Part shown: piece after piece, positions 1-64,000 of the stretch
How positions within the stretch are numbered: the first letter of the stretch is position 1
Layout: each line of letters begins with the position of its first letter
Source of the DNA: Watersipora subatra
Taxonomy: Eukaryota; Bryozoa; Gymnolaemata; Cheilostomatida; Watersiporidae
DNA: 64,000 bases
Direction of reading: 5' to 3'
Assembly: GCF_963576615.1 (NCBI RefSeq)
Contig: NC_088714.1
Span: forward strand, 65,825,667 to 65,889,666
Position numbers and translations under genes: made by a program
Notes under the pieces: model-generated
What the model was told of the DNA's origin: nothing
What the model saw: the letters and a program-made list of their open reading frames with translations, nothing else
Database searches by the model: none

Positions 1-1272
1 CCCAGTTTAACAACCATCTAAAACAACAATTGCATTAAGTGAGACGTTGTGCATTACGCAACATAACCCAAATAGTATTGAAAAGTCCTTCTGCTCTCAG
101 TAAAAGTCATTCTAATAACTTCATCATCATGCCTCAACATCTCACGAAAGAAAAGCGTGCTGTAATAATTCACCTTCATCAACAAGGGAAATCGCAGAGG
201 GAAATTGCAAGAGAGGTAGATTGCTCTAAGAAAGGTGTATTTACAACAATCTGCAGATGAAAGGAAACTGGTCAAGTTGAAGAAAGGGCTGGTAGGGGAA
301 GGAAAAAGCTAGCAACAGATCAAGTGACCAGATGCCTAGTGAGACTTTCTTTGGTTGATAGACATTTAACCATTCCTCTGCTAGCCAAAAAGTTAAAAGA
401 ATCAACAGGTACAGAGTTAGCACCATCAACTGTTCGCAAATCATTGAGAGATAATGGCTTACGAGGCTGTAAAGCTCGTAGAAAACCTTTGTTATCATCT
501 CGACAAAAAAAGGCTCGTCTACAATTGGCGAAAGGTCATGTGAATTGGTCACCAGAAAACTGGAGAGCAGTATTATTCAGCGATGAGAGCACACTTACTG
601 TGCAAAATCACTCTGGCAACAATTATGTAAGAAAGAGTCCTGGTAAAGAGTTTAAACCAGAATGTATTTTACCTACGATAAAGCATCCCACCTCAGTAAT
701 GGTGTGGGGTTGTTTCTTTGCTGCTGGTCCTGGTAGATTACATTTGGTTGATGGTATGACAAATGCAGAAAAATATTGTGGAGTACTACAAAGTGTGAGG
801 ATACCATCTGCTAGAAGTCTGTTTGATAGAGAGTGGCTGTTCCAGCAAGATAATGCTCCATGCCACACAGCCAAAAGAGCAAAGAAGTGGTTTGCTGACA
901 ATAACGTTAACACTCTGACTTGACCTGCTCAGTCACTAGCCCTTAACCCAATTAAAAATTTGTGGAGCAGAATAGGCAATCTCGCAACTAAAGACAAACC
1001 ATCTAATAAAAGAAGATTGATGGAGCTTATTGTGCAATCCTGGCATCGAATAGTGACACCTGAAGAGCTTCAGACGCTGACAGATAGTATGCCCAGGCGC
1101 TGCCGAGCAGTGATTGAGAACAAAGCCTGGCCAACCAACTATTGATCATCTTTAGAACCAAAACAGCTCTTTTCAAGGCTACAAAACCCTGTCTTTACGT
1201 TAATTCACAATAAAAGCCATTTCAAAGAAAAGAAATTTGATATTTAATGACTTTTGGTCAGACACTATTTAA
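1..1272 (+). mobile_element. Tc1/mariner-family DNA transposon, left end cut by window
   Basis: The block holds a full-length but dead Tc1 transposase frame (129-1145), then a right terminal repeat near 1231-1270 reading gacttttggtcagacacta, the usual inward-facing end of Tc1 elements. The matching left terminus must lie just before base 1. The exact right boundary, next to a TA near 1270, is inferred. The element is inactive. Confidence 0.85.
129..1145 (+). pseudogene. Tc1-like DD34E transposase, inactivated
   Basis: One frame of 338 codons runs from ATG 129 to TAA/TGA region at 1145, the normal length for a Tc1 transposase. Such enzymes cut and paste DNA at TA sites. Residues 1-110 form a paired-like helix-turn-helix region (MPQHLTKEKRAVIIHLHQQG). 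The catalytic domain shows the first Asp at about residue 152 (FSDES) and the second at about 241 (FQQDNAPCHTA). The third acidic residue, 34 residues further on, is Lys at about 276 (LNPIKNLW instead of the family's LNPIENLW). TGA codons interrupt the frame at 258-260 and 921-923, both where the family usually has Trp. No frameshift is present. Two stops and a missing catalytic Glu make it non-functional. Confidence 0.9.
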
Positions 1273-1512
1273 TAGAAATGATAACTGTACAGCAACTCTC
1301 TGACAGCTTTCAGTAAACCTCTAATAATATTTTTATAGAATATACAATGTGATTTTAATTTAAGTTTATCAAAAAGCCAACATTGTGACAATTCAAATGA
1401 TATATAAATTTTTATAGTTATGTAAAATTTTGATTGTAGAAAAAATAAACACAACTCAGAATTCATTGCTATGTAACGAAAATGAGAGGCGGTTCCATAA
1501 TTTGTATCACCA

Positions 1513-1515
<3 letters not shown>

Positions 1516-1591
<76 letters not shown>
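1516..1591. repeat. (TA)n microsatellite
   Basis: About 38 uninterrupted TA dinucleotides. Confidence 0.97.
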
Positions 1592-1594
<3 letters not shown>

Positions 1595-1824
1595 TACAGC
1601 AAAGATGTAGTCAGATTATATTATTGAGCTAATTAGGTGTTTTCTGGCATGCCGGCATGTGGATATCAGCTCACTTCTAATGTTAAGGCTGGCTAACTTG
1701 GGTTCGAATATGACGAAGTACTTTTCCCATAGACATAACTGGCAAGATTTTGTTGATGTGTAGAAGATTGCAACGCAATTGCATGAAACTAATAGTAGTA
1801 ATGATTTTAACCTGTAGTTTAATA

Positions 1825-1893
1825 AACATATATATATATACATGTATATATATCTATACATATAACAGCATATATACACATATATATATATAC
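1825..1893. repeat. Imperfect TA/CA microsatellite
   Basis: Alternating purine-pyrimidine tract with tatata, catgta and cacata interruptions. Confidence 0.85.
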
Positions 1894-1976
1894 TGTTCAT
1901 GTGAGAAAAAGGCTTGTTGGAACGATACGCCGAGCATGACGTGTTAAAAAGCTTTACTGGAGAGTATGACAAATGA

Positions 1977-2222
1977 GCTGCTGTCTGGTTCACTCCGTGT
2001 GTCAGACAATGTTGTGTGCTGCTCTCTGGTTCACTCCGTGTGTCAGACAATGTTGTGTGCTGCTGTCTGGTTCACTCCGTGTGTCAGACAATAGTATGTG
2101 CTGCTGTGTGGTTCACTCCGTGTGTCAGACAATGTTGTGTGCTGCTGTCTGGTTCACTCCGTGTGTCAGACAATGTTGTGTGCTGCTGTCTGGTTCACTC
2201 CGTGTGTCAGACAATGTTGTGT
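1977..2222. repeat. 41-bp minisatellite, 6 copies
   Basis: The core ggttcactccgtgtgtcaga recurs at 1987, 2028, 2069, 2110, 2151 and 2192, always 41 bases apart and nearly identical. 41 is not a multiple of 3, so the open frames seen across it are chance. Confidence 0.95.
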
Positions 2223-2224
2223 GA

Positions 2225-3110
2225 GCCATTGCTTTGTATACTAGTATTATTAATCAAAGACAAATGTTTTCCTTGCTTAAAAAATCATATTAATAAAAAA
2301 GCCATGTAGTTACGATAAGAAATACGCTAGGATGTACCGGCCTGCAAGGCTTAGCAATCACCATAGTTCATATTGCTGCCTTAAAATATATCTGTCTCCT
2401 CTCCATGTAAGAAGTTCCTAATTATTACGTCAGCGCCGAGATTTGGCAGTTGGCATGACCAAGTGATGCCTTGTAAAAACAGTTTAGGACTCATGTGATG
2501 CACATGAGACAAACAGACAAAGAGGCTTTGTTTTACAGGTAAACAATGGTACGCTTTTATTAAGGGCTCATCCCATGATTCTCAAATATTTGCTGTTACG
2601 CAATATCCGTGAATACAGTAACTCATTTCTAGGTGACAGCGTAAGTTGGCAGGTCTGTGCCGACTGCTCATGGTAAAGGCATCACGGTGAGTCTATCGAG
2701 AGGCCTGACCATGAAGATGTAATGGCTCAAAGCAGCAGCTGTCACATATGGCCTCTGACCCCAGCTGTTTATTCTTCTCCACACAAATTCTTTTAATGAG
2801 CATTAGTCATCACCTGCCGAGGTTCATTCAACTCAGTTTCAAAGAGAGAGACTTTTGGCTACGCTGCAATCTTTACAGCTATTATCTCAGGCTAACAAGG
2901 TGATACTTTATTATGGTTGGCTGGAGGGAATGAAAGATACCGAAATTGCTTGGCACCGAGTCTGCAAGCCTCGCCTCCGACCAAGTTAAGTTTCAGTTAC
3001 TAACATTGGCATTTGTACTGAGGCTCGAACAGCTTTTAGACACTCATTAAGGATACTCATTATTAGACACTTTTTAGGAAAAAGCTTGCTTGGAGGCTGC
3101 CTTGAACAAC
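2225..3110. other. Unique sequence upstream of gene 1
   Basis: No convincing exon or repeat is seen. It should contain the gene 1 promoter and 5' leader, but I see no clear TATA box. Confidence 0.4.
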
Positions 3111-3171
3111 ATGCCGGGACTACATTGGTTAGCTATTATCATGGAGTTGGCCTTTTTGCATATCAGCGAAG
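3111..3171 (+). CDS. Gene 1 exon 1: signal peptide
   Basis: ATG 3111 opens MPGLHWLAIIMELAFLHISE, a short hydrophobic leader, and ends in phase 1 at the donor AAG|GTGAGA. Exon 2 starts in exactly that phase. No other nearby ATG gives a leader with a matching donor. Placement 11 kb upstream is inferred. Confidence 0.6.
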
Positions 3172-6100
3172 GTGAGACACAAACTTTGTTATTTCCTCTA
3201 TTGTATGGCAGCAAAATAAGCAATTGCATCTTGATGATGTAATGCTGTGTAACTGAGGGTAGTTGACAAACCAGCTAATCATTGATAGATCTTGCCGGCG
3301 TGTCACGAAGTATGTTGACCCTTAACACATGCCATACGAACTGATAGAATTTCATGTTGTGACTGAGAGGTTCCTCTTGTCTGAACTGCAGTTTACGTAG
3401 AAGAAAGAGTTGTATAATAATTTTATCTCGGATTTGATAAATTGTATTCAGTCAAACCTCGACAAAAGAAGTTGATCCAGATACTTTCTTCACTGAATCA
3501 AAGCTGTTCTCATCAAAATACATTGTATTTCGTTTAATCATTTTCAGAACACAGAAAACTTTACAATAAACACTTCAGATAATTATATACAGTATCAAAA
3601 TAAACACGTTGTAAAAAATTAAATTGTGTACATGTATAAGACATTAAACTAGTAAAATAATAACCAATAGAAAAGCTCAAGTTGTCATATTTCAATATTG
3701 CATAAAAACATGCGAGCCGAGGTATAACCTTGGTGTTCTCAAAGATAAACAGTGTGTAGGTACGAGGTACAGCCTTAGTGTTGTAGGGAACATGCAATGT
3801 ATAGATACGAGGTACAGCCTTAGTGTTGTAGGGGACATGCAATGTATAGATACAAGGTACAGCCTTAGTGTTGTAGGGGACATGCAATGTATAGATACGA
3901 GGTACAGCCTTAGTGTTGTAGGGGACATGCAATGTATAGATACGAGGTACAGCCTTAGTGTTGTAGGGGACATGTAATGTATAGATACGAGGTACAGCCT
4001 TTGTGTTGTAGGGGACATGCAATGTATAGATACGAGGTACAGCCTTAGTGTTGTAGGGGACATGCAATGTGTAGATACGAGGTACAGCCTTAGTGTTGTA
4101 GGGGACATGCAATGTGTAGATACGAGGTACAGCCTTAGTGTTGTAGGGAACATGCAATGTATAGATACGAGGTAGAGCCTTAGTGTTGTAGGGGACATGC
4201 AATGTATAGATACGAGGTACAGCCTTAGTGTTGTAGGGGACATGCAATGTGTAGATACGAGGTACAGCCTTAGTGTTGTAGGGAACATGCAATGTATAGA
4301 TACGAGGTATAGCCTTAGTGTTGTAGGGGACATGTAATGTATAGATACGAGGTACAGCCTTTGTGTTGTAGGGGACATGCAATGTGTAGATACGAGGTAC
4401 AGCCTTAGTGTTGTAGGGAACATGCAATGTATAGATACGAGGTACAGCCTTAGTGTTGTAGGGAACATGCAATGTATAGATACGAGGTACAGCCTTAGTG
4501 TTGTAGGGGACATGCAATGTATAGATACAAGGTACAGCCTTAGTGTTGTAGGGGACATGCAATGTATAGATACGAGGTACAGCCTTAGTGTTGTAGGGGA
4601 CATGCAATGTATAGATACGAGGTACAGCCTTAGTGTTGTAGGGGACATGTAATGTATAGATACGAGGTACAGCCTTAGTGTTGTAGGGGACATGCAATGT
4701 ATAGATACGAGGTACAGCCTTAGTGTTGTAGGGGACATGCAATGTATAGGTACGAGGTACAGCCTTAGTGTTGTAGAGAACATGCAATGTATAGATACGA
4801 GGTACAGCCTTAGTGTTGTAGGGGACATGCAATGTATAGGTACGAGGTACAGCCTTAGTGTTGTAGAGAACATGCAATGTATAGATACGAGGTACAGCCT
4901 TAGTGTTGTAGGGGACATGCAATGTATAGGTACGAGGTACAGCCTTAGTGTTGTAGGGGACATGTAATGTATAGATACGAGGTACAGCCTTAGTGTTGTA
5001 GGGGACATGCAATGTATAGGTACGAGGTACAGCCTTAGTGTTGCAGAGAACATGCAATGTATAGATACGAGGTACAGCCTTAGTGTTGTAGGGGACATGC
5101 AATGTATAGGTACGAGGTACAGCCTTAGTGTTGTAGGGGACATGCAATGTATAGATACGAGGTATAGCCTTAGTGTTGTAGGGGACATGTAATGTATAGA
5201 TACGAGGTACAGCCTTAGTGTTGTAGGGGACGTGCAATGTATAGATACGAGGTACAGCCTTAGTGTTGTAGGGAACATGCAATGTATAGGTACGAGGTAC
5301 AGCCTTAGTGTTGTAGGGGACATGCAATGTATAGATACGAGGTACAGCCTTAGTGTTGTAGGAGACATGCAATGTATAGATACAAGGTACAGCCTTAGTG
5401 TTGTAGGGAACATGCAATGTATAGATACGAGGTACAGCCTTAGTGTTGTAGGGGACATGCAATGTATAGATACGAGGTACAGCCTTTGTGTTGTAGGGGA
5501 CATGCAATGTGTAGATACGAGGTACAGCCTTAGTGTTGTAGGGAACATGCAATGTATAGATACGAGGTACAGCCTTAGTGTTGTAGGGAACATGCAATGT
5601 ATAGATACGAGGTACAGCCTTAGTGTTGTAGGGGACATGCAATGTATAGATACAAGGTACAGCCTTAGTGTTGTAGGGGACATGCAATGTATAGATACGA
5701 GGTACAGCCTTAGTGTTGTAGGGGACATGCAATGTATAGATACGAGGTACAGCCTTAGTGTTGTAGGGGACATGTAATGTATAGATACGAGGTACAGCCT
5801 TAGTGTTGTAGGGGACATGCAATGTATAGATACGAGGTACAGCCTTAGTGTTGTAGGGGACATGCAATGTATAGATACGACGTACAGCCTTAGTGTTGTA
5901 GGGGACATGCAATGTATAGATACGAGGTACAGCCTTAGTGTTGTAGGGGACATGCAATGTATAGATACGAGGTACAGCCTTAGTGTTGTAGGGGACATGC
6001 AATGTATAGGTACGAGGTACAGCCTTAGTGTTGTAGAGAACATGCAATGTATAGATACGAGGTACAGCCTTAGTGTTGTAGGGGACATGCAATGTATAGG

Positions 6101-9100
6101 TACGAGGTACAGCCTTAGTGTTGTAGAGAACATGCAATGTATAGATACGAGGTACAGCCTTAGTGTTGTAGGGGACATGCAATGTATAGGTACGAGGTAC
6201 AGCCTTAGTGTTGTAGAGAACATGCAATGTATAGATACGAGGTACAGCCTTAGTGTTGTAGGGGACATGCAATGTATAGGTACGAGGTACAGCCTTAGTG
6301 TTGTAGAGAACATGCAATGTATAGATACGAGGTACAGCCTTAGTGTTGTAGGGGACATGCAATGTATAGATACGAGGTACAGCCTTAGTGTTGTAGGGGA
6401 CATGCAATGTATAGATACGAGGTACAGCCTTAGTGTTGTAGGAGACATGCAATGTATAGATACGAGGTACAGCCTTTGTGTTGTAGGGGACATACAATGT
6501 ATAGATACGAGGTACAGCCTTAGTGTTGTAGGGGACGTGCAATGTATAGATACGAGGTACAGCCTTAGTGTTGTAGGGAACATGCAATGTATAGGTACGA
6601 GGTACAGCCTTAGTGTTGTAGGGAACATGCAATGTATAGATACGAGGTACAGCCTTAGTGTTGTAGGGAACATGCAATGTATAGATACGAGGTACAGCCT
6701 TAGTGTTGTAGGGAACATGCAATGTATAGATACGAGGTAGAGCCTTAGTGTTGTAGGGGACATGCAATGTATAGATACAAGGTACAGCCTTAGTGTTGTA
6801 GGGAACATGCAATGTATAGATACGAGGTACAGCCTTAGTGTTGTAGGGGACATGCAATGTATAGATACGAGGTACAGCCTTTGTGTTGTAGGGGACATGC
6901 AATGTGTAGATACGAGGTACAGCCTTAGTGTTGTAGGGAACATGCAATGTATAGATACGAGGTACAGCCTTAGTGTTGTAGGGGACATGCAATGTATAGA
7001 TACGAGGTACAGCTTTAGTGTTGTAGGGAACATGCAATGTATAGATACGAGGTACAGCCTTAGTGTTGTAGGGGACATGCAATGTGTAGATACGAGGTAC
7101 AGCCTTAGTGTTGTAGGGAACATGCAATGTATAGATACGAGGTAGAGCCTTAGTGTTGTAGGGGACATGCAATGTATAGATACGAGGTACAGCTTTAGTG
7201 TTGTAGAGAACATGCAATGTATAGATACGAGGTACAGCTTTAGTGTTGTAGGGGACATGCAATGTATAGATACGAGGTACAGCCTTAGTGTTGTAGGGAA
7301 CATGCAATGTATAGATACGAGGTAGAGCCTTAGTGTTGTAGGGGACATGCAATGTGTAGATACGAGGTACAGCTTTAGTGTTGTAGGGGACATGCAATGT
7401 ATAGATACGAGGTACAGCCTTTGTGTTGTAGGGGACATGCAATGTATAGATACGAGGTACAGCCTTAGTGTTGTAGGGGACATGCAATGTGTAGATACGA
7501 GGTACAGCCTTAGTGTTGTAGGGGACATGCAATGTGTAGATACGAGGTACAGCCTTAGTGTTGTAGGGAACATGCAATGTATAGATACGAGGTACAGCCT
7601 TAGTGTTGTAGGGAACATGCAATGTATAGATACGAGGTAGAGCCTTAGTGTTGTAGGGGACATGCAATGTGTAGATACGAGGTACAGCTTTAGTGTTGTA
7701 GGGGACATGCAATGTATAGATACGAGGTACAGCCTTAGTGTTGTAGGGAACATGTAATGTATAGATACGAGGTACAGCCTTTGTGTTGTAGGGGACATGC
7801 AATGTATAGATACGAGGTACAGCCTTAGTGTTGTAGGGGACATGCAATGTGTAGATACGAGGTACAGCCTTAGTGTTGTAGGGGACATGCAATGTGTAGA
7901 TACGAGGTACAGCCTTAGTGTTGTAGGGAACATGCAATGTATAGATACGAGGTACAGCCTTAGTGTTGTAGGGAACATGCAATGTATAGATACGAGGTAG
8001 AGCCTTAGTGTTGTAGGGGACATGCAATGTGTAGATACGAGGTACAGCTTTAGTGTTGTAGGGGACATGCAATGTATAGATACGAGGTACAGCCTTAGTG
8101 TTGTAGGGAACATGTAATGTATAGATACGAGGTACAGCCTTTGTGTTGTAGGGGACATGCAATGTATAGATACGAGGTACAGCCTTAGTGTTGTAGGGGA
8201 CATGCAATGTGTAGATACGAGGTACAGCCTTAGTGTTGTAGGGGACATGCAATGTATAGATACGAGGTACAGCCTTAGTGTTGTAGGGGACATGCAATGT
8301 ATAGATACGAGGTACAGCTTTAGTGTTGTAGGGGACATGCAATGTATAGATACGAGGTACAGCTTTAGTGTTGTAGGGGACATGCAATGTATAGATACGA
8401 GGTACAGCTTTAGTGTTGTAGGGGACATGTAATGTATAGATACGAGGTACAGCCTTAGTGTTGTAGGGGACATGCAATGTATAGATACAAAGTACAGCCT
8501 TAGTGTTGTAGGGGACATGCAATGTATAGATACGAGATACAGCCTTAGTGTTGAAGGGGACATGCAATGTGTAGATACGAGGTACAGCCTTAGTGTTGTA
8601 GGGGACATGCAATGTGTAGATACGAGGTACAGCCTTAGTGTTGTAGGGGACATGCAATGTATAGATACGAGGTACAGCCTTAGTGTTGTAGGGGACATGC
8701 AATGTATAGATACGAGGTACAGCCTTAGTGTTGTAGGGAACATGCAATGTATAGATACGAGGTAGAGCCTTAGTGTTGTAGGGGACATGCAATGTGTAGA
8801 TACGAGGTACAGCTTTAGTGTTGTAGGGGACATGCAATGTATAGATACGAGGTACAGCCTTAGTGTTGTAGGGAACATGTAATGTATAGATACGAGGTAC
8901 AGCCTTTGTGTTGTAGGGAACATGGAATGTGTAGATACGAGGTACAGCCTTAGTGTTGTAGGGAACATGCAATGTGTAGATACGAGGTACAGCCTTAGTG
9001 TTGTAGGGGACATGCAATGTATAGATACGAGGTACAGCCTTTGTGTTGTAGGGGACATGCAATGTATAGATACGAGGTACAGCCTTAGTGTTGTAGGGGA

Positions 9101-12100
9101 CATGCAATGTGTAGATACGAGGTACAGCCTTAGTGTTGTAGGGGACATGCAATGTATAGATACGAGGTACAGCCTTAGTGTTGTAGGGGACATGCAATGT
9201 ATAGATACGAGGTACAGCCTTAGTGTTGTAGGGGACATGCAATGTATAGATACGAGGTACAGCTTTAGTGTTGTATGGGACATGCAATGTATAGATACGA
9301 GGTACAGCTTTAGTGTTGTAGGGGACATGCAATGTATAGATACGAGGTAGAGCCTTAGTGTTGTAGGGGACATGCAATGTATAGATACAAAGTACAGCCT
9401 TAGTGTTGTAGGGGACATGCAATGTATAGATACGAGGTACAGCTTTAGTGTTGTAGGGGACATGCAATGTATAGATACGAGGTAGAGCCTTAGTGTTGTA
9501 GGGGACATGCAATGTGTAGATACGAGGTACAGCCTTAGTGTTGTAGGGGACATGCAATGTGTAGATACGAGGTACAGCCTTAGTGTTGTAGAGAACATGC
9601 AATGTATAAATACGAGGTACAGCCTTAGTGTTGTAGGGGACATGCAATGTATAGATACGAGGTACAGCCTTAGTGTTGTAGGGGACATGCAATGTATAGA
9701 TACGAGGTACAGCCTTAGTGTTGTAGGGGACATGCAATGTGTAGATACGAGGTACAGCCTTAGTGTTGTAGAGAACATGCAATGTATAGATACGAGGTAC
9801 AGCCTTAGTGTTGTAGGGGACATGCAATGTATAGATACGAGGTACAGCCTTAGTGTTGTAGGGAACATGCAATGTATAGATACAAGGTACAGCCTTAGTG
9901 TTGTAGGGGACATGCAATGTATAGATACTAGGTACAGCCTTAGTGTTGTAGGGGACATGCAATGTATAGATACGAGGTACAGCCTTAGTGTTGTAGGGGA
10001 CATGCAATGTGTAGATACGAGGTACAGCCTTTGTGTTGTAGGGGACATGCAATGTATAGATACGAGGTACAGCCTTCGTGTTGTAGGGAACATGCAATGT
10101 GTAGATACGAGGTACAGCCTTAGTGTTGTAGGGGACATCAATGTATAGATACGAGGTACAGCCTTAGTGTTGTTGAGAACATGCAATGTATAGATACGAG
10201 GTAGAGCCTTAGTGTTGTAGGGGACATGCAATGTGTAGATACGAGGTACAGCCTTAGTGTTGTAGGGAACATGCAATGTATAGATACGAGGTACAGCCTT
10301 AGTGTTGTAGGGGACGTGCAATGTATAGATACGAGGTACAGCCTTAGTGTTGTAGGGGACATGCAATGTATAGATACAAAGTTAGTCTAAAGTAAATTAA
10401 TATAATTTATGTATAATTCTTTATTTTCATTTTTGATATCTTTTTCTAATCATCATGTCCTTCTTATTTTTACACATTTCAGGATTTGTTTTTGTGCATT
10501 CTTTTACTTTTGCATAGAGGTGGAACGAGACAGGTTTTTTAAGTTCGAGACGAGACTCGAGACACTGTCTTGTGAAAAGTCGAGACTCGAGACACGAGAC
10601 AGTAAAATAAAGAGCATTTGGTGATGATTTCACTACACAAGTACCAGCTACTCGGTATATATAAATTAATAAATCTATTTTTAAATTGAATTTTCAACTG
10701 GTGTAAACGATTTAAATACAACATTTTAATTATTATAGTGATATGCATGTAGTTTTTGTAAACAAAAGTGACACAAACAGCTCTAAAATACCGAAGTTAT
10801 ATATTCTACGAATTTTGAGCTTGATTGATCATAATTATTTTAAACATATTGCTTTGTACATGTATATTTTTACCATCTATTGAATAGTTCTTACTTTTTA
10901 ATGTAATATGTAATGAAACCGATAGCCGTCGCTCTACAAAGAAATACCGCAAATAAAAAAACACACGATAATACTTTCATTCTTATTGTTTCATTAATGT
11001 TAAGTTTTGTTTATGTGTTAACTGTAGTATGTGAATTATATTTAAATTGTACTCATGAAATTATATTAATTACTGTATACATGTATATTCTTATATTGAG
11101 TTAACAAAACGTCATTGTTAACCGAACACGGACTATGGTCGACACGGCCTTTCGTTCGTTTCTCCGTGTCCGGGCAAGTTTTACCCGCGATTGGTAGTAT
11201 ATACGTAAAAGAGGCCCGAATTTTATGAAGGTCAGTTGGTGTTTAGACACGATACGATAAAATACAGACATTTTACCCGCAAAAGTTATCCAATTTATTA
11301 AAGTGGATTATCCGAAGAGCAATTAGATACGACCCGGTATCTGTTTTAAGAACACAGAACCGAACTAAAATATAACAGGGCCGTTGTCCGGACTACATGA
11401 TTAGACTCAGTGGCCAACATAATCAATAGCAACAGGTAGTAACGGACCGGGTAGAACTTTAAAGGCAGCTGCCCGCAATCCGTTACAATATATGGAGTTG
11501 TTGCTAAAGAAGCCATGTTTTAACGACCGTGCGCAGGCGCTTTAGTTCTATTTCCTGTCTCGAGTTTGGCAATAGTTAACTCGAGACGAGACCGATACGA
11601 GACGAGACAGGTCGATACTCGAGACGTCTCGTGTCTCGTTCCACCTCTACTTTTGCACAGCCGTAACTAGTAACTAGTAACTAGTTACTAGTTACTAGTA
11701 ACTAGTAACTAGTTACTAGTTACTAGTTACTAGTAACTAGTAACTAGTAACTAGTTACTAGTTACTAGTAACTAGTAACTAGTTACTAGTAACTAGTTAC
11801 TAGTTACTAGTTACTAGTTATTAGTAACTAGTAACTAGTAACTGACTTCGTAGAAGTTTTATAGAATTGATTTGGAGATTTTTGCTGAACTCTTTCTATA
11901 TGTTCTGGTTTCAGGTCTGAAGAAAGCCTTTTTCACCCCTTCTACCCTTATCTAGTATTTTAGAGATTTATAATTTTAAAACTATTGAAAACTTTGATAA
12001 ACAATTTTTAAACTATTAGAAAATGAAGGTGTAAACGCTGTTTACCATTATTCAAACATCGTAGAACCAAACAATGTGTTACTGGGTTACAAACTGTGGC

Positions 12101-15100
12101 CTTTTTGAGAAATTTCAGACGTCTTATGTTGAACATTTCTTTAGATGTTGCGACAGACATTTGAGCAAATTTTATGTCAATAAACTTGTAGACAAAAATT
12201 ATCTAAAGTCGATATTTGACTGTACACTGGCTTTTCTAAACACTCCATCCTTATAAAAACTAACTGTACTGACGTAAATTTTAGTAATAGAGTATTAAGC
12301 AGACATTTAGTATGAATATTTTAAAGCTCTTGGTATCTTCAAATGTTATTTAAATTTAACAAACACACGGTGAGTTTTTATACAGATGCCATCAACATTA
12401 ACATAAATCTATTGACGCAGGAACCTTAGTCTAAAATTCCTTTCTGGTTAGATAGACTTTAGTTTTGAATGTTTAGATTTTAAGTCTAAACATTCTGGGT
12501 GACTACTGCACCTGCGCTCCCTCCCAAATCCTCCCTGTTTACTGTATCGCATTTGGCAAGCATCCAGAGGGAGACAATCTAAATCATAAACTATGTGACA
12601 CTGAGATGTCTATGTATGTCTACCCCATACATCTCTAGCCGTGATTTTATCTATTGACAACACTGAGATGTCTACCCCATACATATCTAGCCGTGATTTC
12701 ATCTATTGACAACACTGAGATGTCTACCCCATACATCTTTAGCCGTGATTTTATCTATTGACAACAGCTAGTTGGTTCCACGAAGATACAATAATTCAAG
12801 TCAGTGCCCGGCATACCAGTTGCTGTTGTGGCAGCATTTCAACAATGGGTTGCTGTAATTGTAATTTAGGTGAAAGACGTTGTTGTCAGGTTTTTCTACT
12901 CCAAAGCCTCTCAATAAGATATATCCATCTCTCTCTACGGTTTGATTTCAGTTTTCATGCAAGTTTGGCTGTTACTTTAAACTTGAGTCCTATATCCTCA
13001 CATCGGCAACAGATTTTTAGTTGTACCAAGGTTAGCCTCAGAGTAGGAAGGAAGCACAAGGTTAGGCTATAGACTACCTTTAGTGTAATCTCCTTACAGA
13101 CCAAAAAGTGATTTCTATTCCAGCAGCTTTGGTATTTGACTCATCTTCCTAAGAGCTCCATTCAGACAGTCATTGCACCGTTTATGGCTGTTTACGGCTG
13201 TTCCTTATGTTTGTCCAACGCACAGAAAGAGAGAGGGTTGTGAGACACTCCATCAATATCACAGGACATTGCATATTAGAAAATAGCAGTGAAGAATATG
13301 CATTAGAATGATAATAATTTATTACTATTGTAACTAGTAGTAGTCACTCTATTACTATTGTAACTAGTAGTAGTCACTCTATTACTATTGTAACTAGTAG
13401 TAGTCACTCTATTACTATTGTAACTAGTAGTAGTCACTCTATTACTATTGTAACTAGTAGTAGTCACTCTATTACTACTGTAACTAGTAGTAGTCACTCT
13501 ATTACTATTGTAATTAATAGTAGTTACTCTATTACTATTGTAACTAGTAGTAGTCACTCTATTACTACTGTAACTAGTAGTAGTCACTCTATTACTATTG
13601 TAACTAGTAGTAGTCACTCTATTACTATTGTAACTAGTAGTAGTCACTCTATTACTATTGTAACTAGTAGTAGTAGTCACTCTATTACTATTGTAACTAG
13701 TAGTAGTAGTCACTCTATTACTATTGTAATTAATAGTAGTTACTCTATTACTATTGTAACTAGTAGTAGTCCCTCTAATACTATTGTAACTAGTAGTAGT
13801 CACTCTAATACTATTGTAACTATTAGTAGTCACTCTAATACTATTGTAACTAATAGTAGTCACTCTGTTACTATTGTAACTAGTAGTAGTCACTCTGTTA
13901 CTATTGTAAACAGTAGTAGTCACTATATTACTATTGTAACTAGTAGTAGTCACTCTATTACTATTATAACTAGTAGTAGTCCCTCTAATACTATTGTAAC
14001 AAGTAGTAGTCACTCTAATCCTATTGTAACCAGTAGTAGTCACTATATTACTATTGTAACTAATAGTAGTCACCCTAATAGTATTGTAATTAGCAGAAGT
14101 TATGGTACATTGAAAGTATCACTTGTATGTGGCACCAGCTAAAGTGTGTGAGCTGAAATTTTATATGCTTAGGCCCATTGCTTGATAGATATTTGTGTGG
14201 ATGCTGCATACCAGTTACTGTGTACTTACTGTATACTTACAGGTAATGAGTATCACTGTGTATCTACCCCGCAGACTGCATACACTCCAGTTGGCATCTT
14301 CAGTCTTCCTCCTGGAGGTCTAGACAGCCCATCTTCTTGCAAACTCGCCATAGCCAGAGATCTGTTTCGAAGCTCTAAGGCTAAACTGAAGATTACCATA
14401 CAATACTTCAATCGCACAAATGATTCGGGGTGTAGTGGAGCAAACTTGCTGGTAGCTAATATAAACAGGTGAATAGTGTATGTGATGTGGAGTACTTGCT
14501 GGTAGCTAATATATACAGGTGAGCAGTGTATGTGATGTGGAGTACTTGCTAGTAGCTAATATATACAGGTGAGTAGTGTATGTGATGTGTAGTACTTGCT
14601 GGTAGCTAATATATACAGGTGAGTAGTGTATGTGATGTGGAGTACTTGCTGGTAACTAATATATACAGGTGAGTAGTGTATGTGATGTGTAGTACTTGCT
14701 GGTAGCTAATATATACAAGTGAGTAGTGTATTTGATGTGGAGTACTTGCTAGTAGCTAATATATACAGGTAAGTACAGTCATTCACAAGTGCCTTATTTG
14801 TAAATTTAGCGAGCCGGGTATTAGCTTGCCCAAATTATTCATTGGCAATATGCCAGACTAATGGCAAGTGGCGAGCAACTACATTACCTGCCACCGTTTT
14901 ATCATCTGTTTTAATACCTGTCTAGCGCTGAGCATTTCGCTACTCTAACCGCAAGTGTAATAATAGGGTAATAGTTGTAATAGATAAGAGAGCACAATTC
15001 CTTAGAGGCGCTGGCTCCAAACAGACTGCAATCTTTTCATTCGGTACACAAAAAGACGACTCACCAATCACACTTGTGCTTTAGCAATGAAGGAAACTGA

Positions 15101-18100
15101 ATAACATCGAGGCTACAAACACCTACACAGGCATAGCTTATGGATATGCTGTGCATAATAGGATGAATCAGCTGTGAATGCCATTTAGCTGAAAACTATC
15201 ATAATATCATATTGTTACCCACAGCTATCACTATATGTGCCATTTTAATTACCACTCTGCCTATCCGCTATAGTCCTGTTCTTAATCTCCCCTTGTTTCC
15301 AGATGGTTTCTGATCAATGACATCAAGTATTCATACATAGAGATACAATGTAGAAACCTCTAATGGAAGCTCTCAGTTTATGTGGTTTGTTACAGCTATA
15401 AATGTTGCCACAAATAAACTATTTCATGCGATTTCATTTCACAGCTTTTATGTGACAAAGCTGTTAGACAAGATTAAGGTGAATTTTTATTGTGATGAGC
15501 TGCTGTAAAGGTTGGATTAAACATCAACGTTGATAAGATAAAGATAAGACAAAGATAATACATAAAGGAAATTTCTTTGCATTTCCAAGTTTAACTGTAC
15601 ATATGAATCTCACAATTATAATCTTTGTTTTAAAAACTTTATAAAAATCAACTCTTGTTATTTCAGCTTCGCATATCACACTTGAGTGTCAAGGAGTAAT
15701 TCTCATCACTTCATACTCTTCGCATATCACACTTGAGGGCTGTCAAGGAGTAATTCTCATCACTTCATACTCTTCGCATATCACACTTGAGTGTCAAGGA
15801 GTAATTCTCATCACTTCATACTCTTCGCATATCACACTTGAGTGTCAAGGAGTAATTCTCATCACTTCATACTCTTCGCATATCACACTTGAGTGCTGTC
15901 AAGGAGTAATTCTCATCACTTCATACTCTTTGAAGACATACAATTCTTACCATCTCCATTGTTTCACTGATAGGAGGCTAGTCCTTACCATCTCCATTGT
16001 TTCACTGATAGGAGGCTAGTCCTTGCCAAGTGACTTTAAAGATGTGATTGTGTCAAAAAAGTCGATCAAATGATATTAAACCATAACTGTCACGAACAAC
16101 TTTTATCGTTGTTCCTAGGTAAATCAGACACGCTAATTCCGATTTTGTACTCAAAATAAAGATTAGTCCACTAACCTTCAAAGTCATTTAGGCTTTTTTA
16201 AAGCGTTTCAATATCCGTTTCGAAAAGAACACAATCGGCATCACAAGCTCCGCCCATAAATATGTGACGAAACCTAGCTTTTTCAGGAACGGAAGTTAGG
16301 AATGTTTAGTCCGATTTAGAATAATAGAGATGGGTGTCTTAAAACCCATTATTATCTAAATCCAGCCTGTAAAATAATTTCAGATTTTTATGAAAGGTAT
16401 ATAAACTATTTGAAATTGCTCGTAGCTTGTTACATGACATTTAAATGGGCTGGACGCCGAGGAAAATGAGCTCAAAAAGCGCAGTTTTATCACAAGCTAG
16501 CGTTGTTATCGCGCTTTTTTAAATATGCAATGTTAAATAGCTCATCTACCTTTCAGAAAAGACTGATATTATTTTTAAGGCTGAATTTAGATATTAATGG
16601 ATTTTAAAACACCCATATCTATTATTCTAAATCGGTCTAAACATCCCTACGTAACTTCTGTTACTAAAAAGCTAGGTTACGTCACGTATTTATAGGCGGA
16701 GCTTGTTATGCTGATCGTGTTGTTTTCAAGACCGATATTAAAACGCTGTAAAAAAGCCTTCATTACTCTGAAAGTTAGTGGACTAATCTTTATTTTGAGT
16801 ACAAAATTGGAATCAGCGTGTCTGATTCACCTAGTAAATACGATAAAAGTTGTTCGTGACAGTTACGGTTTAAGGTTAATAAAAGGCTGAAAGATCAGCT
16901 ACAGTTTGGTGTCATTCTTGTCTTTGTAGACCAACCCTGTCCAGAGATATAAGTGTTTGAATGAGATCATTTTTTGAAACACTCAAATTCGAGCGGGTGC
17001 TTTATTCGGGACTTATGATACATCTGAAAAGAGTCCACGAGCAATAAATATAAGATCTCTTCTTTAGCCAATCATCAGCGCGGAATTTTCATATAGAAAT
17101 ATCCTAATCTGTCATACACCTCCTTCTCTTGAACTTGTTGCATATGATTCCTACTTTTATTGTTTGGGCCAGTTTCCGATAGTAAAATTTCATTCAATGT
17201 GATTTTAATTAAAAATGTAAAATAAAAGAAATACTTAACTAAGTATAGATAACCTCAAAATGACTTGCTGATACCATAAATCAATAGAAATACAAAAACA
17301 TCACAGATTAACAACCATAACATGTTAACAGCCATAACAGGTTAAAAATCTTTACAGGTTAACAACCACCACTGGTTAACAATTATAACATGTTAACAAT
17401 TATAACATGTTAACAATCATAACATGTTAACAGCCATAACGTGTTAACAATATTAACAGGTTGACAACTATAACATGTTAACAACCATAGTTACCATAAC
17501 TTAATTCTGGCTATTGAAAATTGATCTGCTAAAACTTACACTATTTGGTCACACACGATCTGTTCTGCCTCTATGGCGATGGTGTACCTGTATAGAGGTA
17601 TATACAGGTGTGTGTGTATATATATAGGTATAGGTGGTATATATATAAAAATATACAGGTGTGTATACACCTGTATACAAGTGTGCATATACCTATATAC
17701 AGGTATATACGTTCACACCAGTATATAGGTATATATAAACCTGTACATATACCTGTATACAGATGTGTATACACCGATGTGTATACACATCTGTACTTAG
17801 GTGTGTATACATATCTAGGTACAGATGTGTATACACATCTGTACCTAGATGTGTACATCTAGGTGTACACATCAGGTGTATACATCTATGTATACACCTG
17901 TCTACAGGTGTATACACACCTGTATACACCTGTATATACCTGTACCATCACTCACCATCTTACCCTTCTCACCCTTGGTACCACCTCCTACTCTCCCTTC
18001 TCTCGGCTTTGCAACTGAGCCAGTTAACATCATGTGACTAAATTTAAAGGCAGAGCAACTAATAATCTAGTTTTTCTCAGATTTAGATTTCCATAGAAGT

Positions 18101-21100
18101 GCACCATCGCCATAGAGGCAGAACAGACTGTGTGTGACCAAATGGTGTAAGTTTTAGCAGATCAACTTTCAGTAGCCAGAATTAAGTTATGGTAACTATG
18201 GTTGTTAACATGTTATAGTTGTTAACATGTTATGATTTTTAATATTGTTAACATGTTATGGTTGTTATACATGTTATAGTTGTTAACCTGTTAATACTGT
18301 TAACATGTTATGGTTGTTATACATGTTATGGTTGTTAACCTGTTAATATTGCTGGCATGTTATGGTTGTTAACATGTTATAGCTGTTAATCTTTTATGGT
18401 TGTTAAGCTGTTATGGTTGTTAATCTGTTATGGCTGTTAAGCTGTTATGATCATTACTCTGTTATGGTTGTTAGCATGTGGTGGTTATTAATCGGTGTGG
18501 TATACACCTGTATACAGATGCACCATCGCTCACACAGGGTATCCAGGTGTTTCATCGCTCACATTTCGGTGTATACACACCCGTATAGCCCAATCAAAGC
18601 TGGTATACACACCTGTATACTCCAGTCAAAGCTGTAGTGCCAATTAAAACAAAGACCAGTTGTCACAAATTTGATGTATTTGTAGCTCATAGACTATAGT
18701 TATTTAAGCACATGCATGGCTAAGGCTATGCTCTGAGATATTATTCATTGTTTATATTGAGACTTCTCTAGTTTGCTGTCACAACTTGATTTAATTTGAC
18801 CTACCTGTCAGTACAGTTTTGTTAAAAGCAACTGGTCGGTTGACCTAGATAGCTTTACTTCCTGTTTATTTTGTTCTATTTTTAATAACTCACTGCACTT
18901 CTCATACATCTGCAACCATCTCCTGAGTAGCAGAGACTGCGCCGGAGATTGTAGCAAATTGCTTTTCTATTGTTTTGTTTGTGGAGAAAGGTTAATAAAC
19001 TACACTACTATAGCGGTTATAGATAATAAATTAGTGTCATATTGAGTCATAATTCTCATGTACCGACCAAATAAGAGTGGAGTGCAAATGATGCTGCCTT
19101 CATTGGCAGCTCTCATTCATGAGCCTCTTTAGCAATGTATGCAGTAATACACTTTCTGACATCACCTGCTACTAAGTGTCAGTAAATGCGGGTAGGGAAG
19201 GTGGCGCCTCATACCTATTACCGTAAAATCTCTATTTGAATGCCATGGCGCTTTATTTTTCAATCCTCCTATAGTGGCGATCAAATAGCGAGAAAACGGA
19301 CTTCAATACAAACAAAAACAACGAAAGAATTAATTGTCATTAATGTAAACGAGTCAATATTAATACGATTTTGTGGACGCTTTACTACTGATCACCTTTT
19401 ATTATGGGCTTGGAAAGATTGAAGAATGCCAAAGTAAAGGTCAAATGGAGGCGGTGTTCAATTAAGGGGTGGCGCTCTATTTTTCAATCCTTCTCCTACA
19501 GTGGCATTCAAATAAAGGTTTTACGCTACTGTCACTTGAAAATGGGGTCTGATTCTGCATACAGTCGATCTTTATTAAAATAGACCCACTAGACAGAATA
19601 TCGGACTATAAATGACTCACAATGGTAATAAAGATTATTTCATCATATCGTTTGTGTGCTATTCGACTTTCTCGATGGTGGAATACAATTTTATGATTTA
19701 TAAATATGTTAAAAACCACAACATTAGTTTGAAAGAGTAACTTATTTAATATTCAGTACAACAAAACATTTGTAATACCATGGGTAAATGGAAATTTCTA
19801 CAAATAATTTGCTCTAGCAGGAGTTGTATAACCTGTTGCTATTTTTTAGAACTTTCTGCAGCTTTGAAATTTTCTTTGTTACAGGCTACTGAGGCTAGAT
19901 ATTTTAAATTATCTACAATGTAATGTACAGTACAAAATAGGCCTACAGTGTACAGTACAAAGTAGGCCTACAATGTAAATAATCCTTGTTAACGTTTTCC
20001 TTCATATAGACCTACCGTAAAACCTCTAATTGAATGCCACCCTTTTATTGAACACCACCTCTATTTGACTGCCACTCTGGCATTCTTTGATCTTTATGAA
20101 CCCTTACTAGAAAGTGATCAGTAGAAAAGTGTCCACAAAATTGTGCTAATAATGACTTGATTACATCAATAGCAATTAAGTCTTTAATTGTTTTTTTTTT
20201 CGTATTGAAGTCTGTTTTCCAACCCTAAAACTTTTCAGTTTTTTTGCTACAACTTTGAAAGTAACACCACAGAAATAATTAGCAAAACCTATGTATACCA
20301 TAAAGCCTCTATTAGAGGTTTTACGGTATACATGGCACATTGGTAAAACTTGACAATCGGCTAAACCAGACCACCTACCACCCTTATTAGTCCATTTTAC
20401 TGAGGGTCAAATGTACTTTACATATGGAAATCAAAGTCATAGTGTAGCCTATAACAGTTATTGGTTTGTTATCAATCTGAACTAGTGATTTCCTAAATGA
20501 AATAGTACATTCAATGACTTGATTGTGCTCTGCATAATTGTCACGAGACTAAATTGTTCCCCTTCCTTAAATAATAATTGATATGTCAACTATTTTTTCA
20601 CTTTGTGTATATTTCACAGGTATTGCAGTTCAATCATGAACAGAACCATAGAGATCAATGAGACGTCTACATCGTCTGCACCGCTTGAGGTATCATATCA
20701 GAGAGGAATCTCTAATAATCCAAGCTTTCTCATTCGCTACGTGATCTACAATGAAGTATGCGAACAGACTGAACCTATAAGTGCCACCCCTGTTGTCATA
20801 CATCAATCACATGGTCCCTCTTACGCTGACAGCAGGTGCTTCCTTAGCATCCTCACCTCTGAGGCACATCTACTCCTTGTATCGACATTGTCCATAGACA
20901 GTGAATCTGGGATCTGCTCTTCTACAGACGCTGTCTACTTAGAAACTGAGCTAGGTCTTAAATTATGTCAAGGAGTCGAATGTCTTATTTCTGATGGGAT
21001 CAATATTACTGGGTTACCGATGATCAGGGTAGAACTTCAGCAGGGCTATAACTGCGGATTCTTCTGGATGTTCACTAGTGAGTCTATCGTGCAATGTTTT

Positions 21101-21449
21101 AGAAACCAGAACGTTTCAAGATTTACAAGACCAACGGTTTGTGTGCACGTGTGTGTGTACGTGCGTGTGCGCACGTATGTGTGTGTGCGTGTATGTAGGT
21201 GTGCGTGATCATCTAGACAATTCTCGCTAAAATTGACTAATAGGCATGGTGGGTGGTCCATTTACGTGAGTGGTCTGGTTTAACCAATGTGTCGCTATAT
21301 AGGTCTATATATACAGTAAAGCAATTCCCATATACACTGCACTATATACTGTGTACTATTATAATTACTTCTATATTCAGTCATACTTTGACCTACGAGC
21401 TTAATGCGTTCTGGGACTCGTATGTCAATTTACTTGCATGTGGGTGCAA

Positions 21450-21480
<31 letters not shown>

Positions 21481-24400
21481 CGATTAAATATGTATTAATT
21501 GACTTACATACTCTGAAAAAAAAACAATTAAAAACACGTAAAACAAGATATTGTAACAGAAAAAACATTTTAGTAATTGTCCTAACTTACTACATGCTTT
21601 CAAAAAGTAACAAATAAAAAATAATGCAAGGAAATGTGATTAATTAACATGTAAATTAAATACATACAATAGCAGCTAATGCTAGCATTTGCCAAATAGA
21701 GAGAGAAAAGTAATTCTTTATCACAACATTTGACATTGATAAATTTGGATTCTGATGCATATTATTAAAACCAAACTTTTATTTTAAGCTTAACATAATT
21801 AAAATTTCTTTGGTGATCATAGTTTAAAATTTCTTTCCGCGACTTAGCTAATTTTTCCTTTGTTTTGCTCTCATGGTCAGCCGGTCACGTTAAGAGAAAC
21901 CTATCTAAGAACATTTGCCTTTGTCGCTCTTTCAACATGTTGGGAGAAGGACGAACACAGGTGTCATCACAAAGGGCTAATGCACGACCACTTGCCAACT
22001 TGTCCAAATGTCTATTTTTTATAGTCTTGATAGATAGCACTGGTCTTTTCACATTGTATCGTTTCAGTTACGCCGTCATCGGCCAATCGTTTCTCTTTTA
22101 TCCAAAGCATGAGCAGTCTCTCCATCTTGTTGTGTAGATCGCTACGGCGTTTTGAAACTATAGTTATTCCTTTTGAAGGCTGAATGCCCTTAATATTATT
22201 CTTTTGTTTGATAATTGTGCATATTGTGAAATCTGTGTGATTGATTGATTGATTGTCCGCCTTATAGAGCGGTCTTTTCTTTTATCGTCGTACGAATTTC
22301 GGTAGTACAAAGCGAACTGAATTAATATGTGTAATAACAGTAAATAAATTATAGAGCGGTCTTTCTTTTTCCATTCGGTCGAACGAAGCCAACCGAATTA
22401 ATATGAGTACTAATTATCGTAATTTCGTAATATCGTAATTTCGTAATATGGACTATTAGCTGCTACCTTTCTCTGATGATTTGAGCCAAACAGCTTATAT
22501 AAAGGTGTGGCAATTCTGTTGTTTTTCTTTCACCGCTTGGGCCCATTAACCAAAATCCCCGGTTAGCCCGCTTTTTAAACGGCAAATTTTCTGCCGTGTT
22601 AAAAAGCACCTTTCCTGAGTTCTGCGGCGTATACAAAGGTGTCTATACAGCTATACAAATGTACTATTCATTAAATAAAATAAATTCACGAGTAGTTATT
22701 TACATGCAATTAATATTTACTGCCAACGTGTACCGAGAAGGTCACGTAAACGTTTGTTTCTTGGAGCCACTGGAAAAACGCATTTCTCACCTACTAAATT
22801 TCCACATCAAAAAGGTAAGTGTTTCTTATACGATGTTGTATTGTCTATGAATTGCCACATCTCCACTACTTAATAACGTTGGATTTGCCGCTGTTCGTGA
22901 TAGTGGGTCATGTTCATTTCCTTCAGCAGCCGAGTTACTAATTTTTTCCAGCTACAAGTAGGCCTACTGTAACTTACTATTACAGAACTTTCACGAGTAC
23001 TCCGAGGGTTGCGATACGCTATTGTGAAAAGAAAGAGAGCAGCTGCTATCGACTCACTGTCACCCTGCATCAGCCATAACCAGCTATACGTCGCCTGCTC
23101 AAAAGTAGGCACACGCCGAAAACTGTTTCTTCATACGCCCGACAGAAAAACCAAAAATGTTGTCTATCCGCAAGTGTTGCGTTGAACTAAGGGAGAGAGA
23201 GAGAGAAAGGGAGAGAGAGAGCGAGGAGAAGAGGGGGGGAGAGAGGGAGAGAGAGAGAGGGGGAGAGAAGGGGAGAGAGAGGGAGAGCGAGGAGGAGAGG
23301 GAGGAGAGAGAGAGGGAGAGAAAGAGGGAGAGAGAGGGAGAGAGAGAGGGAGAGAGAGAGAGGGGGAAGAGGGAGGGAGAGAGAAAGGGGAGAGAGAGAG
23401 GGAGAGAGAGAGAAGGGGAGAGAGAGGGAGAGCGAGGAAGAGAGGGGGGAGAGAGAGAGGGAGAGAGAGAGAGAGAGGGGGAAGAGGGAGAGAGAGAGAG
23501 GGGAGAGAGGGGGAGAGAGGGGAGAGACGGAGAGAGGGAGAGCGAGGAGGAGAGGGGGGGGGAGAGAGAGAGGGAGAGCGAGGAGGAGAGGGGAGGGAGA
23601 GAGAGAGGGAGAGAAAGAGGGAGAAGAGGAAGGGAGAGAGAGAGAGAGGAGAGAGGGGGGAGAGACGGAGAGAGGGAGAGAGGGAGAGAGGGGAAAGAGG
23701 GAGAGAAGGAGAGATGGAGAGAGGGAGATGTAACTGCATATTTGGAGTTGTTTTACAGTATGAAAGCCAACTCTCAATAAACCTTATGCTGCACGTGAAT
23801 CTGTTACTGTAGGCGGGTAATGCAGCTAGTCTACTATATAAACGGCAATCGTTGTGTGTGTGTCCACCTTATAGAGTACAGTACTTTTCGGACTATTAGC
23901 CGCTATTTTTTCTGATGGTTTGAGTTATATAAGAGTGCGGCTATTCTGTGGCTTTTTCTTTCACCGCTAGGGCACATTAACAGGAATCTCCAGTTACTGC
24001 GCCTCTATACATAACCTATTCACCGTTTTCCGTTTTCACACAAAAATGACATAATAATTACAACTGTATGAATTTCTTTTAGCTACATGACACGCGATGC
24101 TTTTTTGTCCTCGACGTATTTGGGCTAATTTGTTTTCGGCAAAACGATATCGACAATAGACTCTCTCGATATTAGAATTTGGCGATTAAATTCTATTCTC
24201 TATGAAACACGATGCTGTTTTTGTGAACCTCCATTTCCGGCTTTTCTTAAGTTTTAATTGCTAAATCGCCGTAAAGTTTAATACTGTTCACGCGAACAAT
24301 TGTATTATCTCGAGTAGGAACCGCCTCTAGAATCTAGATTCTCTCACCTTCGATCAGACAAAGACACTACAATATTTTATTTTTACATTACATATTGTGG

Positions 24401-27400
24401 TACCAGTATACCGTCGTATTTAGAGTTTTGATGGATAGCTGTTGGTGGAACAGCGACCTTTTTATACACACACCTCTATGCAAGAATTGTTATTATTAAT
24501 TCAACATATTCACGAGTTTTATTTTGTTTTCTCAGTTTGTATTAATTGTATCATTACCAAATCATCTCATATTGTAATCGTAGCAAAACCGACTCAATTT
24601 AGCTACTACTTGCTAATTATTTCACATTTACATCTAAACCCTTTTATAGTCATTTTATTTTTTTAATTTATTTGACTTGCACAAAACATTTTTCTCATGA
24701 TATGAAGTTTAAAAGTTGTTTGACAAAGTTTGAAAACCTTTGCAGTTGTTTTTAGGTAGAATGGCAAATGTTGTTATATGTTAAATACAAATCAATTTTC
24801 TGTTCACAGACTTTTTTATTACTCGGGCAACGCTGGGTTGTACAGCTAGATGTATTAGCTTACACATCTTTCCTTTTAAACCTAACAAATTAGTTTTTCG
24901 TAATTAATTTTACATTTTACAACAAACATTTGTAAGATTACTGTAAGATTTATCGTGTAAGATTACAAGTATCAGATATTCCTCACTATCTTATATTTAC
25001 ATACATTTACATATTTAAATTCTCTTATCACATTTATAAACTTCTTATAACTTTTGAAGTTTATAATAAAAGTTTTTTAAAATTTGTTTCATCGTCGTTA
25101 TTATTTCAACTTGCATTCTTTTAAACATAATTTGAGTACCGTGTTTGAAGTTTAAACATTGTTCATTTTCCTATCACTGTTATTATTACTTGATTAGTTT
25201 CCAATCTTTATTATTAATATTATTCTTTTATTCAATCATTTTTGGCAGACATTGTTCTAATAAAATCTTAACTACAAAATACTACCATATCCTGTCATAT
25301 TTTTTCGATCGTCGTATTCAAAGAATTGATGGATAGCTTCTGATGGAACAGTAATCTTTTTATACCCACACTTTTATGCAAAAACTGCTATTAATAATTC
25401 AAGATATTCATGAATTTTATTTTGTTTTCTCAGTTTGTATTAATTGTATCATTACTGTATCATCTTTTATTGTAATTATCACAAAACCGACTTAATTTAG
25501 CTATAACTTGCTAATTATTTTACATTTACATCTAATCCCTTTTACAATTGTTTAATTTTTTTTAATTTATTAGACTGGCAGAAAACATTTTCCTCATGAT
25601 ATCAAGTTTGAAAGTTTCAGTTGTTTGACAAAGTTTGAAAAACTTTACAGTTGTTTTTATTTCCTCTCAAATTATTTCAACTACACAAAACACTTTTCTC
25701 ATGATATATAGTTTAAAAGTTAGAATGGCAAATGTTGTTACATATGTTAAACACAAAGAAATTTTCTGTGCAGACGTTTTTATTACCCGGGCAACGCCCA
25801 AGTACAAGTACAGCTTATGGTGTAAAATAGCAACTACATACAAGTACAAGCTTAGCAAGTATATATAGCTTATGGTGTAAAATGTTGAAAAAATACTTTA
25901 CCGTAGTTGTTTTCTCGCCTTGGAGCGGATTAAAATTTACATAATTTTATTTTAATGGGAAAAATTGTTTTGGATCTTCGAGAACCGAGGTTCCACTATA
26001 CGTTATCAAAGGATATAGGTCGCTGAAAGTTATGAAATTTTAAATTTACATCGGTTTGAAAACCTTTACAGTTGTTTTATTTATTTTTAAATCAGTTGTC
26101 TTGCACAAAACCTTTTCCTCATGATATGAAGTTTGAAAGTTGTAGTTGTTTGAAAAAGTTTGAAAACCTTTACAATTGTTTTGTTTTCTCTCTTAATTTA
26201 TTTCAACTACACAAAACAATTCTCTCATGATATGTAGTTTGAAAGTTAGAATGGCAAATGTTGTTATATGTTAAATACAAATCAATTTTCTGTCAAAAGA
26301 CTTTTTTTACTACCCGGGCAACGCCGGGTAGCACAGCTAGTGTAAAATATGTTAAACAAAAATAAATTTTCTGTGTCACAACTTTTATTACGCGGGCACT
26401 CAACCAGTAACTGTATATACTTTAAAATATATACCCTATGAGCAAAAGCGAAAAAAATTCTAAGCTGCGGAATATTTTTAAAATAACAATAGAGGTTAAA
26501 CAACTCCAGTAATGAGACACTATTTGTGAAAATTTCCCATAACTGGAGTTGTCTGTTCATGTGAAGAGTTCAAGTTTAATTACAAGTCTGCAAGTTTAAT
26601 TTTTGCTGAATATTATATAAATTACTCTTTCAAACTTAATTTTTGGTTTTCTAACATTTATAAATCGTAAAATTATATTTCGCCATTGTGAACGTCGAAT
26701 AGCACACAAACGATAAGATGGAATAATCTCAATTACCATTGTGAGTCATTTATATGAACAACTTCAATAGACAAGGGTTTCTTACATTTTATAACTCTAA
26801 ATTGTTACTAAAAATCATTATAAATCAATTATCAATTGTTTGAACATAACTTTACTTTGATTGCAGCTGCTATGCCCAAATTTGTCCATCTTATCCAGTC
26901 TCATGGGGTCCATTTTAGCAGGAGTCGTCTGTTCAAAAGCTACCCAAAAACACCAATAGTTAATTAGGCTGAGTTCTATTTTTCCGCTTTTTGATTGGTT
27001 GATTGATCTTCAGAAAACAATGCTCTTTTCCTTTGCAGCACAATCTCGAATTACTGCTATGGACATCTGCTCACAGACAGGAAATGAACTCTCATTGCCC
27101 GAAGGCAGCATAAGTAGTCCTGGATACCTGAGTGGTTTCTCTGGACCGTTAAACTGCACTATAACTATATCTCCCAGGTAGGCATCAGAAATCATCAGTC
27201 AATTGGAGTGCTATTAGAATAACTGTCATCTGATTGGTTGATACTAGCTGACTGCTCAAATAAACAAAGCCTTTCTTGTTAGCTGATCAAGGTCATACTT
27301 GGTCATGTGATATGGCTGGTATGTGATGACTTGGTCATACAACATGGCAGGTATGTGATGACTTGGTCATAAGATATGGCAGGTAAGTGATGACTTGGCC

Positions 27401-30400
27401 ACACAAGATGGCGGGTATGTGATGAATTGGAACTGTTGACACTAACCACAGCATTCTAATCAAATTCGCATTCCTTTCATTTCTCTATCAATCTTTCAAG
27501 TTCAATTTTAGAAAATGTTATTTTTATTATAACCAATTTGTAGTCATGTTCTTTCATTCTATGCAGAAAATTTAATAAATTCACATTAAGAGTAGCACCA
27601 CAGTTTCATGCTATGATGTGACAAATAGAATATTACAACTTGCTCATTCATTCAAAGCAATCGGCAAGTCAGCAAGTCAGCAAGTTAGCAAGAACATGAA
27701 ACAGTTCAAACTGACTAGAGAAGCTCAATTGAGTCAGCACTGTGTCGATGGAAAATATTATATCACTCTCCTTTAGTTTCTCAGTTTATATAATTCTGAT
27801 CTTTTTGCTACTTACTGTCCGTTCTGCTAAACCTTAAAGTTACACATAAGAGTAACACTATTTGTGTTTGTAATTAGAAGGTAAAAGAGTGACTCAAATG
27901 CCTAAAATAATTTTAAGATAAATTTTAAACTCATTGTCTCAAAAAAGAATAATAGATTATGTTTAGTGGAGGCAGCTGTCAATTATAAAAAAAATTTTTT
28001 TGTTTGCATCCAGCGTAATATAAAATAAATTACAAACATGTTGGCTATAAATTTTATATAACTATAGTTGTAAATATGCTTAACAATGTTACAAAAAGTT
28101 CTGGTCTTTGTCTTTATAATTGTGGATCAAGGAGACCATATTCTCTCGTTTCACAAATCCTTCTTTCATATCTCCAACTCCATCATCTATGATATGCTTT
28201 ATTGTTATATAAAAACTCAGGCGACTCTCTACTTTCAGTAGAACCTAAAACACTATGACGAGTGTTCTCTACAGTGATTCTAGTCTGAGAAATATTTATT
28301 TAGTTGTAATGACGACACTGCAGGTGGAGCTGATTTTACAGCAGCTATGGAAGTGACAAGACACCTTCCCTCACTGTTAACATGCTGCCACTTAGCAACT
28401 TTTCCTATTGGTTCCTTACTTCCTTTTCCCTTTCCTATTGGTTCCTTATTTCCTGTCCAACAGCACCTTTACACTCTCTTCCTTGACTTTGTGAAGGTGC
28501 CTTTCAGCTCACGCCTCAACTGCTGCTTCTCGACAATCTTTCTCTCCTCCTTCCATCTTTTCCTCTCTCCACTAGTGATTTACAGGAATCCTGCCTCCAC
28601 TAGGGACTCACCGAGCCCTCCTTCGAGACGTAACGTCGTGATTCCCTTTCTCCTCTCCTGATAACAGAAAGCGTGGCTGGTAAGGTTTTGGTTGGTGATT
28701 CCGCTCTGCAACCTATTTCTGGACATTTGTTTCTATGAGAGTTCACTGACTTTAATTTCATACACTGTAGGCATGTTTTCAACCTTATATGAATGACTGC
28801 GAGTAAATCAGTCATTCTGATGCATTAAAAGATATTTAAAAAGTTGCTATTGACAAGGTTACTCAAAAACTGGCATTTCAAAAATTAACATAAACAAAGT
28901 CAAATGGTGGGCGACATTGACATGTCGACAATTGTTTACCTCACCATTATGATTTTGCAATGGTTGTTTTTTTACCGCTGATTTTTCGGCTTCAGCTACT
29001 GGGTTCCAAATTATTTTGCCCGAACAAATTTTGGCCCCTCACAGTTTGGCGCCGCTTATTATTATTATTACTGGCCCACTATACTTGTTACTCATTGCCT
29101 GAATCACTTTTAGAATTCTTTTGTTTGTCTACTTTCCTAGTTTAATTAAATCCAAACATTGCAGTAATGATTTATAATAATAATATCCATTTTTCATTTT
29201 ATTCCAAAGTTATTTCTTTATTTCGTCGCTAAGCTGTACGAGGCCAGAAGCGTTATCGTCAATAAATAATAGAGACAAAACATTGATTTCAAAATGGTGA
29301 GGCAAAAAGCTCTAACCATATGAGGTAGCATTGATATGCTTCTTATCGGTGTTGTGGAATAATGTAGCACATCGTTTATTGTCTGGAAGTTTACTAAATA
29401 ATTGTGATATCTTTAGAGAGTTTGTACAATCAGCTTGTAGCAAACAAGCAGGTTGTAACTTTATTGTAACAGGTTGTAACTGCAAACAAACCTGTAACTT
29501 TTTACAGGTTTGACATAGTAGCAGTGGACCTTAAGTATTATAACTTGAAGCAGAGGCCCTGTCAGGACTCCCTCAATAACAACCCTTGTTACTGCGGAGA
29601 CAGGCTAGTAATAAACAAGACAGCCAGCTGTGGTAATATGGTTGGAGCCCGTAGGAAATTTTACCAGATGGAGAGGCCACTGACAATTGAGCTGCTGACC
29701 CTAGCTGACCTCGGCACTAATAATGGTTTCTATCTCAGCTACCAAGGTAGTTTTACCTGCTGACATCTCTCAGCCTTCCTCTGCGGCATACTCTAAGGTT
29801 GTACTCTGAAATTGTTGACTATAAAGTATCACATCATGTGAGGGGTTGAGTTTAGATTTATAAAAAAACAATATACTGGTATCAAATCTACTAGTTACCT
29901 GTCAGATAGCACTATAATGTGACTCACAGGCTATGAGAATGCCGTTGACATCTGTGCAGACAGACAGAAGTTGTCTCTTCCTTTACTGGTGAAGTCTCCT
30001 AGCTTTCCGGGCAATTACCCTGGAGTAGGGAGCTGTCAGGTAAGAATAAAAGGCTAATCTCCATCATATGGTTAGATACTCACCCATCTTAAAGCCTTAG
30101 GCTATAGTGAACAATGACTGAGCTGTAAACTAGATATGAGTTGTCATGAAGCTACAAATCCTATGAACAGTCTGTTAGCAATACACCGTAAAACCTTTAT
30201 TTGAATGCCATGTCGCTCTATTTTTCAACCCTTCTCTTAGAGTGGCTTTATTAGAGATGACATTCAAATAAAGGGTGGAGTTTTTTTTAAACACCTCATC
30301 AGAATGTTGAGAAAGATAAATTTCAATTTTCGATTCAGCCTTTCATGGGTCCAATCGAATGTCGCCCATATTTTGCACTCTCCTTAGGGCGGTGCGACAT

Positions 30401-33400
30401 AAACCTTTTTGAATGCAAGAAATTTGCTAACTTTCCTCTAACTTGTCATACTCCAACTCGTTAAATAAATATGCACGAGGAAGCTGATAAATGTACATGT
30501 AAAGAGTGGCGCTCTATTTTTCAACCCTTCTCCCATAGTGGCGTTCAAATAAAAGTGGCATTCAAATATAGGTTTCACGGTATGCATTGTCCTACCGTCA
30601 TTATTAAGGTTGTCACTTATAAAATGTGAAATAATGTGAAATATGACATACACTCGCGTTTACAGATGAATGTGGATGTGGCAGGAGTTGACAGACTCCT
30701 TATAGAGTTTTTAGTGTTTAACATAGAAAGGGATGACACCTGCTCAATAGACTATCTATCTATAAATGGTCGGAGGTTAGTACAATTACAGTACTCTATT
30801 GCTGCCTGATTGGCTCTGAACTCAATGACTGTTCCTATCTTTTATTAGTTTCAGGGTAAAAAATAAATGCTCTAAAACACCCAGAATTGTTGCTATTGGG
30901 TTAGTAGGATTCTTTTACAGTGACGCAGAGCAATCTCAATAGTGATACTAGTTGTCAGCTGTCGTGCAACAAGCTACACTAGAGTGAAAGAAAGCATTGA
31001 AGTTGGGTACATAGTTTCAGAGCTAAACTAAATGGACGCTAACTTGTGCTAGGATTTTGCTTATGAGAGCACAACTCTTATCGTAAACTTTTCCTAAAAG
31101 TGCACTAACTTCAACTATATTTACATCTATTTCACATCTCTGACAGGTTCTGTGGGAACCGTGGAGGTGATAGCAAGAAACTGGATTTATCTTCTTCCGC
31201 CGTTTCTTTACAACTGAACTTTAAGTCTGACACATCTGGTGACCACCAAGGATTCTATATCAGCATAGACAAATATGTAACTGCTAGTACTACATCAACA
31301 ACTTCAAGTACAACTATACCGATGTCTATGGCTGCTACAATTACTTCAAGCAGTAAGCTTCTTAGCTTCTGAGCTAAAACTCAGCGTTCTTCTTACACAG
31401 TTGTCTCCCCATACTTGATTTTTGCTTTTGTCCTATTTGTAGCCGAGGCCAGCAAAGTCAGCATATCATCTGCTTACTCGGCAGCAGCAATGAAGCAAGG
31501 AACAGAAATAACTGCCACATATAGTGAAATCACTACAGAAGGTCAGTAAAGACCCAACTTAGCACGCTCTATTCTCAATTTCATTGTACAACTTTTGTTA
31601 TTTCTCATGGTTCTACTAGTACAAAGGCTGTGGTCTGCTTACAGATGGCGAGTCTGTCAACAACCATATGAGATATTCTCAAAACGGGAAGAACACAAAA
31701 TCAATCAGACAAGAAAATGTTACTCAGTCACCCAATAGTAAGTACAACAAAATGCATCCCTTTCCAGGATTCTCTAAGTATGTCTGTAACTCTGGATTGA
31801 TTGTACCGAACTTATGTTTGACAGATGAAAGTGAAGCAGCTAGCCAAGAGTGTAACGTACCCTGGTACTACTGGATTATAACAATCATAGGCATCCTCTC
31901 TGCAGTTCTTATCACCATGACGATATTCCTAATCAAACTCAAAAGGTCTGGTTGTCACTCACCTGGTTATCACTTAAAGGTTGACTTGCAACAAAATTCA
32001 CATTACAGTTATTTGGTATCAAAAGATTCACCATGTCTTACTCTGTTGTGTTGTAGGTGCAAAATACGTGGAAATGTGATTACAAGCTCTTAAAAGCTCA
32101 AAAACGAACAGTTAATCGCAGCCACACAAGACCGCCATAGTTTGGATTCTCTTTGCAAAACGGCTCAAATGTGATGTAGTTGTGGTAGATGGTTTCTGTT
32201 TACACTTTCATGCAACCTTATTCGTCAAAATATTTTCACAAATATACTTCACGCATTCAATAAAACCATGTCTATTGTTCTTACGTGTCTATTTTATCGT
32301 CATTGTAATGCTGTCACTTTTAGCAGTGATACCTTATAACTTACCGTAAAAATTCATTAAAGTTTTTAACCTTAGCTCGAAGGAGTGCATATCATTGTTT
32401 GATAATCATTACGAGCCTGTTGGTCACCTGTGATAATCGAAAAGTGCTGCAAAAATTATTTGCGAAGTTTTGGGTCACATGATCAGATTACGACCTGACG
32501 ATTAGTTCAAGCCGAACAAGATTGTAAAGTAGCAAGCATCTATATTTAATACGGGGTCTTCGGTAAAACCCTAAGTGTTTGTCATAAACTAGTGCTACGA
32601 TAAGTTTATATTGAGCTTTTTATTGGCCTTTCAATTCATGTGAGAACATCACGTGACAAGACAATAACCAAATGATCATGACTACGTCAGAGAAATAAAG
32701 AGATTCCAATTTACGGCGGCTTTTAGTTTTTGAGTTTTTAAGAGCTTGTAATCACATTTCCACATATTTAGCACCTTCAACACTACAGAGTAAGACATGG
32801 CGAATCTTTTGATACCAAGTAACTCTAATGTGAATTTTGTTGCAAGTCAACCTTTAACTAAATGAGTAGCGCGTGTGCATAAATTGCTACTTTCAATATT
32901 TTGCTGAATTGTAATTTTAATGGTGTCTATTTAAAGGAAACAGAACTTTTCAAGTAGATGCTGGGCTTCCTCATGACCTAGTAATCAGGAAAGACTCGTT
33001 ACGAGTCAATACATTGCCCCAGTATATGATATGAGCAGCAGGCTTGAGTTATCTAACTCTGATTGTATCCAAAACATTCAGTGCTTAAAGATGTATTCTC
33101 ATCGCTGTTCCAAGTTTTAAAAATATCTCAAAGCTGGACAGTATATAAAAACTAGTTTTCCAAAGTTTGGGTTATGGAAGCAAGCATTTGGTCAAAAAGA
33201 TGACAACAGATATTTTAATACATTGTATATATGTATATATAACTTTTTATTGACATTGGTGATCAAGAAAAATGTTTTTTTTCGTTATAATTATACGAAA
33301 AGAAAGAAATCAGGAATTATTTATTTAGTTGAACAGACGTGCTTTAAAAGTTAGTCATCCAGCATTATTATAGAGGAGTCGTGATTGTGTATTGAACTTT

Positions 33401-33997
33401 GTAAATATTGTAATAAAAATACCAATGGCAAATTTATGTTTTATACTTAATGTGTGAAAGGTTTTTTTCTGGATAAATATTGACAGCTGCTTTTCATTTT
33501 TTTACATTGGCAGCGTTTGCAACTTCCTGTAGCATTTGCCTATCAACTCTAGCATTTTGATAGGGACTTGCTCCGAGGAATATTTAGTTTAGGAATCATT
33601 TGAATACTAAACATTAATTGAAGCTTCCATGTTTTAAAAAGATAAAATTAAACAAATCTGTTATTATATTTTAACAAAAAAGATTTTGGTTTCTAAAATT
33701 GACTCATGCCCTTTCTTGGTTAACAGTGGCCATGTTGATTGCTTGTTATGTCAGTGACATGCGATTCTTTTATATCTGATGTCTATGCGCAGGTTAAAGC
33801 TAGAAAAATACAAGCCTTGCTATACAAACATGGAGAGCTCTCGAGATGGTTTGACCAACCCAGTTTACTTCAATCATTTAAACTCTCATTCTAACTCTGC
33901 TGCATTACTAGGACATCCTTCTTATACAAATAAAGACAGGGTGCCGGCAGGTCGAAGAGTTCATATAAATAAGCATTCAACTCAGACTACAGTTTAG
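3111..33997 (+). CDS. Gene 1: multi-CUB single-pass membrane protein (12 exons, 688 aa)
   Basis: Rebuilt by hand by joining GT..AG introns whose phases all agree. Exons: 3111-3171, 14243-14468, 20620-21077, 27039-27177, 29508-29746, 29930-30039, 30666-30775, 31147-31352, 31443-31541, 31645-31737, 31825-31945, 33793-33997. They sum to 2067 nt, exactly 689 codons with the TAG stop. Order: signal peptide (1-20), two divergent CUB-like domains (about 27-248), clearer CUB domains at about 256-373 and 380-500, a Ser/Thr-rich stalk (about 490-590), a membrane helix (about 597-617) followed by KLKR, and a 67-residue cytoplasmic tail with NPVY. CUB domains bind proteins or sugars outside the cell; NPxY motifs in tails recruit PTB or endocytic adaptors. 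I infer a cell-surface receptor or adhesion protein; the ligand is unknown. No catalytic domain is seen. Least certain are exon 1 and the two N-terminal CUB calls. NETO-like proteins share CUB, membrane helix and NPxY, but no LDLa module is seen here. Confidence 0.78.
5991..6340. repeat. 90-bp dimeric higher-order repeat inside the 45-bp array
   Basis: Units alternate strictly between a tatagg/gagaa type and a tataga/gggga type through four dimers. A shorter run of the same dimer lies at 4726-4960. Confidence 0.85.
7396..8245. repeat. 360-bp higher-order repeat inside the 45-bp array
   Basis: Bases 7396-7885 are identical to 7756-8245 minus the last mismatch, an offset of 360 (8 units). This shows a recent block duplication. 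Confidence 0.9.
10515..11649. mobile_element. hAT-type MITE with 8-bp target duplication
   Basis: The ends are inverted: tagaggtggaacgagac at 10515 and its complement ending at 11649. The same 8 bases, cttttgca, flank both sides (10507-10514 and 11650-11657). Subterminal gagacgagactcgagac motifs face each other at both ends. Length is 1135 bp. An 8-bp duplication and a gaggtgg-type terminus fit the hAT superfamily. No transposase frame is present, so it is non-autonomous. The interior has nothing recognisable. Confidence 0.88.
11664..11842. repeat. ACTAGT heptamer array with A or T spacers
   Basis: About 25 copies of the self-complementary hexamer ACTAGT, each separated by exactly one base that is A or T (one copy reads ATTAGT). 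It starts right after the right-hand target duplication of the hAT-type MITE. Confidence 0.93.
12467..12495. other. Short inverted repeat
   Basis: Arms gaatgtttaga and tctaaacattc are separated by seven bases. No terminator role is implied in a eukaryotic intron. Confidence 0.6.
12599..12766. repeat. 52-bp minisatellite, 3 copies
   Basis: The core tctaccccatacat...gccgtgatttt occurs three times; the first copy has a small internal duplication of tgtctatgta type. Confidence 0.9.
13312..14097. repeat. 30-bp minisatellite, about 26 copies
   Basis: Unit built from attactattgtaactagtag plus tagtcactct. Two adjacent copies (about 13671 and 13707) carry an extra tag triplet. The minus strand stays open as a 10-residue unit (TTSYNSNRVT); I treat this as fortuitous. 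Confidence 0.95.
14243..14468 (+). CDS. Gene 1 exon 2: first half of CUB-like domain 1
   Basis: Acceptor cttacag|gt, donor CAG|GTGAAT. It contains GIFSLPPGG, a Cys (SSCKLAI) and a second Cys (SGCSGANLLV), the usual CUB spacing of SPxxYP, first Cys pair and a Cys before the LxV strand. It ends in phase 2. Confidence 0.8.
14443..14779. repeat. 50-bp tandem repeat that copies the exon 2 end and its splice donor
   Basis: The exon-intron junction of exon 2 (acttgctggtagctaatata + acag|gt) recurs downstream. Donor-like sites lie at 14519, 14569, 14619, 14669, 14719 (weakened to aagt) and 14769, spaced exactly 50 bases. The most upstream donor (14469) is the one whose phase fits exon 3. Confidence 0.93.
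15667..15930. repeat. 51/54-bp minisatellite, 5 copies
   Basis: Copies begin cttcgcatatcacacttgag at 15667, 15718, 15772, 15823 and 15874. Copies with an extra gct or ggc before gtcaagg are 54 bases long. Confidence 0.93.
15946..16023. repeat. Two-copy 40-bp direct repeat
   Basis: The block ttaccatctccattgtttca with following tgataggaggctagtcc is present twice in a row. Confidence 0.85.
16074..16880. mobile_element. Foldback MITE with about 280-bp inverted arms
   Basis: The left arm, starting ttaaaccataactgtcacga, returns inverted at the right end, finishing near 16880. The arms stay alignable through about 280 bases, including an aaaataaagattagtccact block and a caagctccgcc block. They differ at many sites, so the copy is old. 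There is no coding capacity and no clear target duplication. Confidence 0.85.
17300..18500. repeat. Nested foldback: inverted microsatellite arms around a palindromic core
   Basis: Left arm 17300-17500 is built of aacatgttaacaaccata-type units. Right arm 18190-18490 is built of their complement. Inside, a unique segment at 17514-17588 (acactatttggtcacacacg) returns inverted at 18102-18180. The centre, 17580-17945, is rich in the near-palindrome gtatacacctgtatac. Confidence 0.85.
19219..19530. mobile_element. MITE of the CCGTAAAACC family, copy a
   Basis: The ends taccgtaaaatctctatttg and its complement (caaataaaggttttacgcta) are inverted, next to TA. About 310 bp, no coding capacity. Related copies lie at 20013, 30186 and 54506. 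Confidence 0.75.
20013..20328. mobile_element. MITE of the CCGTAAAACC family, copy b
   Basis: Begins taccgtaaaacctctaattg and ends gaggttttacggta, about 316 bp. Its right end carries a second small palindrome (taccataaagcctct then agaggttttacggta). Confidence 0.75.
20620..21077 (+). CDS. Gene 1 exon 3: end of CUB-like domain 1 and CUB-like domain 2
   Basis: Acceptor ttcacag|g, donor CTA|GTGAGT. Entered in phase 2 and left in phase 1. It completes domain 1 (SFLIRYVIYNE) and encodes a divergent second domain with Cys at CEQTEP, RCFLS, GICSS, LCQGVEC and YNCGFFWMFT. The extra Cys residues make the CUB call here tentative. Confidence 0.75.
21134..21208. repeat. (TG)n-rich microsatellite
   Basis: Alternating tg/cg/ca purine-pyrimidine tract, able to adopt Z-DNA in principle. 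Confidence 0.85.
22258..22415. repeat. Two-copy diverged direct repeat
   Basis: The block tatagagcggtctttt...aactgaattaatatg occurs at about 22264 and 22351, preceded by a short gatt tandem. Confidence 0.6.
22446..22565 (+). repeat. Dispersed repeat, copy 1 of 2
   Basis: The block from ggactattagctgct through ctttcaccgcttgggc is repeated in the same orientation at 23888-24000. The second copy is preceded by cagtacttttc. This resembles a terminal segment of a widespread hAT-type MITE; I could not find the partner ends. Confidence 0.5.
23188..23728. repeat. 540-bp near-pure purine (GA/GGGA) tract
   Basis: The plus strand is almost only A and G, with a few C and T, in gagaga, ggagag and gggggag blocks. 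Open frames on both strands (Arg/Glu or Ser/Leu/Pro) are products of composition. Confidence 0.97.
23827..26340 (+). mobile_element. Helitron-like non-autonomous elements, probably two or three joined or nested copies
   Basis: Three similar tails carry an acccgggcaacgccgggt-type hairpin after an attttctgt...ttttattac stretch. They lie near 24829, 25785 and 26312. Two end in cagCTAG (24849 and 26340), the last followed by T. A candidate 5' end, tctactatataaacggcaatc-like, lies at 23831. Bodies repeat: gatggatagct...ggaacag occurs at 24430 and 25327. A hairpin followed by CTAG fits Helitron 3' termini. No helicase frame is present. Confidence 0.6.
27039..27177 (+). CDS. Gene 1 exon 4: first half of CUB domain 3
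   Basis: Acceptor ctttgcag|c, donor CAG|GTAGGC. Encodes ICSQTGNELSLPEG, then SSPGYLSGFSGPLNCTITI, a typical CUB start (SPxYP-like motif and first Cys pair). Phase 1 to phase 2. Confidence 0.88.
27292..27432. repeat. 32-bp tandem repeat, 4 copies
   Basis: atgtgatgacttggtcat-type units begin at 27321, 27353, 27385 and 27417. Confidence 0.8.
27433..29507 (+). other. Gene 1 intron 4 remainder
   Basis: About 2 kb without a recognisable gene or repeat. A pyrimidine-rich stretch lies at 28340-28670. Confidence 0.6.
29508..29746 (+). CDS. Gene 1 exon 5: second half of CUB domain 3
   Basis: Acceptor tttacag|g, donor CAAG|GTAGTT. Encodes FDIVAVDLKYYNL, a Cys cluster (CYCGDRLVI), SCGNMVG and the closing strands NNGFYLSYQ. 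Phase 2 to phase 1. Confidence 0.88.
29930..30039 (+). CDS. Gene 1 exon 6: start of CUB domain 4
   Basis: Acceptor actcacag|g, donor CAG|GTAAGA. Encodes DICADRQKLSLPL, then SPSFPGNYPGVGSCQ, the classic CUB SPxYPxxY motif. Leaves in phase 0. Confidence 0.88.
30186..30582. mobile_element. MITE of the CCGTAAAACC family, copy c (in gene 1 intron 6)
   Basis: Starts accgtaaaacctttatttga, ends ggtttcacggta. About 400 bp, with an internal second copy of the gctctatttttcaaccc subterminal block at about 30510. Confidence 0.75.
30666..30775 (+). CDS. Gene 1 exon 7: middle of CUB domain 4
   Basis: Acceptor tttacag|a, donor GGAG|GTTAGT. Encodes MNVDVAGVDRLLIEFLVFN, then CSIDYLSINGR, matching the CUB strand and CxYDxLxIxxG motif. 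Phase 0 to phase 2. Confidence 0.88.
31147..31352 (+). CDS. Gene 1 exon 8: end of CUB domain 4 and start of stalk
   Basis: Acceptor ctgacag|g, donor CA|GTAAGC. FCGNRGG and HQGFYISID close the domain. A Thr/Ser run (TASTTSTTSSTTIP) follows, a likely O-glycosylated stalk. Confidence 0.88.
31443..31541 (+). CDS. Gene 1 exon 9: stalk
   Basis: Acceptor tttgtag|c, donor AAG|GTCAGT. Ser/Thr/Ala-rich, no domain. Phase 1 at both ends, 99 nt, so it could be skipped without changing frame. Confidence 0.75.
31645..31737 (+). CDS. Gene 1 exon 10: stalk
   Basis: Acceptor cttacag|a, donor AATA|GTAAGT. Polar sequence (GESVNNHMRYSQNGKN). Phase 1 at both ends, 93 nt, also skippable in frame. Confidence 0.75.
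31825..31945 (+). CDS. Gene 1 exon 11: membrane helix
   Basis: Acceptor ttgacag|a, donor AAG|GTCTGG (weak at +3 to +6). Encodes WIITIIGILSAVLITMTIFL followed by basic KLKR, a stop-transfer signal placing the C-terminus in the cytosol. Confidence 0.88.
31977..32854. mobile_element. TA-flanked long-TIR MITE, copy 1 (gene 1 intron 11)
   Basis: 878 bp. The first about 150 bases, starting aaggttgacttgcaacaaaa, return inverted at the other end, finishing gcaagtcaacctt. TA flanks both sides. It has close relatives at 54731 and 62145 and no transposase frame. It begins 31 bases after the exon 11 splice donor. Confidence 0.88.
32855..33792 (+). other. Gene 1 intron 11 remainder
   Basis: AT-rich with nothing recognisable except the acceptor ctatgcgcag at the end. 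Confidence 0.6.
33793..33997 (+). CDS. Gene 1 exon 12: cytoplasmic tail and stop
   Basis: Entered in phase 2, matching exon 11. Encodes a polar 67-residue tail with YKPCYTN, GLTNPVYFNHL (an NPxY motif) and basic GRRVHINKH, then TAG at 33995-33997. Confidence 0.82.
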
Positions 33998-35340
33998 AAT
34001 GATCAAAAGATGAAATTACTTGTCAATATTATGAAGCAACTACCTTCAGGCACTACTAGCTTTGTGCCCTCCTTGTTTAACCTTCTATGTTCTGCTCCTC
34101 AGTCTTCCAAGTTACTTTTACCTTATCAAGATGTTTTTCTCATATTTCACTTCCAAATGTGAATGATATTTCTTTATGGTTCCTGATTTATTTTTATTCT
34201 ATTTATGAAGTTTTTACATGACAGTTTTATTGTTTTATTTCATAATTATGTGAAACATTATCTGACATAAAAAAACGATTAACAAATCAAGGGTTGCTTC
34301 AGGTATGCGGCTGTCAGTGCTCTATTCTTTGCTGCCTTTGCGCTTTCAATTTTATTGAAGAGTCACTAATCATGCAGATACAAGTTTCCAAAACAGCAGA
34401 CATTGCCCATAGCAACATCACTGTTTTGGATTTTGACCTCTAGCTTCTCAGGGAATAAGGCACCTGCATATGAGGGGTTGACAAGTAGCAGCAAGTGTCT
34501 GATGAGTGTCTCGTAATGCTTTATCTACTATCTGAAGCAACACAAGTTGATAATTCTGAAGTCTACGGTGTTTCTTTACCGTTAAAGGAAAATAGATTTT
34601 GATAAATTGGTAGACTATACCAGATAGTGACTATTATAGAATGCTCAGATTTCTAAAGCCTACAAACAGTAAAACAAAGATAATTGTGGACTTTCTATTC
34701 ATTTGTCTATACGAATTTCTAATGGCTCTATGTTACTATGTCTACTGTCTGACTGATCTCTATACAATTAAATTCTTTTTGCCTATACCTATTTGACACC
34801 ATTAGCTACATGTATATATAGATAGATACATATTCTGTTGATTTGTGGTGAAAAATTCAAATTCCAAATAAGTTTTAATTTAAACAATTACTTCACTCGC
34901 TACTATTAGTGTAAAGTTCTTTTGAAGTTCTGAATTTTACTTATGTTTAGCCGTAGAATTATTTTTGAATGTAGAATAAATATTAATAAACATAAATCTA
35001 TTAATATATATATTTGTACATATCTATATTAGATTACAGAGATGCTGACATTTGCAACATGATTTTCTCACATATCATACTTGATTAGAGATGCATTTCT
35101 GTAGCTTTAAGAATAGCCTTTAGAATAGTGGTTTTGTGATGGAAGCATTTTAGGCACCGTTGACACCCGCTGGTGGTACCTGAGCTAAGTGTTATGGCAC
35201 TCATGTCATCATAAAACTCATATCTCTACTAACATTAAAATTTCTCTATGAGACCCCAACAGCTGGTTAGGACAAGTGCCTCTAATTTGGTTTTTTTGCA
35301 CCTGCTAGAACTTGTCAAGAAAAACAGCGCAATGAAAATC
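33998..35340. other. Gene 1 3' region and intergenic spacer
   Basis: Contains AT-rich sequence with an AATAAA at about 34975 that could end gene 1. No gene is seen. Confidence 0.45.
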
Positions 35341-35349
35341 TATATAAAG
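35341..35349 (+). promoter_or_regulatory. TATA box of gene 2
   Basis: TATATAAAG lies 55-63 bases before the gene 2 ATG, a spacing that puts the start site near 35370 with a short leader. Confidence 0.75.
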
Positions 35350-35403
35350 GCCAAGAGAACCTGCTAGTACCACAGTCTTGTTGTCAGACTACAAGCAGTC
35401 GGT

Positions 35404-35449
35404 ATGAGATTTGCTATCTTACTGTCGTGCCTAGCCGCCTCTGCCTTTG
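35404..35449 (+). CDS. Gene 2 exon 1: signal peptide
   Basis: ATG 35404 opens [15 protein letters not shown], a textbook leader, 55 bases downstream of the TATA box. Donor TTTG|GTAAGT, phase 1. Confidence 0.92.
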
Positions 35450-35788
35450 GTAAGTCTGCTTTTAGAGTTGTCTTCTACCCCCAGCTGTACTATTGTATAC
35501 CTAACTCTATTACTTTGATGGACCATTCTCATATTTGTATTATGTAAAAAACTACAGTATATACATGTATATACATATATTTTTATATATTGTGTATATA
35601 TAAACCCTTTTTATATATAAAAATAAATATAAAAAATGGTTTTCTCATCCCTGTTAGCCCAAGTGAGAGGTAATGTTTACTTCAACTCCAAGGTCTCCTA
35701 CTAGAAACCTTGGAGTTTGAGCACTCGCCTCAAGATCTTAGCCTTATCCAATAGCGTGCTTATCTGCAGCTTTGTGTTGATTGTTGCT

Positions 35789-35836
<48 letters not shown>

Positions 35837-38800
35837 TACTAGCAGAAAGCCCAGGGTTGCGCAGGCATTAAAAATAGCTTATAAACAATGGCAGGTAAGG
35901 TAGTTGCCTGCCACTTGCCGTTATCAAGGCACATTGCCAATTGCTAATTTGAGCAAGCTAGTATCCATATCGTTTTACTTACTAATAAGAGCCGTGAGAG
36001 CAAGCTTTAGTGACAAGTGTCACTCTACGTCATGTAAAATTCTCATCCAGCTCTCTCACAGCATTATGGCTCTATCTGCCAGGCCTTCACAGTGACCCCC
36101 TATATGCGTTATTATTACTGCAATAGTGAGTGCTAGTAGAGAAAGTGAGAAAGTAGTGGCTAACTGCAAGAAATACCATTAGAGAGTTAGTAAATACTAG
36201 TGGTGAAGTTTGAGTAAAACCTTTAGCACATGATGACTTTTTCTAACTTGCATTGCTGACAGTTATAGGCGTTTGACATTCTGCTTACTCATGGCTAAAT
36301 TTGTCTTCTGCAGGGTGTGGAGATGTGCTGGTTGGCTTGACTGGTACTTTCAACTCTCCCAACTATCCAAGTGACTACACTAACAGTCTTTCATGTGAGT
36401 GGACTATCAGTGTGCCCAGCGGAATCATCCAGATAGACTTTAGTGACTTCAGTCTTGAAACCAGTTCAACCTGCAGCTATGACAAACTTGTGGTACGTGC
36501 GGCTGTCATATACATGTTTGGCAACTCTCTTACCAGACATATTCAACATGGCAACTTTCTTGCTGTCAGAGTCTTCAACTTTCTAAAACTGCGAGGTCTT
36601 CCAAATCAAAATCTACCACCAGTAGTTCTCTTTTTATATCAAACAAAATTCTATCAGCATATAAAAATCTCATATTGAAGTTGTCTGCTCGAAAGTGGTG
36701 ACAAACATGGATTGTCCTTTTTGCAGATTAGAGATGGGAGCTCGACTGGTGCTATCCTTGGCACCTTTTGCGGAACAGCTTACAATTCAGTTGTAGCTTC
36801 TGGCAGAACTGTTGTTGTGCAGATGACCACTGACTCGTCTGTCACTGACAGTGGATTTGCTGCCAGCTGGAGAGGTGGGTCGATTGTGATCCTCACAACA
36901 GCGGTGATTGAGATTCTAACATGATAATATAGCGATATCTGTTTTTGTTTAATGCCGTAGCTAACATTCATGTCAAAGCCTAAATCATAACTAGGAACTG
37001 AGACTAAGCTTTATGTGCATCTTATTGTTTCATAGACTAAGCTCTTTGTAGTGAATGATGGCACTGTAACTAGTCCACCATCCTCTGGCTGTGGAGGAGA
37101 CTTTTCAGGGGCTACAGGCACAGTGAGCTCTCCAAATCATCCATCAAGCTACCCAGCGAGTGCTAACTGTGAGTGGACATTGTCCATTCCGAGTGGCATT
37201 ATTAGCCTCAGCTTCAGCACTCTTGACATAGAGTCTAATGCAGGGTGCACATACGACTCCCTTAAGGTACACAGAAAAGTCTAACTAGAATTTACTTGAC
37301 AAAATCTTTACCTTTATGGAGTATAGCATACTTATATTGTTTGCTGCAATTATGAAATGTGTAACATGGAAACACATGGTGTTTGTAGATAGAATTACAG
37401 CTTATGTATCTGTTCACTAAAGTAGAATTCAATTATTACAGTACATTGAGGTAGTTCACTGTATAGACTTTTTACATTAATCATAGGTTTACGACGGTGC
37501 CAGCAATGCCCTTCTTGCAACTCTCTGTGGGTCAGGAAATCCAACTATTGATGGAACATCTAATTCTGTGAAACTTGTCTTCACCAGTGATAGCAGCGTG
37601 CAGCAGACAGGCTTCAGTCTGACTTGGTCAAGTGAGTACAACTCCAGTTCAACTAATCAACAACCAAGCAATTTCTTTTTCATAGTTGAAATGATGTTGA
37701 AGAATCTGACAAACTTAGATGAAATTGTGGATATCAAGTCGCTCGTAGGCATTATTTTAGCATTAAACTTGATTGCGTTGCTTCAGGACTGACCTGCCTG
37801 AGCAAGGGATTGAACTGTGTGGCCGATGTCGCTGCCTGTGGTAACGGTGTAGTCAAAGACGGGCTCTTTTGCGAAAACTCAGGCGTCTGCTGCGAGCCAC
37901 CATTTGATCAAGGAGGTATGACCAAGTGTATTTGTCACTAAATTTCTGACTCTTTTGGCAATTCCTAATGAATATCTATTAGATAGCTGCTCTAATATAT
38001 TCCCACACCTGCTCCAACTGCCTCACACCTGCTCCAACTGTTTGCCAGTTAATTCATAGGACCGCCATTACGGATCACAAAACCAATCTAAGCCAAGATG
38101 ATCATACTCTGGTGTATGCCTTGCAGTTGGTTGTTCTGACAATGTTTGTCTGTTTGTCTCATGGTTTAAACTTCATCACTTACTACCGTGCAACTCTGTT
38201 TATCACCTTCTTTTTCTTTTGCCATCTGTTAGTGTCTAGTTCCCTCAACTTTATAATTCGGTCATCTACATCTTTGTATCTCAGCCTAGCTCTGCCCTGA
38301 GCTCTCTTTCCTTCATTGAGCTGTGAATAGTATAATTGTAATAGTCATAAAATAGTTGTTCATGGATAAGTCAGGGAATACTCTGGTAAGCTTTGAAAAA
38401 TCACATGATGAACGTCTTCAAAGTAGTTGTTATCAATCACTTTGAATTTGCCATGAAACTTTGGCACAATGACTGTTTTAGCATTTATTTATTCATGGTG
38501 ATTCTATATACTAAAACATTGTTCCTTTTAGATTGTGGGGTTCTTCCACCAGCGGTAGCTCTTATTGGTGGAAAGCCAAGAATTGTAGGAGGAGACGAGG
38601 CCGCGAGGCACAGCTGGCCATGGCAGGTGTCCCTCCGCACTGTCAGCTCAAACTTCCACTTTTGCGGGGGCAGCATAATCAGTGAGAGATGGATAGCGAC
38701 GGCAGCGCACTGTGTTGATGGGTATGTTTATAACAGTGAGTTAAAGACGTGTGTCAGCGAAGTATTCTACAGGGCAGTAGCCAAAACCATTGTTATTTTA

Positions 38801-40966
38801 CTGTAGAGACTCCCCGAGCACGCTGAAGATAACATCAGGAGAGCACGACAAGGGCACTAGTTCGGGAAGAGAAATGGACCATGCTGTTGAAAAAATCATA
38901 ATGGTGAGACAAGCATGTCATTCATGCAAGCAATAGATCTTTTTAAATGTTTGAGAAAATTATCAAAGACTTCATAAATGCTTTGTTTAAATAGAAAACT
39001 AAAAGGAGTTGTCCAACCATATACTTGAAATAGGCGGGTTAAGATAGAAGGCATACATATCCTAACGCTTTGAAATAACAAACCGAGTGAAACAATTTTA
39101 GCTGCTGAAAATAAACGGATAACGCTAAATGCTATGAGACAGAAGTTATATCCTACTGGAAGTAAGCTAAATGCTATGAGACAAGTTATATCCTGCTGGA
39201 AGTAAGCTAAATGCTATGAAACAAGTTATATCCTGCTAGAAGTAAGCTAAATGATATGAGACAAGTTATATCCTGATGGAAATAAGCTACATGTAAAAAG
39301 CTACATGTAAATGCTATGAGGCAGAAGTTATATCCTAAAGGAAGTAAGCTAAATTCTATGAGGCAGAAGTTATATCCTACTGGAAGTAAGCTAAATGCTA
39401 TGAGGCAGAAGTTATATCCTGATGGAAGTAAGCTAAATGCTATGAGACAAATTATATCCTGCTAGAAGTAAGCTAAATGCTATGAGAAAGAAGTTATATC
39501 CTGCTTTTAATAATCTTTAGTAGAAGGATGACAAATAAGTTCTAAAAACACACATTTACAAACACGAGTTTCATACTACAGCTATTTTTAATCTCAAGTT
39601 ATTTACAGCTAGATTCCTTAGTACGTGAGTGAATAGTCTTAGTCGCAATGCTAAAAGGTAGTACGTGTGACAAAAGTGTTCGATGAGTTGACACCTCAAC
39701 AATTCTGAGACGTAGAGGTAAAGTCTGGAGACAGGCAAGATTGTATGAGAGGAAAGAGAAGGACATTTCAAGAATCACTTGAACAAACTTACTCTGACTT
39801 GTCAACTTTGTTTTTAAAGAAATATTTTTTATTAGGAAGAAAGTAAAACTGCCCTAGTAAAACTAATTCACTTATAGCTCGAGTAAAAACAGAAGAAAAT
39901 AAAGCATCAAACGTGTTGCAGCATGAGGGATACGACGGCAACGGAGCAGGCTTCCCTAATGACATCGCCTTAGTCAAGCTCCAACAACCAATGCGCTTCG
40001 ATGACTACAGGAATGCCATCTGCCTTGCTGACGAAGATGAGGTGTTTGTCGGAGACCACAACTGTTTCATCACAGGTCTGTATGCACCGCTGCCGTGATG
40101 AACTGTATGCACGGCTGCAGTTAGTTGAGTCTGGACATACATTGCTCACATGGAATCAGGGTTGACTGAGTGGGGCTTGAATGAATCTTGAAAGTTTGCA
40201 AATAGTACAGATTTGTTTATTTATTGCGCATGAGCAAGAGAATGGTGATCTTAAGAGTTATTTTAACATGTTTGCAGGGTGGGGTAACACCCAAGGCACT
40301 GGCGATGATGAAGTGCTCAACGAGTTGAGTGTCAATGTTTGGGAGCAGGCAGAGTGCAGAAATGTTTGGGGTTCAACTTATGTGAACAGCGGACACATCT
40401 GTGTGGGTACTGGTGACACCGGAGCTTGCAATGTAAGTATGCTACATTGTAGAGCTTTAAAGCTCTCTTAACAACATTTGGAAAAATGCTTGTCTCAATG
40501 GCAACACCCTCATCATTGAGAAAATGGCGTCAATAGATCAGGGCTTATAATAATATTTGAAAAAGTTTCTTTGCTTAGTTAAAGAACCAAATAAAACCAA
40601 GGTAGTAGCCAAAAGTCCACCCAAGCTCTTGGTAATAGGTGTTTAGAAGACATAATAATATTCATATAAACATAGATACTCATAAATACATATAGTTTTT
40701 AAAATTTTCAATTTCAAAAATTATATACTGTATATTTAAACAATACAAATTTTTACAAAGATAAGCAGCTGTACTGCGTTGTCCTGTAGGGTGACAGCGG
40801 TGGTCCTTTGGCCTGCCAAAAAACTAGAGATGGTGTGACGAGATGGATACTGGCTGGTGCCACCTCCTGGGGCCGCACCGGTTGTCAGACAGCTGGCTAC
40901 CCAAGTGTCTACAGTAGAATCAGTTACTTCCGATCATGGCTAATGGGAACCGTCAGAGCTAACTAA
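35404..40966 (+). CDS. Gene 2: secreted CUB-CUB serine protease (11 exons, 544 aa)
   Basis: Exons 35404-35449, 36314-36492, 36727-36874, 37052-37266, 37487-37631, 37787-37915, 38532-38721, 38807-38903, 39922-40075, 40278-40432 and 40790-40966 join with matching phases into 1635 nt. Layout: signal peptide (1-15), CUB1 (about 17-124), CUB2 (about 134-245), Cys-rich module (246-288), S1 peptidase (305-540). Activation cleavage is expected at R304|IVGG; Cys289 likely keeps the propeptide linked to the catalytic chain. The triad is His347 (TAAHC), Asp397 (NDIAL) and Ser489 (GDSGG). The residue equivalent to chymotrypsin 189 is Gly483, not the Asp of trypsins, and 226 is Ser525, which suggests chymotrypsin- or elastase-like specificity (inference). 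CUB domains probably direct the secreted zymogen to partners. All key residues are present, so the gene looks functional. Confidence 0.93.
35790..35832. repeat. (TA)n microsatellite in gene 2 intron 1
   Basis: About 20 TA units. The rest of this intron (35450-36313) shows nothing else recognisable. Confidence 0.95.
36314..36492 (+). CDS. Gene 2 exon 2: CUB1, first part
   Basis: Encodes [25 protein letters not shown] and CSYDKLV, all canonical CUB positions, including the Asp of the calcium-site YD motif. Confidence 0.95.
36727..36874 (+). CDS. Gene 2 exon 3: CUB1, second part
   Basis: Encodes [19 protein letters not shown] and [15 protein letters not shown], the closing CUB strands. Phase 0 to phase 1. 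Confidence 0.94.
37052..37266 (+). CDS. Gene 2 exon 4: linker and CUB2, first part
   Basis: The acceptor is ctttgtag at 37050-37051. The earlier catag at 37034-37035 would give an immediate TAA. Encodes [12 protein letters not shown] linker, [24 protein letters not shown] and CTYDSLK. Confidence 0.93.
37487..37631 (+). CDS. Gene 2 exon 5: CUB2, second part
   Basis: Encodes [17 protein letters not shown] and [15 protein letters not shown]. Phase 0 to phase 1. Confidence 0.94.
37787..37915 (+). CDS. Gene 2 exon 6: Cys-rich module
   Basis: Phase 1 at both ends, 43 codons. Reads [18 protein letters not shown], then [13 protein letters not shown]. Six Cys including a CC pair suggest a small disulphide knot. 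I do not recognise the family. Confidence 0.9.
37916..38531 (+). other. Gene 2 intron 6
   Basis: 616 bases with no repeat or other signal besides the acceptor ccttttag. Confidence 0.7.
38532..38721 (+). CDS. Gene 2 exon 7: propeptide Cys, activation site, catalytic His
   Basis: Encodes [24 protein letters not shown] and TAAHC. Phase 1 to phase 2, donor G|GTATGT. Confidence 0.96.
38807..38903 (+). CDS. Gene 2 exon 8: protease strand region
   Basis: Acceptor actgtag|a. Encodes [16 protein letters not shown] and AVEKIIM, the usual segment between the His and Asp of S1 proteases. Confidence 0.92.
39121..39502. repeat. 40-43-bp minisatellite, 9-10 copies, in gene 2 intron 8
   Basis: Units read gctaaatgctatgagacaag, then ttatatcctgctggaagtaa, with variants gaggcagaag and tgatgg. 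The remaining intron (38904-39120, 39503-39921) shows nothing. Confidence 0.92.
39922..40075 (+). CDS. Gene 2 exon 9: catalytic Asp
   Basis: Acceptor gttgcag|cat. Encodes [20 protein letters not shown], then AICLADEDE, with the Cys expected to bond to the propeptide. Phase 0 to phase 1. Confidence 0.95.
40278..40432 (+). CDS. Gene 2 exon 10: S1 core and pocket residue
   Basis: Encodes [32 protein letters not shown]. The Gly six residues before the catalytic Ser sits at the base of the specificity pocket. Confidence 0.94.
40790..40966 (+). CDS. Gene 2 exon 11: catalytic Ser and stop
   Basis: Encodes [20 protein letters not shown] and YPSVYSRIS, then TAA at 40964-40966. Confidence 0.96.
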   Translation, partial: GDSGGPLACQKTRDGVTRWILAGATSWGRTGCQTAGYPSVYSRISYFRSWLMGTVRAN

Positions 40967-41011
40967 AGACAGGCTTCATATGTTGTACAATCTTACATTG
41001 AGAAAGAAGAA

Positions 41012-41017
41012 AATAAA
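41012..41017 (+). terminator. Poly(A) signal of gene 2
   Basis: AATAAA lies 46 bases after the stop codon. Confidence 0.75.
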
Positions 41018-41787
41018 TCATGAGTTATAGTTGTGTGACTTGTGCTTATTGTAATCTATGTCACATCATGAATATACTGCAAAGACTACCATGCTCTGCT
41101 TGAAACACAATGATGAGCAATATATTCAAGCGAGACATAAAACTAATAATGGATGGATAAATATCAAACTCATGGAGGTGTAATTCTATAAAATACGCAA
41201 TCTTTGAGAGAATTTCATCCTCTAACAATATTCTAGTTAATAATAAAGTAAATTGACTAGGAGTAAGCTGACATGAAAGGAAGACAACTCCGATGACAAC
41301 AAGTAACCATAGTTAAAAGCCGTACTCGAGAAAGTGAATAACTCTATGGAACAATAATATAGCCAGCTACAACAATAAAACAAAACTCATGTAATGTGAA
41401 TCCTACTTGATAAGCATAATAGTTCTAACCAGAAAATTACTCTGACAAATAAAACGCAGCTCTGATATCTACAGACAATTGCAATTCATTCAACAACGCA
41501 TTAGCAAGTAATACAAATTCAGTAATATCGTAGACTATACTCAAATTAGCTCCATGCAGCAACAAAACACTTTTGGTCATGGGTAACATCTGGTTTCCTC
41601 TGAATAAATAGTGTAACTTTGTCACATCGATGCAATGGTAAATGCACCTCTAGCAGCTCTTTCCTATTGCAGCAGTTGTAACGAGTGAACGCATTTGAGT
41701 GTTTGTGCAAGTGAAGCTTGCATGAAATGATGACAGTAAATGAGCAAGCCAATAGTCTTGTAACGAGTTTGTGTAGTTCCTAACAAT
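41018..41787. other. Spacer without recognisable features
   Basis: No exon, repeat or RNA gene seen. Confidence 0.5.
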
Positions 41788-44700
41788 GCCATAGCATATG
41801 AGTGTCTAACACTACCATACAATATGAGTGCCTAACACTACCATAGCATATGAGTATCTAACACTGCCATTGCGTATGATTATCTAACACTACCATATCA
41901 TATGAGTGTCTAACACTGCCATAGCATATGAGTATCTAACACTGCCATAACATATGAGTGTCTAACACTAACATATCATATGAGTGTCTAACACTGCCAT
42001 AACATATGAGTGTCTAACACTAACATACCATATTAGTATCTAACACTACCATAGAATATGAGTATCTAACACTGCCATAGCATATGAGTATCTAACACTA
42101 CCATATCATATGAGTGTCTAACACTACCATATCATATGAGTGTCTAACACTGCCATAACATATGAGTACCTAACACTACCATAGCATATGAGTGTCTAAC
42201 ACTACCATAGCATATGAGTATCTAACACTGCCATAGCGTATGACTATCTAACACTACCATATCATATGAGTGTCTAACACTACCATAGCATATGAGTGTC
42301 TAACACTGCCATAACATATGAGTGTCTAACACTAACATACCATATTAGTATCTAACACTACCATAGAATATGAGTATCTAACACTGCCATAGCATATGAG
42401 TATCTAACACTACCATATCATATGAGTGTCTAACACTACCATATCATATGAGTGTCTAACACTGCCATAACATATGAGTACCTAACACTACCATAGCATA
42501 TGAGTGTCTAACACTATCATAGCATATGAGTATCTAACACTGCCATAGCGTATGACTATCTAACACTACCATATCATATGAGTGTCTAACACTACCATAG
42601 CATATGAGTGTCTAACACTGCCATAACATATGAGTGTCTAACACTGCCATAGCGTATGATTGTCTAACATTACCATATCATATGAGTGTCTAACACTGCC
42701 ATAACATATGAGTGTCTAACACTGCCATAACATATGAGTGTCTAACACTACCATATCATATGAGTGTCTAACACTGCCATAACATATGAGTGTCTAACAC
42801 TGCCATAGCGTATGATTATCTGACACTACCATATCATATGAGTGTCTAACACTGCCATAGCATATGAGTATCTAACACTACCATATCATATGAGTGTCTA
42901 ACACTGCCATAACATATGAGTGTCTAACACTACCATAGCATATGAGTGTCTAACACTACCATAGCATATAAGTATCTAACACTGCCATAGCGTATGATTA
43001 TCTAACACTACCATATCATATGAGTGTCTAACACTGCCATAGCATATGAGTATCTAACACTACCATAGCATATGAGTCTCTAACACTACCACAGCATATG
43101 AGTGTCTAACACTGCCATAGCCTATGAGTATCTAGCACTGCCATAGCATATGAGTGTCTAACACTACCATAGCATATGAGTGTCTAACACTGCCATAACA
43201 TATGAGTGTCTAACACTAACATACCATATTAGTATCTAACACTACCATAGAATATGAGTATCTAACACTGCCATAGCATATGAGTATCTAACACTACCAT
43301 ATCATATGAGTGTCTAACACTACCATATCATATGAGTGTCTAACACTGCCATAACATATGAGTACCTAACACTACCATAGCATATGAGTGTCTAACACTA
43401 TCATAGCATATGAGTATCTAACACTGCCATAGCGTATGACTATCTAACACTACCATATCATATGAGTGTCTAACACTGCCATAGCATATGAGTATCTAAC
43501 ACTACCATAGCATATGAGTCTCTAACACTACCACAGCATATGAGTGTCTAACACTGCCATAGCCTATGAGTATCTAGCACTGCCATAGCATATGAGTGTC
43601 TAACACTACCATATCATATGAGTGTCTAACACTGCCATAACATATGAGTGTCTAACACTGCCATAGCGTATGATTGTCTAACATTACCATATCATATGAG
43701 TGTCTAACACTGCCATAACATATGAGTGTCTAACACTGCCATAACATATGAGTGTCTAACACTACCATATCATATGAGTGTCGAACACTGCCATAACATA
43801 TGAGTGTCTAACACTGCCATAGCGTATGATTATCTAACACTACCATATCATATGAGTGTCTAACACTGCCATAGCATATGAGTATCTAACACTACCATAT
43901 CATATGACTGTCTAACACTGCCATAACATATGAGTGTCTAACACTACCATAGCATATGAGTGTCTAACACTACCATAGCATATAAGTATCTAACACTGCC
44001 ATAGCGTATGATTATCTAACACTACCATATCATATGAGTGTCTAACACTGCCATAGCATATGAGTATCTAACACTACCATAGCATATGAGTCTCTAACAC
44101 TACCACAGCATATGAGTGTCTAACACTGCCATAGCATATGAGTATCTAGCACTGCCATGGCATATGAGTATCTAACACTACCATATCATATGAGTGTCTA
44201 ACACTGCCATAACATATGAGTGTCTAACACTACCATAGCATATGAGTATCTAGCACTACCATAGCGTATGAGTATCTAACACTGCCGTAACATATGAGTG
44301 TCTAACACTACCATAGAATATAAGTGTCTAACACTACCATATCATATGAGTATCTAACACTACCATATCATATGAGTGTCTAACACTACCATAGCATATT
44401 AGTATCTAACACTACTATAGCATATGAGTGTCTAACACTACCATAGCATATGAGTGTCTAACACTACCATATTATATGAGTGTCTAACACTACCATAGCA
44501 TATTAGTATCTAACACTACTATAGCATATGAGTGTCTAACACTACCATAGCATATGAGTGTCTAACACTACCATATCATATGAGTGTCTAACACTACCAT
44601 GGCATATGAGTGTCTAACACTACCATGGCATATTAGTATCTAACACTACTATAGCATATGAGTGTCTAACACTACCATAGCATATGAGTGTCTAACACTA

Positions 44701-45483
44701 CCATATCATATGAGTGTCTAACACTACCATGGCATATGAGTGTCTAACACTACCATGGCATATTAGTATCTAACACTACTATAGCATATGAGTGTCTAAC
44801 ACTACCATAGCATATGAGTGTCTAACACTACCATATCATATGAGTATCTAACACTACCATGGCATATGAGTGTCTAACACTACCATGGCATATTAGTATC
44901 TAACACTACTATAGCATATGAGTGTCTAACACTACCATAGCATATGAGTGTCTAACACTACCATATCATATGAGTATCTAACACTACCATAGCATATTAG
45001 TATCTAACACTACTATAGCATATGAGTGTCTAACACTACCATAGCATATGAGTGTCTAACACTACCATATCATATGAGTGTCTAACACTACCATGGCATA
45101 TGAGTGTCTAACACTACCATAGCATATGAGTGTCTAACACTACCATATCATATGAGTGTCTAACACTACCATAGCATATGAGTATCTAACACTGCCATAG
45201 CATATTAGTATTTAACACTACCATAGCATATGAGTGTCTAACACTGCCATAGCGTATGAGTATCTAACACTACCATAGCATATGAGTGTCTAACACTACC
45301 ATAGCATATTAGTATCTAACACTACCATAGCATATGAGTGTCTAACACTACCATAGCATATGAGTGTCTAACACTACCATATCATATGAGTGTCTAACAC
45401 TACCATGGCATATGAGTATCTAACACTGCCATAGCATATTAGTATCTAACAATACTATAGCATATGAGTGTCTAACACTACCA
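41788..45483. repeat. 26-bp minisatellite, about 142 copies (3.7 kb)
   Basis: The unit reads catatgagtgtctaacact plus accata, with a handful of variable columns (tagcat/tatcat/taacat, gtg/gta, acc/gcc). Higher-order copies: the marker taacataccatatt recurs at 42021, 42333 and 43217 (312 and 884 bases, multiples of 26). The marker actactatag recurs every 104-130 bases at 44411-45009. Confidence 0.97.
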
Positions 45484-45520
45484 AACAGAAAATCTTCACT
45501 ATAAATGTAATAAGAGCCTT

Positions 45521-45715
45521 GTCGGTTCGAGAATTGGAAAAAAGATCGCTTTGCACAAGAATTAAACTACGGTATTCAATGTAACTCCCAGCGCCCTACC
45601 ACTGCACCACACATCCCCTACCACTGCACCACACAACCCCTACCACTGCACCACACAACCCCTACCACTGCACCACACATCCCCTACCACTGCACCACAC
45701 ATCCCCTTACCACGT
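45521..45715 (-). mobile_element. tRNA-derived SINE head with 22-bp tandem expansion
   Basis: Read on the minus strand, a tRNA-like A box (gtgcagtggtagggcgctgg) is followed by a B-box-like ggttcga-type sequence (45523). The start of this head is repeated five more times as a 22-bp unit (plus-strand ctaccactgcaccacacaac) at 45596, 45618, 45640 and onward. It is not a functional tRNA. Confidence 0.6.
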
Positions 45716-46740
45716 CCAAGGATAATTGCGCATATACTTAGTACACATGACAGTCTTCCCCAGGACATAAAACTCCCAGTGTTACAATGACTTCCAAATT
45801 ATGCATTAGTCTGAAAGAACCTTAAACATTTTCACATCAGAAAGCTCACTTAACAGTTAAAAGATTAAACGTTAGCAAAATGGAAAGACTGAGAATCTCA
45901 GTTTTCAGATCTGATGATCTCCAACTGAAGATCCTCAGTTGCAGGAAGGGAAGCTAGAGACGAAGAATGAAATTTGTAACAGTATGTTTTTTTTAATATA
46001 GCTGTCATATTTGTTTTTTGTGCTTTCCCATTTATATAGCAAAACTTACGCCGCCAAGAAACTTGGTAGCGACCAATTACAGCGATTAGACGAAGCAGCC
46101 AATAAAACATTGTTTCTGAACTACCAGGAGGTGACCTTTAAAACGTTAGAAGGCAAAAGATTCAGAAGATGGTTTAAAGGCTTGTAAATTCAACATTATA
46201 TGCAACCAATTCTGTTTGCATTCTAAGGAGAAAATGTGTTTCAAAGCTCTAGAGAGCCTATATAGTGTTAGGGACGATATAACTCAAGTGGAAGGGGTGG
46301 TGTCATTAGAATGTAAGAGAGCTTTGATTGACCGAGACTAACCTGAAGAGGCATTCTCTCTATTGTAGCATGCCTACTGTTGTACCAGGCTGTTTGCTTT
46401 CTCCTTTGCTCCCTCTTAAAATTTACCGACCTCTTGATATCTATTTGTTGTTAACATACAATTCTCGTAAGGTTCATGATTCTATTGTTAAAAAGCTAAG
46501 ATGGAGAGCATCTATTGGCTATGAACAGAGCATCTATTGGCTGTACATTCTATTGCTATGTACAGTCTCTGTACATAGCAAGGGCTTCTTGTAAGTCTAC
46601 ATTTGTACTCATTATAAATTTCACAGTACAAACTGCCGTTCCATTTCACCATTGCTACTCGGATTACGAGGAGAGCTAGGCACATGTTGAACATCCCATC
46701 TTCCGAGTTATTCTTTGAACTTCTCATCTCTAAAGAGAAA
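45716..46740. other. Spacer without recognisable features
   Basis: About 1 kb with no supportable gene or repeat. Confidence 0.5.
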
Positions 46741-46966
<226 letters not shown>

Positions 46967-46968
<2 letters not shown>

Positions 46969-47123
46969 AACAGGACAGATAGTGCAGCTGATAAGGTATC
47001 GGGAAAGTGATCATTAGGTCCTAGGTTCAAACCCCAACAACTTCACTTTTCTAGTGATCCTTAGACAAGACCTTTGCTTGTATGTTGTCTACAATTTTTA
47101 TGATGAGTGCAATAACCTAAGCC
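46967..47123 (+). mobile_element. tRNA-like leader at the retrotransposon 5' end
   Basis: gatagtgcagctgataagg resembles a tRNA A box and aggttcaaacccc (about 47023-47035) a B box at a normal distance. It lies between the TA repeat and the first coding frame. It may be an independent SINE or a Pol III-like leader of the element. Confidence 0.5.
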
Positions 47124-50100
47124 ATGCCGGCTCGGACATCGCCCGGTCAAACAAGGTCCGCGCTGCCTGTAGCTGAACCAGGACAAGACAGTGAAAAATG
47201 GGCTACTGGTTCAAAACGGATGAAATGGACTCGAACTGATAACACGGACCTCATGGAGTGCTACTTTATGAGTGAACCTCAAAAGTGGGGCTACATGGGA
47301 AGGATGCATCAACTGTGGATAAACATGCGCCCTGAATTGTCGCGAACCGCTAAGCAACTTGTAGCTCAGAGGAGTAACCTACATGCGGCACCTCATATCA
47401 GAACTTGAGGTATATGAAATTAGGGAACAGTTCATCCAGATAACCTCGACCAATGAGGAGTGCATATCAACACACACTGTCATACATGCACAATCTTGTG
47501 TTGAATCACGGGTTGAAGAAGACATGCACTTTCACCTTGACCCAAGGGTGAAAGAGCTTGCGGAAAATATCATCAACAAGATGCCAGCTGTTAATGATTA
47601 TGGAAGCAAGGTACCACTATGAAGAGTTAGCAAGGCCATACCTAAGAAGCTGTTAGAAGACATTAACTTGGAACTGGAGTCGATCTCAACTGGATCGATC
47701 AGTGAGACTAATGCCCTAATCTACAGTACAGCAACCGTCATTTTGGAGGAGATGGGTACTAAGCCACTGCCAACAAGGCTTCAAGCCATTCCATCCTGGC
47801 AGCTGAGGCTACAAAATAAGATCAAGGACTTGCGCAAGAAAGTTAGTAGGCTCAGTGAAAGATCTAACCACAGTTTGGAGCGTCCAAAAAGGGAAGCCAC
47901 AATGGAAGCTCTAGAATCTGCCAAACAACAGCTAGTAGCACTCTCGGCACGACTGAAGCGGTACACCAAAGAGCAGGATAATAAGAGAATGAACAATCTG
48001 TTCATCAATAATCCATCTAGAGTGTATTCCCAGTTCAAAGATGGACTGCAGAGGCCAATGTCAGATCCTCTCCAATCCAGCACTTCAAAGTTCTGGATGG
48101 ACAACTGGGAGAAAGAGACTACTCATAACACCACTGCACTGGGCAGCACCTGGCCATGACATGATCAAGCCTTCTGGTTGAAGAAATTGACATCACTTGA
48201 CACTAAAATGGCTAAGCAGATGGAATGCCTAATAGAACAAGGTGACCATCTAGAATGGTTGACCAAAGGACGAACTGTTCTTCTGATAAAAGAAAACCAA
48301 AAACTATCGACCAATAACTTGCTTGCCCACCCCCTGAAAACTGCTCTCAGAAATAGTTGCAGACAAACTGGAAAAGCACATGATTCACTATATGACCAGG
48401 GCTCAGAAAGGAATTGGGCGCAACACCCGAGGAGCCAAACATCAGTTACTGGTAGATCGGACGGTCTGTCAAGACAGCAGGAGAAGGCGAACCAATCTTG
48501 CTATGGCTCGGATTGACTACAAAAAGGCCTATGACTCAATTTCCCATTGTTGGATACTTGAGTGCTTCAGTATGTACAATGTTCACCCTGCTCTTGTAGC
48601 ATTCATCAAGATGCAATGACCAAATGGAACATGGAACTGGAGGCTAATGGCAAAAAGCTGGCGAGTGTAAAAATTAAGCGAGGCATCTATCAAGGTGACT
48701 CCTCATCACCGTTGCTCTTCTGCATATGCCTAAACCGTCTAAGCAATATGCTGGAGGAAACTCAATATGGGTACCAGTTTAAGAGTGGCACCAAAATAAA
48801 CCACCTCTTCTACATGGATGACATCAAGCTGTACGCTAACAAAGAAAGGGACATTGATTCGCTAATACACCTCACTCAGGTATACAGCAAAGACATCAGA
48901 ATGACCTTCGGTATTGAGAAATGTCGAAGGCTAATTCTTAAGAAAGACCATTCTATGCTCACAGATGGCCTAAGAATGCCAAATGGTACCATCAAAGATA
49001 TAGAAAAAGGGTACAAGTGCTTGGGGATTATGCAAAGCAACATCAACCACGAAGCTGAGGTACGTGACAAAGCCATTACCGAATACAAGAAACGCCTTCG
49101 GCAGGTCCTACGGAGCCAGCTCAATGCCAAGAACCAAGTCATGGCAATAAATACCTACGCACTGCCAGTAATAAGATATCCAGCAGGCATAATAAAGTGG
49201 ACTGAGGAAGCCATCAAGGAAACAGATATTGCAACTCGAAAACTGCTGACCATGCATGGAGCACTTCACCCAAAATCTTATACTACTAGATTGTATCTCA
49301 ATAGGAAAGATGGCGCTAGGGGACTCAAAAGTGTACAGCAGACAGTGAAAAAAGAAGAGCAAAGCATCAAAACCTATGCAGCCTCCATGGCCACTTCAGA
49401 TAAGTTGCTAGCTGAATTTCAATCGGCTGCTCTTACAATGGAGCTTCGCTCTGATGATGAGGAAATTGACTGGGAAACGAAACCTCTTCATGGTGCTTAC
49501 CACTGACAAATATCTAATGTTGGCGATCTTCACCAGACATATATGTGGCTGAACAAAGGAAACCTAACGGCCAAAACAGAGTCGCTAATCATGGCAGCCC
49601 AGGAGCAAGTGCTTCCAACAAGGCAACTCCAAACAAAAATCTATCACACTAGAGACGATCCTAGATGCAGACTGTGCAAAGATGCACCTGAGACCATCCA
49701 ACACATCATCAGTGGTTGCAAGCAGCTAGCAGGAAACGCATACACTGAGCGGCATAATCATGTTGCAGGTGTTGTGTATAAAAGTCTATGTGATGAGTAT
49801 AGCCTTAATAGACCACAACACTGGTGGGAAGCTCCTAGTAAGGTCAATGAAAATGACCGCGCTAAGATCCTCTGGAACTTCTACATCCGGACTGACAAGC
49901 ATGTCTTAGCAAACCAACCAGATATAGTGGTGGTAGACAAGGAGAACAAGAGGGCTTCTATAATAGATATAGCATTACCTAATGACAACAATATAGCTAA
50001 CAAAGAAAAAGAAAAGGTAGAGAAATATCTCCCTCTTGGAGAAGAGATTGAAAAATGCTGGGATGTAAGAACAACTGTAATTCCAGTAGTCATTGGGGCA

Positions 50101-50241
50101 CTGGGCGCAATAACACCGGCGCACAAAATGTGGCTTGCCCAAATACCAACAGCAGTCAACTCAGGTGAGTTGCAGAAAAGTGTGCTATTGGGAACGGCTA
50201 AGATCTTGAGGCGAGTGCTTAAACTCCCAGGTCTCTGGTAA
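47124..50241 (+). pseudogene. R2/R4-type non-LTR retrotransposon polyprotein, broken
   Basis: One ancestral reading path of about 1000 codons. N-terminal region: MKWTRTDNTDLMECY...SEPQKWGYMGRMHQLW. Reverse transcriptase: motif A RIDYKKAYDS (about 48510), GIYQGDSSSPLLF (about 48685) and catalytic YMDD (about 48813). C-terminal zinc motif CRLC...HIISGC (49669-49720, C-x2-C-x8-H-x4-C), then a PD-(D/E)XK endonuclease-like QPDIVVVD...IIDIAL (about 49917-49977). This order is that of site-specific R2/R4/NeSL-like elements; I do not assign the clade. Lesions: frameshifts near 47390, 48125, 48320 and 48612; in-frame TGA at 47620-47622 and 49504-49506. It cannot make its protein. Confidence 0.88.
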
Positions 50242-50302
50242 GAGATCCGAGTTAGAGCAGAAATTACCACCCATACGGGTTAACCGGGGTGAGGAAACAA
50301 TT

Positions 50303-50390
50303 TTTTATATATATATTTATATATATGCATGTATATATATTTATATATATACATGTATATATATATTTATATATATGCATAAACTACTAA
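50303..50390. repeat. TA-rich microsatellite, 3' flank of the retrotransposon
   Basis: Units of tatatatatttatatatatg/catg follow directly after the gggtgaggaaacaattttt tail of the element. Confidence 0.93.
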
Positions 50391-51594
50391 CTAATTATTA
50401 ATTTAATTGCAATTACTGCCATCGCCTCAACCCCAATAACAGCACAATGGCTGGCGGCAATATTCATGTGGATACTTGCGTAATATGCCCAATGACTGAT
50501 GCTTGTAAGCAGTATTGTTTTTAATATTTCATTTTTAACTCTGCCTGTTAATCTGCTTACCATATATAAAATAACTTTAAATGTGTGTCGGTAGATAAAA
50601 ATGGAGCTGTGCAAGGAAAACAGTTTTTTGTACTTACAATTCCAACTCTGAGCGGTACTTTTCTAACCTTTGTATTTTTGCAATTAAATTGTATTGCGAT
50701 ATATACTCTAAACCTTTTGAGATAACACTTCAATTGCAAATGCTGCTGCACTCGTGCTTGACTGATAAGCAATTTGTGTGCTTGTCAGACCAATGATATA
50801 CAGCCTCCCTGAGGGGGCTGTATATCATTGGTGAGGCGGACAAATTAAGGAAAGGCATCCACATACAGTATTCAAATGACTACTGCTGCAAGCCACTATG
50901 TTGTTATATCTGTTGACTGTTGAGCAGCACCATCTGAGGTTTTTACGCAATAACCAAAACATATAATTTCTCTAAAAACACTCATCAGAAACTGGTTACA
51001 AATACGAAACCTATTAGAATTTGAGTTACCTATATGCAAATTTAGGCAAGACTTGTGCTTAGACTTGCGCTTTAAGAAGGTTATATTATTTTAACATATA
51101 AAATTATTGGCATCATCTCATAAGGAAATTTTTCTTCTAAACAGTGTATAATACAACAATCAATTTTAGAGCTACTGCAATTAGGAGTTATTATTGTTTG
51201 TTAATGGTATGGGTATGGTCTCTCGTTATAGATTATATAAAATAGTGGGCGTGACTTGTTTTTTTGGAAACTAGTATCCTCTATATAGCTTCCATTGGTC
51301 GCCAAACTCTCTCACACATGGCACTGGCTTACTGCAGCTTCAGCAATAAATGGCCATAAATGACAATAATATTAGCTTACATGTTAGTTAGTAGTAGCCA
51401 GTAATATTTTATTTTATCAATAACAAAATAATAAAAAAGCCTCTAATTGCAAGCCTATCATCAAATAAACTCAGCTTACATGTTGCTGTTGAATTACATG
51501 TTGCTTACATGTTGAATTATCCCTTCGCCAGTGTTGGAAAAACATGTATATTTCATTTTCAACATATATGCAAACAGAGCTTACACACACTCAG
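50391..51594. other. Spacer with a perfect hairpin
   Basis: No gene seen. The only structured part is the inverted repeat at 50789-50832. Confidence 0.5.
50789..50832. other. Near-perfect hairpin
   Basis: Arms accaatgatatacagcc and ggctgtatatcattggt flank tccctgagg(g). Probably a minimal foldback element; no microRNA claim is made. Confidence 0.7.
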
Positions 51595-51777
51595 ACCTGC
51601 CAACCCAAGAGTGGGGCAATGCGGGTGATTTGGTTTTAGGGCAATTGATGTATCAATGATAGTATATATAAAATTGTAGAAATTAGGGCAAAAATCTCAC
51701 GCATTTCTCACGCATTTTCATTTTTTCTTTGGGGTGATTGCGTGAGTCTCACGCCTAATGCGTAAGAGTTGGCAGGT
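51595..51777. mobile_element. Small MITE with acctgccaac ends
   Basis: acctgccaac at 51595 and gttggcaggt ending 51777 are inverted, with further pairing of ctcacgca-type blocks inside. 183 bp, non-coding. Confidence 0.65.
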
Positions 51778-52094
51778 ATGTACATGTATGTTAGGTTTTC
51801 ATCACGTGACAAGTTCTACCTTATTCGTATTTTATCTCAAAATCATCTCTAAATATTGTTATCAACACATAAAAACGTTGCTTAGACACAATAAAATGTT
51901 TTATTATTTGGTCCCGTTGAGCTTTCACTTTTAACAAACGTCTTTAGAATAAAATTAAGTACCAAGGTAAATTCAATCTACCGGAAATTGTAAATTCGCC
52001 ATTTTCTTGCGCGAACGAGGTATAGAAACAGACAGCAAAGCAGACAGTATCAGACGTTTTTGTTTTGATTTTCGTTTTATATTTTCCAATAACA

Positions 52095-52146
52095 ATGTCT
52101 TGGCGTCCCAAACGTGCCAGAAAGACCAAAACATTTACTGACTTTG
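52095..52146 (+). CDS. Gene 3 exon 1
   Basis: ATG in aacaATGt context, 17 basic codons, donor TTTG|GTAGGT, phase 1. Preceding 52000-52090 is relatively CG-bearing and may hold the promoter. Confidence 0.5.
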
Positions 52147-55100
52147 GTAGGTGTATTGTTTTTAAATCGAATGACAAATAGACTGAAAATAAACGTAATG
52201 CGATGATATGCGATACTGGTAAATAAGCGGTAAAAATTAAAAACCGTTAAGACATATACTGTTGCATTGCAAAATTTCATTCATATTTAATGGGTTTAAT
52301 TAATGTTGGATGGTTTCGAGTATGTATGAGTGCACATACTTCGTCAAATGACTAGTCAGCGACCAAAACAGTTATTTAGTTGTGTTCAAATGGGCGTGCG
52401 TCGTTTGGCAAGTTACAGGCTTTAGATTTTGTAAAAAATAGTCGTTGTCTATAAAAGACTGCTGCATAACATGTTTTTAACATTTTGTTTCAAATCAACT
52501 TCAAATGGAAGGTCTTCCAATAGATTAGCTACCCGAAGTGAAATTGTATTTTATTCCAGTTTTCTTCGATGGGGATTTTTAACTAAGCTTTAAAAAATTA
52601 CAGAAAACCGTTGTAACCTCAGCTATTTATTATGATACACCTATTTTCATGATACTATAAAATGTTTGCTTCTGTCAGGGCTGATAATGTTGCACTATCG
52701 AGCGTCATTCAATATTATTTGTGTTTCTGTAATGTAATGGTATGCTTTTTACGCACATGTTATCTTTGGGTATATGATATACTAGAAATTCCACTGTCAT
52801 ACAGCCCACGACCAGAGAGATGGCCAGAGATATTGGCAAAAAAATAAAGGGTACTAATGGTTGAGAAATGCAATATTAGCAATCAAATGGCTCTGCAGTG
52901 CAATAGGATAACTGCAATGGTAGCTGTAATGTACTGGGTGTTATTATATACAACAATAAGCAATAATGAATGGAAAAGATGTTTATATTTTCCCCCTGCA
53001 ACAGGAGAAATGCAATATTGGCCAATATTAGAAGTAAAATGCACTGATATTCTTAGAATAATCAATTTTATTAATATAGTAATAATAGAAAACCAATACA
53101 CAATTTTGTTTACATTTCAAAACGTCATAGGTAGCAATATCGAAAAGTTGTGGTATTTATATAGGTTTTTAGAAAATTTATTTTTAAAAAGTGTTCGGTC
53201 ATGACAAACAACAATGAAAGGAAAATATTACGTTTATATCTCTCCCTTGCAATAGGAGAAATGCAATGTTGGCCAATATTATAAGTAAAATGCACTGATA
53301 TTATTAAAATAACCAATATTGTTAATATAGTAATACAGCAATAATAGAAAACCTATGAGCGTTAATGCGTCTCGAAGATTTCTGCAAACTGCAGCAAAAT
53401 AAAAGCTGTTATAAAAGTGTTATAAAGCTGTGGGCCTAATTTACTGTAATGTATGTAATTCAACAACAATAAAGAAATATGTTTATTATAACTCTGAAAT
53501 GCATAATTAGAAGTAAAATGGCAAGCTACTGTGTACTATACACAGTTTGAAAGTTGGTTGCGTTGAACGTAGAATGGTTTTGATAGGCGATCTTTAACAG
53601 AAAGCGGGTAGGAGCATTCACTCGTATAAAAATGTAGCAAAATAAAAAATGTTCTCGTCATGAAGGGGCGTTGTAGTTTGGCCCTAGCTTGTACGTAAGT
53701 TGTAAAGAATTTCGGCTAACGTTTTAAATAATGAAACCTTCGGTGATTGGACAAAAAACATAGGCTGATAAACGGTGTACCACAATTTCGTACCTGTAAA
53801 TCGGTCTACGCCTCAAACGGTCTACGTTTATTACAAAAACCTTCGAATAAATTCGATTACAAGTAAACAGCACCATAGACTGGTAAAATGAACACGGTTT
53901 TCTTGTGAAATACGCACTACTAAATAGTTCTACAATCGGTCGCACGGCTTTATTGGCGTTTCAATTTCCGGTCTTAACTTTTATTAAACCGAGCTTTTCA
54001 AGCTTTTTGTGGCAATTTTCGTTCAAATAAATCTGTCTATTTGTGTATAATCCGATCAGATGGGTAAGTTTAAAGATAATATCGACAATTTACAAAGACT
54101 TGGTAACAGATTTAAATAGGTTTAAATGTGTTTTGTATCGTTATTATACTTTAACGACTTTACATTCCGATGCTTAAATTTCTTGATGAAATTTCTAGCC
54201 AAGGGTTCGTCTCATTGTTGATGAATAATTTTCGTAAGTTGTGTGCACATGCATTTATCATAAAAACTTCCACACATCGCTCCGCTCGTTTGCTCGTGGG
54301 ACTATTTGTCACATTGTTACGGAGAGTTTGCCTGTTAATTAATTTGTTGATTACCCAATCTAACAATGTGTTCAGTCAAACTTTTCACATTGTCAGTTCA
54401 ACTGAGCCTTTACCACTAGTAGTATTATAACTGAAACTATTACACTAGTAGAATAACTGAACCTTTTACACTAGTAACGGAACTGAACCTTTTTCATTAG
54501 TGGTGTACCGTAAAACCTTTATTTGAATGCCAGGTCGCTCTATTTTTCATCCCTCCTTTAGTGGCGGCAAAATTGAGGTGGCGTTCAAAGAAAGGCTGGT
54601 TTTGTATTTTTTAAATAGCTCATTTGAATTTTGAGAAAAAAAATTTAACCCTTTTACGGACAAAGTAAATGTTTCCTGTATTTTGCACTCCACTTAGGTG
54701 GAGAGTGCACTTATGTGCACTCTGCACGTAAAGGTTGACTTGCAACAAAATTCACATTACCGTTAATTGATATGAAAAGATTTACCATGTCTTACTCTGT
54801 TGTGTTGTAAGTGCAATATATGTGGAAAGGTATGGGGCCTTACAGTGCCTCGCGTTGCGTGTTCACAACTCGAGTTGCACAACTCGAGTTGTGAACACGC
54901 AACGCGACTTTGTAAAAGTAAGGTGCAATATATTGGTATTACGGAAGCATAACCTTAGATCTGGTTATATTAACAATGGTACATCAATAGGCACCCGTTA
55001 GCTAATAGAAATTAAGCTATGTGTGCATGTACTGTAAAACTAAAGCTAATGGCGAATTATAGTGTGCCGTGCTTGCAACTCGAGTTGTGTAAATATAACT

Positions 55101-58100
55101 CGAGTTGTACAACTCGAGTTGTACAACTCGAGTTCATCAAAACCCAAGCCGAGTTCTTTCAACAGCAACTCGAGTTCAACAACTCGGCTTGAGAACATCT
55201 CATCGTTTCATTTTCTCTAGCTATATGGAATTTTTTTGGTGCATCATTAAACGCCGTTGAAATAATTTCTATGTTCATTTTCGGTGTTCATTCAGTTTCT
55301 TGTCAGGTTCTAGAGAGATAACTCTTTTTTTATTTGAAAAAGAAGTTGCCCGGCTCCCACATAGATTGTTTTTTAGTTTGCTTTTTACATTCTACAATTG
55401 TTTTTGTCTCGTTATATTTATAGAAATAAATATGCTCAAATATCGTCAATATACATAATTTAAATGTGTATATATATTTAACTCGAGTTGTACAACTCGA
55501 GTTGCGAACACGCAACGCGAGGCACTGTAAGGCGCCATAGGAAAGATGATTACAAGCTCTTGAAAGCTCAAAAACGAACAGAAAATCGCAGCCACACGAG
55601 ACCGCCGTAGTTTGGATTCCCTTTCCAAAACGGCTCAAATGTGATGTAGTTGTGAGAGATGGTTTCTGTTTACAATTTCTTGCAACCTTATTCGTTGAAA
55701 TCTTTTCACAAATATACTTCACGCATTAAATAAAACTATGTCTATTGTTCTTATGCGTCTGTTTTATTGTCATTGTAATGCTGTCACTTTTAGCACTGAT
55801 ATCTTATAACTTACTGTAAAAAGTCGTTAAACTTTTTAACCTTAGCTCGAAGGAGTGCATATCATTGTCTGATAATCATGACAAGCCTGTTGGTCACCTG
55901 TGATAATCTAAAAGTTCTGCAAAAATTATTTGCGAAGTATTGGGTCACATGATCAGAGAATGACTTGACGATTGAATAATGCCGAAACAAAACTGTAAAG
56001 TAGCGAGCATCTATATTTGATACGGGGTCTTCGGTAAAACCCGAAGTGTTTGTCATAAACTAGTACTACGATAAGTTTTATATTGAGCTTTGTATTGGCC
56101 TTTCAATTCACGTGAGAACATCACGTGACAAGACAATAACCAAATTTCGTGGTTACGTCAGAGAAATAAAGAGATTCCAATCTACGGCCGCTTTTCGTTT
56201 TTGAGCTTTTAAGAGCTTGTAATCACATTTCCACATATTTGGCACTTACAACACAACAGAGTAAGACATGGTGAATTTTATGATACCAAATAACTGTAAT
56301 GTGAATTTTGTTGCAAGTCAACCTTTAAATGAGTCAGCAGATTTATTGCATCCAAAAGGTTTAATATCGCTCCATCGGAAAAAGAGAGCAAGATATAGGC
56401 GACATTCGCCTCGCCCGTATTAGGGCTAAATTTATCTTCCAAAAATTCTGACGAGCTATTTGAAAAATAGACCGCCAGCCTCTATTTGAACGCTGCCTCC
56501 AAATGACGGTCACTCTAGAGGAAGAGTTGAAAAATTAAGCGCCATGGCGTTCAATTAGAGGTTTTATGGTATATTAAAAAACAAGTGACATACATGAACC
56601 ATACCAAAATATTTGCATCATTTGCTTGGCCAGTTGCATTCTGATTGTAGCTTTCGATGGAACGAACACCTTTTGGCGTTTCAGTACCTTCCACAATGTT
56701 TTCTGATGGTGGCTTTTCTTCTGCACTGCTGAACTAGTCGATATTAACGTCCAAACAATTTTTTTAGCAGAGCAAAATTTGTACGCGGTGCATTTCACAC
56801 AAATAATGATAAACTTGTAACCGCATGCGTGCCGAGACCAACTTTTAGCCTGAAACTAGTCGTCAATTTACCATTTTAAATGTAAACCGTTGTTCACATA
56901 TGTCGAAGGATCAGAATTTGCATTAAACAAGGAAATACTACTAGCCTGAGACAGTTATTAATTATTTTATGGTGTTGATTTCAAAGTTTTACTGAACAGC
57001 TTTGGGAGTGGGAAGCGGACTTCTCTAGGAACAGAAACAACGAAATAGTTAATTGTTATTGATGTAACCGAGTCATTAATAGTAAGATTTTGTGGACCAT
57101 TTTCCACTGATCATTTTCTATTATGGTTTAACGAAGGTCATAAAATGTTAAAATGGCGGGCGAATGAAGGCTGCCGCTCCATTAAAGGGTGGCACTCCAG
57201 TTTTCAACCTTTCTCTTATAGTGGCGATCAAATGGAGGCGATGTTCAAATAAATGTGGCATTTAATTAGAGGTTTTATGATAACTGAACCTTTAACACTA
57301 GTAGTATAATTGAACCTTTAACACTAATAGTATAACTGAACCTTTAACACTAGTAGTATAACTGAACCTTTAACACTAGTAGTATAACTGAACCTTTAAC
57401 ACTAGTAGTATAACAGAACCTTTTGCACTAGTAGTATAACTGAACCTTTAACACTAGTAGTATAATTGAACCTTTTACACTAGTAGTATAACTGAACCTT
57501 TAACACTAGTAGTATAACTGAACCTTTAACACTAGTAGTATAACTGAACCTTTAACACGAGTAGTATAACGGAATGTTTTCCGCTAGTAACATTCAAATC
57601 TTGTTTTATTGCTACTGCTGACCAAACTAAATAATTTGTGGCTCTGAGAACATTGACTAAAATGGCTATATGTAGCTAGTTAGCAAAATTCTCTCTAGTT
57701 TTAGTAAGGATTGGTCACATCTTCTGGTATCTTTTGCAGTTAGTGTGGACTATGACCTTGACACACATACTAGTCCGTCAGAAGAGCTTAAAGCAGCAAG
57801 TCTCACCGCGGACAATGCTGAAAGCCAGCAATACAATTCTTCAAAAGTAAATCAACAATGTCTCATTCCTTTGTTCGATCAGATAAAACAGGAACCAGAT
57901 GAGACATGTGTTCTTCCTACAGATACAGTTATTACTGTTGGGTTACAGCGACAGAAAAAGATAGCTCACAGCAAGGTTTGTTTATATACAATTCCACCAA
58001 ACTTTTAAATGTTTGTTCGCTGTAATTAACCTACAGATTTCGAATAAATAATAGTGATCGTGATTAGTTACAATCATACCTCTACATATAACTGCCCCAA

Positions 58101-61100
58101 CATTCAGAAACTTGAGATACAAGCTGACTTTCTAGCAAGTTTCTTCCTTGAGATACGAGATATATTTGAGATATGAGCGCACTAGCTGGTTTTCTATGGC
58201 CACTACACTGTATGGCCAAGTATGCAAGAAGCCGCATTCGAGAACAGCATCGCCTGATTTTCTCCTCAAATCAGTTTGAAAAAGTTTTTAACAGATTGGC
58301 TAATAGTGGTAGTGAACATGAGGCACCAGCGCATAACCGTAAAGGCGTAAACAGATTGGCTAATAGTGGTAGTGAACATGAGGCACCAGCGCATAACCGT
58401 AAAGGCGTAAACAGATTGGCTAATAGTGGTAGTGAACATGAGGCACCAGCGCATAACCGTAAAGGCGTAAACAGATTGGCTAATAGTGGTAGTGAACATG
58501 AGGCACAAGCGCATAACCGTAAAGGCGTAAACAGATTGGCTAATAGTGGTAGTGAACATGAGGCACAAGCGCATAACCGTAAAGGCGTAAACAGATACTA
58601 AAAAATATGACGACAAAATCACAGTAAGTTGAGTAAAAGATTAAAACTTGGCTTGAACCTTTTCACCGCCGTAGATGCATTTATGCATCTTCTATGGTCG
58701 ACTGCCGTAGACGCATTTTTGCGACTTTCGTAGCAATTTTGTAGTAACTTAATTTTATTATTCGTTTACAACATAACCTACGATCTTTGGGGCTTTTATG
58801 GTATTGACAGTGTTGTCTGAAAACTTCTCTATAAAAGTAGCCTAAAATAACAAAGCAATTTTATATTTTTGTTTGGGAGTTTCCAACATAAAAACGAACC
58901 TTTTTTCTTTTTGACGTTCAAACTATTTAGTGTTATTGTGGCTTTTGTAAGTACCTTCCGAGTTAGAAAACAGATTATTACTTATGTTGATGACATTATA
59001 GCCAATTCAGATTCAGATTTTTGTGATTACACAGATAATTAAAGTAGCAGCACTGACTCTGATGGTCCTGAAAGTAATAGTTTCGTAAGAGTAAGGAACA
59101 TTGTAGAGGATCGTTTTAGCTTTGCAGCAACCGTAGCTTCACATAGCTTTAGCAATGCACAAAATATAGATACATTGAATTTTTTGTATAGCACTATTTG
59201 TTAACATATTGGCAAAATAAAATATAGAACAAAAGTGTTCTAGATAGAGTTTGAAGTTGCAAAAAATTGTATATGTATCATGAAGCAAAATTAGCAATTT
59301 TCGCTAAAATGGCTGGCAGTAGGCCGATAGCTAAATTTGTACATAGATGGCAGTAAAAGGGTTAAGTGTGTGTTTAGTAAGCTAAATTCATTGAAGTTTG
59401 ATTCAAAGTTTCTACATGATTGACGTAAGGTCACAAATCTTTAGTGTACCAATCACGTTGATCATAAATCTCTTGCAGACCACCATTATCTACAACATGT
59501 GTCTCGAAGGTAAGAACTCCATACGGCAGTGTGCATAGTGATGTTACATTGTATTGCAGATCATAACAATTAAATGGGTATTAGTTACTTTGTCAGTGTA
59601 GGTACTGAATTATAACAATTAAGAACACTTCCATAATATCCTCTTTAGGTAGTTTTTCATAATACGGTAACGGATTAATTTTTACTTAGTCGTTTTATAT
59701 AGGAAATGTTGCCTTAGATGCGAGTAAATTGACAGACAAGCTCAGTCTCGGAACGCATTTTAATCTTGTATGTCGAGGTATGGCTGTACTTCCATTTGAT
59801 GTCTAGTGGTCTGTTTTTTGAGATTCCATTGTATTGGTTCTGATATCATTACTGTAGACCTGCATCTCATGAAATTTTTATTTTGTAGGTTTCGCTAAGA
59901 GCAATGGACAGAATACCTCTGACACTATTAGAGTCAATTAATGCTTCCTGTTTGAGAGATCTCTTTGGTATCCTTGAGTCAGACGAAATCTCTCGCCAAT
60001 TTACTTACAAATGTCAGCTTTTGCCTTCTAGGTATGTATTTTGCTCTTGTTGGTCATTTTTATGCAAATAAGGAAATGTTTTGTTTAAAGACTAATGCTG
60101 ATCGTTTTTGCTAAAAGTATCGTTTCAATTTTTCAGGAATACCAAAGTATATCTTGGTAGTTAGCTGAGATCGGCCTGACTATGAAATTATGCTTCATAG
60201 CTTCTGTATCGCTCCTGTGTCACTCCTATGTTGCCATTGTCACATAAAAACAGTTGGATGATTAATGCTTTTGTTTAGTACGATGGATGAATTGCCTTTC
60301 CGTATGTGCGAGCTGTTTCTCGTCCATAATTTGAATAGTCAACAAGAAAGATTTCACCATACCGTATATCTATATTTCTCAAAGGTTGTGTGTGTCTGTC
60401 GTTGTTTATATGCCCATCTATAACCATAAAAGTCTTTGAATAAAGTATCCGCATTGCAAAAAATTTGATCTTAGAACCTCTCATTCACCAGTTCGACACC
60501 CTACCAATTCAGCCACACAAGCTTGATAGATTTGCTAAGCGATATATGACGCTATATGGTAGCCAATACGCTACGCTTTATGTATGTAGCCAATACGCTA
60601 TGCTTTCAGCCACGAAAGCGCTACGCTCTCGGCCACGAGAGCGCTACGCTTTCGGCCACGAGAGCGCTACGCTTTCGGCTTAGTACTCGCTTTTTCTTTA
60701 TGAGAAACTGCAGCTCTAGTTAGTAAGTTATGTAATAGATGGTACATCTAGAGGACATGTCAAAATGAATTTGTCTGTTAGTGTTGTTTTACAACCATTC
60801 TCAGTACACGCTGCTTCAAATGATTGTAGCTACGTTTGACACGGAATATGAAGTAGCTTTAGTCGATATTAGCAAGTATAGTTCTCTACTAAAACAGCTT
60901 GTATGAATATGCATTCATGACCTTTGAGCTAGTGGTACCTGCCTAAGATGAGTAAAAATTCAAATCTAGTAAGTGTCGCGAGCGTTATAATATTGTTTAT
61001 ATACAAACTTATGATAAACAAGATTACAAATGGTGAAAACTCATGCTATGAGTTGATAACACACAACTAATCTTTTTAAATTTTGTAAACAGTTTAAAAA

Positions 61101-62137
61101 CCATTTTCTTACAGTTTCAAGTGCTTTACACCACACATGGGCTGTTTTTAGCAGAAAACGCGGCTATTTATGATTTTGTGACTCACCATGTCATGAATTT
61201 AAAGATTTTGTTTCCTCTTTTATACTACTGAAATATTCACTCATGTAAATTAGAACTTGTTTTATACTACTGAGATATTCACTCAAGTAAGTTAAAACTT
61301 CTTTTATACTACTGAGATATTCACTCAAGTAAGTTAGGACTTCTTTTATACTGCTGAGATATTCACTCAAGTAAGTTAGGACTTCTTTTATACTACTGAG
61401 ATATTCACTCAAGTAAGTTAGAACTTCTTCTATACTACTGAGATATTCACTCAAGTAAGTTAGAACTTCTTTTCCACTGTTAACTGCTCATCATTCAGTA
61501 AATTTAGTTAATTTCAATCATTCCATTTTGATGTGAGTTGGTTGATTTTGGATTTATCGGTCTGTTGCAACTGTTCAGATTAACTCCTTTGTTTTTCCCA
61601 TTAGATAAAGTGTTTGAGAATAATATTTTCACTGTCATGAAACTTATTCATGTCAGAAATCAGATGCATGGTTGACAAGCAGATAGCAACTGCTTGTTTT
61701 GCCATCGGCTAATGCTTTTTTATATTCTCACCAGTTGTTCGAGCACATTCAAGAGCTTTGGTAGTGAAAGCGGGGCAAGAAGGAATTTAGAGCATCACCT
61801 CACACAGCATGTTGCTGACCTATCCCGAGGTGAGTTAACTTACATACACCTACCTTGCTTACCTCACGTGTCTTACATACACGTACCTCACCATGTGCCC
61901 TATATACATTCACCGTGTGTAGCTTCCATACAATTATACACTCCTACATACATGTACTCTATATACATACCTCCTATACAAGTACTATACACTCCTACAT
62001 GTACTCCATATATACCATATATACAAGTGTAGATATGTACATCTATGTACAGTTTGCCTATTTCATACTTGCATTTATTGCAGAATGTCCGATTGGATTC
62101 ACAGCTGAGTCAGTGCAGGCAAGAGAGCGAAGAATGA
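52095..62137 (+). CDS. Gene 3 (partial, first 7 exons): probable nuclear protein with C2H2-like finger
   Basis: Exons 52095-52146, 57740-57975, 59479-59509, 59703-59767, 59889-60031, 61735-61829 and 62084-62137 join in agreeing phases into 225 codons with no stop; the gene continues past the window. The N-terminus is strongly basic (MSWRPKRARKTKTF). Next comes an acidic/polar stretch with IKQEPDE, a SUMO consensus (hydrophobic-K-x-E) common in transcriptional regulators. A conserved-looking segment follows (VSLRAMDRIPLTLLESIN...LRDLFGI), then YKCQLLPSSC...F...NLEHHLTQH, a C2H2-like pattern spread over the exon 5/6 junction. I do not recognise the family. Exon 1 and the tiny exon 3 are least certain. 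Exon 4 must use donor CTT|GTATGT at 59768; the nearby CGAG|GTATGG would bring a stop in exon 5. Confidence 0.55.
52147..54398 (+). other. Gene 3 intron 1, first part
   Basis: AT-rich. It contains a 148-bp direct repeat (52947-53094 and 53205-53353, about 80 percent alike by eye). Nothing else recognisable. Confidence 0.55.
54399..54505. repeat. 26-bp minisatellite, left part (about 4 copies)
   Basis: Units ctgaaccttt...cactagta continue after the transposon nest at 57283, so one array was split. Confidence 0.85.
54830..55539. mobile_element. Innermost palindrome-rich element
   Basis: Inverted ends tatggggccttacagtgcct and its counterpart ending ggcgccata, with ggaaag repeated on both sides (54824-54829 and 55540-55545), a probable target duplication. 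Inside, the palindrome caactcgagttg recurs many times. Confidence 0.8.
54851..54906. other. Perfect 27-bp hairpin with 2-base loop
   Basis: cgcgttgcgtgttcacaact... returns as the exact complement ending aacacgcaacgcg; the loop is ca. Confidence 0.93.
56572..57282. mobile_element. Transposon remnant ending in a CCGTAAAACC-family right terminus
   Basis: Ends taattagaggttttatgata at 57282. 57040-57270 matches the interior of copy a (acaacgaaa...tagttaattgt). The part 56574-56980 has a short minus-strand frame (74 codons) of unknown origin; it may be a piece of the parent element. Confidence 0.55.
57283..57590. repeat. 26-bp minisatellite, right part (about 12 copies)
   Basis: tgaacctttaacactagtag units start at 57311, 57337, 57363 and so on, every 26 bases. 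Confidence 0.93.
57740..57975 (+). CDS. Gene 3 exon 2
   Basis: Acceptor ttttgcag|tt, donor AAG|GTTTGT. Encodes VDYDLDTHTSPSEELKAASL and FDQIKQEPDETC. Phase 1 to phase 0. Confidence 0.65.
58282..58599. repeat. 60-bp minisatellite, 5 copies
   Basis: Exact 60-base copies from aacagattggctaatagtgg. Copies 4 and 5 share one c-to-a change (caccag to cacaag). A plus-strand frame (58173-58601) stays open as a 20-residue unit, but no splice phase ties it to gene 3. Confidence 0.95.
58653..59365 (+). mobile_element. piggyBac-like relic
   Basis: Ends ttgaaccttttcaccgccgt and catagatggcagtaaaaggg + ttaa are inverted, of the CCCTTT..TGCC type, with TTAA at the right (TTGA left). About 58985-59075 encodes an acidic stretch (DDIIANSDSDFCDYTDN, stop, SSSTDSDGPES) like the N-terminus of piggyBac transposases. 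The catalytic part is missing. Confidence 0.55.
59479..59509 (+). CDS. Gene 3 exon 3 (31 nt)
   Basis: Acceptor tcttgcag|acc, donor GAAG|GTAAGA. Encodes TTIIYNMCLE. Tiny, but both splice sites are strong and phases fit (0 to 1). Confidence 0.5.
59703..59767 (+). CDS. Gene 3 exon 4
   Basis: Acceptor tttatatag|ga, donor CTT|GTATGT. Encodes NVALDASKLTDKLSLGTHFN. Phase 1 to phase 0. Confidence 0.55.
59889..60031 (+). CDS. Gene 3 exon 5
   Basis: Acceptor ttttgtag|gtt, donor CTAG|GTATGT. Encodes MDRIPLTLLESINASCLRDL and FTYKCQLLPS. The other two frames are closed. Phase 0 to phase 2. Confidence 0.65.
60275..60535 (-). mobile_element. tRNA-derived SINE, probable
   Basis: On the minus strand, gtgtggctgaattggtaggg looks like a tRNA A box and agaggttctaagatca a weak B box. 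A non-tRNA body follows. It is not a functional tRNA. Confidence 0.45.
60538..60685. repeat. Short tandem repeat of gcgctacgctttcggccacgag units
   Basis: About six units of 20-23 bases, decayed at the left; each holds a small cgaaagcg/cgctttcg-type inverted pair. Confidence 0.8.
60690..61210 (+). other. Gene 3 intron 5 segment
   Basis: No exon, repeat or RNA gene seen. Confidence 0.5.
61211..61475. repeat. 42-bp minisatellite, 6 copies
   Basis: Units around tactactgagatattcactc start every 42 bases. The minus strand is open as a 14-residue unit (LSEYLSSIKEVLTY), probably by chance. Confidence 0.93.
61735..61829 (+). CDS. Gene 3 exon 6
   Basis: Acceptor ctcaccag|t, donor CGAG|GTGAGT. Encodes CSSTFKSFGSESGARRNLEH and HLTQHVADLSR, the His pair of the C2H2-like motif. 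Phase 2 to phase 1. Confidence 0.65.
62084..62137 (+). CDS. Gene 3 exon 7
   Basis: Acceptor tattgcag|aa, donor ATGA|GTGAGT. Encodes CPIGFTAESVQARERRM. Phase 1 at both ends. Later exons lie outside the window. Confidence 0.6.
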   Translation, partial: NVRLDSQLSQCRQESEE

Positions 62138-62144
62138 GTGAGTA

Positions 62145-63024
62145 GCTTTGACTTGCAACAAAATTCACATTACAGTTATTTGGTATCAAAAGATTCACCA
62201 TGTCTTACTCTGTTGTGTTGTAGGTGCCAAATACGTGGAAATGTGATTACGAGCTCTTAAAAGCTAAAAAACGAAAAGCCGCCGTAGATTGGAATCTCTT
62301 TATTTATCTGACGTATTCATTACAGTTTGGTTATCGTCTTGTCACGTGATGTTCTCATTCTCACGTGAATTGAAAGGCCAATAAAAAGCTCAATATAAAC
62401 TTATCATAGCACTAGTTTATGACAAACACTTCGGGTTTCACCGAAGACCCTGTATCAAATATAGATGCTCACTACTTTACAGTTTTATTTCGGCTTGGAC
62501 TAATCGTCAAGTCGTAATCTGATCATGTGACCCAATACTTCGAAAATAATTTTTGCAGCACTTTTTGATTATCACAGGTAACCAACAGGCTCGTAATGAT
62601 TATCAGACAATGATATGTACTCCTTCGAGCTAAGGTTAAAAAGTTTAACGATTTTTCAGGTAAGTTAAAAGATATGTGCTAAAAGTGACAGCATTACAAT
62701 GACGATAAAATAGACACGTAAGAACAATAGACATGATTTTATTGAATGCGTGAAGTATATTTGTGAAAATATTTCGACGAATGAGATTGCATGAAAGTGT
62801 AAACAGAAACCATCTTTCACGACTACATCACATTTGAGCCGTTTTGGAAAGAGAATCCAAACTACGGTGGTCTCGTGTGGCTGCGATTAACTGTTCGTTT
62901 TTATCTTTTAAGAGCTTGTAATCACATTTCCACATATTTTGCACCTACAACGCAACAGAGTAAGACATGGTGAATCTTATGATACCAAATAACTGTAATG
63001 TAAATTTTGTTGCAAGTCAACCTT
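62145..63024. mobile_element. TA-flanked long-TIR MITE, copy 3
   Basis: 880 bp, same family as 31977 and 54731. The left end is slightly decayed (gctttgacttgcaac); the right end reads gcaagtcaacctt, followed by TA. It begins only 8 bases after the exon 7 donor. Confidence 0.88.
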
Positions 63025-63030
63025 TAAAGT

Positions 63031-63124
63031 AAAATCGGCAAAATTGATCTTGGTTAAAACGCTCAGGAGAAAAATATGTCTTTTCTGAGCGTTTTAACCG
63101 CAATCAAGTTTTGCCAATTTTAAT
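63031..63124. mobile_element. Tiny palindromic MITE
   Basis: Arms of about 40 bases (aaaatcggcaaaattgatct... and its complement) with a loop of about 13; both contain gttaaaacgctcag. It starts 6 bases after MITE copy 3. Confidence 0.8.
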
Positions 63125-63477
63125 CTGAAAACGTCCTGGCAGTCAGATCACCTAAAACAACAAACAAATCTCAAATGATAGAAAAATATCTATACTTTCT
63201 GATAAAAAGTTTTTAAGCTTCACATGAGAGGCCATTTAACTTGCAACAAGCAATCTATGCTTTTAATTTGTATATAGTTTGTATATGTACATGTATTTAC
63301 TGATAATTACATGCACTTGTGACAGTGCTCTGATAACTTGGACGCTCTGATAACTCGAACACTTTTGCTCGGTTTCGTGAAGTTTGAGTTATCCATGTTT
63401 CACTGTATATATTAATAATTATTATTACTAGTAATATAATAATCTCCTAGTTAGCCTTCACACTATCGGTTTTAAAC
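63125..63477. other. Spacer without recognisable features
   Basis: AT-rich, no supportable exon. Confidence 0.5.
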
Positions 63478-63893
63478 GACATATAGATGTCTGTTATAGA
63501 TACTAGTATTCCCGCAGTCTAGCATGCCATAAGTGATTGTCAGGTATGACATATAGATGTCTGTTATACATACTAGTATTCCTGCAGTGTAGCATGCCAT
63601 GAGTGATTGTCAGGTGTGACATATAGATGTCTGTTATACATACTAGTATTCCTGCAGTGTAGCATGCCATGAGTGATTGTCAGGTGTGACATATAGATGT
63701 CTGTTATACATACTAGTATTCCCGCAGTGTAGCATGCCATGAGTGATTGCCAGGTGGGACATAGATGTCTGTTATACATACTAGTATTCCCGCAGTGTAG
63801 TATGCCATGAGTGATTGTCAGGTGTGACATATAGATGTCTGTTATACATACTAGTATTCCCACAGTGTAGCATGCCATGAGTGATTGTCATGT
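63478..63893. repeat. 70-bp minisatellite, about 6 copies
   Basis: Units begin gacatatagatgtctgttat at 63548, 63618 and onward; one copy near 63757 lost four bases. Confidence 0.94.
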
Positions 63894-63943
63894 GTGCCAA
63901 TAAAGCAAAGAGAACAAGTAGTTGCAGAATTATTTAGAAATAC

Positions 63944-64000
63944 TCAGAGGTGGTCGATTGGTGCAGGCGTAAGACTGTCGGTCTAGCAACCTGAATGTCA
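63944..64000 (+). mobile_element. Start of a tRNA-derived SINE, cut by window end
   Basis: ggtggtcgattggtgcaggc resembles the 5' part of a tRNA with its A box. The B box and body would lie past base 64000. A genuine tRNA gene cannot be excluded. Confidence 0.45.

Follow-up and report, generated by a model that had tools for sequence, protein, structure and literature searches.

The predicted end of exon 2 in a CUB-containing gene of Watersipora subatra (gene 1) was found to be present seven times in tandem, and the resulting array is probably a mirage-type minisatellite, with exon 2 ending in the first copy, at position 14468. Judged by its sequence, the array likely belongs to a kind of repeat already described in lancelets. 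The analysis covered a stretch of 64,000 nucleotides (contig NC_088714.1, positions 65,825,667 to 65,889,666), here called the window, in which an animal-like gene content (CUB and trypsin domains) and many minisatellites were detected. Features of the array and of gene 1 are listed in Table 1.

Table 1. Positions in the window of the array, its donor-like sites and the modeled exons of gene 1
Feature	Position	Strand	Remarks
Exon 2 of gene 1, 226 nt long, encoding the first half of a CUB-like module	14243..14468	+	Phase 1 start, phase 2 end; open frame
Tandem array, 7 x 50 nt	14429..14778	+	Junction at unit position 40/41
First donor, GTGAAT, probably the one used by exon 2	14469..14474	+	7.34 bits with the window matrix; shared intron position and phase
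TGA met with a later donor and kept units	14470..14472	+	Translation of retained units
Donor-like copies 2 to 6 (14519, 14569, 14619, 14669, 14719)	14519..14724	+	8.8 to 11.3 bits
Donor-like copy 7, GTAAGT, continuous with the remaining intron	14769..14774	+	11.69 bits
Exon 3 of gene 1	20620..21077	+	Phase 2 start, phase 1 end; finishes CUB-like module 1, contains module 2
Further exons of gene 1	27039-27177, 29508-29746, 29930-30039, 30666-30775, 31147-31352, 31443-31541	+	Hand-built model

The array and the end of exon 2

The preliminary description of this DNA had reported that the end of exon 2 and its GT donor were amplified as a 50-bp repeat with six extra copies. TRF analysis confirmed a period of 50, with 6.6 copies and 93% matches (14444 to 14775), and a repeat search of the window placed seven gapless copies at exact 50-nt spacing over 350 nt. 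The donor-like junctions fell at 14468/69, 14518/19, 14568/69, 14618/19, 14668/69, 14718/19 and 14768/69, and the donor sequences were, in order, GTGAAT, GTGAGC, three of GTGAGT, GTGAGT preceded by CAA, and GTAAGT. CAG followed by GTGAGT, GTGAGC or GTAAGT was present in five of the seven copies, in agreement with the earlier count of at least five sites resembling CAG/GTGAGT. An AG/GT junction was observed in every copy except copy 6 (AA/GT), such that the added copies had kept GT in 6/6 and AG in 5/6 cases.

Copies 2 to 6 differed from their own consensus at 1, 1, 1, 1 and 2 positions, respectively, while copy 1 had 11 differences and copy 7 had five. The greater divergence of copies 1 and 7 would fit the usual pattern, in which edge copies escape homogenization. 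Comparison of the last 25 exon nucleotides of copy 1 with copy 2 detected identity at 24 positions, and clear sharing between exon and unit was restricted to these last 25 nt of exon 2; similarity upstream of 14444 was within chance, as 903 of 5,000 random segments scored equally well. A search of the 784-Mb assembly (239 contigs) with the array, using a program that skips very common words, returned one match, which was its own locus. The RNA fold of the array was no more stable than that of shuffled sequences (z of 0.06), and concealment of donors by RNA structure was hence without support. Searches for Rfam and tRNA matches and one exact-pattern search of viral contigs were negative, as was a search of the assembly for COX1.

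The abundance of repeats in the window was also considered. The 66 TRF rows were combined manually into 34 arrays, and 17 of these with a period of at least 10 were located within the gene region. When the 17 arrays were placed at random, one or more of the 35 splice sites were covered in 94% of trials, as against the one observed, indicating that overlap between an array and a splice site is unsurprising here. Very large minisatellites were present at 3753 to 10377 and 41780 to 45483, with 147 copies of a 45-bp unit in the first and 26-bp-based units over 3.7 kb in the second. Open frames of the non-LTR retroelement type were detected at 47121 to 50241, one of which matched RVT_1 at 6.2e-13, and an open frame at 261 to 923 encodes what we take to resemble a Tc1/mariner transposase. 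At approximately 10517 to 11647, visual inspection showed inverted ends (GAGGTGGAACGAGAC ... GTCTCGTTCCACCTC) that enclose 1.1 kb, a layout like that of a non-autonomous DNA transposon.

Parts of two genes were modeled by hand from open frames and consensus splice sites. The eight modeled exons of gene 1, spanning 14243 to 31541, comprised 528 codons with zero stops, the first exon and the exons after 31541 lying outside the model. Joining of exon 2 to exon 3 was in frame (...LLVANIN-R-YCSS...) across an intron of 6,151 nt. Pfam identified a CUB domain in the module at 29930 to 31352 (E of 9.3e-12) and gave no match for CUB-like modules 1 to 3 of gene 1, including module 1, which is encoded by exons 2 and 3. 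In a shuffle test, only 7 of 2,000 shuffles matched the score of the alignment between module 1 and the Pfam-positive module, the corresponding values being 49 of 2,000 against module 3 and 590 of 2,000 against module 2. A phase-2 intron was located at the identical aligned residue in module 1 (...VANIN-R-YCSS...) and in the Pfam-positive module (...INGR-R-FCGN..., exons 7 and 8). This sharing of both residue and phase makes 14468 the expected exon end, whatever the strength of the site, and exon 2 likely ends there despite the higher scores of later donors. The proposed joining of 14468 to 20620 was supported in the same way, in that the predicted junction is open, in phase 2 and at an intron site shared with that between exons 7 and 8. 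A comparison of the exon 2-3 protein with the genome, in which only the best candidates were scored, matched just its own two exons at E values up to 0.1, and the donor as it was before duplication could therefore not be read from a paralogue.

The frame at 31620 to 32093, beyond the modeled exons of gene 1, contained a membrane-spanning stretch, as judged by eye. Gene 2 (36314 to 40965) had a CUB-CUB-trypsin arrangement (Pfam CUB, 5.2e-52; trypsin, 7.5e-63). Other arrays were observed near donors of both genes: at 27297 to 27430, roughly four tandem 32-bp units carrying CAG/GTATGT and CAG/GTAAGT, donor-like but without contact to an exon and beginning 120 nt past the gene 1 donor at 27177, and at 39124 to 39502, within a trypsin-gene intron, 40/42-bp arrays of GAAGTAAGC units, beginning 221 nt past the donor.

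Strength of the repeated sites and consequences of later donors

A donor matrix was built from the 16 other donors of the hand-built gene models in the window. Copy 1 scored 7.34 bits, copies 2 to 5 and 7 scored 10.5 to 11.7, and copy 6 scored 8.78; the likely exon end at 14468 was thus the weakest-scoring of the seven donors. The 16 other donors, each scored with itself left out, which slightly handicaps real sites, ranged from 1.9 to 9.5 bits. Calculated U1 pairing, with an assumed U1 5' end that may differ from that of this genome, was -11.1 to -11.7 kcal/mol for copies 2 to 5 and 7, -8.4 for the first donor and -5.2 for copy 6. Since later donors outscore 14468, mis-splicing would be predicted if strength alone counted. 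As acceptors, the added copies scored 1.4 to 2.5 bits (copy 6, -4.3), compared to 1.6 to 9.9 for 18 real acceptors and a median of -3.0 for AGs in the window. Two of the 18 real acceptors were below 2.5 bits (1.64 and 1.70), and a third was at 2.86. The pyrimidine share of the unit acceptors was 0.40 versus 0.47 to 0.87 for real ones. Overall, the unit AGs were weak, but not hopeless, acceptors.

Use of any of the six later donors with the units kept would retain 50 to 300 nt and lead to a stop at the next codon, as had been pointed out for the TGA immediately past the first donor. The earlier conclusion that a later donor yields a truncated product held for transcripts in which the units are kept; truncation was not inevitable, because five of the six added units end in AG and a retained unit is hence a GT...AG stretch.

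These features are consistent with the following history. The exon 2/intron 2 boundary (no fewer than the final 25 nt of the exon and about 25 intron nt) would have been copied to seven by ordinary minisatellite turnover, with exon 2 still ending at 14468 and copies 2 to 7 being intronic and presumably without a regulatory job. Because the exon end was AG, nearly every added unit runs GT...AG, and the copies would most likely be tolerated for this reason. Whichever donor was used first, a second splice, beginning at 14469 and ending at the AG of a later unit, could then take out the leftover units. Such a splice would remove multiples of 50 nt and restore the original exon end, leaving the mRNA unchanged ("splice closure"). 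The unit of 50 nt is shorter than the shortest modeled intron (85 nt), so that only removals of 100 to 300 nt would be of the usual size. Taken alone, this closure step is attractive but unproven, and we regard it as rather doubtful.

Donor-motif arrays elsewhere in the genome

When the genome was searched for triplets of the motif CAGGTRAGT with a spacing of 35 to 55 nt, 606 were detected versus 133 for the motif read backwards, and a spacing of 39 to 69 nt gave 794 versus 151. These counts are of triplets rather than arrays, and a single 28-bp array accounts for the majority of the places listed at 39 to 69 nt, such that they indicate a trend only. Sixteen places were inspected in listing order (on C1 and the beginning of C2), three from the 39- to 69-nt search and the rest from the 35- to 55-nt search. 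Two of these (L040 and L073), in which the array reached the edge of the retrieved sequence or continued upstream of the first listed unit, were left out of a test for open frames. At least 60 open codons ended at the first unit boundary in 5 of the remaining 14 arrays (L034, L063, L067, L072 and L074), compared to 10.8% of 594 GT positions taken from the window and from three retrieved loci (P for at least 5 of 14, 0.013); array starts were set by eye in this test, and the threshold of 60 codons was chosen with the values already in view. The window's own array, with 98 open codons, is outside this count. No long open frame was detected at the other nine arrays (L035, L036, L037, L061, L066, L068, L069, L070 and L071, of which L068 and L069 belong to a single repeat family), indicating that exon ends are not the only places where such arrays arise. 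The same 36-bp donor-like array occurred at seven places within 0.63 Mb (G000:C1:55199148-55828644), of which L068 and L069 were the two inspected, perhaps representing a duplicated gene family.

Two of the five exon-end arrays adjoined dynein-like frames. The 81-residue frame at L063 matched axonemal dynein heavy chains, including DNAH3 (residues 1 to 80, E of 2.7e-36) and a best chain listed under another molecule name (residues 1 to 81, E of 2.3e-36); these matches to PDB dyneins were strong, whereas Pfam AAA_9 was matched only weakly (E of 0.12). The 52-nt unit of this array consisted of the last 46 exon nt plus GTGAGT and was present in 17 added copies. The L067 frame matched Pfam AAA_7, the dynein P-loop region (E of 6.3e-8), and among PDB entries was closest to midasin (1.9e-8), with dyneins at about 1e-4; its 49-nt units begin exactly at the donor, and the array appears wholly intronic. 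The 34-nt units of L034 lie just 5' of an exon resembling DUF676 (5e-4; 20.0 bits, below the cutoff of 20.3), in a gene that could be FAM135, and a Pfam search of the L034 exon itself gave no match. In the reverse complement of L034 (5956 to 9539), the next likely donor (GATG/GTGAGT) was followed after about 16 nt by a 37-bp array of 96 copies, and the DUF676-like gene has arrays at the 5' ends of two successive introns. For L072 and L074, open frames were present, with exon tails included in the unit, and a search for homologues of these frames found none.

In the six exon-end arrays (these five and that of the window), 59 of the 61 added copies retained GT and 55 retained AG; this tally has no background rate, three of the stretches were partial, and the tracking of copies by similarity across the junction favors these bases. 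The best unit acceptor scored 11.1 bits in L034, 8.7 in L063, 6.3 in L067, 4.7 in L072, 3.0 in L074 and 2.5 in the window, making the window the weakest of the six cases for closure. A rule that the true donor is always the weakest was rejected, as it held in only two of the six arrays (the window and L067); the first donor equaled the best in L063 and L074, and some copies scored lower than the first donor in L034 and L072. The broader proposal, that several exon ends in this genome grew chains of GT...AG units that are spliced out stepwise as tiny recursive introns, is tentative, and we consider it more likely wrong than right.

Known systems and alternative explanations

Two reports on lancelets (PMC3087553, PMC3902484) describe "mirage" minisatellites, tandem repeats with units of 10 to 160 nt that lie over exon/intron boundaries and carry AG/GT signals, in Adh3, the globin genes BflGb6 and BflGb9 and troponin C, with similar repeats in PGBD5; regular splicing is reportedly undisturbed and the mRNA normal. 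The window array resembles these in that its unit spans a boundary, predicted from frame and CUB intron site (25 exon nt plus the donor side), and in that its intronic copies carry AG/GT signals. In BflGb9 it is an exon's 3' boundary that is duplicated, as in the window array, whereas the duplication in BflGb6 is on the acceptor side rather than the donor side. Normal mRNA and haplotype variation are reported for lancelet mirages, including differences in copy number for one of them (PMC3087553), while the window array is known from the sequence of one assembly; variation in its copy number between individuals, as suggested previously, is plausible. A partial literature search found no further report of such boundary arrays elsewhere. 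Tandem repeats that alter human gene structure are the subject of PMC2812944.

Two further systems offer partial parallels. At ratchet points of recursive splicing, as outlined in PMC8605326, an acceptor and a donor are juxtaposed; the window array shares with them the AG/GT sequence (five of six added copies), a donor that would be regenerated after a first splice and a long intron, but its candidate acceptors are weak and its sites are 50 nt apart beside the exon rather than deep in the intron. Intron gain through tandem duplication of an AGGT segment, with fission yeast introns spanning two or four such duplicates, is described in PMC4974935. There, too, the duplicated AG/GT gives both splice sites and the product can remain unchanged. 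The copies in the window, in contrast, lengthen an existing intron at its 5' end: no new intron flanked by exon on both sides is present, as copy 7 continues into the 6.15-kb intron.

Several other explanations were weighed. In one, the first donor of a mirage is always used by virtue of its exon context, and the later copies are decoys that are never chosen, without two-step removal. We give this reading, which parts from the favored explanation only at its final step, a real but somewhat less than even chance: the weakness of the unit AGs as acceptors and the normal splicing ascribed to lancelet mirages (PMC3087553) argue for it, but copies 2 to 5 and 7 surpass both the first donor and all 16 other donors in score and surpass the first donor in calculated U1 pairing, with the assumed U1 5' end. 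The higher scores of the later donors, together with the TGA, would also be expected of a damaged allele, in which these donors outcompete the first, the stop is included in the majority of transcripts and gene function is being lost, in this individual or in its lineage. Such damage is improbable given the stop-free codons of the eight modeled exons (the gene ends being outside the model) and the intact shared CUB intron site.

The preliminary description had suggested a switch or a splice-site buffer. A regulated poison switch, with later donors used conditionally so that the product is a truncated, secreted fragment or the mRNA is decayed, would draw on the immediate stop from all six later donors and on the fact that all six outscore the first. 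A later donor alone, however, could not yield an intact protein, and nothing in the copies pointed to constraint on donor quality, the donor motif being no better conserved than the rest of the unit in copies 2 to 6 (2 of 45 versus 4 of 205 differences, a comparison of little statistical power). The array, moreover, was found once in the genome, and similar arrays are found at the ends of unrelated exons, as expected from a general repeat process. We consider a switch very unlikely, and selection for a buffer was likewise not borne out. Tandem arrays are prone to copy-number error during assembly. An inflated copy number is nevertheless given almost no weight here, as the copies differ from each other, the array is short and further arrays of like kind are present in the same assembly.

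A mirage-type minisatellite at an exon end, with its own donor copied several times and copies that outscore the original, amounts to a natural test of donor choice, in which order, strength and second splicing can be set against each other. A genome with several such arrays, one of them in a dynein heavy-chain exon, makes this question testable by ordinary RNA-seq, and the answer would bear on the origin of introns from tandem duplications. If splice closure were true, minisatellites on the donor side could grow or shrink without altering the mRNA, the harmlessness of lancelet mirages would be explained, and 5' splice sites would be nurseries for minisatellites and new introns.
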